From contig CAMLOU010000020.1 of assembly GCA_946481735.1 (NCBI GenBank), positions 1 to 40,650 of the forward strand: a stretch of 40,650 nt of DNA, given 5' to 3'. Source of the stretch: an uncultured Cellvibrio sp. Its GTDB lineage: Bacteria > Pseudomonadota > Gammaproteobacteria > Pseudomonadales > Cellvibrionaceae. Within the stretch, counting starts at the first letter, position 1, and each line of letters begins with the position of its first letter. This document shows, one piece after another, positions 1-40,650 of the stretch. The notes below the pieces were generated by a model, which worked only from the letters and a program-made list of their open reading frames with translations, did no database searches and was not told where the DNA came from. The position numbers were made by a program, and so were the translations under genes.

Positions 1-133
1 CCGTTTTCTTTCCACTGGTAAGGTTGGTTTGAATGTCCATCAGCGAATTTTCATAGGACGGCGGCCAGGACCTGTCCGGATTCCATTCATAGGTGCTGCT
101 GGAAGGAAAAGAGTTAGTATTAGATGGAAACAT
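1..133 (-). CDS. Partial ORF of unknown function at the distal end of the T6SS locus
   Basis: The window holds 44 codons of an open frame that begins with ATG at 133 and runs off the left edge. The start is supported by a GAGGT Shine-Dalgarno six to seven bases upstream. The visible N-terminus is rich in Ser, Asn, Pro and aromatic residues and has no signal peptide or membrane segment. It follows the 245-aa ORF by 52 bases on the same strand, so it is probably the next gene of the accessory module downstream of tssA. It could be cargo, an adaptor or immunity; I do not recognise it. Confidence 0.5.
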   Translation of the reverse strand, partial: MFPSNTNSFPSSSTYEWNPDRSWPPSYENSLMDIQTNLTSGKKT

Positions 134-185
134 CGTTTTACCTCATATTGATAAACAATTTATAAGCAGAGGAAATACTCAAAAA

Positions 186-923
186 CTATTTCTTTTCTTT
201 GGTGTTATCGTGAGTCTCCAGACGCCGATTTATTGTCTGCATGATCACACCATCCTCTTTGCCAGTAACACGATGAATATCATTGATCGAGCGGCCTGCA
301 TTACCCAATGTTTTAGCCACCATTACTCCTCTGGCGATAAGACCCGGAATACCCGGTATTAAAGCCGCAGGAGCGCCCATCATAAAATTCGCACCGAGCT
401 GACGTGTCAAATTTGCTGCCTCCATCCCAGTGTGTTGAGCAAGCGTTGCCTCTACCTTGTCAACTCCCTCACGGGACACGCCTTGTACAACTGATTTTAC
501 TTTCTGAAGCTTATCAATAGTTTCCCTAGGCTTATCCCACAGTTCCTGCGCCACCTCATTTACTTTTTGCTTGCTTGCGTCAATGGTGTCCTGCCGCCTA
601 TCTTCATTTGAAGTTTGGGTAGCGTATTGAAAAACCTTGGTTGCTCGCTTGACCTGATAAGGAACCTCCCATTGAGCAGGGTTAAAACCTTTAAAAAATT
701 GCGTGACAGGACTTAAGGTTTGTAAGGTTTCCTGCCGTTGCTGTATGTGCCGCTGAGCTTGTGCAAACACATCATGTTCCCCGGGCGGCTGAGCATCTGT
801 ATGGGTTGTATCACCTTTGTGCTGCTCCATCATTTTCTGGCCCGCACCATAGAGAGCGGAGCCCACAGTCAAAGCTCGAATATATGATCCGGGATTGGGT
901 TTTAGAAATTTAGTAAAGCTCAT
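186..923 (-). CDS. Unrecognised T6SS-linked protein with a Gly/Ala-rich hydrophobic stretch
   Basis: The 245-residue product starts at the ATG at 923, chosen because GCAGGTG lies just upstream; an in-frame ATG at 974 has no comparable site. The middle (about residues 50-150) is charged, Gln/Lys-rich and probably helical. Residues about 170-215 are Gly, Ala, Ile and Val rich (…GAPAALIPGIPGLIARG…) and could be a membrane-inserting hairpin. The tail is basic. I do not recognise the family. Its place at the end of a T6SS locus, 73 bases after another orphan of similar style, suggests a cargo/partner or effector/immunity pair, but no catalytic motif is visible. A pore-forming role is only a guess from the hydrophobic segment. 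Confidence 0.65.
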   Translation of the reverse strand: MSFTKFLKPNPGSYIRALTVGSALYGAGQKMMEQHKGDTTHTDAQPPGEHDVFAQAQRHIQQRQETLQTLSPVTQFFKGFNPAQWEVPYQVKRATKVFQYATQTSNEDRRQDTIDASKQKVNEVAQELWDKPRETIDKLQKVKSVVQGVSREGVDKVEATLAQHTGMEAANLTRQLGANFMMGAPAALIPGIPGLIARGVMVAKTLGNAGRSINDIHRVTGKEDGVIMQTINRRLETHDNTKEKK

Positions 924-996
924 CTTCGCACCTGCTATAAATTTATAAAAACTGATGTATCGTTCTAAAGTCAATATTCAAGGCGTTTGGCATTGT

Positions 997-1911
997 CTAG
1001 CCCAATGGTGTCAATAACGCTTGGCCATTTTGAGCACGTACATGATTTGCTGCGGCTGTTGCAATCCGTGAACGCATAATATCGTTAGAAGAAACTCGTA
1101 ATGGATTATTTTCCATAACAGGTGACGTACCCAAAGGCCCAACTTGTTGAGTTGTCGCTTTGTGCCGGACAAAATCAGTAGCATGAAGTGCATAATCTGT
1201 GTATGCCCTACCAATTCCACCGCTGCTACTCCATACACCAGAATGTGCTTCCATTTGAAACCAGGAATCCGCCCCTGGTCCGACTTGAGTGGTGCCATGC
1301 AGTGCAGTGCCAAAATTCATAACTCTGTCTGACGGCATTTGGTGTTCGCTTTGAACAGTACCCATACCTGGGTAGTGAGAAGAAGGCAAATTATAGCGTG
1401 GCTTATTCGGTCCGCCACGATCACCACCATAGGTGCCATTCTGTTCCCGCAGTCGAAAGCGAGCATCCAGTGCACCACCATCCTCCACAACGACATGACC
1501 ACCTCGCATAGCATCGTCACTCACGTTGGGATTTATCGACGGATGTACATGATTCGTAGCTTTGGCAAACGTGAATAGACGGCGCGCCTCCTGGACCGTA
1601 CTCCATTGATCAGCAGTGAATACACCTTGTCGTTGATTCAAGACATGCGTAATCTCAGGTGAGCTTAAATCATGGGCATCCCGGTACGCCTGCATACCGA
1701 GATCTGCCACCATCATGGAAGCAGCTGTCAATGTACCAACACCGCTCAGAGTGGCGGCACCTTGCGCAACTTTCATGGCGCCATGCACTACTCCAGAAGT
1801 CGAACCTGTCGGCCCAGCATTATCATGCACAGTGCGCAAACCCTCAGTTATTGAGCTTGCCCCACTGTAATCTGTTAAAGCTTTTGAGGTTGCATTAAGT
1901 ATGTTGGACAT
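997..1911 (-). CDS. Unrecognised protein, candidate T6SS cargo
   Basis: The product is 304 residues. Two adjacent ATGs lie at 1914 and 1911; the second is six bases from an AAGGAG Shine-Dalgarno and is preferred. Residues about 40-75 form an Ala/Gly/Met-rich, weakly hydrophobic segment without charged clusters. The middle is Gly, Asn and His rich. The C-terminal third has a compact set of aromatic and polar residues (…SWFQMEAHSG… then …YTDYALHATDFVRHK… and …GPLGTSPVMENNPLR…) that looks like a conserved catalytic or binding core, but I cannot assign a family. No classical signal peptide is seen. Its position after tssA, next to another orphan, fits a T6SS cargo gene; that is inference from context. 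Confidence 0.65.
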   Translation of the reverse strand: MSNILNATSKALTDYSGASSITEGLRTVHDNAGPTGSTSGVVHGAMKVAQGAATLSGVGTLTAASMMVADLGMQAYRDAHDLSSPEITHVLNQRQGVFTADQWSTVQEARRLFTFAKATNHVHPSINPNVSDDAMRGGHVVVEDGGALDARFRLREQNGTYGGDRGGPNKPRYNLPSSHYPGMGTVQSEHQMPSDRVMNFGTALHGTTQVGPGADSWFQMEAHSGVWSSSGGIGRAYTDYALHATDFVRHKATTQQVGPLGTSPVMENNPLRVSSNDIMRSRIATAAANHVRAQNGQALLTPLG

Positions 1912-1963
1912 CATGTTCTCCTTTGACTGTCAAAATTTAATGTAAACAATGGCTGCTGCATAC

Positions 1964-3019
1964 TTATCTAAAACATATATCTACTGCCAGGAATTTCATT
2001 AATAATTCCAAGTCCCGTCTAACAATATGAATATTTTCCTCTACGCCTCGATAGAAAAAATATTCCTTTTCATATGGCTCAGCTGCACGAACAGGCAATA
2101 AAGTGAAACCCAATTTTTTAATTGCGCCAAGTGAAGGATGATTGTATTTATACACCTTGGCAAAGCAGGATTGCATATTGAAATGGTTAGTGTGGTATAA
2201 CAACAATAGTTCAGCGGCTTCTGGCCCGAAGCCGTAACCTTGAAAATCCTTTCCCAGCCAATAATAAAAAAAGCCGAGTTGCTTATAGCGTATTAATCCT
2301 ACACACCCGATAAAGCCGTATTCCGAGTGCATTACTGCACAGGTTGTACGAGCGGCGTCATTCATGTCGTCCGCCAACCAGGCATGCCATTGCATGTCAT
2401 TATTGAATTCAGGCAAACAACATAGATCCGCAATGCCGGGATCAGCATATTGCCAGGCAAAGTCGTTAATGTGCTGATGTCCTAAAGGCTGGAGGTAAAT
2501 GCGCTTACCATGCAATAAGCCGGATGATGTGAGGATCTTTTTTTCAGAGAATCTTTGCCACGCAGATATTTTCTTATAATAGTCATAAAAAAATTTGTTC
2601 GCAGGAACCTCCAGCGCATAGCGTCTTGACAATACAATGGCTAATTGATGATCACCTAAGCACCAACAAGCCTGTATCAAAGAACAGCGTAACTGAACAC
2701 TATCTGGCTCCAAAGCCAGTCCTTGCCGTACAACATCGATTAATAATTTCCAATCACACAAGTACTTGCACATTTCTGCCATCTGTTGGCAGTCATTATG
2801 ATCGAGCTTAGTTTGATATTCTCGATAGACATCACGTAAATTCATCAAAATCGATAAGCGCTCATTAGCATGAATGTTGCTTTTCTCATGGTATATGTAA
2901 TTCAGCCAGTGATGAGCATGAGGTTTATTGATAAATGGATGTAGGGAAAACAGGTTATCCGAACCTGGATGATACGGCCCGACCTGTTGACTCGCTGCGA
3001 TCGCTGCCTGTGCCGGCAT
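1964..3019 (-). CDS. Helical-repeat plus GNAT acetyltransferase protein in the T6SS locus
   Basis: The 351-residue product starts at an ATG seven bases after GGAG. Residues about 50-150 are helical with TPR-like spacing (…YLCDWKLLIDVVRQGLALEPDS…). Residues about 171-310 are a GNAT N-acetyltransferase domain of the RimJ/RimL style, with the acetyl-CoA loop QGYGFG at 260-265 and the C-terminal …NHPSLGAIKKLGF… signature at 293-305. GNAT enzymes move an acetyl group from acetyl-CoA to an amine; the substrate is unknown. Linkage to tssA and two candidate cargo genes suggests it modifies a T6SS component or effector, or is itself a toxin. The gene has 30-50 bp gaps on both sides, unlike the overlapping core genes. 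Confidence 0.75.
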   Translation of the reverse strand: MPAQAAIAASQQVGPYHPGSDNLFSLHPFINKPHAHHWLNYIYHEKSNIHANERLSILMNLRDVYREYQTKLDHNDCQQMAEMCKYLCDWKLLIDVVRQGLALEPDSVQLRCSLIQACWCLGDHQLAIVLSRRYALEVPANKFFYDYYKKISAWQRFSEKKILTSSGLLHGKRIYLQPLGHQHINDFAWQYADPGIADLCCLPEFNNDMQWHAWLADDMNDAARTTCAVMHSEYGFIGCVGLIRYKQLGFFYYWLGKDFQGYGFGPEAAELLLLYHTNHFNMQSCFAKVYKYNHPSLGAIKKLGFTLLPVRAAEPYEKEYFFYRGVEENIHIVRRDLELLMKFLAVDICFR

Positions 3020-3050
3020 AATAGGGCTCCGTCTTCTTAAACCACTTACG

Positions 3051-3374
3051 TCAATGGGTATCTCGTCTTTCTTTACTTTGGGTTATTTCATCCCGTTCAG
3101 CCTGAAGCAACTTTTGCTCTTCATCCGCCACTTGCTGCAACGCAAAAAATGTTGTTCCGGGCGTGAAGCGGGTTTTAATCCGTTTATTCACAGGCGCATT
3201 AAGGCTTTCCAGCCAATACGCTGTATTTGATAAAGATGCAGGCGAATCTTCAGCACGAGGATTCTTCGTAGTAGTGGATGATGCTTTTTCTGCAGCAAGA
3301 TCCAGTTGCACCGTTAACCGAAAGCCATCAAGGCCATCACCATCAAGCGGTATGTCATCATCGTTGTTATGCAT
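3051..3374 (-). CDS. Small hypothetical protein downstream of tssA
   Basis: The product is 107 residues. Two tandem ATGs (3377, 3374) follow AAGGAG; the second has the better six-base spacing. The N-terminus is acidic (several Asp), the middle is Ser/Thr/Ala rich, and the C-terminal 35 residues are a charged probable coiled coil (…LQQVADEEQKLLQAERDE…). It has no signal peptide or membrane helix. It lies 31 bases after tssA and 31 bases before the GNAT gene, so it is probably co-transcribed. I do not recognise a family; a chaperone or scaffold for the downstream products is possible but unsupported. Confidence 0.6.
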   Translation of the reverse strand: MHNNDDDIPLDGDGLDGFRLTVQLDLAAEKASSTTTKNPRAEDSPASLSNTAYWLESLNAPVNKRIKTRFTPGTTFFALQQVADEEQKLLQAERDEITQSKERRDTH

Positions 3375-3405
3375 CATCTTCTCCTTTGCTGTTGCAACTC
3401 GTTAT

Positions 3406-4491
3406 TTACGCAGCGCTTTTATCCAGCCCCAACAAATCAAAAATATTGATCTGCCCATTACCCTGAACAAATAACTGGCGATATAAATCCGATGTGCTCA
3501 TATTGCCCCACTCCACCATGCGCTTGAGTACGCTGGGCACCGGGCTATGCGGTTCTATATGCGCGAGGTAATCTGCAATTGCTTCCAGTTGTAAGTAGGC
3601 CTCCATGCGTCCGCGTCGAGGGTCTGTCATTAATACATCATCTACGCCGCTCTCTTTGGGGATGTCCTGATGAGTTGTTTCTTCGTCAACAGCGGCGGCT
3701 GTGTAACCACGCTTGTGCAGTTCGTTGCGTAAAAAATCTGCCATGTGGTTCAGTAAACCGGTGATACTACCGAGCGAGGGTGATTCTTCGCCGCACAATT
3801 CATTTAAGGTTGTTGAAAGTTGTCGTATTTCATTAACACCCGCGTCGATAAACTGCAGGGTATCGGCCCATTCTTGCGATGGTGTTTGGTTAACGATGTG
3901 CTGGCAATCAGCCACGGAAAAACCTTCGAGTGCTTCCCTGCCCCTGACCTGCGCCTGAATCTGCTCATTGCGCATCGCGATCTCCAGGTCCTCCCATGCC
4001 AGCACCTGCCGACCACTCGGATTTAGCGGAAGAATGCTCAACAGCGGCATAAATTTTTCATTGGCCCAACTGAGGATATTGGTGCGGTACTCCTGATCAC
4101 CACCTTCTGGCTGGGGATAAAGCGTGGGCCAATAATGGCGACAAAGTTGTTCGATAATCCGGAATGCCGGCGCCAGTCCAGCGAAGCCGTAACGATGCAA
4201 CTGCGCCTCACATAACCAGACGGCAATTTGCAGATCCTTACTTTTGCTTGCCAATGCCGATGCGGCAATCTCAATTGCATTTGCCCAGTTGGCCTGTTTA
4301 AGATCGTGGGCCCATTCGCCGCGAGGGATGGAAGGGTCGTCAGCATGTCGTGCTTGCTTGAGGGCTTTGTAGGTTTCGCTAAAACGCAAGTTGTCACCCA
4401 CGATATTTTCTTCATTGATGGGCGCTAACATGGCCGATAATTCAAAACCGGTTTGTTCTTTGATCAAATTGTTAATAAGGATAGGTTCCAT
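3406..4491 (-). CDS. tssA: T6SS protein TssA (ImpA family)
   Basis: The product is 361 residues. The start is the ATG at 4491, behind GAGAGG; the longer reading would run back inside tssM. An ImpA N-terminal domain occupies about residues 25-170, with the typical …LQIAVWLCEAQLHRYGFAGL… and …HYWPTLYPQPE… segments. TssA is a cytosolic organiser that links the baseplate and membrane complex and caps or primes the growing tail. The C-terminal part is short compared with the long TssA forms of about 470-530 residues, so this is one of the shorter variants. It starts 20 bases after tssM ends and is the last core T6SS gene of the operon. Confidence 0.9.
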   Translation of the reverse strand: MEPILINNLIKEQTGFELSAMLAPINEENIVGDNLRFSETYKALKQARHADDPSIPRGEWAHDLKQANWANAIEIAASALASKSKDLQIAVWLCEAQLHRYGFAGLAPAFRIIEQLCRHYWPTLYPQPEGGDQEYRTNILSWANEKFMPLLSILPLNPSGRQVLAWEDLEIAMRNEQIQAQVRGREALEGFSVADCQHIVNQTPSQEWADTLQFIDAGVNEIRQLSTTLNELCGEESPSLGSITGLLNHMADFLRNELHKRGYTAAAVDEETTHQDIPKESGVDDVLMTDPRRGRMEAYLQLEAIADYLAHIEPHSPVPSVLKRMVEWGNMSTSDLYRQLFVQGNGQINIFDLLGLDKSAA

Positions 4492-4511
4492 CACATGCCT
4501 CTCAGTCACAT

Positions 4512-7500
4512 TTAAATAGCGGGAGCCTGCTGGGGGAAATTCACCGGCATGGGCCAGGTTTGCCATTGTGCGCTTTCACCTTTGATGGCTAACGTCAGGG
4601 TAACCTGCGCATTTACTTCGCGTAGCTGAAGCGTTTTACTGGTTTCACTCAGTGATGTTTTCGTCGCTGTTGTTTTTTCGGCAACCGGAATGGTAAAACG
4701 CAGGGGTATCACCGCCGGATCGCTGGTAACACTTTCGCGTTGCTGATCAATCAAGCGGTGCAAGGCCCAGGGTCCGTCCTGTTGAAACATCACCGCATTA
4801 CTCTGCACCACCATCTGCCGCTGACGCGGATCGCGCACGGGGGTATACCGGGACAATTCTGCCCACGCCATGCTGACCTGTAGAGGTTGCCCGCTCAGCC
4901 ATTCAAGATCACTGACCTGATTGGGGAAACTGCTTTGCATCGCCGGGGTTTTCAGTATCCATTGCACGATCTGTTCGATCCCGGGGGAGTTGCCGGGATT
5001 TTGCCGGAATTGCGCGTTGATCCTGACACTGCTCGGCAAGCCTTTGGGGTACAGCAAATTCAGGTGCTCACGTACACCCTTCAACTCGGTAATAAATTGT
5101 TTGACGGCGTACCAGCGATCCCCTTCTTTCTGTTGGGCCAGGTGTTGATCCAGCGCAGTAATTAACGGGCCATAATTCGCATCAAAATGTACCCAGGCTT
5201 TTGGATCGAGATCTTGCGCACCATCATTGGCAAAGGGGTAGCGGCCTGCCAGTTGGCGATTAAATGCATCCGCCAGCTCCAGATAATCTTTCGCCACATA
5301 TTGGGCAGTGGTATCGGCACACAGCGTAGCCAGGTCATTGACAGCGAGCTTTTTACGCTCAGAGAACAGGTCATTTCCTGACGCGCCGGCATCAAAGGTT
5401 TGCTGATAACAGGTCTCTGTTGTAACGCCGGCAAAATGGGTGGTGTAATAGTCCCGCAACAGCCCCAACTTGCTGTTCTTGTCATTGAAGCGGATAAAAT
5501 TGTCATATTCATTGACGGAGTTCGTCCAGAAAAAAACCTGGGTGTTGCTGGCCGCCTTGTGCAGACTCGCGGCTTCATTAAACCAGCGCGTGTAAGGTCT
5601 GGCGTACTGCAGCAAACGCGCGGCAGAAACTTGTTCTGCGTTTAAAAAGTCTACGACCTCAGGCTTATCATCCATATCGGTAAATAAAAACGTGCTTTCG
5701 GGTGGTGACAATTTTGGTAAGAAAACCGACGTGGATAAGTAGAGCTGAGTAATTTGATTAATCTGTTCACTGGCAATCTTGCTCAAGCAGTCGTACCAGC
5801 CGGCGTCGGATGTGTCGAGCATCAATTGCTGATATAACCTCACCAACGCAATAAGCTCATTGATCGATTGGTTATAGGAAAAACTGACTTTCTCAATAAG
5901 TTGCTCCTGGGTGATGGTCATACCGATCGGCTGGATCGCATTGGCCATCTGGTAATTGACCAGGCTCCTGATCTGACTCCGGGCAACGGCATTGATAAAG
6001 TTATCCGCCAGCGGCCCGGTAACTGCATCAGCTGATGAATTCGCCAGTGTTTTCGGTGCGGGTACTGGAGGAGCAATGAATTCCTGATATGACTGCAGGG
6101 ATTTTAGTGCTTGTATCAACGCGGCCTGGTTGATCGTGGCCGCCCGATCACAACTGGCAAATGCCAATGGATGATCCATCATAAAATCGCGCGCTGTCAG
6201 CGCTTCAAGCTGTTGCAGATTCTGATTATAGCGGTCAGTCCAGACCAGGCCTTGTGCCGTTTCTTCCATTAACGGAACCGATTCCACCGACCGCAAGGCA
6301 AGCAACTGATGTTTCAGGGGCATGTAACAATTGCTCGGCGTAAAGGCTTGTACAGCTGCTTCCAGACCACTGACGTTGTGCTCATCAAATTTTCCAAGCG
6401 CTTTTAATAACGTATCCATCCGGACAAAAATTTTGGCACAGGGGTTCTCACTTTCCGTCGCACCTATCCAAGCCTCCTCAACCCGGTGGCTCCAGGCCAT
6501 TAAATCGTTTACATCTGCTCGCGTTACGGTATCCGGACGGGAAAATTTATCGAGTAAGGTTTCGCCTCTACCGATAGCAGAGGTTAATGACGTGCGCAGG
6601 TTTTCCGCACCATTTCGCAAACGGCCGCTCACGACCTGGTGATAGTCTTCCGAAACATGCACCTGATCCCGATAGCTGACCTGCAGCAAGGCTTTCAGCA
6701 ATGCACTGTTGTTGGTAATCAGGCTGTCAGGTAATGGACGGTTATAGAGGTACTGAGTCAGTTTATGAAATGCTTCCAACACTTCCCGGGATTGGGCACG
6801 GCTATTGGTATGAGTGATCTCCCTGAATAAAGACTCGTGATATTCAAATGCAAGCACTTCCAATGCGTAATTAAAAAATTCGGTATCTACGTTACCATCC
6901 GTTGCCACCTCCGGATTATTATCGGCAGCTACCAGGGTATCGGCTTTGGTCTCCAGCCAGCATTTAAATGCTGGCAGAATCACACCGCCAAATGCATCAC
7001 GAGCAATGGTATCGAGCGGGCGGGTGGAGATGTTGCTTTCCCGCCATGAATAAGGAATATTCCAGTAGGTCACCCGCGCATGGATTTTTGAGATAGGTTG
7101 GAGCAAGCGAAAGTAATCGTCTGCACTGATGCAATCATCCAGGTTTTCTGCATAGCTACTGTAAACCTGCAGCATCTTCACCGCTTCAACTTGAAGATCG
7201 ACCTGTTGTTTCAGATCAAAAAAGCTGTAGACCAGAGACAAAAATAAAATACCCAACCCATAGCAAACCCATTTCTGGGTTTTATGTAAACGCAAGGATC
7301 GCGACCAAAGTGCGAAACGCAGGGGTTTAGCCAGGTTTTTTTCTGCAAAACATTTTTTCTCAATTAACTCTTTAATAGCACCTGGCGCGCGCGTCTCGTC
7401 CATGCGCCCGGTAAAATAAAATCCGCGTACACTGGCACCGCTGGAAAAAATAACATCGTCAAAAATTTGCTCCAGCATCCAGCTTAAATTTTCTTGTACA

Positions 7501-8351
7501 TTCGCCAGACGGCGAGGAAATAGAATAAAGTTACGCGCCTCGGTCAGCGTTAATGCATTCTGATCGGGTTTTGCCAGGGCATTGGCTTGCAAGCAATAAA
7601 GTTGTTGGACAATGGATTCCAACCCGGTGGCTATCCAATGGTTCTCAAATTTGGCTTCAAGGTGGTAGGGGCTGGACCAGCCAAACATTTGTTGCTGGAA
7701 TTGCGGGAACTGCCGCCAGAATTCACGATAACCGGGAATCCGGTCCGTCTTGGTGATGACGATATAAATGGGTAATACAAATTCCAGTTCTTTCTGTAAC
7801 AACCATAACAAACTGTGGATATAGCGCGCCTGGGTACGCAAGCGTGTGCGCCCTTGGGTCAACAAGGTCTCAGCGGACACAGTAACAATCACACCATCGA
7901 GCGGGCGTTCGGGTCGGATCTGATTGATTTCCTGTAACAGAGTTTTCAGCCCCTGCTTATTTTCCCCGAGAAACTGACCATCGATGATGATGCCCTGCTC
8001 CAGGATCTGCCATGCATCCCTGGTACCGGAGCGGTTAATCAATTTCAACAGCGGGTGGGTTTTATCACCCAGAGCCAAGGCGCGTGCCAACTCCGAACGA
8101 CCGCTGTCAGGTTCGCCCAGTAACATAAACCAGGGCGTATCATATCGCCCTGCCCGATGGGTATATAAATCACTGAGGAGTTGTTCAAGTCCACCCCAGA
8201 AATCCTTCACCTTTTTGCGGCGACGCAACACGGCCAGGAGATCTGTCAGGATTTGTTTTGCTACGAACCGTGCCCGCACAATCAGCGCGACTATCACCAT
8301 CAACAGGATGATGGCCAGAGCAATCAGCAGATAGAAAATCCACGGGCTCAT
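4512..8351 (-). CDS. tssM: T6SS membrane-complex protein TssM (IcmF family)
   Basis: The product is 1279 residues from the ATG at 8351, which overlaps the tssL stop as ATGA and has AAGG six bases upstream; an in-frame ATG at 8366 has no clear ribosome site. TssM spans the inner membrane and joins TssL to the lipoprotein TssJ. There is one N-terminal membrane helix (about 3-25), a cytoplasmic NTPase-like domain, a second helix near 355-375, and a long periplasmic region ending in the TssJ-binding C-terminus. Two points are odd. The P-loop reads GEPDSGRS (79-86), with Arg in place of the Walker Lys, so nucleotide binding may be lost. Only one helix precedes the NTPase-like domain, where two are usual. 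Confidence 0.93.
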   Translation of the reverse strand: MSPWIFYLLIALAIILLMVIVALIVRARFVAKQILTDLLAVLRRRKKVKDFWGGLEQLLSDLYTHRAGRYDTPWFMLLGEPDSGRSELARALALGDKTHPLLKLINRSGTRDAWQILEQGIIIDGQFLGENKQGLKTLLQEINQIRPERPLDGVIVTVSAETLLTQGRTRLRTQARYIHSLLWLLQKELEFVLPIYIVITKTDRIPGYREFWRQFPQFQQQMFGWSSPYHLEAKFENHWIATGLESIVQQLYCLQANALAKPDQNALTLTEARNFILFPRRLANVQENLSWMLEQIFDDVIFSSGASVRGFYFTGRMDETRAPGAIKELIEKKCFAEKNLAKPLRFALWSRSLRLHKTQKWVCYGLGILFLSLVYSFFDLKQQVDLQVEAVKMLQVYSSYAENLDDCISADDYFRLLQPISKIHARVTYWNIPYSWRESNISTRPLDTIARDAFGGVILPAFKCWLETKADTLVAADNNPEVATDGNVDTEFFNYALEVLAFEYHESLFREITHTNSRAQSREVLEAFHKLTQYLYNRPLPDSLITNNSALLKALLQVSYRDQVHVSEDYHQVVSGRLRNGAENLRTSLTSAIGRGETLLDKFSRPDTVTRADVNDLMAWSHRVEEAWIGATESENPCAKIFVRMDTLLKALGKFDEHNVSGLEAAVQAFTPSNCYMPLKHQLLALRSVESVPLMEETAQGLVWTDRYNQNLQQLEALTARDFMMDHPLAFASCDRAATINQAALIQALKSLQSYQEFIAPPVPAPKTLANSSADAVTGPLADNFINAVARSQIRSLVNYQMANAIQPIGMTITQEQLIEKVSFSYNQSINELIALVRLYQQLMLDTSDAGWYDCLSKIASEQINQITQLYLSTSVFLPKLSPPESTFLFTDMDDKPEVVDFLNAEQVSAARLLQYARPYTRWFNEAASLHKAASNTQVFFWTNSVNEYDNFIRFNDKNSKLGLLRDYYTTHFAGVTTETCYQQTFDAGASGNDLFSERKKLAVNDLATLCADTTAQYVAKDYLELADAFNRQLAGRYPFANDGAQDLDPKAWVHFDANYGPLITALDQHLAQQKEGDRWYAVKQFITELKGVREHLNLLYPKGLPSSVRINAQFRQNPGNSPGIEQIVQWILKTPAMQSSFPNQVSDLEWLSGQPLQVSMAWAELSRYTPVRDPRQRQMVVQSNAVMFQQDGPWALHRLIDQQRESVTSDPAVIPLRFTIPVAEKTTATKTSLSETSKTLQLREVNAQVTLTLAIKGESAQWQTWPMPVNFPQQAPAI

Positions 8352-9154
8352 AAACCACCTTGCCATTGAACGAGTGATACCGCGTGATCAATGTCGAATG
8401 CAGCAGATTCTGCTCCAGCCGTAGTCATACGCAGTTCTATTTGCGCCGCACCGGTTATCTGTTCATCGTAAATACCGGCAAAAATCTGTACTGCGCTAAC
8501 CCAGATGATCAGCGCCAGGATTAAATACACAAGCATCGCCACACCCACCCAACGCCACCAGCGCGACATGGCACCCAAGGTTTGCGGATAGGCACCGGAT
8601 AGCGGATGCTCATAAGCCTGGGCAAATGCCAGCCGGGGTAAGTCCGGGTGAAAGCGCAAACGGTTGAGCATGAGCTGGTATTCCGTCAAGCGCTCGCGTT
8701 GATGGCGGCATTCGCCATAAAACCCAAGCTGCAGAACCATAAGATAGATACTGGCAAACTGATCTTTATCTTTGGGATCGCTATGCCGTTTGCCGAGGGT
8801 TTTGATACGTTGGAAGATCATGCGCCCGGCGATGGATGTCCCAAATAATTTTTCCTCCAGCAGATGATCACACCAATAATCCTGCCCGGGCCAATTGATC
8901 TGGAATAACAACATTTCATCGGCTAATGCCGCCAATGCATAACGCAGTTCATTCATCAGAGGTTGCTCTGCCGGGTCACTGCTGTAAAGGTGCCGGTCGA
9001 GGATCGCCGCCATTCGTTGGGCCGTACTCAATGCAAGTACTTGCGTGGTATTGGATGCATCGGCAGCGTCATCCAGTTGCTCACCGGAGGATAGGGTTTC
9101 AGCAATACGGTAGAGCGCTTCGTAAGTCACCAGAAAGCGATTGACCCATCTCAT
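8348..9154 (-). CDS. tssL: T6SS membrane-complex protein TssL (DotU/IcmH family)
   Basis: The product is 268 residues. A cytoplasmic all-helical DotU domain covers about residues 5-190, with the family-typical …LRYALAALADEMLL… helix and a C-terminal tail anchor at about 203-225. TssL contacts TssM and TssK and docks the baseplate on the inner membrane. There is no C-terminal OmpA/peptidoglycan-binding domain, only about 40 residues after the anchor, so this is the short form. The start overlaps the tssK stop as ATGA, and the stop overlaps the start of tssM, indicating translational coupling. Confidence 0.93.
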   Translation of the reverse strand: MRWVNRFLVTYEALYRIAETLSSGEQLDDAADASNTTQVLALSTAQRMAAILDRHLYSSDPAEQPLMNELRYALAALADEMLLFQINWPGQDYWCDHLLEEKLFGTSIAGRMIFQRIKTLGKRHSDPKDKDQFASIYLMVLQLGFYGECRHQRERLTEYQLMLNRLRFHPDLPRLAFAQAYEHPLSGAYPQTLGAMSRWWRWVGVAMLVYLILALIIWVSAVQIFAGIYDEQITGAAQIELRMTTAGAESAAFDIDHAVSLVQWQGGL

Positions 9155-10542
9155 GCTGCATCTCCCACCGGAGATTTAGCTGGCCGGTATAACAAAATTG
9201 CCTCCGGTGCCTGGAGATCGTTATCGCCCCAGATGATTAGCGGCTGTTCACTTTGAATTGCCGGTTGATCCCGGTCTTCACCGCCCACCATTAAATTGCG
9301 CACTTCATACAATTGCGCCTGGGATCGCTGGGTATAGCGGAGCCGTATCTCCTGGGATAATTTTCCGGTCCAGGCTCCGGGTGAACGTTGCCGCCGCAAC
9401 AACTCCATAACTGGCCGCGAACCGATACGCGCATTGTTCAACCACTCTTCGGCTTCGATTGGTGACTGCCCCTGCGCGGGAACAATTTCTATGATGACTT
9501 GCTCGGTATTCCAGCCTTGCGGCATAAACAAACCGAAGATATTGTTTTTACGTTTTTGGAAACGATACAGCTTGTAAGACAATGGAATACTGTCGATCAA
9601 CTCGTGGATCTGTTGCACGACTTTATAAATTGACTTCGCCGCCTGGTGATGATCGTAAGCAGGAATTTCCGCAGGCAAGGGATTAGCGCGCAATGCGCAC
9701 ATGCAACCGTACACACCGGCCAAGGCACCCAGTAGCGTAAACGGATGCGCCATGCGCGAATTTACCAGCGTCTCCAGGGGCGGTAAAGCCGTAGTAAAGG
9801 CTAATAAATTTTGCGCGTGCAACTGCTGGGTGGTGGCCAGGTAATTGGCATTGTGGCGCAGCTTTTCAATCAACTTCTTCAAACGATAATTAAGGGATTT
9901 TTTATCGCCGATAAAATCGGCAGCACTGGCGCGCAGCAAGGGCGGCAAATAGCCGTTGACAATTTCAAAATTGCCATTGGGCGTAAGCGCGACCTTGCAC
10001 AACGGCAGGGATTCATATTGCGCCGGGGGATTATCACCAGCCCACAGTTGCGCACGTATCTGTAAACGATCCAGAGCAACGCGCCCATCGGTGTTGGTAT
10101 CATCAATGGCCATATCACCCTGCACAGTCTTAAACCGGCGGATGTTGGCATTTTCCGCCGCCGCACCATCCACCCGCAACGGCACCAGCAAATGAATCAT
10201 CACCCATTGACGCCGCTTGATATCGGCATGTTGACTGATATCAAGTTGTAAATCGTAAGGACGGAACCAGGGCTTGCCGAATTGCACGCATAAACCATCT
10301 TTCATGATGGCGACAAGCTTCTCTACCTGTATCAGCCCGGCTTCCAGTTCAGTTTTTTTCAGCGAAAGATCACTCAGCCCCCAATAATACGGTTGCACTT
10401 GCTGAAGCATGAAAAGGCGCTGCTTCTCTTGATATAGATCGCTCTGCTGGAAGTGCTGCGGCGTCAACAACATGCCTTCGCTCCACAGCAGTGGATCGGA
10501 AATCGGTATGTAAGGCATTAATAGAGATTCCATAGCGTGCAT
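9151..10542 (-). CDS. tssK: T6SS baseplate protein TssK
   Basis: The product is 463 residues. The N-terminal signature …LLWSEGMLLTPQHFQQSD… is diagnostic for TssK, the trimeric cytosolic connector that ties the TssFGE/VgrG baseplate to TssL and TssM. The ATG at 10542 overlaps the tssJ stop as TAATG; in-frame ATGs at 10533 and 10518 are alternatives, since no strong Shine-Dalgarno is visible for any of them. Length and the overall alpha/beta pattern fit the family. It sits in the usual tssJ-tssK-tssL order. Confidence 0.93.
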   Translation of the reverse strand: MHAMESLLMPYIPISDPLLWSEGMLLTPQHFQQSDLYQEKQRLFMLQQVQPYYWGLSDLSLKKTELEAGLIQVEKLVAIMKDGLCVQFGKPWFRPYDLQLDISQHADIKRRQWVMIHLLVPLRVDGAAAENANIRRFKTVQGDMAIDDTNTDGRVALDRLQIRAQLWAGDNPPAQYESLPLCKVALTPNGNFEIVNGYLPPLLRASAADFIGDKKSLNYRLKKLIEKLRHNANYLATTQQLHAQNLLAFTTALPPLETLVNSRMAHPFTLLGALAGVYGCMCALRANPLPAEIPAYDHHQAAKSIYKVVQQIHELIDSIPLSYKLYRFQKRKNNIFGLFMPQGWNTEQVIIEIVPAQGQSPIEAEEWLNNARIGSRPVMELLRRQRSPGAWTGKLSQEIRLRYTQRSQAQLYEVRNLMVGGEDRDQPAIQSEQPLIIWGDNDLQAPEAILLYRPAKSPVGDAA

Positions 10543-11027
10543 TAATCAGGTTGTGTAAGAACAACCCTATCCTTTTCTAACTCAAGGTTGATAACAGGGT
10601 AATCGGTAATTTCCAGTGGCAATTGGCCCTGGAGATTTACATAGTTCGCGTAGACCAACACCCGTTGTGCATCACGATAATTTCCTGGTAATGCAATGCC
10701 TTGCTCACGAAAATTGGGCGGCACCTGTAAACTGCGCAGCGACAGTTCCTTTGGGTACTTGAACAATAATCCCTGTTTCCGACTGAACCAGTCCGCCGCG
10801 TTATCCGGTAGTTGTGCCACCAGATCTTTATCGTGCACAAACACCAGGTCCACCATCACTGCACTGAAGTCATTTACATCGTCACTCGCCTGAACATTCA
10901 CTGTTTTCAATGCTGTTGTGTCACGCCACCAGTGGCTCACCATGCTGCATCCCGTGACCGCTAGAAATACCAGCAGGAGCAAAGCGCGCTGCATTCGATC
11001 ATGTAAAGGCTCAGGGAAAAAATTCAT
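10542..11027 (-). CDS. tssJ: T6SS outer-membrane lipoprotein TssJ
   Basis: The product is 161 residues with a lipoprotein signal peptide: a hydrophobic stretch (about 15-23) followed by the lipobox V-T-G-C with the acylated Cys at 27. An in-frame Met at residue 12 could also be the start. The mature part is a small beta-sandwich-like domain (…VMVDLVFVHDKDL… and …YRDAQRVLVYANYV…) typical of TssJ, which anchors the TssM C-terminus at the outer membrane. It lies three bases after the DUF4150 gene and overlaps tssK, so it is translated as part of the operon. Confidence 0.9.
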   Translation of the reverse strand: MNFFPEPLHDRMQRALLLLVFLAVTGCSMVSHWWRDTTALKTVNVQASDDVNDFSAVMVDLVFVHDKDLVAQLPDNAADWFSRKQGLLFKYPKELSLRSLQVPPNFREQGIALPGNYRDAQRVLVYANYVNLQGQLPLEITDYPVINLELEKDRVVLTQPD

Positions 11028-11030
11028 GGC

Positions 11031-11423
11031 CTATCCCAGATAACAAACATTGTTAGGACTCGGCAACCCTGTCACGCCCGGTGCATTGGTGGTGTTCTGC
11101 AAGGTCAGCGTTGTCATGCGCGCGCCGGGCGCGACACCGTTAAACACCTTAAAACTGCCCAGTAAATAGGTTTCCGGCCCGATGACTGTGCCAGATGCAA
11201 CGCCCGTAGCTGCGCCAGCTTCATCACCATTGGTGATAGTGCCCGGTGTCAGTAAGTTGTGTACCGAACCGCCACCGTGAAACTGTTTAAAATTATTGGG
11301 AATATGCACCATGGACTGGCTGATATTCGGATAAGGAATCGGCACCACCGCCGGACCCGCCGGCGTCAGACAAACATCCGGAAATCCCAAACCCATTGCA
11401 CCAATCTGAGTAGTTGAAAACAT
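11031..11423 (-). CDS. DUF4150 PAAR-like spike-tip protein
   Basis: The product is 130 residues of the DUF4150 (PAAR-like) type. It shows the family pattern: an N-terminal …LGFPDVCLTPAGPAVVPIPYPN… region, then a GDEAG turn, a conserved …GSFKVFNGVAPGARMT… segment and a C-terminal Asn/Pro-rich end. PAAR-like proteins cap the VgrG trimer and sharpen the spike, often with attached or docked effectors. Here there is no C-terminal toxin domain, so cargo would have to bind non-covalently. It follows DUF3540 by three bases, with GGGGTGA as ribosome site, and precedes tssJ by three bases. Confidence 0.88.
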   Translation of the reverse strand: MFSTTQIGAMGLGFPDVCLTPAGPAVVPIPYPNISQSMVHIPNNFKQFHGGGSVHNLLTPGTITNGDEAGAATGVASGTVIGPETYLLGSFKVFNGVAPGARMTTLTLQNTTNAPGVTGLPSPNNVCYLG

Positions 11424-11426
11424 AGT

Positions 11427-11984
11427 TCACCCCATATGAATAACATCAGCATCCACTTTCAACTCTTTTTCGGCAGTAATCAGTTGCCGTTGCGCGTGGG
11501 TGCGCAGCAATTGTTTTACCGTCGTCGTTAAGTCACCGAAGCGCGCCACGCAATGCGCGGCAGATTGAATCCAGCTAGCCGCCACCTGGGTAATCAGGTG
11601 ATGGCAGTTGATCGACAAGCTGCCGCGCATGGCGTTGATATCGCAATCACCAGCAGAACCCAGTAACAGTTTTTTACCGGCGCTGAGCGTTAATTCAGAT
11701 GCATGGAGTCGCAGCGGCTGATGTAATTGCCCGAGGGTGGCCGGTTGCGTCGATGAGCGTTGCACAATAGCGGTGATAAATACTTCGGTGTTGTTGCCAG
11801 TACACACCACCCGGTCACCATTAGCGGGCACGAGCAAGCAGGAAAGTGCTGCCCTTGCCCGTCGCCCGCTACTGAGCAACCAGTGCTCGCCCTCGGCGCT
11901 CAGCACTAAATCAAACCATTGCTCTACAGCTGGTTGGTATTCCCGCTCAGTCGCGGATAAGGCAAATGTCACGCGTGCATTCAT
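11427..11984 (-). CDS. DUF3540 protein of the VgrG/PAAR module
   Basis: The 185-residue product fits the DUF3540 family, which is commonly found with VgrG, DUF2169, pentapeptide and DUF4150 genes. The N-terminal half is beta-rich (…LVPANGDRVVCTGNNTEVFITAIVQR…), resembling an OB-like fold. The C-terminal half (…SINCHHLITQVAASWIQSAAHCVARFG…) is helical, with a basic tail. The biochemical role is unknown; by context it may help assemble the spike tip or load cargo. The start overlaps the pentapeptide gene stop as ATGA and the stop lies three bases before the DUF4150 start. Confidence 0.82.
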   Translation of the reverse strand: MNARVTFALSATEREYQPAVEQWFDLVLSAEGEHWLLSSGRRARAALSCLLVPANGDRVVCTGNNTEVFITAIVQRSSTQPATLGQLHQPLRLHASELTLSAGKKLLLGSAGDCDINAMRGSLSINCHHLITQVAASWIQSAAHCVARFGDLTTTVKQLLRTHAQRQLITAEKELKVDADVIHMG

Positions 11985-13075
11985 TGGCTGAACTCCTGCT
12001 GTGCGCGCTGTTCACCGCGCAGACGATCTTGGTCGGTCCAACTGACGCCTTTCAAGTGCGCAGAACGTAGTTGGGATTTATAAGATTCCAGTTGATGCAG
12101 TTTGGCGCGATGTAAGTCCGCACCGTCAAATACTGATTCTGTTAATTGTGCGCAGGAAAAATCTGCCAGAAATAATTGTGCATCCGTGAAGTCACACTGC
12201 TGCAAACCAGCCAGTTCCCAAAAGCTTTTTTCCAGTTGCGCTTGTTTGAATTGGCAATTCACCAGCCGGGCCTGCTTCCAGATAGTGCCGGTTAAGTGCG
12301 CTTCATCCCAGCTGCAGTCTGTGCACTCAGCGCCGACAAATTGCGCGCTGTTTGCCTGGCTGTTTGAAAAATTGCATTCACTAAAATGACATTCGCCGAA
12401 CTGGCTTTCGGTCAGTTGTGCCTGCTGAAATTGCACTTGGTGAAAGTGCGACTGGTTTAAGGTGCAACGCACGAAGACGGCACCTCGCAGGTTTTTCTGC
12501 TGGAAACGGCTCTTCAACAACAGCGAGCGGTGAAAGCAGGAACCGGTTATATCGGCGTGGGTAAAGTCATTCCCGATCCAGACAATGTTTTCCACCACCA
12601 CCCGCGTCAGGTCAATGCCCTCACTGACGCAATCGCTGATAAAACTGCGTTCCACCCGCGCGTCAGTAAAGGAAGCCTGTCGACAATCACATTGGGTAAA
12701 GGACATTTGCGAGAGCTGAGCAGCTTGCCAATTGCTGTTGCTCAGGTTGCATTGATTAAACGTGCATGTGGTGAGCGATTGACCGGCCCATTGCGAATGG
12801 CTGAGATCGCACCGATCAAAATGGCAGCCGTGCAACCTGACATTGCGCCAGTCACTAAAAGTTTCAGGCAAGTGCCGGTCAATATCCTGGGTAAAACGGC
12901 AACGGGTAAAGATGCATTGTGTCAGCTGCGCGCCTTGCCAGCGCACATTGTGAAAATGTACCTCGGTAAAGATGGCGGTTTCCTGCCGCAACTGTCCCAG
13001 GTCGAGATCACTCAGCGTCTGTTGCTGCACCGGTTTACCGAGCCGCAGGGTTTTAAGCAATTCATCGTAGGTCAT
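11981..13075 (-). CDS. Pentapeptide-repeat protein of the VgrG module
   Basis: The product is 364 residues. The start is the ATG at 13075, overlapping the preceding stop as ATGA; a longer frame reaching 13219 lies inside the upstream gene. From about residue 30 to the end it is built of pentapeptide repeats (A/C-x-L/F-x-x; for example …FTQCDCRQASFTDARVERS… and …CDFTDAQLFLADFSCAQL…), which fold into a right-handed quadrilateral beta-helix. Many positions carry Cys and Gln. There is no signal peptide. Together with the upstream DUF2169 fusion it probably acts as an adaptor or scaffold for spike or cargo; direct evidence is lacking. Confidence 0.85.
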   Translation of the reverse strand: MTYDELLKTLRLGKPVQQQTLSDLDLGQLRQETAIFTEVHFHNVRWQGAQLTQCIFTRCRFTQDIDRHLPETFSDWRNVRLHGCHFDRCDLSHSQWAGQSLTTCTFNQCNLSNSNWQAAQLSQMSFTQCDCRQASFTDARVERSFISDCVSEGIDLTRVVVENIVWIGNDFTHADITGSCFHRSLLLKSRFQQKNLRGAVFVRCTLNQSHFHQVQFQQAQLTESQFGECHFSECNFSNSQANSAQFVGAECTDCSWDEAHLTGTIWKQARLVNCQFKQAQLEKSFWELAGLQQCDFTDAQLFLADFSCAQLTESVFDGADLHRAKLHQLESYKSQLRSAHLKGVSWTDQDRLRGEQRAQQEFSQ

Positions 13076-15672
13076 GCGGCCACCTCCAATTGTTTGGATG
13101 GCCAGGCATTGTCGGTGCGGGCATTCGCTAATTGCGCTTGCCAAAGGTGTGCACGCCACAACTGCGTATCGCGCAGGTCGGCACCGGAGAGATTCATCTT
13201 CATCGCCAGGCTGTTGCACAAGTCCGCCCCGCGCAAATCAGCATCAGGCGCAGCAGCGCCCATCAGGATGCATTGATGAAACAACGCGTGGCGAGCAATA
13301 AGTTGCTGTAACCTGGTATTGCCGAAATCACAATTTGAAAAATTCGCCCGGGTAAAATCAGCGCCCTTGAAATGCGTTTGACGAAAGCCACATTGCACCA
13401 GCTTTGCGCCGCGCCAATCAGTGGCGCTCCACAGGCTTTTATCTGCCTCACCGGTAATCAGGATTTTTTCCAACTGTGCATCGGCCAATACCAGACCTTC
13501 TGTTACGCAGTTTAAAAAAGCGCCCTGTTGCCAACGGATGCCGTTAAACGTGCAACCGGAAAGCTCACACCCCAGCCACGCAAATTGTTGCGCGCTGGAG
13601 TTATCCCATTGATTGTCCCGGGTTGTGACGTCTGCCCAGATGGTCTGGTCGAGCGTGGCAAAGGGAAATTGATTGGCAACGAAGTGCGCATGCCTGAAAC
13701 TGGCACCGCTCAAATCAGCGTGAGAAAAATGACAGCCATGCAGTTGTGTCTTGCTCCATTGACTGTGTTGTAGCTGTGCTGCAGAAAACTCACACGCCGT
13801 GATACTTGCACCGGAGCAATTACCGTCTTTCATTTGTGTGCCCTGAAAGCGGCAATGGCTCAAGGTGGCGCCCACAAAGGAAACGCCGCGCAGGTCGGCA
13901 TTGCTGAAATCGCAATGCGAAAAATTACCGCGCTCAAAATTCACTTCTGCCAGGTTCATACCGACAAAGGATTGCCCGACCAAGGTGACACCGGCGAGGT
14001 TAAAACCCGCCAGCGGTAGATGTTGTTGCACCTGGCTATCCACCAACTGTGCCAGCGCTATCGCGGCGTCAGCGGTAATGGGTTTGCTGATGGGCTCCTG
14101 CGCGAGCCGCCGCAATGCCCTGCCCTGGGCTATTCCCTGGGCGATGGCCTGTACCAGCTCATCCTGTTGCTCGGTCGATAAATCCTGCAGTGGCAGGCGC
14201 GCCAGTTCGGCATCCAGTTGTTGTTGAGGATTTGCCCGAGCCAGAGCCTCCTCCGCCGTCACCAATGCTTCCGTTTCCGCCATCGGCTGCTCAAGTTTTG
14301 CCAGCTCCGCATCACACTGCGCTTGCATAGCCGCCTGCTCCGCCTCGGCGTCAGCTTTGGCTCGGGTCAATTGAGCATCCGCAGCGGCCATCAAGGCGGT
14401 GAAATCCAGCGAGCCATCTGGCAGTTGCGGATCGGGCAACAAGGGTTCAGGCAAGACCGGCGGGGTGTAATCCGCTGGCTTTTCCATGTCCGCCGCCGCC
14501 CAGAAATCTGCCTCCATTTCATCCAGGCGTGCCTGCAACGCCTGGCGACGGACGTCAACGGCAGGTTTTATTGCGGCTGGCTGCGGGGTCAGCGGCATGG
14601 TGAGCTGTGCGTCATTAAAGACGTGCAGGTGGCGGGTAGCCGGGTCGAGGCGCAGTTGCAGCACCTCCTGATAGTGCGTCAGACGACGGGCTTCGCCCAG
14701 CCGCTCATAGGCCAGCATCACGGCCTGCACATCCTGGGCTTCACTGTCTTCGATGGGATGGTGGCCGTGGAATATCAGCACACCCAGGTTCTGGTCGGGG
14801 AAGAACCACAGTGTATCGGCCTCAAGCGGTACCTCGGCAAAAGGCGCGCGCTCGGTGCGGATAAATGCCCGAGCCTTGATACCCGGCAATTTGCCCGTCA
14901 ACTCAGTCTGGAGTGGATGCAATCCGGTCAGGCAATAGGGTTCATCACCTTTAAAGAACCTTTTAAGGCGTTGATCCGGCGGCGCCATGTTGAAAAAGCG
15001 CCAGTCGATATTGCGTGCGAGGCCGGGGAAATCTTCTTTCAGCCAGCGTTTGTTGTAGCTACCCGCCAGCCTGCGCCGGGCCGGATGGTTGATCGGCCAA
15101 GGGCCAAATCCTGCGGGGGCGTGGCGGCGGCGCCCCGGCCGACGGACTTCCCCCGCAAGGCTGATATTGGGCAACACGCCCTGGTTACGTTTGAAAAATG
15201 CCGGCCAGCGGCTGTCGGTGTAACCGCATCCCAGCGGGTTAGCCGGGTAATCCTTGCCCCCCCAGGCGCGAGTGGCGTCCAGCGGCATAGCCGTAAACGG
15301 CAGCGGTGCGTCGACCTGTTGCAGCGGAACCAGGCCGTAACGCCACTGGCGGTCACCGGTAATCCGCAGGGATTTATCCACCTCGCCGCAACGCAGGGAA
15401 ACCATCATCTCCTTGACCGCTTTTCCCTCCGGGGCGTGGGCGGTACCAGCCAGTAACACGTCGGCACAGGCCTTGGGCATGATTTCATCAAGCATCTGCT
15501 GTGCAGGCAAAGCCGGTGTAATAACAGGCCAGGCCTGATGCTCAGGAATCAGCGCGGGGGATTCACCCAAACGGAAAAACGCCAGCGCACTGACGGCCAG
15601 GTGCATTTGCCCTTTATAGCCGTAGGGCTTGGCCAATAGGCCGAGGGTCATGGGTTTGATGACGGCGCGCAT
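13072..15672 (-). CDS. DUF2169 adaptor domain fused to pentapeptide repeats
   Basis: The product is 866 residues. Residues about 1-330 are a DUF2169 domain (N-terminus …KPMTLGLLAKPYGYKGQ…, then …GKAVKEMMVSLRCG…), a family proposed to act as T6SS effector-loading adaptors next to vgrG. Residues about 370-520 form an acidic, Ala/Gln/Glu-rich linker with probable coiled coil. From about 550 to the end there are pentapeptide repeats (…CDFSNADLRGVSFVGATLSHCRF…). The start overlaps the vgrG stop (TGATG) and the stop overlaps the next pentapeptide gene. By family and position it is likely to bridge VgrG/PAAR to cargo. The antisense frames here are shadows. Confidence 0.88.
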   Translation of the reverse strand: MRAVIKPMTLGLLAKPYGYKGQMHLAVSALAFFRLGESPALIPEHQAWPVITPALPAQQMLDEIMPKACADVLLAGTAHAPEGKAVKEMMVSLRCGEVDKSLRITGDRQWRYGLVPLQQVDAPLPFTAMPLDATRAWGGKDYPANPLGCGYTDSRWPAFFKRNQGVLPNISLAGEVRRPGRRRHAPAGFGPWPINHPARRRLAGSYNKRWLKEDFPGLARNIDWRFFNMAPPDQRLKRFFKGDEPYCLTGLHPLQTELTGKLPGIKARAFIRTERAPFAEVPLEADTLWFFPDQNLGVLIFHGHHPIEDSEAQDVQAVMLAYERLGEARRLTHYQEVLQLRLDPATRHLHVFNDAQLTMPLTPQPAAIKPAVDVRRQALQARLDEMEADFWAAADMEKPADYTPPVLPEPLLPDPQLPDGSLDFTALMAAADAQLTRAKADAEAEQAAMQAQCDAELAKLEQPMAETEALVTAEEALARANPQQQLDAELARLPLQDLSTEQQDELVQAIAQGIAQGRALRRLAQEPISKPITADAAIALAQLVDSQVQQHLPLAGFNLAGVTLVGQSFVGMNLAEVNFERGNFSHCDFSNADLRGVSFVGATLSHCRFQGTQMKDGNCSGASITACEFSAAQLQHSQWSKTQLHGCHFSHADLSGASFRHAHFVANQFPFATLDQTIWADVTTRDNQWDNSSAQQFAWLGCELSGCTFNGIRWQQGAFLNCVTEGLVLADAQLEKILITGEADKSLWSATDWRGAKLVQCGFRQTHFKGADFTRANFSNCDFGNTRLQQLIARHALFHQCILMGAAAPDADLRGADLCNSLAMKMNLSGADLRDTQLWRAHLWQAQLANARTDNAWPSKQLEVAA

Positions 15673-18443
15673 CAGATGATCGCCTTCAGTGCGGTAAGGA
15701 TCTCGGCGCGCAATCCCGTGACTGCACTTTGCACACGAGGATCCATGTTAACCAGCAAGCCGCCACCGATTGAGGTGACCGTGTTGTTTGTGCCTATGGC
15801 GCTGATGCTTTCCACCGAGCCGATGGAGCTGAGTTCAGCACTGGCACCTACCACGCTCAATCCTGCCTTGGTGCCGATCATGCTCAGGCTGCTGGTGCTG
15901 GCGATCATATTCATATCGGTACTGACGCCCACCATGGAGGTATTGTCCGACTTGGCGGTGATACTGCTGTTAGTACTCACGCCAATAACATGGGTGTTGT
16001 CGCTGCTACCGATCATGTTGCTGCTGGCACTGCTGCCGATAATCGACGTGCTGTTGCTTGTGCCAACCGTTGAGGTACTGCTGCTGGTGGTAATAGTGCT
16101 GACGCTGTTCTGCACCCCATTAATAGTGGTGGTACTGGACACACCGCCATTGTGGGTGGTGGTGCTTACCACGGCGCCGTTATGGGTGGTCGTGCTGGTT
16201 ACGAGCGCGTTGTGCAGGGCGGTGTTGCTGACGGGAGCAAAATAAGTGGTATTACTCATTACCGGCGCCGTCACGTTGTAGACCGTTACACTGCCCACTG
16301 GCATGTTATGGGTGGTCTCGCTGGTTACCGGCCCGTTAAACAGCGACGTGCTGTTGAGCAAATTGTTATGGGTGCTGAAGCTCAGCACCGGGCCATCCAT
16401 GGTCTGGTAACTGGTACTGCTGCCCTTGATATGGGTGTGGGATTCTGTGTTGCCGATGGTGGACTTGCTGTACTGCCGATCGCTGATGGTCTGGTAACTC
16501 TCCACAACCTGATGGTTGGATTCACTCCAGGCCAGGTCATAGGTCGTCCAGCTTTTGGTTTCTTCGCCATCGCTTTTGTTATAGGTGCAGCCAATGGAGT
16601 GACCTTCATTGAGTATGTCGCCGCGCCCGTGGCTCGCCGCCGAATACCCGAAGCCGCCGCCGATGGAATAGCTCACATCGCGAAACTGTTGCGCGCCCTC
16701 GAATTTGGGCGACAGCTGCGAACCTTTGCTGTAGCGGTCCTCCACCATCGCCACCGCCGGTGCTAGATCCACTCCAAGGCTGTAAGGAAAGCGAATGGAT
16801 TTACTGTCGCTGTAGCTGGTGGAGTAGTTGTTGCCCACATGGGTATTCGCCATCCAATGGGACGGTGTGACGGTCATGGTGCCGTTGTTTTGCACAATAC
16901 TCTGGATCTCCGGAATCTCGCCGTTATCGTTGGAGCGGGAGACCCACACCATGGCGTTGATCTCCGGGATCACCTGCATATGCGACGCCAGCCGCACCCA
17001 CACGGCGGTACCGGCCAGGTCGGTGGAAAACACAACATATACCCCCTGGAATTCCTGGGTTTGGGTCGGCGGTAAGTAGTTGGTGTAGGTGTTGAGATTG
17101 GGCGAAAAGTTGGTTTTATCGTAATAGCGCCAGTCGCGCGGCGGTACGCCGGAGTCGTGGGCAACTACCCTGGCGAGGATACTGCCCTGATGCGTATTGC
17201 GCAGTTCAAAGGGCGTTACCAGGGTATCCGGCGAGGCTTCCGTGGCCTGAAACTGGTTGGAATAGCCGCCATCCAGGCTGCACTGGTGTTGTACCGAGGT
17301 CAGCACGAACCGTTTGCCATCCAGGCTGGGGCGCACCAGTTCCGGCACATTACGCGCGTCCTGCTCCATAGCCATCTCAAATTGGTGGCAAACGCGCATC
17401 AAGGCGCACTGGCTGGTGCCGGACAGGCTGGAGCGCGACGTATCCAGCATTTGCGCCTGCTCCTTGGCGTGGGCATCTACTTCCGCCGTGCCACCGCCAT
17501 AGGAATACACGCGATAAAGATTGAACGGCAGCTTGCCCTTGCTCGGGGAAGCACCCGGTTTATAACTGGTATAACCGGCCACCGAGTCCAGTTGTGATGC
17601 CACCTGCGCGGTGCTGAACACCGCCTGTACCGAGGAACTGGCCAGGGTCTTCTGGTACTGGTACTGCGTGATGACATCGAATTGCTGGCCACCTAACGGC
17701 GCACTGCTGGTCTGGGTGTAACGCAGTGGACGCCCGGCCAGCATCATGGGGTACTTGGGCGCATTGGCCAGCACCAGCGTATGGCTGTTGCCGGTATGGA
17801 CAAAGTAATAATACAGGTGCGCCTTTTCCATCAGGCGCGTGATCAGCTCCAGGTCTGACTCCCCGGCCTGCAACCAGTCCTGCACACGATTAAGCGCGAG
17901 GTTGCTATCGGGCGACAGACTTTGGGTATCAAAGCGAACCGCGTGTTCGCGCAGCAGGGTTTCAATAACCCCACGGATAGTCTGCAAACCGTAGAGCCGA
18001 TATTGGTTGGTCAGGCTGAGCTTCCATAAATCCGGACGTACCGTGGCCCGGTACACCCCCGGCTCTGCCAGTGAGAAACTGGCGATCATGCCGTTAAATA
18101 ACGACAATTCTTCTACCGCATTACCGGTCAAGGCCTGATCGAATAAGAAGTCACCGTTATTGCCGGCGGTCGGCAAATTTACCCCAAAGGTAATGGGTCG
18201 CGCGATGATCTGGTCAAAGTCCAGCGGGTCACCGTCATCCGGGTTGGTGTTAGCGCGCAGCTCCAACTGGAACTCAAAGGGCTGAGAAACCCCCTCCCGT
18301 CCCTGGATTGACTCCAGCCGAAGATGTTCACGCCCCAGAATTCTCCCGTCGGCCAGCCAGATGGCGACATGGGTAAACAGGTTGCTATTACCCTGCTTGC
18401 TGATAGCGGTCCGGCCGACCGACGTGTGTGCTGGAATCGTCAT
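15672..18443 (-). CDS. vgrG: Atypical T6SS spike protein VgrG (TssI) with a repeat-rich tail
   Basis: The product is 923 residues. The ATG at 18443 is preferred because GAGGTG lies five bases upstream and the tssG stop is two bases away. The N-terminal gp27-like part (about 1-400) is recognisable (…LRLESIQGREGVSQPFEFQL… and …YGLQTIRGVIETLLREH…). The gp5-like OB region is diverged: the usual HWDR-type motif is missing, and …AVWVRLASHMQVIPEINAMV… stands in its place. Residues about 688-895 are short Ser/Thr/Asn/Gly repeats that should form a beta-helical spike. The tail ends in a short amphipathic helix. VgrG forms the trimeric needle tip that carries PAAR and effectors. No enzymatic C-terminal domain is seen. 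Confidence 0.9.
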   Translation of the reverse strand: MTIPAHTSVGRTAISKQGNSNLFTHVAIWLADGRILGREHLRLESIQGREGVSQPFEFQLELRANTNPDDGDPLDFDQIIARPITFGVNLPTAGNNGDFLFDQALTGNAVEELSLFNGMIASFSLAEPGVYRATVRPDLWKLSLTNQYRLYGLQTIRGVIETLLREHAVRFDTQSLSPDSNLALNRVQDWLQAGESDLELITRLMEKAHLYYYFVHTGNSHTLVLANAPKYPMMLAGRPLRYTQTSSAPLGGQQFDVITQYQYQKTLASSSVQAVFSTAQVASQLDSVAGYTSYKPGASPSKGKLPFNLYRVYSYGGGTAEVDAHAKEQAQMLDTSRSSLSGTSQCALMRVCHQFEMAMEQDARNVPELVRPSLDGKRFVLTSVQHQCSLDGGYSNQFQATEASPDTLVTPFELRNTHQGSILARVVAHDSGVPPRDWRYYDKTNFSPNLNTYTNYLPPTQTQEFQGVYVVFSTDLAGTAVWVRLASHMQVIPEINAMVWVSRSNDNGEIPEIQSIVQNNGTMTVTPSHWMANTHVGNNYSTSYSDSKSIRFPYSLGVDLAPAVAMVEDRYSKGSQLSPKFEGAQQFRDVSYSIGGGFGYSAASHGRGDILNEGHSIGCTYNKSDGEETKSWTTYDLAWSESNHQVVESYQTISDRQYSKSTIGNTESHTHIKGSSTSYQTMDGPVLSFSTHNNLLNSTSLFNGPVTSETTHNMPVGSVTVYNVTAPVMSNTTYFAPVSNTALHNALVTSTTTHNGAVVSTTTHNGGVSSTTTINGVQNSVSTITTSSSTSTVGTSNSTSIIGSSASSNMIGSSDNTHVIGVSTNSSITAKSDNTSMVGVSTDMNMIASTSSLSMIGTKAGLSVVGASAELSSIGSVESISAIGTNNTVTSIGGGLLVNMDPRVQSAVTGLRAEILTALKAII
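15755..16385 (-). repeat. Short tandem peptide repeats in the VgrG tail
   Basis: This stretch encodes two runs of degenerate 10-11-residue units. The first has the pattern …VTSTTTHNGAV…, with Thr-Thr-His-Asn-Gly repeated. The second has …SIIGSS…, …NMIGSS…, …HVIGVS… and …SMVGVS…, with hydrophobic-hydrophobic-Gly-x-Ser every 10-11 residues. The period and the alternating pattern fit one strand-turn per unit of a beta-helix. The DNA is correspondingly repetitive but not identical between units. Confidence 0.8.
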
Positions 18444-18445
18444 GT

Positions 18446-19474
18446 TCACCTCAGCGCCGGGATTGTGAATGTCAGCTGCCATTGCTCGGCATCCGCCTGC
18501 GCGGGCATGCTGGTGTTAAGCCGCCATTGCTTGCGCGCCGCCATCTCCGGTGCGCTCTGGTAAAGCCAACTGGTGTAGGCGAGCCGCAGGCCTTTGCCCG
18601 CTTCCGGGTGCGCATGCAGCGGCAACGCCTGGTGGGTTTTGGGCAGGCTCAGGCACACCTCTATGTCATAGCGGTAATGGGTAATCCAGCGCACCAGGTC
18701 GCACAGCCACTGATGGCGCTCACCCTTCGGCTGAAAGGCAATCAGTTGCTCGTAGGTTTCAACCTGGATCAACAGACGCAGTGATTTGTGCTGATCCCAA
18801 CAACGCGTGCCGATCACGGTGGTCTGGGCAAGCCGGCTGTTTTGCAGCCCGAGGGCAATGTGCTGCTCCTTGTCCAGCGGCAGCCAGCCACCGCGAAACG
18901 GTTGCAACTGCAAGGGCAAACCGATCAGGCGGCGCAACAGCGATTGCACAAAACTGTGGCTGCGGCGCGGATGGCTGAGCAACCCGGCAATGGCGAGCAG
19001 TTGGCGGGGGTTCAATGGGCCTGCCTGGTCACCGTTAATGGCGTTGATCAGGCGACCGGGCAAGGGCAACTGATCCTTGGCCAGGCCGAGGTCTGGATTG
19101 GCGCGCACCATCATCCAGTAACGCAGGGTATTGATGCGGTGATTGAACATATCCAGGAAGGCCGCCATGGCGCCGTCGCCTTCGCGGGCGCGCTGGTAAC
19201 ACAGCTCCAGGTATGGTGCCGGCAAGGTGCCGAGGAGACCGGCGAGGATGTATTGGTTTAAATAGATCTGCACTGGCGTGGTCCGCACATCCACACAGGC
19301 CACCTGGTGCTGTGGGTGTTCGTAACCCAGGTGGGCTCGAAAACGGATGTGATCGCCCAGGTGCTTCATTACCTGCGAGCCATCGCGCAGGGGCAACGGC
19401 AGGAGCCGCCGCACAAGCTGCAGCAAATTCAGCCCGGCGTAGGTTTTATGTTCGACCGATGCTAGAGCAGACAT
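18446..19474 (-). CDS. tssG: T6SS baseplate protein TssG
   Basis: The product is 342 residues from the ATG at 19474, behind GGTAGG; an in-frame ATG at 19498 is an alternative. The sequence fits TssG: N-terminal …LNLLQLVRRLLPL…, then …RFRAHLGYEHPQ… and …YHIL-like… family blocks, including …LTYT… neighbours in the C-terminal beta region. With TssF, TssE and TssK it forms the baseplate wedge around VgrG. Its start lies inside the 3' end of tssF by 13 bases, and its stop is two bases before the vgrG start. Confidence 0.88.
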   Translation of the reverse strand: MSALASVEHKTYAGLNLLQLVRRLLPLPLRDGSQVMKHLGDHIRFRAHLGYEHPQHQVACVDVRTTPVQIYLNQYILAGLLGTLPAPYLELCYQRAREGDGAMAAFLDMFNHRINTLRYWMMVRANPDLGLAKDQLPLPGRLINAINGDQAGPLNPRQLLAIAGLLSHPRRSHSFVQSLLRRLIGLPLQLQPFRGGWLPLDKEQHIALGLQNSRLAQTTVIGTRCWDQHKSLRLLIQVETYEQLIAFQPKGERHQWLCDLVRWITHYRYDIEVCLSLPKTHQALPLHAHPEAGKGLRLAYTSWLYQSAPEMAARKQWRLNTSMPAQADAEQWQLTFTIPALR

Positions 19475-21237
19475 TGTGTACCTACCCTGGCAGGCCAACG
19501 CCTGATCAATTCCCCATCTGCATCACGCAGGACAAGGCTGATAAAACTGTTCAGCGGTACAAAATGCGCAAGGCATTCATTAAGTACTTCGCCAAAAAGC
19601 ATCACGCTGGCGCGGTCAAAATAATGAATATTGATTGCCAGGGTCAGTTCAGTGCCGTGACAGTAACCACGCCAGGCTTCATCGCCAACGTGGTGCCCCA
19701 CCATTCGGCACGTCAAGGTAAGGAGTGCCGCAATTTGCCGGCGCGCGCCCGCCTGGTCCGCCGGCAGGTGTTGAACCAGCAATTGACGCAGTGCCTCAAG
19801 GCCCTCCTGGCCAGAACGCAAGGGTAGATAGTGGCTGTTCAGTTGCGCGACCAGGCGGCGGGTCTGGTCGCCGGTTAATTGCGGTGATTGATGGCGGCTC
19901 GGGCGCTTGAGCATACGCGCTGTCTGCACGACCCCGGGCACATCCATCTGCAGGTTGCCCGCCAATGGCAGGCGCTCCGGTAAATTGCGGTTGGTACACC
20001 AGGCACGCCCCATCACACTCATGCCCGGTTGCCAGTCCGGTTCAAATTGTTCATTCAGGAAACGCAGAAAATATTCTGTGCCGGTCACCGAAGGCAATTG
20101 GCTAGGCTCGCGTCGTGCCACCCAATATCCGAATGGTGAGTTGCGGTCACCATAGAGCGGCTGCAACGGCTGGGTCGTACCGTCAGGATACAAAAAGTAC
20201 ACTTCGCCCAACGAATGAATTTCACAGTGTGCATGATGGAATTGATCGCCGGTAACCGGATATTCCAAACGCGTTGCACGCAAATGAATAGGCTCAATGG
20301 CCTGGCGGAATAAATTAATCACCGGTGCGCAATTCACTTTGAAGGCGTCGGTTGTGGGCACCTCGCATTCTTGCGATAAGAGAAAGATGATCTCCAGTTC
20401 CTGCTCAAAGCCTTTGGTGCTTAATCCTTGCAAGGTACCGAACAGGAATTTATCGGGAAACAGAAAATACTCTCGCAGCAACGGCAAGCCCGGATTAACC
20501 CCGGCATCACCGGGCAGAAGCGAATCTTCCGTATCCAGACCTTTAAATGTCAATGCAGAAACAGGCAAGGTGTAACAGGTGTCATCAACCGGGTTGCGCA
20601 CCAGAATGCCCTGCAAATGATTCTGCAATTGATCGTACAAACGAAAGCGATCCGGACCATGCAAATAAAATGATAATCGCTGCAAGGGCAAGCCATCAAA
20701 GCGAAAACCCTGGAATGTACGCAAGTGGACGCACAGTGCTGCAAAGACACCGCTGCCAGGTTTTACCGCACTGATTAAATTGTGTGGTGGCATCGTTACC
20801 CGGGTTACTTCTATCGGCCAGACTTCCGTATCGTAACGGGTAATAAAACGGCAAGGATAACGTTTGCCATGCAAATCAATTTCTGTGGACATTGGCGTAT
20901 TGCGTTTAACACATTGCACGCTGGCAAAATTTCCCTGGATCACATCAAACTGCACCACTGATGCGGCAGGCCATGGCGCTTCCAGGTGGGGCGATAATGC
21001 GGCCAGTAACTGATTGGGTAATAAGGCATCATCCAGATCCATCTGATAACGCAGGTGCCCGGTGAGATAAGCAAAGGATTGCAACATCATCTCAATATGA
21101 GGATCACCGGAGCGTTCACGGTTCAGCGAAAGCTCATGCGCCACCTCCGGGTAATCGCCGGCAAAACGCACCGACTCGGTACGCAGGTATTCCAGCTCTT
21201 CGAGGAAATAACGCTTTAGGGTTTCATCCGATAACAT
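19462..21237 (-). CDS. tssF: T6SS baseplate protein TssF
   Basis: The product is 591 residues. The N-terminus …YFLEELEYLRTESVRFAGDYPEVA… and the following …DPHIEMMLQSFAYLTGHL… block are diagnostic for TssF, the large wedge subunit of the T6SS baseplate. Length fits the usual 580-620. The ATG at 21237 overlaps the tssE stop as TAATG, and the 3' end overlaps tssG. Confidence 0.94.
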   Translation of the reverse strand: MLSDETLKRYFLEELEYLRTESVRFAGDYPEVAHELSLNRERSGDPHIEMMLQSFAYLTGHLRYQMDLDDALLPNQLLAALSPHLEAPWPAASVVQFDVIQGNFASVQCVKRNTPMSTEIDLHGKRYPCRFITRYDTEVWPIEVTRVTMPPHNLISAVKPGSGVFAALCVHLRTFQGFRFDGLPLQRLSFYLHGPDRFRLYDQLQNHLQGILVRNPVDDTCYTLPVSALTFKGLDTEDSLLPGDAGVNPGLPLLREYFLFPDKFLFGTLQGLSTKGFEQELEIIFLLSQECEVPTTDAFKVNCAPVINLFRQAIEPIHLRATRLEYPVTGDQFHHAHCEIHSLGEVYFLYPDGTTQPLQPLYGDRNSPFGYWVARREPSQLPSVTGTEYFLRFLNEQFEPDWQPGMSVMGRAWCTNRNLPERLPLAGNLQMDVPGVVQTARMLKRPSRHQSPQLTGDQTRRLVAQLNSHYLPLRSGQEGLEALRQLLVQHLPADQAGARRQIAALLTLTCRMVGHHVGDEAWRGYCHGTELTLAINIHYFDRASVMLFGEVLNECLAHFVPLNSFISLVLRDADGELIRRWPARVGTQCLL

Positions 21238-21569
21238 TATTCGCCCAATCTCCAGTTGACAGATTCATCTGCCTGATCACGCAATTGCGCACTGATATGT
21301 AACTGGCCATCGACCACATCGACAGCAATCTGCTTAAGCCGTGGTTCAAACTGGTAAATCCGCTGGGACAGTGCTTCACCGTAACGCTCAAGCGCTGCAT
21401 CACCTGGCCCTAGCTCCACGACATGAGGCACACCAAAATTCAGAATGCCCGGTGGTGCGTCCTTGTTTTTCAGTATGGCTGTTGCGGTGAGCTGCAAAAC
21501 TGACTCGCGCACGGCTTCTTTGATATTCCAGTCAGTTTCATGACACAGGCGTTCAAACAGGAGCTTCAT
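21237..21569 (-). CDS. tssE: T6SS baseplate protein TssE (gp25-like)
   Basis: The product is 110 residues from the ATG at 21569, which has GAGG eight bases upstream; the in-frame ATG at 21575 is only two bases from that site. The gp25-like lysozyme-related fold is indicated by …ILNFGVPHVVELG… and the family-typical …YQFEPRLKQIAVDV… strand, which contributes the EPRL motif. TssE starts sheath polymerisation at the baseplate. At about 110 residues it is shorter than the usual 130-170, because the N-terminal extension before …LLFERL… is missing. It is the first gene of the tssEFG block. Confidence 0.87.
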   Translation of the reverse strand: MKLLFERLCHETDWNIKEAVRESVLQLTATAILKNKDAPPGILNFGVPHVVELGPGDAALERYGEALSQRIYQFEPRLKQIAVDVVDGQLHISAQLRDQADESVNWRLGE

Positions 21570-21628
21570 CAGCATGGCCTCGATGCACGTTTCAACTCGC
21601 CATTCCTACATTTCTCATGGCGCAACGG

Positions 21629-21660
21629 GCACGCTTCAGGACAACCCGACTGAAGCGTGC
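21629..21660 (-). terminator. Perfect 11-bp stem-loop between hcp and tssE
   Basis: GCACGCTTCAG (21629-21639) and CTGAAGCGTGC (21650-21660) are perfect complements around a 10-base loop. The hairpin lies 11 bases after the hcp stop codon and 60 bases before tssE. There is no run of T after it on the coding strand, so it looks more like a partial terminator or a 3'-end RNA stabiliser than a full stop. Such an element would let hcp accumulate above the downstream baseplate genes. Confidence 0.7.
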
Positions 21661-21671
21661 TCAGTCGCTCA

Positions 21672-22268
21672 TCAGAACGTCGGTGAGTTATCAGTGAACT
21701 GTCCGATGGGTCGGTTGCGTGACACACTCCAGCCGGACATCTTGTTGCCCGCCAGGGAGGTATCCGCATTTTGCACCGTGTAGGTCCACAAAATTTCCGT
21801 GAAATTCAGCTTGAATTGCTCGGTGGGCATATCGTTGGGATGCGATTGGAACTGAATTTCACTGATCAACGCATCGCGCAATTCGAAAGTAAGAATGTTT
21901 GCGGTTTTATCACCGGAATTACGCAGGATATAAATACGGGTCGGTTTATCAGCGCCCTTTCCAATGGGTTCCGCACGCAGGCAAAACTCATAAAATTTTA
22001 CCGAGGTTTTGTCGACGTATTTCACACAAGTGAATTCGGTAATGATCGGACGACCGGAGGTGCGCGCCGAATTACTGACATCGGTGGTAACCTGTTGCTT
22101 CATGCCCTGGTGAATAGATACCAATTCAATACACTGACCAAAGTTTTTACCCAGGTCTTCGGTCAGGCCGGGCTTGTCAATCAGGCTACCGCCAGTGGTC
22201 CAGGTATTGGAATCCCCCGCACCAAAAATACCTTCCGCGTTACCAGGTTGTAATAAGATTAAATCCAT
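21672..22268 (-). CDS. hcp: T6SS tube protein Hcp (TssD)
   Basis: The product is 198 residues. Family-typical blocks are …CIELVSIHQGMKQQVTTDVS… near residue 46, …FTCVKYVDKTSVKFYEFCLR… in the middle, and …EIQFQSHPNDMPTEQFKLNF… towards the end. Hcp hexamers stack into the inner tube that is fired through the sheath and can carry small effectors in its lumen. The C-terminal 30 residues (…SLAGNKMSGWSVSRNRPIG…) extend past the core. It starts 17 bases after the sheath gene, with AAGGGG upstream, and is followed by a perfect stem-loop. Confidence 0.95.
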   Translation of the reverse strand: MDLILLQPGNAEGIFGAGDSNTWTTGGSLIDKPGLTEDLGKNFGQCIELVSIHQGMKQQVTTDVSNSARTSGRPIITEFTCVKYVDKTSVKFYEFCLRAEPIGKGADKPTRIYILRNSGDKTANILTFELRDALISEIQFQSHPNDMPTEQFKLNFTEILWTYTVQNADTSLAGNKMSGWSVSRNRPIGQFTDNSPTF

Positions 22269-22285
22269 GAGTCAAATCCCCTTGA

Positions 22286-24331
22286 TTAAGCCGGCAGCTC
22301 AGCTACCAGACGAATGGAAGTCGTAAGGTCTTCAAGCTGGAAATGCGGCTTGAGGAATAAGGTGGCGTTGTAGGCGCCGGGCTTTCCCGGAATACTGGTG
22401 ACATCAATCCGCGCTTCACGCAACGGAAATGCCGCCTTCACTTCCTGGGTCGCTTCGTCATCCAACAGGATGTATTGCGCAATCCATTCGTTAAGATATT
22501 TTTCAACATTACCGCGCGTCATAAAACGTCCCACTTTATCGCGCATGATTACCTTCATGTAATGCGCAAAACGCGAGGCGGCCAACACATAAGGCAACAT
22601 GGCGGAAAGTTGGGCATTACTGTTGGCAGAATCAGAGAGGTACTTCTTGGGCTTATTGGTGGTTTGTCCACCGAAAAACGCAGCGCGATTGGTGCCCTTG
22701 CAATGACACGCCGTGATAAAACCAAGATCATTCAATTCCTTTTCGCGGCGATCTGTAATCGCCACCTCGGTGGGGCATTGCATGTCGATGTCGCCATCTG
22801 CCGTCTTAAAAGTGAGGCTGGGCAGACCGTCCAGTAAACCGCCACCTTCAACACCGCGAATAGCCGCCGTCCAACCGTAAAGTGTAAATGCATGGGTAAT
22901 TCGTTCCGCAAGGAAGTAAGCCGGGTTGCCCCACAAACAACGTTCAGCATCGACATTACCGGAATGCTCTTCATAATCATCATGCATAATGACATCGGGC
23001 AAGGTTTCGCCTTCACGCAAGACAGGGAGCACAACCTGCTCTTCAAAACGAAGACCATCCGCCGCAAGGCGTTTTTCCCCATAAGGTAAACGCAGCAGGA
23101 TGCGCGGTAATGTCAACGTGACGTAGCGGGAATCTTCCTGATCGCGGAAACCACGCCATTCATTTAATTCCACGCTTTCAAATATCTTTGCGAGATCACG
23201 TGGTTTAGCCAGTTTGTCAAAAGACTTGAGACCAAACATATCGGGCGAGACGGCTGCAATAAAAGGCGCATGAGCAGAGGCGGCCACCTGGGATATTTTT
23301 TCCAGCAAACTGATGCTTTCTGGATCGCGACCAAAGCTGTAATCACCCAGCAATAAACTGTAGGGTGCACCACCATAAGTCCCATACTCAGCTTCATAAA
23401 TGAGCTTGAACAGGTGGCTTTGATCGAACTCAACCGCCTTGAACAAATCGTCTTTTAATTCTTTCCGGGTAATATTCAATACCCGCAGTTTCAATGACGT
23501 ACCGGTTTCTGCTCGCGCAACCAGGTGAAAGAGCCCGCGCCAAGAGGCTTCAAGCCGCTGGAAATTTTCATCGTGCAGCACCTGATTAAGGATGTTGCTC
23601 AGGCGGGTGTCCAGATCCACAACCAGCCGGTCAATTTTTTTAACCACACTCCCTTCTGCGGCTTTGAGATTGTCGTAATCTGCTATCACCATTTGGGTAA
23701 ATCGGCCAAACGCACGGTTGACGGCGGCTTTTTGCTTGTCGCTCGACTGCGCGTAAGATTCGGGGGTGTTGTCCTTCGCTGCCGCAGTCAGGTCTGCTGA
23801 TATCCAGCCATCCGTTGCGGTCGGATCGTAGGCGCTGGTAAAGTCCTTGCGCAAAGCCTCACCTTCCGGTGTATCAGCCATACTGGCATCAATCAGACGC
23901 TCAACATCATCATCGCTTTCGATCCGCGCCTGCATATCGCGCAGGTCTGCGCGCTTTTCATAAATCTCTTTTAAAGGATCGAATCGCTGCACAACAGAAA
24001 GCGGGCTGAATTGTTCCAGCTTGCTGAATGCCAGCGTACTTTTTTTTGCATCTGCAGCAGGATCATCCTCAGGCAATCGATACGAAAATGTGATACCGGC
24101 ATTAAATGAAGCCATCACCGAATCAAAAATTTCGGAATCAACCTCCACCATCTTGCGCTCTTTCAGGGGCAGCCGCTCAGCCGTGGGGGTATCGCCGGAC
24201 AAATCTGCCAGTATGCCCACAATAAACGGCAACTCTTTCTTTTCCATAGCGCCACCGGTTTCGACATCATAGGTAATCTTTACCCGGGGCGGACGACGTC
24301 GAGCCAAGACTTTTTGAATACTTTCTGACAT
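22286..24331 (-). CDS. tssBC: Fused T6SS sheath protein TssB-TssC
   Basis: One uninterrupted frame of 681 residues encodes both sheath subunits. Residues 1 to about 165 are TssB: …RRRPPRVKITYDVETGG… (11-27), …LPFIVGILADLSG… (34-46), …VDSEIFDSVMASFNAGI… (64-80) and …LEQFSPLSVVQRFDPL… (105-120). Residues about 200-681 are TssC: …RLEASWRGLFHLV… (259-271), …GDYSFGR…, …FITACHCKGTNRAAFFGGQ… and the C-terminal …KPHFQLEDLTTSIRLVAEL…. The linker (about 165-205) is acidic and Ala/Ser rich. The two proteins are normally separate and interleaved in the contractile sheath, and no other tssB is present here. The start has GAGGAA eight bases upstream. Nothing suggests a sequencing error, since both halves are intact and in frame. 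Confidence 0.93.
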   Translation of the reverse strand: MSESIQKVLARRRPPRVKITYDVETGGAMEKKELPFIVGILADLSGDTPTAERLPLKERKMVEVDSEIFDSVMASFNAGITFSYRLPEDDPAADAKKSTLAFSKLEQFSPLSVVQRFDPLKEIYEKRADLRDMQARIESDDDVERLIDASMADTPEGEALRKDFTSAYDPTATDGWISADLTAAAKDNTPESYAQSSDKQKAAVNRAFGRFTQMVIADYDNLKAAEGSVVKKIDRLVVDLDTRLSNILNQVLHDENFQRLEASWRGLFHLVARAETGTSLKLRVLNITRKELKDDLFKAVEFDQSHLFKLIYEAEYGTYGGAPYSLLLGDYSFGRDPESISLLEKISQVAASAHAPFIAAVSPDMFGLKSFDKLAKPRDLAKIFESVELNEWRGFRDQEDSRYVTLTLPRILLRLPYGEKRLAADGLRFEEQVVLPVLREGETLPDVIMHDDYEEHSGNVDAERCLWGNPAYFLAERITHAFTLYGWTAAIRGVEGGGLLDGLPSLTFKTADGDIDMQCPTEVAITDRREKELNDLGFITACHCKGTNRAAFFGGQTTNKPKKYLSDSANSNAQLSAMLPYVLAASRFAHYMKVIMRDKVGRFMTRGNVEKYLNEWIAQYILLDDEATQEVKAAFPLREARIDVTSIPGKPGAYNATLFLKPHFQLEDLTTSIRLVAELPA

Positions 24332-24387
24332 GGTTAGGCTTCCTCATTGCTATATGCTAATTAGCGTCAATAAAGTTTTTAACACAA

Positions 24388-24645
24388 TCACGAGCACTGG
24401 TTTAACCGATGGTGCTTGCGATACAACACAACCCCTTTACTGGCATTGATTTTTTCGACTTGCCCTTGCGATTCCAGATAGTCAAGTGCGTGCTGAACCA
24501 ATTCCAACGAATCCTGATAACGTTGGCGAGCCAACCACCAGCGCGCTATGCCCTCCACCGTCTCTGAAGCTTCGGGACAACTGGATAAATATCGTCTGAT
24601 AATGTCTGCTATTGACCGTATCTGGTCCGGCTCTGCCTGTATCAC
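24388..24645 (-). CDS. Small GTG-start protein at the head of the T6SS operon
   Basis: The product is 85 residues and begins with GTG, seven bases after GAGGA. The sequence is helical with a possible winged-helix ending: …YQDSLELVQHALDYLESQGQVEKINASKGVVLYRKHH…, where the last part reads like a helix followed by a beta wing. It has no membrane segment. It lies 56 bases upstream of tssBC and about 27 bases downstream of the predicted start of transcription, so it would be the first gene of the operon. A small regulator or DNA-binding protein is possible. I do not recognise a named family. Confidence 0.65.
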   Translation of the reverse strand: MIQAEPDQIRSIADIIRRYLSSCPEASETVEGIARWWLARQRYQDSLELVQHALDYLESQGQVEKINASKGVVLYRKHHRLNQCS

Positions 24646-24684
24646 TCAGCATTCCTCATGGCCATGGATTCACAGCGTTATCAT

Positions 24685-24700
24685 TTCAAAACCCATGCCA
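24685..24700 (-). promoter_or_regulatory. Candidate sigma-54 promoter of the T6SS operon
   Basis: On the minus strand TGGCATG (24700-24694) and TTGAA (24689-24685) sit with the four-base gap of the sigma-54 consensus TGGCACG-N4-TTGCW. The -24 element matches six of seven; the -12 element has A where the conserved C should be, which is a real weakness. The implied start of transcription is near 24673. A sigma-54 activator gene lies directly upstream, and three palindromes sit about 98-153 bases upstream of that start, which is the usual enhancer distance. Confidence 0.5.
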
Positions 24701-24762
24701 AACGTATTATTTTTGGAAAAGTCTTGATTTACGCGGGCTTTAGCAGGAGCGGGCAATCTGGA

Positions 24763-24780
24763 TGAGGCAAAAGAACCTCA
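24763..24780. promoter_or_regulatory. Palindromic operator, copy 1 (TGAGG-N8-CCTCA)
   Basis: A perfect five-base inverted repeat, TGAGG and CCTCA, is separated by eight bases (CAAAAGAA). It is the copy nearest to the T6SS operon and shares the CAAA continuation with copy 3. It is a likely binding site for a dimeric regulator, most plausibly the EBP encoded just upstream. Confidence 0.65.
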
Positions 24781-24797
24781 GTTATCAATAATATCGA

Positions 24798-24815
24798 TGA
24801 GGCGCTATGACCACA
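24798..24815. promoter_or_regulatory. Palindromic operator, copy 2 (TGAGG-N8-CCACA)
   Basis: This copy has the same 18-base frame with one mismatch in the right arm (CCACA for CCTCA) and a different centre. It lies 35 bases from copy 1 and 20 bases from copy 3, measured start to start. Confidence 0.5.
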
Positions 24816-24817
24816 GG

Positions 24818-24835
24818 TGAGGCAAACATACCTCA
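24818..24835. promoter_or_regulatory. Palindromic operator, copy 3 (TGAGG-N8-CCTCA)
   Basis: The arms are perfect and the centre is CAAACATA. It is the copy farthest from the operon, about 120 bases after the EBP stop codon. Apart from these three sites and the promoter candidate, the 313-base gap 24646-24958 holds only a weak CTAGCG/CGCTAG inverted repeat (24843-24877) and no gene. Confidence 0.65.
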
Positions 24836-24958
24836 CATTTTTCTAGCGAATAGACAGCAGCCACTCAATGCCGCTAGGCGATTGTGTGCTGATGCAAGGT
24901 GATAAGAGAGGTCGGAAAATTACCGGGAGAGATTTAACTGGCGGATAATACCCGTGGC

Positions 24959-26287
24959 TCAGGTAGAAAATCGGTCTGACTGGAACTGGTTTTTATCGAC
25001 ACCGTATTTTTCAATCAGGCGAGTAAAGCTTCGTCGCTCTTTGCCTGCCAAACGAGCAGCTTTGGAGATATTCCCCGCACATCGTTGTAACAGGCTACGG
25101 ATATAATTTTTTTCAAACTCCTCGATAACACGCGCTTTTTCCCGCTGGAACGAGTCCAGTGTTTTATTATCACCAGAGAAAACGGAATTTTCCGGACAAC
25201 TTTTTTCCACAGCACCTGATTGAGGAAGCCCTTTTACGTCAACGACATCAATGATTGACGATTCGGTTAACACAAATAATTTATGTAAATAATTCTCCAA
25301 CTCACGAATATTACCGGGCCAGTCATAAACCGACATCCAGGCGAGAGTTTCTCTGGATAACACCTTAACCGGTCGACCATATTCCTGACTGAACCGCGCC
25401 AGGAAATGCTGGCAAAGCTGCGGAATATCATCAGCACGCTGACGCAACGGGGGGATATTGACTGACAGGATATCAAGGCGATAGAACAGGTCTTCCCTGA
25501 AATGCTCACCAGACAGGAGGTAATGGGTCGATTTGTTACTCGCCGCAATAATCCTTACATTCGCTCGCTTATAACTCTCTGCACCCAATGGACGATATTC
25601 CCTATCCTGTAGAAAACGTAACAATACAACCTGAGCCTTGGGTGACAGGCTGTCAACTTCGTCAAGAAAGAGTGTTCCCTTATCCGCTTGCTCAATAAAA
25701 CCTGTATGATTTTTTTTTGCATCGGTAAAAGCACCACGCTCAAACCCAAAAAGTTCTGCAATAAACAGGTCATCACTGTATGCACCGCAGTTAACCGGCA
25801 CGAAAGGACCCGCTTCCCTGTTGCTGAGATAGTGGATAGCCCGCGCAGCAACTTCTTTACCCGTTCCTGTTTCCCCCTGAATCAGGACAGGCGCATCCGA
25901 ACTACTTACCCGATTTATGACAGTGATCAAGCTCCGCAAGGACTCACTCGAGCCAATCATGTTAAGCCCGACGGCTGCCGACAGATGCGGTGGCATAAAC
26001 CAATTACGCAGTAATTGCGCGCACTCTTTTACACTGCCCGGCCATCGTAATACCTCGATGTCCGTCAAAGAGAAAGGATGATTTGAGAAATGAATAAGCA
26101 AATCTGGTTTAGGCAGCAAAGAAAACGAAGGGAAAAAACCATCACCTACAACCAAAAGCTGAATAACATCCTCCGAGGATGTATCAGAACAGACAATGTC
26201 AATCCCGGCAGTGTCCAATGCATTGACGATCAAACTGCGCTCTTCATCAGAAGATATACATTGAAGATATATTTTTGTCTTGGTCAC
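24959..26287 (-). CDS. Sigma-54-dependent activator (VasH-like EBP) of the T6SS
   Basis: The likely start is GTG at 26287, six bases after AAAGGA, giving 442 residues; an ATG at 26326 lacks a good ribosome site. Residues about 1-95 look like a degenerate receiver-type domain without a clear phospho-acceptor Asp. The AAA+ domain follows: Walker A GETGTGKE (138-145), the sigma-54 contact loop as GAFTDA (185-190) rather than GAFTGA, Walker B GTLFLDEVD (204-212), and …FREDLFYRLDIL… sensor region. A Fis-type helix-turn-helix closes the protein (…NISKAARLAGKERRSFTRLI…). It would bind upstream palindromes and activate sigma-54 RNA polymerase. It sits directly upstream of the T6SS operon on the same strand. 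Confidence 0.88.
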   Translation of the reverse strand: MTKTKIYLQCISSDEERSLIVNALDTAGIDIVCSDTSSEDVIQLLVVGDGFFPSFSLLPKPDLLIHFSNHPFSLTDIEVLRWPGSVKECAQLLRNWFMPPHLSAAVGLNMIGSSESLRSLITVINRVSSSDAPVLIQGETGTGKEVAARAIHYLSNREAGPFVPVNCGAYSDDLFIAELFGFERGAFTDAKKNHTGFIEQADKGTLFLDEVDSLSPKAQVVLLRFLQDREYRPLGAESYKRANVRIIAASNKSTHYLLSGEHFREDLFYRLDILSVNIPPLRQRADDIPQLCQHFLARFSQEYGRPVKVLSRETLAWMSVYDWPGNIRELENYLHKLFVLTESSIIDVVDVKGLPQSGAVEKSCPENSVFSGDNKTLDSFQREKARVIEEFEKNYIRSLLQRCAGNISKAARLAGKERRSFTRLIEKYGVDKNQFQSDRFST

Positions 26288-26782
26288 ACGCTTTCCTTTA
26301 TATGAAACAACCTGCTCAAAAAACATACCAACCGATAAACTGCCAACTCAGTTTTGAGAACTTAGGCAACAAAGTAAAAGTGTGCAAGCACGAATCACAA
26401 AAAAAATATTACACGGTATTTCATGGCACACTTTTTAACGAAAAAAAACGTGAATTGCATAAGCAGAGTGTGAGCATTATTTTTTAATATATGCCCAATG
26501 TGCTTTTTTACTTTTAACTGATGGGCACTCGCAAAGTGCCAGGTTCTTTTCAAAAATAATTTTTCAATGCGTCAGTGCCTGGATTGAACCTGTTCTACCG
26601 GCACTACCTGCCAGAAATCACACGCTATCAGCGACCGCCGACCAGCCCCCAACAGGGTCCTTTTGACCGTGGGAGTCCGAAATCCGTCAACCGAAAGCCA
26701 AAACCGGCCTTCGTATTGAAAACGTCAATAAACTGTGGGACATTACCGGTTTTCAAGTAAGGCCTGTGATAGATTTGCGCCG

Positions 26783-26833
26783 CAGCCGGGGCACGCAGCC
26801 ATGCGAAGCGCATACCGATAGGTGCCCTGGCTG
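26783..26833 (+). ncRNA. Long stem-loop in the leader of the receiver-protein gene
   Basis: CAGCCGGGGCAC (26783-26794) pairs with GTGCCCTGGCTG (26822-26833) over 12 positions, with one G-U. The 27-base interior contains a second perfect hairpin, ATGCG-AAG-CGCAT (26801-26813). The nested shape is well beyond chance for so short a span. It lies 52 bases upstream of the start codon at 26886, so it may be a structured mRNA leader. It does not fit a riboswitch class I can name. Confidence 0.45.
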
Positions 26834-26851
26834 AATCAAGGTTTAAAAATC

Positions 26852-26870
26852 GCGAGCAAGATAAGCTCGC
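26852..26870 (+). promoter_or_regulatory. Hairpin just upstream of the receiver-protein start
   Basis: GCGAGC (26852-26857) and GCTCGC (26865-26870) form a perfect six-base stem around AAGATAA. The ribosome site AGGA at 26873-26876 follows immediately, so folding could influence translation of the gene starting at 26886. Confidence 0.4.
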
Positions 26871-26885
26871 CCAGGAACCATACCC

Positions 26886-28349
26886 ATGCCGACCAAGCGC
26901 GCCCTGATAGTTGATGACTCCACCACCGCCCAATATCGCCTGAAAAAGATGTTGCGGGCTTATGACCTGCAGATCGATGCCGTGGACTCCGGTGAAGCCG
27001 CCCTGCTCCATCTCGCCTCCCATGTTCCCGACGTTATCTTTATGGATCACCTGATGCCGGGGATGGATGGCTTCCGCGCACTACAAATCATCAAGTCTCA
27101 CCCTGAGACGGCGATGGTGCCGGTCATCATGTATACCTCCAAAAGCGGTGATGTATATACCGGCCAGGCCCGTGCATTGGGCGCCCTTGATGTCATCAGC
27201 AAAGACACCATCAATGCGACCGACCTGTCGAAGGTAATGGAAGGCATTCATATCTATCCGCTCAAGAAGGTCCAGGAGACAGCAGCAGAGCCTGAAGAGG
27301 TGATGTTGCCGGATGATGGCATCAATCCCCAACTGGATATCAGCGACCTGCCGCCGGTGGAAGCAGTAGCCACGCCTGCACCACGGACCGAAGGCCCCGC
27401 CAGCGATAACTCCCGCCGCATTGAGTTGCGTATCTCCCAACTTGAACACGCCATTGATGACAGCCGCCGGGTCATTACGGCGCGTCTGGTGCGGGAAATC
27501 CAGAAACTGCGCTACAACATCAGCCGCGAGTTAACCGAGCACGTGGTACCCGCAGAAACCGCCAGAAAGGCCGATACGCCGGCCGCCGAAGAGCTGCCAC
27601 CGGTACCGCCCGCTCAACCGCCGCGCCAGGGTTGGTTCCTGCCCTTTGCCACACTGGCGGTGGTACTGATCGTCGGCGGCTTCTCAATTAATTACTTCAA
27701 CAAATTGAACGAACGCTTGAGTGCGCTCAGCGAACAGCAGGCCGAGCAACGCAGCCACCTGAATGACATCACCAATAAGCTCGTAGAGCTGCACACCTCA
27801 TTGGAGATGCAAAGCAACATGCAAACTCAACTCGGGGTTGTTAACAGTGGCCGCGTCGTAAAGAACAATATGTTGAACGATATGGTATGGGCTTTTAACC
27901 AAAGCGGTGTAATGCCATTTAACCCGGACATCATGGACCCGGGCACCATCCAGCGCCTGAACGAATTTGTGCACCGTATAAGTCAACAGGGTTTTAAAGG
28001 CGCCGTGTGGGTCAACCTGAGTGCTGGCGATTTCTGCGTGGTAACAGACAGCGCCGGCCGTGCGCAACTACCGGGTAAAGATGCCCGCATGTCGGACTGC
28101 ATGCTGCTGAGCGAGCTTTACACTATTGAAAATTTGATGGAAGAAGTCGTGGAAGAAATTGATTCCAATCTGGTCGCCATCAACAGTGTCAGCCGCGGCG
28201 ATATTAATGTCATCGTCAGCCGCATGGATGATCAACTCCTCAACTACCCAGCCCGCCAACCGCAAACTCTGGCAAGTGAGTGGAATCGCGTAGCACAAAA
28301 TAATAATCGCTTGACGATTGAACTGAGTGATGTGGACAGTTTGCAATAG
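26886..28349 (+). CDS. Receiver domain fused to a membrane anchor and periplasmic domain
   Basis: The product is 487 residues. Residues 1-125 are a CheY-like receiver with all key residues: acidic pair D10/D11, phospho-acceptor D54, T84 and K106. A Pro-rich linker and a helical segment (about 178-220) follow. One membrane helix lies at about 250-268 (…FATLAVVLIVGGFSINYF…), then a coiled coil (about 270-310) and an unassigned C-terminal domain of about 170 residues. The receiver would be cytoplasmic and the C-terminus periplasmic, which is unusual for a receiver protein. AGGA lies nine bases before the start. No histidine kinase is adjacent. It may relay a phosphorylation signal to an envelope partner; I cannot name that partner. 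Confidence 0.8.
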   Translation: MPTKRALIVDDSTTAQYRLKKMLRAYDLQIDAVDSGEAALLHLASHVPDVIFMDHLMPGMDGFRALQIIKSHPETAMVPVIMYTSKSGDVYTGQARALGALDVISKDTINATDLSKVMEGIHIYPLKKVQETAAEPEEVMLPDDGINPQLDISDLPPVEAVATPAPRTEGPASDNSRRIELRISQLEHAIDDSRRVITARLVREIQKLRYNISRELTEHVVPAETARKADTPAAEELPPVPPAQPPRQGWFLPFATLAVVLIVGGFSINYFNKLNERLSALSEQQAEQRSHLNDITNKLVELHTSLEMQSNMQTQLGVVNSGRVVKNNMLNDMVWAFNQSGVMPFNPDIMDPGTIQRLNEFVHRISQQGFKGAVWVNLSAGDFCVVTDSAGRAQLPGKDARMSDCMLLSELYTIENLMEEVVEEIDSNLVAINSVSRGDINVIVSRMDDQLLNYPARQPQTLASEWNRVAQNNNRLTIELSDVDSLQ

Positions 28350-28393
28350 TTATTTTTTTATTGATGAATCATTAGCACAATGGGAGTTTGGCG

Positions 28394-28484
28394 TTAGGCC
28401 TGTTGTTTCGAAACCCTCAATTCAGGGATGAATTGAGGGAGCTACAGGGAAGTATTTACCGCGTTTTCGAAACGACAGGCCTAA
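28394..28484. repeat. Nested 91-bp inverted repeat between convergent genes
   Basis: The outer arms, 28394-28413 and 28465-28484, are 20-base complements with one mismatch that is G-U in RNA (TTAGGCCTG… with …CAGGCCTAA). Inside, CCCTCAATTC (28414-28423) and GAATTGAGGG (28430-28439) are a perfect 10-base stem with a six-base loop. It sits between the stop of the receiver gene (28349) and the stop of the pectate lyase gene (28518), where a bidirectional terminator is expected, but it lacks T-runs. It resembles a REP- or MITE-like palindromic unit. Confidence 0.75.
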
Positions 28485-28517
28485 TGACAAACGGACTACG
28501 AAGTACAGCGTTTATTT

Positions 28518-29900
28518 TCAGGGGCTAACATTCGGCTGATCCGAACCGGTGTAGCCATCCATATTCAACCGTGTTGCACCGATCAGCGTAATGTCTGACG
28601 GTTTAACGTCGCAATTCTCCGTTTCAAATTCCACACCTAATGCCGACGTAGAACCCTGCCCTTTCACCACGCCGCGATATACCTGACAGGCTTTTACCTT
28701 GTGTGAGGACGAGTGATAAATCGTCAGGTTGCGCAGCACCGCCACATCACCAAAGTTTTTGTTAATCCCCACAATGGTATCAACATCGTTGGTGCGGACA
28801 TTTTCGATGGTGACGTAACGCGGCCCGCCATTGCCGGTGCAGTCACCGCAGGAGCGATATAACTTGCCCGCATTTTCGGCAACAAAATTGGAGATATGCA
28901 CAGCACCGCGACCATTGTGCTGAAACACCTTGTCATCACCCTGGAAGGCGCCACCGCAGTTAATGCGCATCACGGTTCCCGCCGGGCCGCGTGCAGTTGC
29001 CGCGTCTTCGCCGATGTCTTCCCACCAGACATTTTCGATCGTGCAGCTGCCTTCGCAATGGATGCCATCAGACGCGAGGTTGCCGATGACCACATTGCGA
29101 ATCACGGCATCGTGCTGCAAGCGGAACAACGGCGGCTGACCTTCAGACTGGCTGCCGCCGGACAAGTTATAGCGTCGGTTATTGCCATCAAATACTTCAC
29201 CCACACCCAGTTCAACGGTGGCCGACAACTGCACAGTTTCTGCGGGGTTCGGTCGCGCCGGGCAATTAGCGATGGGTGTGCTGGATGCAGAGGACGCACT
29301 CGATGAAACTACCGATGAACTGCTGCTGGATGGGGTTATCGAGGAACTGACACTGCTGGATGAACTGACTGCACTTGATGCACTGCTGGCAATTACACTG
29401 CTGGAGCTGGCGGATGAATAACTGCCGCCACAGGTTCCGGCACTGGCATTACCGATGACCGTCAGCGAATCGATATTGGCAATTGCTTGCGAACCCGTCG
29501 CCTGCAACCGCAGGGTATTATTGCCCGCGTGAAGGTTCACATTTTTACCCGCAGTTCCCCAAGTCAACAGCGAGGCGGTTCGAGGGAAAGATAAACTTCC
29601 CGACGATCCATTGACGACCAACGCTGAACTGGTTGAGCCGGTATTGGCATAGCGAAAGTTCACCCGATAGGTTCCGCTCGCTGGCACCTGGATATCATAA
29701 AGAATGCCGCTGCCACCACTGTTATTGAGGTCAACATAGCCACTGCCGGTGTAACCAGTATTACTTGAACTGATCACACCATCGTAACTGCAAAAGCCCG
29801 GATTGTTTTCCTGGATAGTGACATCGGCACAAACAACAGCGGATGCCAGACTGCACGCGAACAACAATGCGCGTTGATTGATTTTATTATTGCTCACCAT
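28518..29900 (-). CDS. Secreted family PL3 pectate lyase with CBM35-like module
   Basis: The product is 460 residues. A signal peptide ends near …SAVVCA-DV… (about residue 25). Residues about 26-150 are a carbohydrate-binding module of the CBM6/CBM35 type (…GYTGSGYVDLNNSGGSGILYD…), then a poly-Ser linker (about 155-212), then a PL3 pectate lyase domain (about 215-455) with the signature …DGIHCEGSCTIENVWWEDIG…. PL3 enzymes cut polygalacturonate by calcium-dependent beta-elimination. The poly-Ser linker is a hallmark of Cellvibrio/Saccharophagus plant-wall enzymes. AGGAG lies six bases before the start. The 268-base upstream gap shows no operator I can name. Confidence 0.93.
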   Translation of the reverse strand: MVSNNKINQRALLFACSLASAVVCADVTIQENNPGFCSYDGVISSSNTGYTGSGYVDLNNSGGSGILYDIQVPASGTYRVNFRYANTGSTSSALVVNGSSGSLSFPRTASLLTWGTAGKNVNLHAGNNTLRLQATGSQAIANIDSLTVIGNASAGTCGGSYSSASSSSVIASSASSAVSSSSSVSSSITPSSSSSSVVSSSASSASSTPIANCPARPNPAETVQLSATVELGVGEVFDGNNRRYNLSGGSQSEGQPPLFRLQHDAVIRNVVIGNLASDGIHCEGSCTIENVWWEDIGEDAATARGPAGTVMRINCGGAFQGDDKVFQHNGRGAVHISNFVAENAGKLYRSCGDCTGNGGPRYVTIENVRTNDVDTIVGINKNFGDVAVLRNLTIYHSSSHKVKACQVYRGVVKGQGSTSALGVEFETENCDVKPSDITLIGATRLNMDGYTGSDQPNVSP

Positions 29901-30168
29901 ATATCTCTCCTAAACTGAACCGTTATTGTTATGTCAGCTTTATTATTCATTGTGTTTTTACAGCCGCCACAGGTTGAATAAAAAACTGACGGCACGACGA
30001 CAGTAATTGTGTGGTGAGAAACTTGTCAATTGGCTTGTCAATGCCATGTTGGATTATTGTGATAAGACGCATACCTCAAGCCATAGCCGAGGGAATAAAA
30101 CGGGCGGTTAATAGCCGCATGAAATGTCAGGTACTTTTTTAATTTCCGTTAATTACCGGAGAACCTTT

Positions 30169-30858
30169 ATGCCAGCACTGACCGCCTGGTTAAATGCACT
30201 GATACCCCTGTGCGCCGTTTTAGGCGCCTATGGGCTGGCGATATATCAAGGCTACGAGGTTATCTGCAATCCGTTCTGGAGTGGTTGCACGTCGATCAGC
30301 CGTGCCGCCCGGTATGGCGATGCGTTATTTTTATTTCGCGGGTTGATGCTGCCGTTAAGCAGCCTGTTGGTTATTTACTGGATTTTTCATTATCGCTGGT
30401 TAAACGCCTGGATCGGGCACCGCCGTCAGCACACGTTTATTTTGTTGATCGGGGTTGTATCTGCTATCGCGCTGACGCTTTACGCCAACTTCCTGGGTAG
30501 CGATGGCCACATCTATCGTTTTATGCGCCGCACCGGTGTCACTTTTTATTTTGGCCTGGCGATGCTCGCGCAACTCCTGAGCGTTTACTCAGTCATTAAA
30601 TACCGCGAGCAACAGCCGACAGGATTAGTGCAATTGCTGCACTGGCAACTGTTCGTAATTGTGATTCAATGGATCATTGGCTTGCTGTCATTAGCAGTCA
30701 CTATTCTCCAGCCGGATTTCAAGGATCAGGCGAATAATGTGCTCGAATGGAATTTTGCCCTGGCGATGACCGCCTTTTATGCGCTGAGTGGCATTATCTG
30801 GCAAAAATTCTGGCGTGATGAGAGGATAGCCGGAAGGCCATCAGATGATGTTAGTTAA
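30169..30858 (+). CDS. Integral membrane protein with about six helices
   Basis: The product is 229 residues from the ATG at 30169, which has GGAG seven bases upstream; the in-frame ATG at 30124 lacks a site. About six hydrophobic segments are visible, starting with …LNALIPLCAVLGAYGLAIY… and ending with …FALAMTAFYALSGIIW…. The first loop has two Cys (…EVICNPFWSGCTSISRAA…), which may form a disulfide. The general layout recalls Frag1/DRAM/Sfk1-type proteins, but this is a weak resemblance. Function is unknown. Its 3' end overlaps the convergent glutaredoxin gene by eight bases. Confidence 0.75.
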   Translation: MPALTAWLNALIPLCAVLGAYGLAIYQGYEVICNPFWSGCTSISRAARYGDALFLFRGLMLPLSSLLVIYWIFHYRWLNAWIGHRRQHTFILLIGVVSAIALTLYANFLGSDGHIYRFMRRTGVTFYFGLAMLAQLLSVYSVIKYREQQPTGLVQLLHWQLFVIVIQWIIGLLSLAVTILQPDFKDQANNVLEWNFALAMTAFYALSGIIWQKFWRDERIAGRPSDDVS

Positions 30859-31192
30859 CCTTGCTCATGGCCTGCTGAATTGCACTGGGGTTATAACCGC
30901 GAATCACTTCGCCATTAACGACCAATAACGGAACACCCTTACCGTTTAACTGATCGTATTGTTCGCGACCTTCGCGCGATTTTTCAATATCGTATTCAGT
31001 GAAAGGAATATTATTGTCAGTAAAATATTTACGCGTCTTCGCGCAATACCCACACCAGTCGGTTGCATATAGCACCACTTGTTGAGCGTGGGCAGCACTG
31101 ATTTGTGCCGGGACCTGCGCATCTGCTGTAAATTTTTTCCAGTTAAATGCGACGGCCAACAGCACCAGGAAGCCGATCAATAGTTTGTTCAT
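30851..31192 (-). CDS. Membrane-anchored glutaredoxin-like protein
   Basis: The product is 113 residues. An N-terminal hydrophobic helix (about 3-16) serves as signal anchor. A glutaredoxin fold follows, with the dithiol centre C47-G-Y-C50 in …ATDWCGYCAKT…, the cis-Pro segment …GKGVPLLVVNG… and a C-terminal …GYNPSAIQQAM… helix. It would act as a thiol-disulfide reductase at the membrane, probably on the periplasmic side. AGGAG lies eight bases before the start. It may form a small unit with the downstream-facing GNAT gene at 31249-31536, 56 bases upstream. Confidence 0.87.
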   Translation of the reverse strand: MNKLLIGFLVLLAVAFNWKKFTADAQVPAQISAAHAQQVVLYATDWCGYCAKTRKYFTDNNIPFTEYDIEKSREGREQYDQLNGKGVPLLVVNGEVIRGYNPSAIQQAMSKVN

Positions 31193-31248
31193 GGTCGGCG
31201 CTCCTGTGATAAGTAGATGCGTGCCGCCGCTGAGTATGCATCTACTGA

Positions 31249-31536
31249 TTATTTATTGTGATCCGACGGTTTCAAAAATCGGGCAACGTACCAGCAACTG
31301 GCCTGGATGCCAAAGCCCTCTGCCCTTGCCCAGGCTAAACCTTCGCGCACCAATTTTTCTGCTATACCCTTGCCGCGAAATTCCGGTGGAACCCAGGTGT
31401 GGGTAAAGTCGATCATCGGCTGGGTATTGCGCTCAAAGAGGCGGTATTGCAGTACGGCCTCGCTGTCGCCGGTGGTTAAACTGAAGCGATTCTGCTCCGG
31501 TTGATGCTGCACTGTCAAATTCGCTGGTTCGTTCAT
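31249..31536 (-). CDS. Small GNAT-fold N-acetyltransferase (YjdJ-like)
   Basis: The product is 95 residues, the size of the small GNAT_acetyltr_2/YjdJ group. The acetyl-CoA binding loop is RGKGIA (54-59) in …PPEFRGKGIAEKLVREGL…, preceded by the family-typical …IDFTHTWVP… strand. The substrate is unknown. A very strong AGGAGGT site precedes the ATG. It shares strand with the glutaredoxin gene and could be co-transcribed with it. Confidence 0.87.
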   Translation of the reverse strand: MNEPANLTVQHQPEQNRFSLTTGDSEAVLQYRLFERNTQPMIDFTHTWVPPEFRGKGIAEKLVREGLAWARAEGFGIQASCWYVARFLKPSDHNK

Positions 31537-31584
31537 AGGACCTCCTGCCGTTCGGTGATTTCTCTCTGAGACAACAGAACCGGC

Positions 31585-34458
31585 TTATTGCACCGTCTCG
31601 GATAAATCGAACACCACCGTCCGACTGGTGCAGGCTTTCTCGCGGCTGCAATCGATCTCGGCATTCACCAGTATCCGATCATTGCTGACCTTCAGGTGCT
31701 CAACCAGAAATTGCTTGACGATGACACTGCGCTCCACCGCCAAACGACGCAGGTCTTCGTCGGTTACCGGAAAGGTAGTTAGCCAGGCGGCGTATTGCTC
31801 ATCCACTGACAAATTCTCGTCATGAGGTATATCCAGCCGGCGGTATTGTGCGGTGATTTGTTTTTGCCACGCCGGCGTTTTCTTTTTGATATCGTCGTTG
31901 GTCAAACCTTCCGCCAGGAGTATTGTCTTGGCCTGGGCGGCGCGCAAACCGCGCGTATCGGTCACCACATCATATTGCCCGCGCGCTTCCAGGCGCAACT
32001 GGGGACGCTTGCTCAAAGCCTCTTCCAGCAGGGTTAATTTGCGCGTGGCATTGGATAACAATTGCGTTGAACCGGAGTTGAATTTGATCTCTCCCAGGTC
32101 TTCGTCTGCGCCGACAAGATTGGCCAGCAGATTAAACGGCGCGGTGACAATCTTCATCAAGGTGTTACGCACGGCGGCCCAAATAACTTTACTGATATCA
32201 AAGCTGGGATCGTCCGGCCGCCCGCTGATGCCGACATCCAAGGTAGCTACGCCGTTTTCATCGGTCAGGAGCGCAAGCGCAAGGCGTAATGGAATATCCA
32301 TTGCGCTGGCGCTGCGCACCCGTTCGCCCAATTGCAATTGATCCATCACAATATGGTTGTCACCGACAATGCGACCGTCAGCCAAACGGTAATGCAGGTT
32401 AGCGGTCAACAACCCACGATCAATTCGCCACCCGGCGTAGGTACTTGAGTAGGTACTGAATCCACCGAGATCCATATTTTCAAAATTCAGCGTCGCGTCC
32501 AGTTTGGGTTGCGCAAGAAAAGGTTGGGTCTTGCCGTTGAGGGTAACCGGCGCGTAGCCATCCACATCACCCTTGAAGTGAAACGTGGCCAGCTTTTGGG
32601 TATCGGATGTCAAACCGGTTAACTCCCCCGTGAAATGTTGCACGGCTGCGGTAAAATCCGGCGTAAGGGATTCATCATGGAAACGAAAGGATGCATTGTT
32701 CAGTGCAAATTTTTGCAGGGTAAATTGCCAGGGCGTTGCCGATCCACCTGCATTAACGGCGGCTGTTTCTGCTGGCGCTTTTTCGGCTTCTTTTTCGGTA
32801 TCAGGAAACAAGGTTTGCAGATTGGTCGTGCCTTCTTTGGTGATAACAAAACGACTGTCAAATCCATTCAGGGTGACCAGCGGTAATTCAATGTGCTGTT
32901 GATCAAGGTCAACGCGCGTATCTTGCCAGGCAAGCTCTTCCCAGCGTATCAATTCATCCGGCGATGCCAGGAGCCGCAATCCAAACCCGGTAACTGTACC
33001 GGCGGAGATCAAGCCTACTGGTGCAGCATCGCGCAAGGTTAGTTGGGTTTGCACATTTAAATCGCCCCCAAGAATTTCGGCGTTGAGGTATGGTTGCAAT
33101 AACGGGTTTACCCATGTGAGTGGCAGGTTACGCAAATCTGTATCCATACTGCCATCAAGGGTCAAGGGATTAATCTCACCCGCACTCGTTACGGTTGTTT
33201 GCGCATCAATCGTGGCAGCCAGACGAAATGGCGCCGCGGTTTCACCGCTCGTGCGAAGGTCCGTGAGATGCAATTCGAGGGGCGCGATGGTGAAGCTATG
33301 CTGGTTTAACTCTGCCAACTGCCACTCCACAGCACCGGTTATCTGAATGGCCTTGATGTCAGCGTTCCATGCGGCGCCGTCATCACTTTTTGCTGCGCTC
33401 GCTGAGGCATTCGCCGGCAGGGTCGGCGTCAACATCTGCACCAGACCGATCTGATCCGCTTCACTCCAGCTGGCAATGGACAGCCCATTAAGCGAAACCT
33501 GTTCTATTTCTATTAACTGTGTCTGACTCGCCACGCGCAGGTTGTCGAGCGACAACTGTGAAAATCCCAAGCGACTGGTTTTTTCACTGGAGCGGCTGCG
33601 CAGATCCAATCGGTTAAACGCCAAACGACTATCGGTTAATGACCAGGATAGTGCCGATTGCCAATCCACCGCATAGGTGCCAGTGAAATCCAGCAGGCCC
33701 TCACGCAAGGTAAACGGTAAATAGGGTTTGAAATATTGCCAGGCGGGTTGCAGGGAAATATTTTTTAAACTCAACTGGCCGTCACTGTTGCCGCGTTTAA
33801 CCGACACATTACCTTGCCACACCAACTCACCGCCGCTACTGCGGGCGCGCAAATAATAGGGCTGCCCGGCTTCCTTAACGGTTGAAAAATCCTGCAAGAC
33901 AAATTCAAGATCATCCACGCTGGTGCGGAAAACGTCTTCACGACTTGCGTCGGAAAATTCCAGCGACTGAATACCGAGTGTAATGCGATGAATAACCAAA
34001 GGCGGAATATTGGCCGGCGCCGTTGTTTCCGTTTCCTGTTGCGGCTGCCTGGCCTGATGCTCAAGGATATCGGCAAAATTCCATTGACTCGCTGATGATT
34101 TACTGACAGCCACCTTCACCCGAGTGAGTTCGACAGCATCCAGCGTCGGCGTAAAACGCAGCAGCGTTTGCAGTAATGAAGGATTCACCTGAATTTTTTG
34201 CGCCGCCCAGAACATGCTGTTATCCGGGTTGCGATCCTTGGGATGGTGCAGCGTTATGGCCAGCGTGAAGGGATTGAAACTGATGAGGTTGTAAGACAGG
34301 ACGCGTCCGGTTTGCTGTTGATATACCGCCGCCCCGGCCCAGTTCAATAGCGGCGTCACAATAAGAATGCTGATCGCCAGATAGATAACATACGCCTGCC
34401 ACAACAGGCGCATTATCTTATGCCCGAAAATCTTTACCAGCCGCTGATGGACGGACAC
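31585..34458 (-). CDS. DUF748 / AsmA-like envelope protein
   Basis: The product is 957 residues if translation starts at GTG 34458, nine bases after AAGGAG; an in-frame ATG at 34521 lies inside rimO without a clear site. One N-terminal membrane helix (about 20-40, …YVIYLAISILIVTPLLNWAG…) is followed by a long beta-rich periplasmic region of the DUF748 type (…NWAGAAVYQQQTGRVLSYNL…), and a C-terminal OmpA-like piece (…LGEIKFNSGSTQLLSNATRK…). AsmA/DUF748 proteins are proposed to move or shape lipids between the membranes. The gene begins 38 bases after rimO and may be read from the same transcript. Confidence 0.85.
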   Translation of the reverse strand: MSVHQRLVKIFGHKIMRLLWQAYVIYLAISILIVTPLLNWAGAAVYQQQTGRVLSYNLISFNPFTLAITLHHPKDRNPDNSMFWAAQKIQVNPSLLQTLLRFTPTLDAVELTRVKVAVSKSSASQWNFADILEHQARQPQQETETTAPANIPPLVIHRITLGIQSLEFSDASREDVFRTSVDDLEFVLQDFSTVKEAGQPYYLRARSSGGELVWQGNVSVKRGNSDGQLSLKNISLQPAWQYFKPYLPFTLREGLLDFTGTYAVDWQSALSWSLTDSRLAFNRLDLRSRSSEKTSRLGFSQLSLDNLRVASQTQLIEIEQVSLNGLSIASWSEADQIGLVQMLTPTLPANASASAAKSDDGAAWNADIKAIQITGAVEWQLAELNQHSFTIAPLELHLTDLRTSGETAAPFRLAATIDAQTTVTSAGEINPLTLDGSMDTDLRNLPLTWVNPLLQPYLNAEILGGDLNVQTQLTLRDAAPVGLISAGTVTGFGLRLLASPDELIRWEELAWQDTRVDLDQQHIELPLVTLNGFDSRFVITKEGTTNLQTLFPDTEKEAEKAPAETAAVNAGGSATPWQFTLQKFALNNASFRFHDESLTPDFTAAVQHFTGELTGLTSDTQKLATFHFKGDVDGYAPVTLNGKTQPFLAQPKLDATLNFENMDLGGFSTYSSTYAGWRIDRGLLTANLHYRLADGRIVGDNHIVMDQLQLGERVRSASAMDIPLRLALALLTDENGVATLDVGISGRPDDPSFDISKVIWAAVRNTLMKIVTAPFNLLANLVGADEDLGEIKFNSGSTQLLSNATRKLTLLEEALSKRPQLRLEARGQYDVVTDTRGLRAAQAKTILLAEGLTNDDIKKKTPAWQKQITAQYRRLDIPHDENLSVDEQYAAWLTTFPVTDEDLRRLAVERSVIVKQFLVEHLKVSNDRILVNAEIDCSREKACTSRTVVFDLSETVQ

Positions 34459-34496
34459 GTCTTGTTTCTCCTTGTAGACCAGGTTTGTATGTCCCG

Positions 34497-35822
34497 CTAA
34501 CCGGAGACTTTGCTGCCCCACAAATCATATTCGTCGGAATGCTCGACCAACACATTAACCAGGTCACCGGCTTTCACACCGGTTTCGCCATTCAGGTAAA
34601 CGCTGCCGTCGATCTCCGGTGCATCGGCAAAACTGCGGCCGATGGCCCCTTCTTCGTCCACTTCGTCGATCAACACTTGCAAGGTTTGGCCGACTTTTTG
34701 TTGCAAACGGGCGGTGGAAATCTTTTGTTGCAATTGCATAAAACGGTCGTAGCGTTCCTGTTTTATTTCATCCGCAACCGGGTCCGGTAAATCGTTGGCC
34801 TTGGCACCTTCCACAGGCGAGTACTGGAAGCAGCCCACGCGATCCAGTTGCGCTTCTTGCAGGAAATCCAGCAGTTGCTGGAAATCATCCTCGGTTTCAC
34901 CGGGGAAGCCCACAATAAACGTAGAGCGCAACGTCAGGTTGGGCACCTCTTTACGCCAGTTGTGGATGCGCTCCAGGGTCTTTTCCACCTGCCCCGGACG
35001 GCGCATCTTACGCAACAGGGTCGGGCTGGCGTGCTGGAACGGAATATCCAGATAAGGCAGCACTTTGCCCTCCGCCATCAATGGAATAATGTTGTCCACA
35101 TGAGGATAAGGATAGACGTAATGCAACCGCACCCACACACCCAGTTCACCCAGCGCGCGGGATAATTGATACATATCCGTCTTGAGCGGACGACCATCCC
35201 AAAAATCCGTACGGTGTTTGATGTCGACACCATAAGCCGAGGTGTCCTGGGAAATCACCAACAGCTCTTTCACGCCGGCTTTTACCAGGCGCTCCGCCTC
35301 CCCCATCACCTGCCCGATCGGCCGGCTCACCAGCTTGCCGCGCATATCGGGGATGATGCAGAAGCTACAACTGTGGTTACAGCCTTCAGAAATCTTCAGG
35401 TAAGCGTAGTGGCGCGGCGTCAGCTTCACGCCTTGGGGCGGCACCAGATCGGTAAACGGGTTATGTACGGCACTGGGTGGCAAATGCTGATGGACCTGCC
35501 CCAGCACCGCCTCGTAAGCGTGGGGCCCGGTGATACCCAACACATTGGGATGTACCTGGCGAATATCATCTTCCTTCGCCCCCAAACACCCGGTTACCAG
35601 TACCTTGCCATTCTCGTTCAAGGCTTCGCCGATGGCCCCCAAGGACTCCTGCACGGCACTGTCGATAAACCCGCAGGTATTCACAATCACCATGTCCGCA
35701 TCGTTATAGGTGGGCACAATGTTGTAACCCTCCATGCGCAACTGGGTGAGGATACGTTCGGAATCGACCAGGTTTTTAGGGCAACCGAGGCTGACAAAGC
35801 CAATGGTGGGGGTGGTTTTCAT
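34497..35822 (-). CDS. rimO: Ribosomal protein S12 methylthiotransferase RimO
   Basis: The product is 441 residues. It has the N-terminal UPF0004 domain with cluster cysteines C14, C50 and C79, the radical-SAM motif C148-x3-C152-x2-C155 in …[18 protein letters not shown]…, and a C-terminal TRAM domain. RimO adds a methylthio group to Asp of ribosomal protein S12 (position 89 in E. coli numbering), using two 4Fe-4S clusters and SAM. Length and …[15 protein letters not shown]… match the family. No strong ribosome site is seen before the ATG. Confidence 0.97.
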
Positions 35823-35936
35823 AGAAAGACTGCCAGGGTGTTCAAAGAAGGGGCGCTATTGTAGGGGTTTGCGGGGGAATTTGCATGTGGAAAATAGGTT
35901 GTTTTTTGTACCGCAATTGCTTCTCTTCATGAAGAA

Positions 35937-35964
35937 CACCCGATCTGCCGAAGTCTATCGGGTG
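35937..35964. promoter_or_regulatory. Perfect 8-bp inverted repeat upstream of rimO
   Basis: CACCCGAT (35937-35944) and ATCGGGTG (35957-35964) flank a 12-base centre. A CTTCATGAAG palindrome (35925-35934) lies next to it. The pair sits in the 280-base gap between divergent rimO and the phosphorylase gene, about 115 bases upstream of rimO. It could be an operator or an mRNA hairpin; there is no T-run. Confidence 0.4.
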
Positions 35965-36032
35965 CCCATAAAGTCTCAGCCGCACGTCGCTGCTTTAATC
36001 GCTGGTGTTATGGAGACCGCCGGCTGATCAAC

Positions 36033-36046
36033 TTGACTTGTATCAA
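36033..36046 (+). promoter_or_regulatory. Anr/FNR box of the phosphorylase operon
   Basis: TTGAC-TTGT-ATCAA matches the FNR/Anr consensus TTGAT-N4-ATCAA at nine of ten positions. Its centre (36039.5) lies about 41 bases upstream of the start of transcription expected from the -10 at 36068-36073, the class II activator position. This predicts induction of the downstream operon at low oxygen. Confidence 0.7.
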
Positions 36047-36067
36047 GGCTCATGGATTTAACTGTTT

Positions 36068-36073
36068 TATGCT
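36068..36073 (+). promoter_or_regulatory. Candidate -10 element of the phosphorylase operon
   Basis: TATGCT matches the sigma-70 -10 consensus at four of six positions. No -35 element is seen, as expected for an activator-dependent promoter with an FNR box at about -41. Confidence 0.45.
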
Positions 36074-36102
36074 GGAGCAGACTGAAACTACCCGCCTGAA
36101 CA

Positions 36103-37626
36103 ATGGAAATTACCATGACCGTCACCGGCCAGTTGCGCGCCTTTGAAATGGGGATTGATACACACGAGGAACTTGTTGTGTACATGCGCAGGGATTGCGA
36201 CATTTGCAAAGCGGAGGGTTTTGCGGCAAACGCCCGGCTACAGATTCAGGTTGGCGATAAAACCCTTATTGCAACACTTAACATCGTCACTTTATCGGCC
36301 TTGCCAGAAGGCACAATTGGCTTTTCCGTCAGTGCGTGGCATCACTTGAAGCTCACGGCTGACCAACCAGTCACGGTGCGGCATGCGCCGGTCGTGAGGT
36401 CATTGAGTGCGTTGCGCAAAAAAATATATGGCAACAGTCTTACGCCTTCAGAGATCACCGACATCATCAACGATATCAGTCAAGGCCATTATTCCGACAT
36501 TCATATTGCGAGCTTTGTCACCAGTTGTGCCGGTGGCAACCTTAATGTGGACGAAACCGTCGCGCTGACCCGGGCCATGATCAATGTCGGCAGTCGGTTG
36601 ACCTGGCCGGGTTATACACGCATCTATGACAAACATTGCGTCGGCGGGCTTCCCGGTAACCGCACAACACCCATTGTGATCGCTATTGCCAGTGCGGCGG
36701 GCCTGATTATTCCCAAAACATCCTCGCGCGCAATTACCTCGCCTGCCGGCACCGCTGACACAATGGAAGTGCTGACCAGTGTGGATTTGAGTCTTGCGCA
36801 AATACAAAGCGTGGTGCAACAAACCGGTGCCTGTCTGGCATGGGGCGGACGGATAAAGCTCAGCCCTACGGACGATGTATTGATTCGTATTGAGCGCGCG
36901 CTGGATCTGGACGGCGAAGGCCAACTGGTTGCGTCGGTGCTGTCAAAGAAAATTGCGGCGGGTTCCACCCATATCCTTATTGATATTCCTGTGGGGCCAA
37001 CGGCCAAAGTTCGCGACAATGCCCAGGCCGAGCGCTTGTCGCATTTATTTTATGCCGTCGCGCGCAGCTTTGATGTGCATCTGCGGTGTGTTGTAACTGA
37101 CGGCAGCCAAACAATCGGCAACGGCATCGGGCCGGGAGAAGAAGCGCGCGATGTAATTGCGGTGCTGAACAATCAGCGTGACGCCCCGGCAGATTTAACC
37201 CAGCGTTCGTTATTACTCGCCGCTAACCTGTTGTCCATGGCTTCCGGCGAGGAGCTTGATGTAACCATTGAGCGAGCAAAATATATTCTTTCTTCAGGTC
37301 AAGCCTGGGCACAATTTCAACGTATCTGCAACGCCCAGGGTGGGCTTAAAGCCATTCCCGAACCGGTCTACCACGCCAGCCTGAACGCTGATCTGAACGG
37401 GCAGCTGCTCACGATGGATAACCGTCGCCTGGCCCAACTCGCCAAATTAGCCGGCGCCCCTTCCTCAACAATTGCCGGGGTACGCTTGCGCATAAAAATA
37501 GGACAGCCCGTCAGCAAAGGGCAATCTTTGGCCACACTCTTTGCGGCCACACCGGGAGAACTGGCCTACGCGCTGGATTACTACCGCCATAACCGCGATT
37601 TGTTTCGAATTGAAAATCTTAGATAG
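36103..37626 (+). CDS. Thymidine/AMP phosphorylase-family enzyme
   Basis: The product is 507 residues, the long type that resembles archaeal AMP phosphorylase, with an extra N-terminal domain (about 1-95). Then come the helical and alpha/beta phosphorylase domains with …DKHCVGGLPG… (176-185) and …PKTSSRAITSPAGTADTMEV… (204-223), the phosphate- and base-binding signature, and a C-terminal PYNP-like domain (from about 425). Such enzymes split nucleosides or nucleotides with phosphate. The exact substrate cannot be told from sequence. ATGs at 36103 and 36115 are both possible; neither has a strong ribosome site. It is followed after 44 bases by the beta-CASP gene. Confidence 0.88.
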   Translation: MEITMTVTGQLRAFEMGIDTHEELVVYMRRDCDICKAEGFAANARLQIQVGDKTLIATLNIVTLSALPEGTIGFSVSAWHHLKLTADQPVTVRHAPVVRSLSALRKKIYGNSLTPSEITDIINDISQGHYSDIHIASFVTSCAGGNLNVDETVALTRAMINVGSRLTWPGYTRIYDKHCVGGLPGNRTTPIVIAIASAAGLIIPKTSSRAITSPAGTADTMEVLTSVDLSLAQIQSVVQQTGACLAWGGRIKLSPTDDVLIRIERALDLDGEGQLVASVLSKKIAAGSTHILIDIPVGPTAKVRDNAQAERLSHLFYAVARSFDVHLRCVVTDGSQTIGNGIGPGEEARDVIAVLNNQRDAPADLTQRSLLLAANLLSMASGEELDVTIERAKYILSSGQAWAQFQRICNAQGGLKAIPEPVYHASLNADLNGQLLTMDNRRLAQLAKLAGAPSSTIAGVRLRIKIGQPVSKGQSLATLFAATPGELAYALDYYRHNRDLFRIENLR

Positions 37627-37670
37627 AAATTACTTCACACAACGTTTCCATGTCGCAGGAGCGAATTCGT

Positions 37671-39026
37671 ATGAAAATTATTTTTCTTGGGGCTACAGAA
37701 ACCGTCACCGGTTCCAAATTTCTGGTGGAAACGGCCAATACCCGCCTTCTGGTCGATTGCGGATTATTCCAGGGCTACAAGTGGCTGAGAGAACGTAATT
37801 GGCAACCGCTGCCGGTAGATATCGATGAACTGGATGCGGTGGTCCTGACTCATGCGCATCTTGATCATTCAGGGTATGTGCCACGGCTGTACAGTGCAGG
37901 TTATCGCGGCCCGGTTTTTTGTCATGAAGCCACGCGTGCGCTGTGCGGTATCCTGTTGCCGGACAGCGGCCGCATTCAGGAGGAAGACGCGAGTTTTTTC
38001 GAGCGGCATAAACTGTCCCGGCACGCTCATCCGGAACCGTTGTACGATGGGGAAACCGCCGAACAATCGCTCGCACTATTTGAAACGATTCCGTTTAACA
38101 AGGTATTCAGCATCGGCAATATAAAACTACACCTTCAGCCTGCCGGTCACATTCTTGGCGCTGGCAGTGTCATCCTGGAAGCCGACGGTAAACGTATCGG
38201 TTTCTCCGGTGATGTGGGTAGGCCGGACGACATTCTGATGTACCCACCAGCGCCACTGCCTGAACTGGATTTTCTACTCCTTGAATCGACCTATGGCAAC
38301 CGTCGCCATGTTCCGGTAGATGTCTGGCAACAACTGACTGATATCGTCAACGAAACCGTGGCCATGGGCGGTGTATTGTTAATTCCCAGTTTTGCCGTGG
38401 GCCGCGCTCAGGCACTACAACATTTACTCGCCATATTGATAGAGAAACGCCGTATACCTGATTTGCCTATTTTTCTCGACAGCCCTATGGCGATTGATGT
38501 ATCGGATATTTATCACCGCTACGCCGATCAACACCGTTTAACCTACGTCGATTGCCAGCGTATCTCCCGCACCGTGAAGTATGTTCATACCGTTGATGAG
38601 TCCAAAGCACTTGCCGGATTGAACTATCCGCACATCATCATCGCCGGGAGTGGAATGGCTACCGGAGGAAGAATTCTCCACCACATGAAACGTCTGCTTG
38701 GCAATTACCGAACTACAGTTTTATTTACCGGTTATCAATCGGGGGGAACGCGCGGCGCGCATATGCTGGCCGGTGCCGAGTCTATTAAAATTCATGGCGA
38801 ATACGTGCCCTACAGAGCGCGAATTGCCATGTTGGACGGGCTCTCCGGTCACGGTGATTTCGTGGACTTAACCAGTTGGCTACAGCACTCTGCCTTAAAG
38901 CCAGGCACACGGATTCAATTGGTTCACGGTGAACCCGACGCGGCGGATTCCATGCGACTCTATTTGCAGGACCATACCCGTTTTCATCCAGCGGTGGCGG
39001 AATACCGGAGCGTTTTACACGTGTGA
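37671..39026 (+). CDS. Beta-CASP metallo-beta-lactamase, probable RNA-processing nuclease
   Basis: The product is 451 residues from the ATG at 37671, nine bases after AGGAG. The metal-binding motif H61-A-H63-L-D65-H66 is intact, followed by …AGHILGAGSVIL…, …FSGDVGRPDD… and …LLESTYGNR…. The beta-CASP insertion shows …PSFAVGRAQALQHLL…, and the end carries …AGSGMATGGRILHH… and …LVHGEPDA…. This set of motifs defines the CPSF-type group of single- or double-strand RNA nucleases. It is second in the operon with the phosphorylase and shares its Anr-type promoter, which suggests RNA or nucleotide salvage under low oxygen. Its 3' end overlaps the convergent MgtC gene by 12 bases. Confidence 0.92.
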   Translation: MKIIFLGATETVTGSKFLVETANTRLLVDCGLFQGYKWLRERNWQPLPVDIDELDAVVLTHAHLDHSGYVPRLYSAGYRGPVFCHEATRALCGILLPDSGRIQEEDASFFERHKLSRHAHPEPLYDGETAEQSLALFETIPFNKVFSIGNIKLHLQPAGHILGAGSVILEADGKRIGFSGDVGRPDDILMYPPAPLPELDFLLLESTYGNRRHVPVDVWQQLTDIVNETVAMGGVLLIPSFAVGRAQALQHLLAILIEKRRIPDLPIFLDSPMAIDVSDIYHRYADQHRLTYVDCQRISRTVKYVHTVDESKALAGLNYPHIIIAGSGMATGGRILHHMKRLLGNYRTTVLFTGYQSGGTRGAHMLAGAESIKIHGEYVPYRARIAMLDGLSGHGDFVDLTSWLQHSALKPGTRIQLVHGEPDAADSMRLYLQDHTRFHPAVAEYRSVLHV

Positions 39027-40280
39027 CAATGCATAGATCAATCCTGACACAACACCTGTCAACACAAGGCCGAAACCGATCAGGACAGGCACAAAAAGTT
39101 GTCGGTCACCAAAGACCAAAACAATGGCCAGCTTTACAACCAAATTAGCAACACATGCAATAACAATCGCTTTGGCTGTGACCGAGATGTTGATCGTATC
39201 CAGTGCGTATAACTTCAAATTGGCAATGGTTATCGCATCCACATCGGTTAAGCCTGAAAAAAACGCCACGATATAAGTACCCGTGTGGTTAAAAATGTCG
39301 TTCATCCAGGCTGCCAATAGCAAAATCGTTGAAAAGCCCAAGGCAAAACCCAGTGCAGTTTTTAATTCCGTGGGATTCGATACCTGTAACTCGGGAAACT
39401 GCTGCACACCCGTTTTATTGTTCCATTGCAATAGCATGAGAAGACATATCAGCCCCGCCCCCAGGCCACCAATGATCCATGGCAACATAACCGGCAGTAC
39501 AGAGGCTTCTACCACCGCCACGACTAAGGCAATCCGCACAAACAACACCAGGTGCGACAGCAAGATAATGGTTGCCGCGCCGTTTGCAAAATGGCTGATT
39601 TTTTTACTGTGCCGGGCATATACCAGGGTGGTAGCCGTGGTTGATACCACTCCCCCCAATAATCCCACCGCCACCAAACCCGGCTTACCGCCGAGCATAC
39701 GCAAGGCCACGTAGCCCGCCAGGCTGATACCGCTGATTAGCATCACCAGCCAGCCGACCTGGTAAGGATTGAAGACGTCGTAGGGCCCGAAGGTTTGATC
39801 GGGCAGGATCGGCAATAAAATAAATGCAATGGCCGCAAACTGGAAAAACGACAGAATATCCTGACGAGTCAGCTTGCGCGGCAAGCCGCGCAGCTCTTCA
39901 CGAAAATACAACACAGCCGTTACAGAAATTGCCAGGGCGGCGGGTAACAGGGAATGCGCAAACCACAACATGTAGCCGAGCACATAGGTAATCAGAGCCG
40001 CCATGACTGTCGTGGTATCAGGCTCGGTTGCGGCAGAGCGGTATTGCGCCAGCACCAGGCTGGCCGCAATGGGTATCAACAGTATCCAGGGCACATAAGA
40101 CATGTCCAGTTGGGTGCCGATAAATCCACCCAGGGCGCCTAACAGCGCGATCAGGGTAAATGTCCTGACCCCGGCAATCTTGCCCTCGTGGCGCTCGCGC
40201 TCCAAGCCAATCAAAAATCCTATTCCCACACTTTGGGCAAATAGCATCGAGTGGCTCAGTCCGATTTCATATTCATTCAT
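39015..40280 (-). CDS. MgtC/SapB and DUF4010 membrane protein
   Basis: The product is 421 residues with about 12 hydrophobic segments. The N-terminal MgtC/SapB domain has the conserved …GIGFLIGLERER… and …GVRTFTLIALLGALGG… motifs. The C-terminal half is a DUF4010 domain (…ALGFALGFSTILLLAAW… and …FFSGLTDVDAITIANL…). The role is unknown; members are inner-membrane proteins sometimes linked with magnesium or acid stress. No strong ribosome site is visible before the ATG at 40280. Confidence 0.9.
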   Translation of the reverse strand: MNEYEIGLSHSMLFAQSVGIGFLIGLERERHEGKIAGVRTFTLIALLGALGGFIGTQLDMSYVPWILLIPIAASLVLAQYRSAATEPDTTTVMAALITYVLGYMLWFAHSLLPAALAISVTAVLYFREELRGLPRKLTRQDILSFFQFAAIAFILLPILPDQTFGPYDVFNPYQVGWLVMLISGISLAGYVALRMLGGKPGLVAVGLLGGVVSTTATTLVYARHSKKISHFANGAATIILLSHLVLFVRIALVVAVVEASVLPVMLPWIIGGLGAGLICLLMLLQWNNKTGVQQFPELQVSNPTELKTALGFALGFSTILLLAAWMNDIFNHTGTYIVAFFSGLTDVDAITIANLKLYALDTINISVTAKAIVIACVANLVVKLAIVLVFGDRQLFVPVLIGFGLVLTGVVSGLIYALSHV

Positions 40281-40525
40281 GGTGGCAGGTTTCGTCCGGA
40301 AGCTATGGATAAAGGAAAGTTAATGTTGTGACCAAGCACGTTTGGTGTAATCAGCCCCGTTTCGGCTATAGGCCTTGTTTATGGTCAGGATGAAAACGGT
40401 TACAAAATCTTGATAAAGTTCTTTCTAATGGCTTTATAAGTCGGTTAAACTCACCAGTAACCGATTACATAGACATCGGTATAACTGCATACATAGCCCA
40501 ATAATAAACATAACCCGGAGCGCTT

Positions 40526-40650
40526 ATGATTCCCTTGACGCACCTCAAGACCTGTCTCTATGGCCTTGGCTTTACCTTAATCCTTTCGGCCTGTGGCGGC
40601 GGCGGAAGCTCAGATTCCGGCACGCCATCCAGCACCGCAGCCAGCTCATC
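40526..40650 (+). CDS. Partial lipoprotein with Ser/Gly-rich linker
   Basis: The visible 41 codons start at the ATG at 40526, five to six bases after GGAG, and run off the right edge. A signal peptide ends in the lipobox L-S-A-C with Cys at residue 23. It is followed by Gly4 and a Ser/Thr/Ala-rich linker, as in many surface lipoproteins and plant-wall enzymes of Cellvibrio-type bacteria. The functional domain is outside the window. The 245-base gap to the left holds a weak TTGATA/TATAAG pair (40410-40440) with poor 19-base spacing. Confidence 0.8.
   Translation, partial: MIPLTHLKTCLYGLGFTLILSACGGGGSSDSGTPSSTAASS

Follow-up and report, generated by a model that had tools for sequence, protein, structure and literature searches.

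The 681-residue frame tssBC, found in a DNA stretch of 40,650 nucleotides from an uncultured Cellvibrio sp. (the whole stretch analysed, hereafter the window), most likely encodes a ClpV-independent one-chain sheath subunit, and probably the only sheath subunit, of a distinct lineage of the type VI secretion system (T6SS). TssB and TssC are fused in this frame, the fused proteins form one clade and keep one gene order, no ClpV was found in the DNA examined around their loci, and the strict ClpV-binding motif has been lost from them. Articles identified by PMC number are cited from excerpts throughout.

Identity of the fused frame and organization of its locus

The features of the locus are given below in the direction of the genes, with a small ORF lying between tssA and the GNAT gene. 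Homologue counts refer to the DNA stretches around the 24 loci of other genomes at which the fused frame was also present.

24959..26326, minus strand: sigma-54 activator (PF00158; homologue in 13 of 24 fused stretches)
24388..24645, minus strand: conserved 85-aa ORF before tssBC (from translation; homologue in 17 of 24 fused stretches)
22286..24331, minus strand: tssBC, putative one-chain sheath subunit (681 aa, ATG to TAA, without internal stop)
23843..24304, minus strand: TssB (VipA) domain of tssBC, residues 10-163 (PF05591, 117.9 bits, cut-off 24)
23633..23842, minus strand: join, residues 164-233 (helices in the model; without strict ClpV-binding motif)
22658..23632, minus strand: TssC (VipB) domain, residues 234-558 (PF05943, 387.9 bits)
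22295..22627, minus strand: gpW/gp25-like C-terminal domain of TssC (VipB_2), residues 569-679 (PF18945, 147.5 bits)
21672..22268, minus strand: hcp (tssD), tube (PF05638; 17 bp after tssBC)
21237..21575, minus strand: tssE, baseplate (PF04965, weak: 24.9 bits, below the cut-off of 27.2)
19462..21237, minus strand: tssF, baseplate (PF05947)
18446..19498, minus strand: tssG, baseplate (PF06996)
15672..18482, minus strand: vgrG, spike (PF05954)
13072..15672, minus strand: DUF2169 and pentapeptide protein, TvpAB-like (PF09937, PF00805; PMC13373197)
11981..13219, minus strand: pentapeptide protein, TvpB-like (PF00805)
11427..11984, minus strand: DUF3540 protein, TvpC-like (PF12059)
11031..11423, minus strand: PAAR-like spike tip (PF13665)
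10542..11027, minus strand: 161-aa protein with lipobox-like N-terminus in the position of tssJ (TssJ-like by position only)
9151..10542, minus strand: tssK (TIGR03353, 200.2 bits, above cut-off)
8348..9154, minus strand: tssL (TIGR03349, 61.2 bits, below the cut-off of 89.95)
4512..8366, minus strand: tssM (PF14331, 138.9 bits; TIGR03348, 137.6 bits, below cut-off)
3406..4566, minus strand: tssA (TIGR03363, 241.3 bits, above cut-off)
1964..3019, minus strand: GNAT-domain protein (PF13302)

Both sheath domains expected of a T6SS were detected above the curated cut-offs of Pfam and of NCBIfam (TIGR03358, 118.7 bits, cut-off 97.25; TIGR03355, 589.5 bits, cut-off 271.5), on one chain instead of the separate TssB and TssC proteins of the canonical two-chain sheath. 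A preliminary description of this DNA had proposed a single frame holding complete TssB and TssC domains, to be checked against the family models, and both halves matched their models accordingly. Its statement that the locus has no other tssB also holds for the window, in which no second TssB was detected at E<=10 by phmmer with the TssB half as the query, and its proposal of a natural one-chain TssB-TssC protein that fixes a 1:1 stoichiometry is supported.

Hcp, VgrG, PAAR and TssA, TssE, TssF, TssG, TssK, TssL and TssM were found together in one locus, as is characteristic of a T6SS of the proteobacterial type, TssE (Pfam) and TssL and TssM (NCBIfam) being under the respective cut-offs yet positioned in place. 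No Pfam match was obtained for the 161-aa lipobox-like protein, a homologue of which was detected in 18 of 24 fused stretches and also beside tssK at several split loci (those with TssB and TssC in separate frames). A homologue of the GNAT-domain protein is carried by 7 of the 24 fused stretches, and several of these end short of its place. The 85-aa ORF gave a very weak HTH match only and might be a regulator, and a simple pattern for a sigma-54 promoter gave one chance-like match before tssBC. A pectate lyase with a carbohydrate-binding module lies near the T6SS locus (28518-29900 of the window).

At 14 of the 24 fused loci the complete series of genes, tssBC to tssA, was present and arranged as in the window; the other 10 stretches end at contig or stretch limits, the genes visible there keeping the order, and TssE, a weak query, was detected at 12 of the 24. 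An unbroken join is also carried by P0002, P0003 and P0004, with identities to the window protein of 99, 93 and 80% in TssB, 100, 80 and 62% in the join and 100, 98 and 93% in TssC, respectively (P0002 may share its source organism with the window). An assembly error or a decaying locus, to which the lower TssB scores of the fused proteins might point (best stretch 51-139 bits, vs 176-209 bits for split TssB, in the 24 genomes), is hardly credible: fused frames occur at 24 loci, the complete neighbouring gene series accompanies 14 of these, and both halves are conserved among relatives. A frameshift or assembly artefact is rejected in view of the independent fused loci and the same join in relatives. 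It is also very improbable that the chain is a precursor which is cleaved, or that TssC is additionally started internally, so that the working sheath would consist of two chains. The estimated length of the join is highly variable, as that of a non-essential spacer might be (median 84, range 3-323 residues in 196 frames, two negative interdomain lengths being left out as alignment artefacts), and a Met stands at the possible internal start site in 130 of 193 fused proteins; however, it is absent from this site in 63 of 193 (GTG and TTG starts are outside the count), and the join consists mostly of confident helices, not of a loose loop, in the models of P0001 and P0058 (255-residue join).

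Distribution of the fusion

Proteins matching both families, for which a search had been suggested earlier, were readily obtained: a search limited to the TssB half, in which candidates had to suit the whole protein in length, yielded 216 long proteins, and all 120 of those listed carry both PF05591 and PF05943. By a search with the TssC half, which has no bias to fusions and in which scoring covered the 7997 candidates with the most shared words, PF05591 was found in 110 of the best 120 matches. The named sources of fusions include Gynuella, Zooshikella, Chitinimonas, Burkholderia, Herbaspirillum, Massilia, Trinickia, Aliikangiella, Alteromonas and a Polyangiaceae MAG. Where named, the fused proteins are mostly annotated as "sheath large subunit" or ImpC, with a few rows as ImpC and ImpB; under the label "sheath large subunit" only, a complete system would be reported as missing tssB and tssH.

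Among the genome samples, fusions that held up when the frames were checked were present in 13 of 300 genomes from one order, in at least 9 of 349 genomes of one family (a lower bound under a strict E limit; Robbsia G009 is counted in both of these samples), in 3 of 21 genomes of another family, and in a class sample of 369 genomes at least once as a confirmed fusion (G659, also one of the latter three; G674, with a 711-aa frame, is left out of this count).

Several candidates were rejected. Only L009 is fused among the loci L001-L011: both halves were matched at L001-L008 with TssB and TssC in separate frames, and L010 and L011 were matched by TssB only and are not fusions of the type in the window. 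G249:C1:3186177 and G102:C7, apparently fused by open frame, and the candidates G912, G939 and G600 were split on checking. In the plasmid collection 438 records match; TssB and TssC are two pieces in all 12 rows listed, and the single annotated row among these has separate genes.

A second, unrelated TssB-TssC fusion was observed in Planctomycetota (L172:9669-11195, plus strand; L173:9256-10986, minus strand; L011:16595-18226, minus strand), with 509-577 aa, 39-50 bits for PF05591, 161-167 bits for PF05943 and without the C-terminal PF18945. The one at L173 adjoins normal split tssB and tssC, the one at L011 adjoins split tssB and ClpV, and the one at L172 has no other T6SS matches within 20 kb; these proteins might cap the sheath or start its assembly in an accessory role.

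The preliminary description knew of no characterised natural fusion of this kind, and likewise no paper describing TssB and TssC as naturally fused was found in the open-access PMC literature, where "fused TssB", in the excerpts at hand, denotes fluorescent tags. None was seen in the available parts of Boyer 2009, the 2014 ClpV co-evolution paper and the Ralstonia atlas, and the natural one-chain TssB-TssC sheath appears to be undescribed in the open-access PMC literature.

Phylogenetic analysis of TssC

A quick TssC tree, built from those 121 of 288 rows that a similarity filter retained (63 fused and 58 split), needs two changes, one of which is P0131. This protein, the sole split row inside the fused clade, has 464 aa, lies on a 2197-bp contig, matches at its start the join of the Zooshikella fusions and is read as a truncation. 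The careful TssC tree contained 69 rows: 27 of the 63 fused rows, hand-picked to span the quick tree, and 42 split rows, 16 split rows (P0131, nine second-copy TssC rows and six distant rows) being dropped. All 27 fused rows stand on one side of a single branch (support 100/99), which was present in all 200 bootstrap trees tested; their sister group consists of 13 split rows (98/91), and both groups together are supported by 100/99. If the root of this unrooted tree lies among the split forms, the fusion is derived and is not a relic of a phage ancestor. A second, divergent tssC was observed beside the first in nine split loci (L005, L007, L045-L049, L053 and L054).

Absence of ClpV and of its binding motif

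ClpV is the enzyme that normally recycles the used T6SS sheath. In the window no ClpV was detected at E<=10 by phmmer with the ClpV of locus L002 as the query. When the surrounding DNA was examined, shortened stretches included, ClpV was found near 0 of 24 fused loci (that of G1028 included) vs 28 of 42 split loci, and with at least 15 kb visible on each side the counts were 0 of 13 and 23 of 25, respectively (Fisher p about 2e-8, which is not a test of independent events as the rows are related; G600 was left out because its TssB score was below the limit). ClpV/TssH, which a T6SS locus of the proteobacterial type is expected to hold, was thus found neither in the window nor at the 24 fused loci, an expectation that is not strictly defining since Francisella has no ClpV. 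By a genome-wide scan of assemblies that may be incomplete, 8 of the 24 fused genomes had no other TssB match and no ClpV over the curated cut-off. The other 16 also hold split T6SSs, with 36 split TssB and 29 ClpV and at least one ClpV each; the ClpV copies never exceed the split TssB copies in these genomes, and by the totals 7 split TssB have no ClpV counterpart.

ClpV can also be missing without fusion. The split locus of G286 (L160-L161), which belongs to the sister clade and carries LVERII, has no ClpV in its 36-kb contig, nor was any detected above the cut-off in its 1.7-Mb assembly; the split loci G260 695511 (L166-L167, a distant T6SS) and G009 C2 have none within 20 kb. In total, 14 of 42 split loci were without visible ClpV, shortened stretches included. 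With one origin of the fused form, fusion and ClpV absence amount to a single evolutionary coincidence. At the split locus of G286, tssG runs directly into vgrG.

The site gripped by ClpV is a helix at the N-terminus of TssC that contains LLDEII in VipB (PMC4239648), and the ClpV of EAEC binds its own TssC helix (PMC5048182). The strict motif, defined as LL[DE]x[IV][IVL], was found in 0 of 198 fused frames (window included) vs 42 of 90 split frames, the frames not being independent (one locus stands twice and many are relatives); by this strict pattern, the LLDEII-like helix at the TssC N-terminus of the canonical sheath is absent from the fused frames. Among the 48 of 90 split frames that fail the strict motif, some are second-copy, distant or cut TssC, and many of the 30 shown carry LL[DE]QA[IV] or FLEQAI. 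A loose pattern was matched by 5 of 198 fused and 63 of 90 split frames (shuffled expectation 17.6 and 5.7, respectively), and 25 of 198 fused joins contain a looser match. The nearest split relatives keep, for example, TLLERIIQDGKM (P0146) and SLLERIVHEGNM (L002) just ahead of a block of the SQ..YA..LIG.F type; many fused proteins retain the block without the motif, e.g. MVLDEAQKPYALQLIGQF in P0037, and in P0001 the block itself has diverged.

Structure of the join and sheath mechanism

In the predicted structure of P0001 the join is modelled as ordered helices, and the whole fused chain follows the N-to-C order of the one-chain phage, pyocin and eCIS sheaths. Strand exchange in the solved P. 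aeruginosa sheath involves the N-terminus of TssB and the C-terminus of TssC, and residues 136-172 of TssB and 1-37 of TssC, termini at the outer extremity, are untraced; ClpV is thought to act on the outer layer of the sheath, and the pyocin sheath, which undergoes no recycling, has no outer domain (PMC5807055). Contraction is controlled by the length of the N-terminal linker of VipA (PMC5797969). The earlier suggestion that the linker constrains strand exchange found no support, since the fusion joins the untraced C-terminal end of TssB to the untraced N-terminal end of TssC and not the exchanged strands (PMC5807055), and the one-chain phage, pyocin and eCIS sheaths share this N-to-C order.

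The join, a folded helical domain in the model, would lie on the outer face of the sheath. If tssBC works as a sheath, it is predicted to assemble and contract like other T6SS sheaths, since the exchanged strands (N-terminal end of TssB and C-terminal end of TssC) remain free; the fusion would spare the contraction arms and alter only the outer domain used by ClpV. The fused sheath would not be a client of ClpV, as the strict motif is absent and no ClpV was found at the loci of this lineage as examined, and any recycling would be ClpV-independent. The fused protein of G110 (L107:14537-17071) has its TssB and TssC parts separated by a Gly/Ser/Thr/Val-rich, repeat-like stretch of about 200 residues, whereas the joins of other fused proteins are Ala-rich.

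Fate of the fired sheath

After firing, the sheath may be abandoned or degraded, or dismantled by ClpB as in Francisella (PMC5481754). The chance that it has no dedicated recycling (single use or degradation) is considered about even. Its recycling by the general unfoldase ClpB instead of ClpV is conceivable but rather doubtful: Francisella is without ClpV, and disassembly of its contracted sheath requires ClpB (PMC5481754). Under the ClpV model, full-length matches of 807-829 bits, below the cut-off and by score and length probably ClpB, were obtained in 7 of the 8 fused-only genomes; however, none was obtained in G298 (2.0-Mb assembly), and such matches occur also in genomes with only split T6SSs. 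We know of no ClpB tag or adaptor in the join, which counts against this alternative. Disassembly in trans by a ClpV that belongs to a further T6SS of the cell, for which 16 of 24 fused genomes with their split T6SSs and at least one ClpV each would offer the enzyme, is very unlikely, as no ClpV was over the cut-off in 8 of 24 fused genomes, none of the 198 fused frames has the strict motif, and ClpV-TssC pairing is specific even inside a single EAEC strain (PMC5048182). A fate other than the lack of recycling or the action of ClpB is improbable.

For the ClpV-independent one-chain sheath, it is tentatively proposed that the lineage may have gone back to a phage-like economy of never-recycled one-chain sheaths, in which the recycling handle is covered by the fusion, the unfoldase is lost and the join serves as a free insertion site on the outer surface for extra domains with a length of at most about 300 residues, much as phage sheaths carry decorations on the outside. 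With a natural sheath that has no ClpV nearby and no strict binding motif, the need for ClpV recycling in the T6SS becomes directly testable, and so does the question of why T6SS sheaths consist of two proteins and those of their phage-like relatives of one. The one-gene sheath subunit would be convenient for structure work, and its join is a natural insertion site.

Comparison with known systems

The nearest solved two-chain T6SS sheath (TssB/TssC, VipA/VipB) is 9n4v of Azotobacter vinelandii, from which the system in the window differs by its one chain, by the lack of the strict ClpV motif and of any ClpV seen, and, as from other two-chain T6SSs, by a Tvp-like cassette inside its run of core genes. 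The four domain types after vgrG (DUF2169-PPR, PPR, DUF3540 and PAAR) are shared with the class III Tvp cassette, which loads the spike tip (PMC13373197), and the copy in the window is distinguished by its place, after vgrG and ahead of tssK in a locus with a fused sheath gene. T6SSs without ClpV are already known from Francisella, whose IglA/IglB system resembles the fused loci as examined in this respect and differs from them in its two chains and in its recycling by ClpB, demonstrated there and not for the fused sheath (PMC5481754). Against the Francisella chains (3j9o) tssBC scored 210.9 and 35.1 bits, vs 594 and 111.5 bits against those of 9n4v. The phrase "lack clpV" is reportedly carried by a Campylobacter paper as well. 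With the one-chain sheaths of R2 pyocin, phage, PVC and AFP, tssBC shares the single chain and, in the predicted model, the same fold order, but it matches only the VipA/VipB families and no phage sheath family (Pfam, E<=0.001), lies in a T6SS locus with membrane-complex genes, and groups by its TssC half among the TssC proteins of T6SSs.
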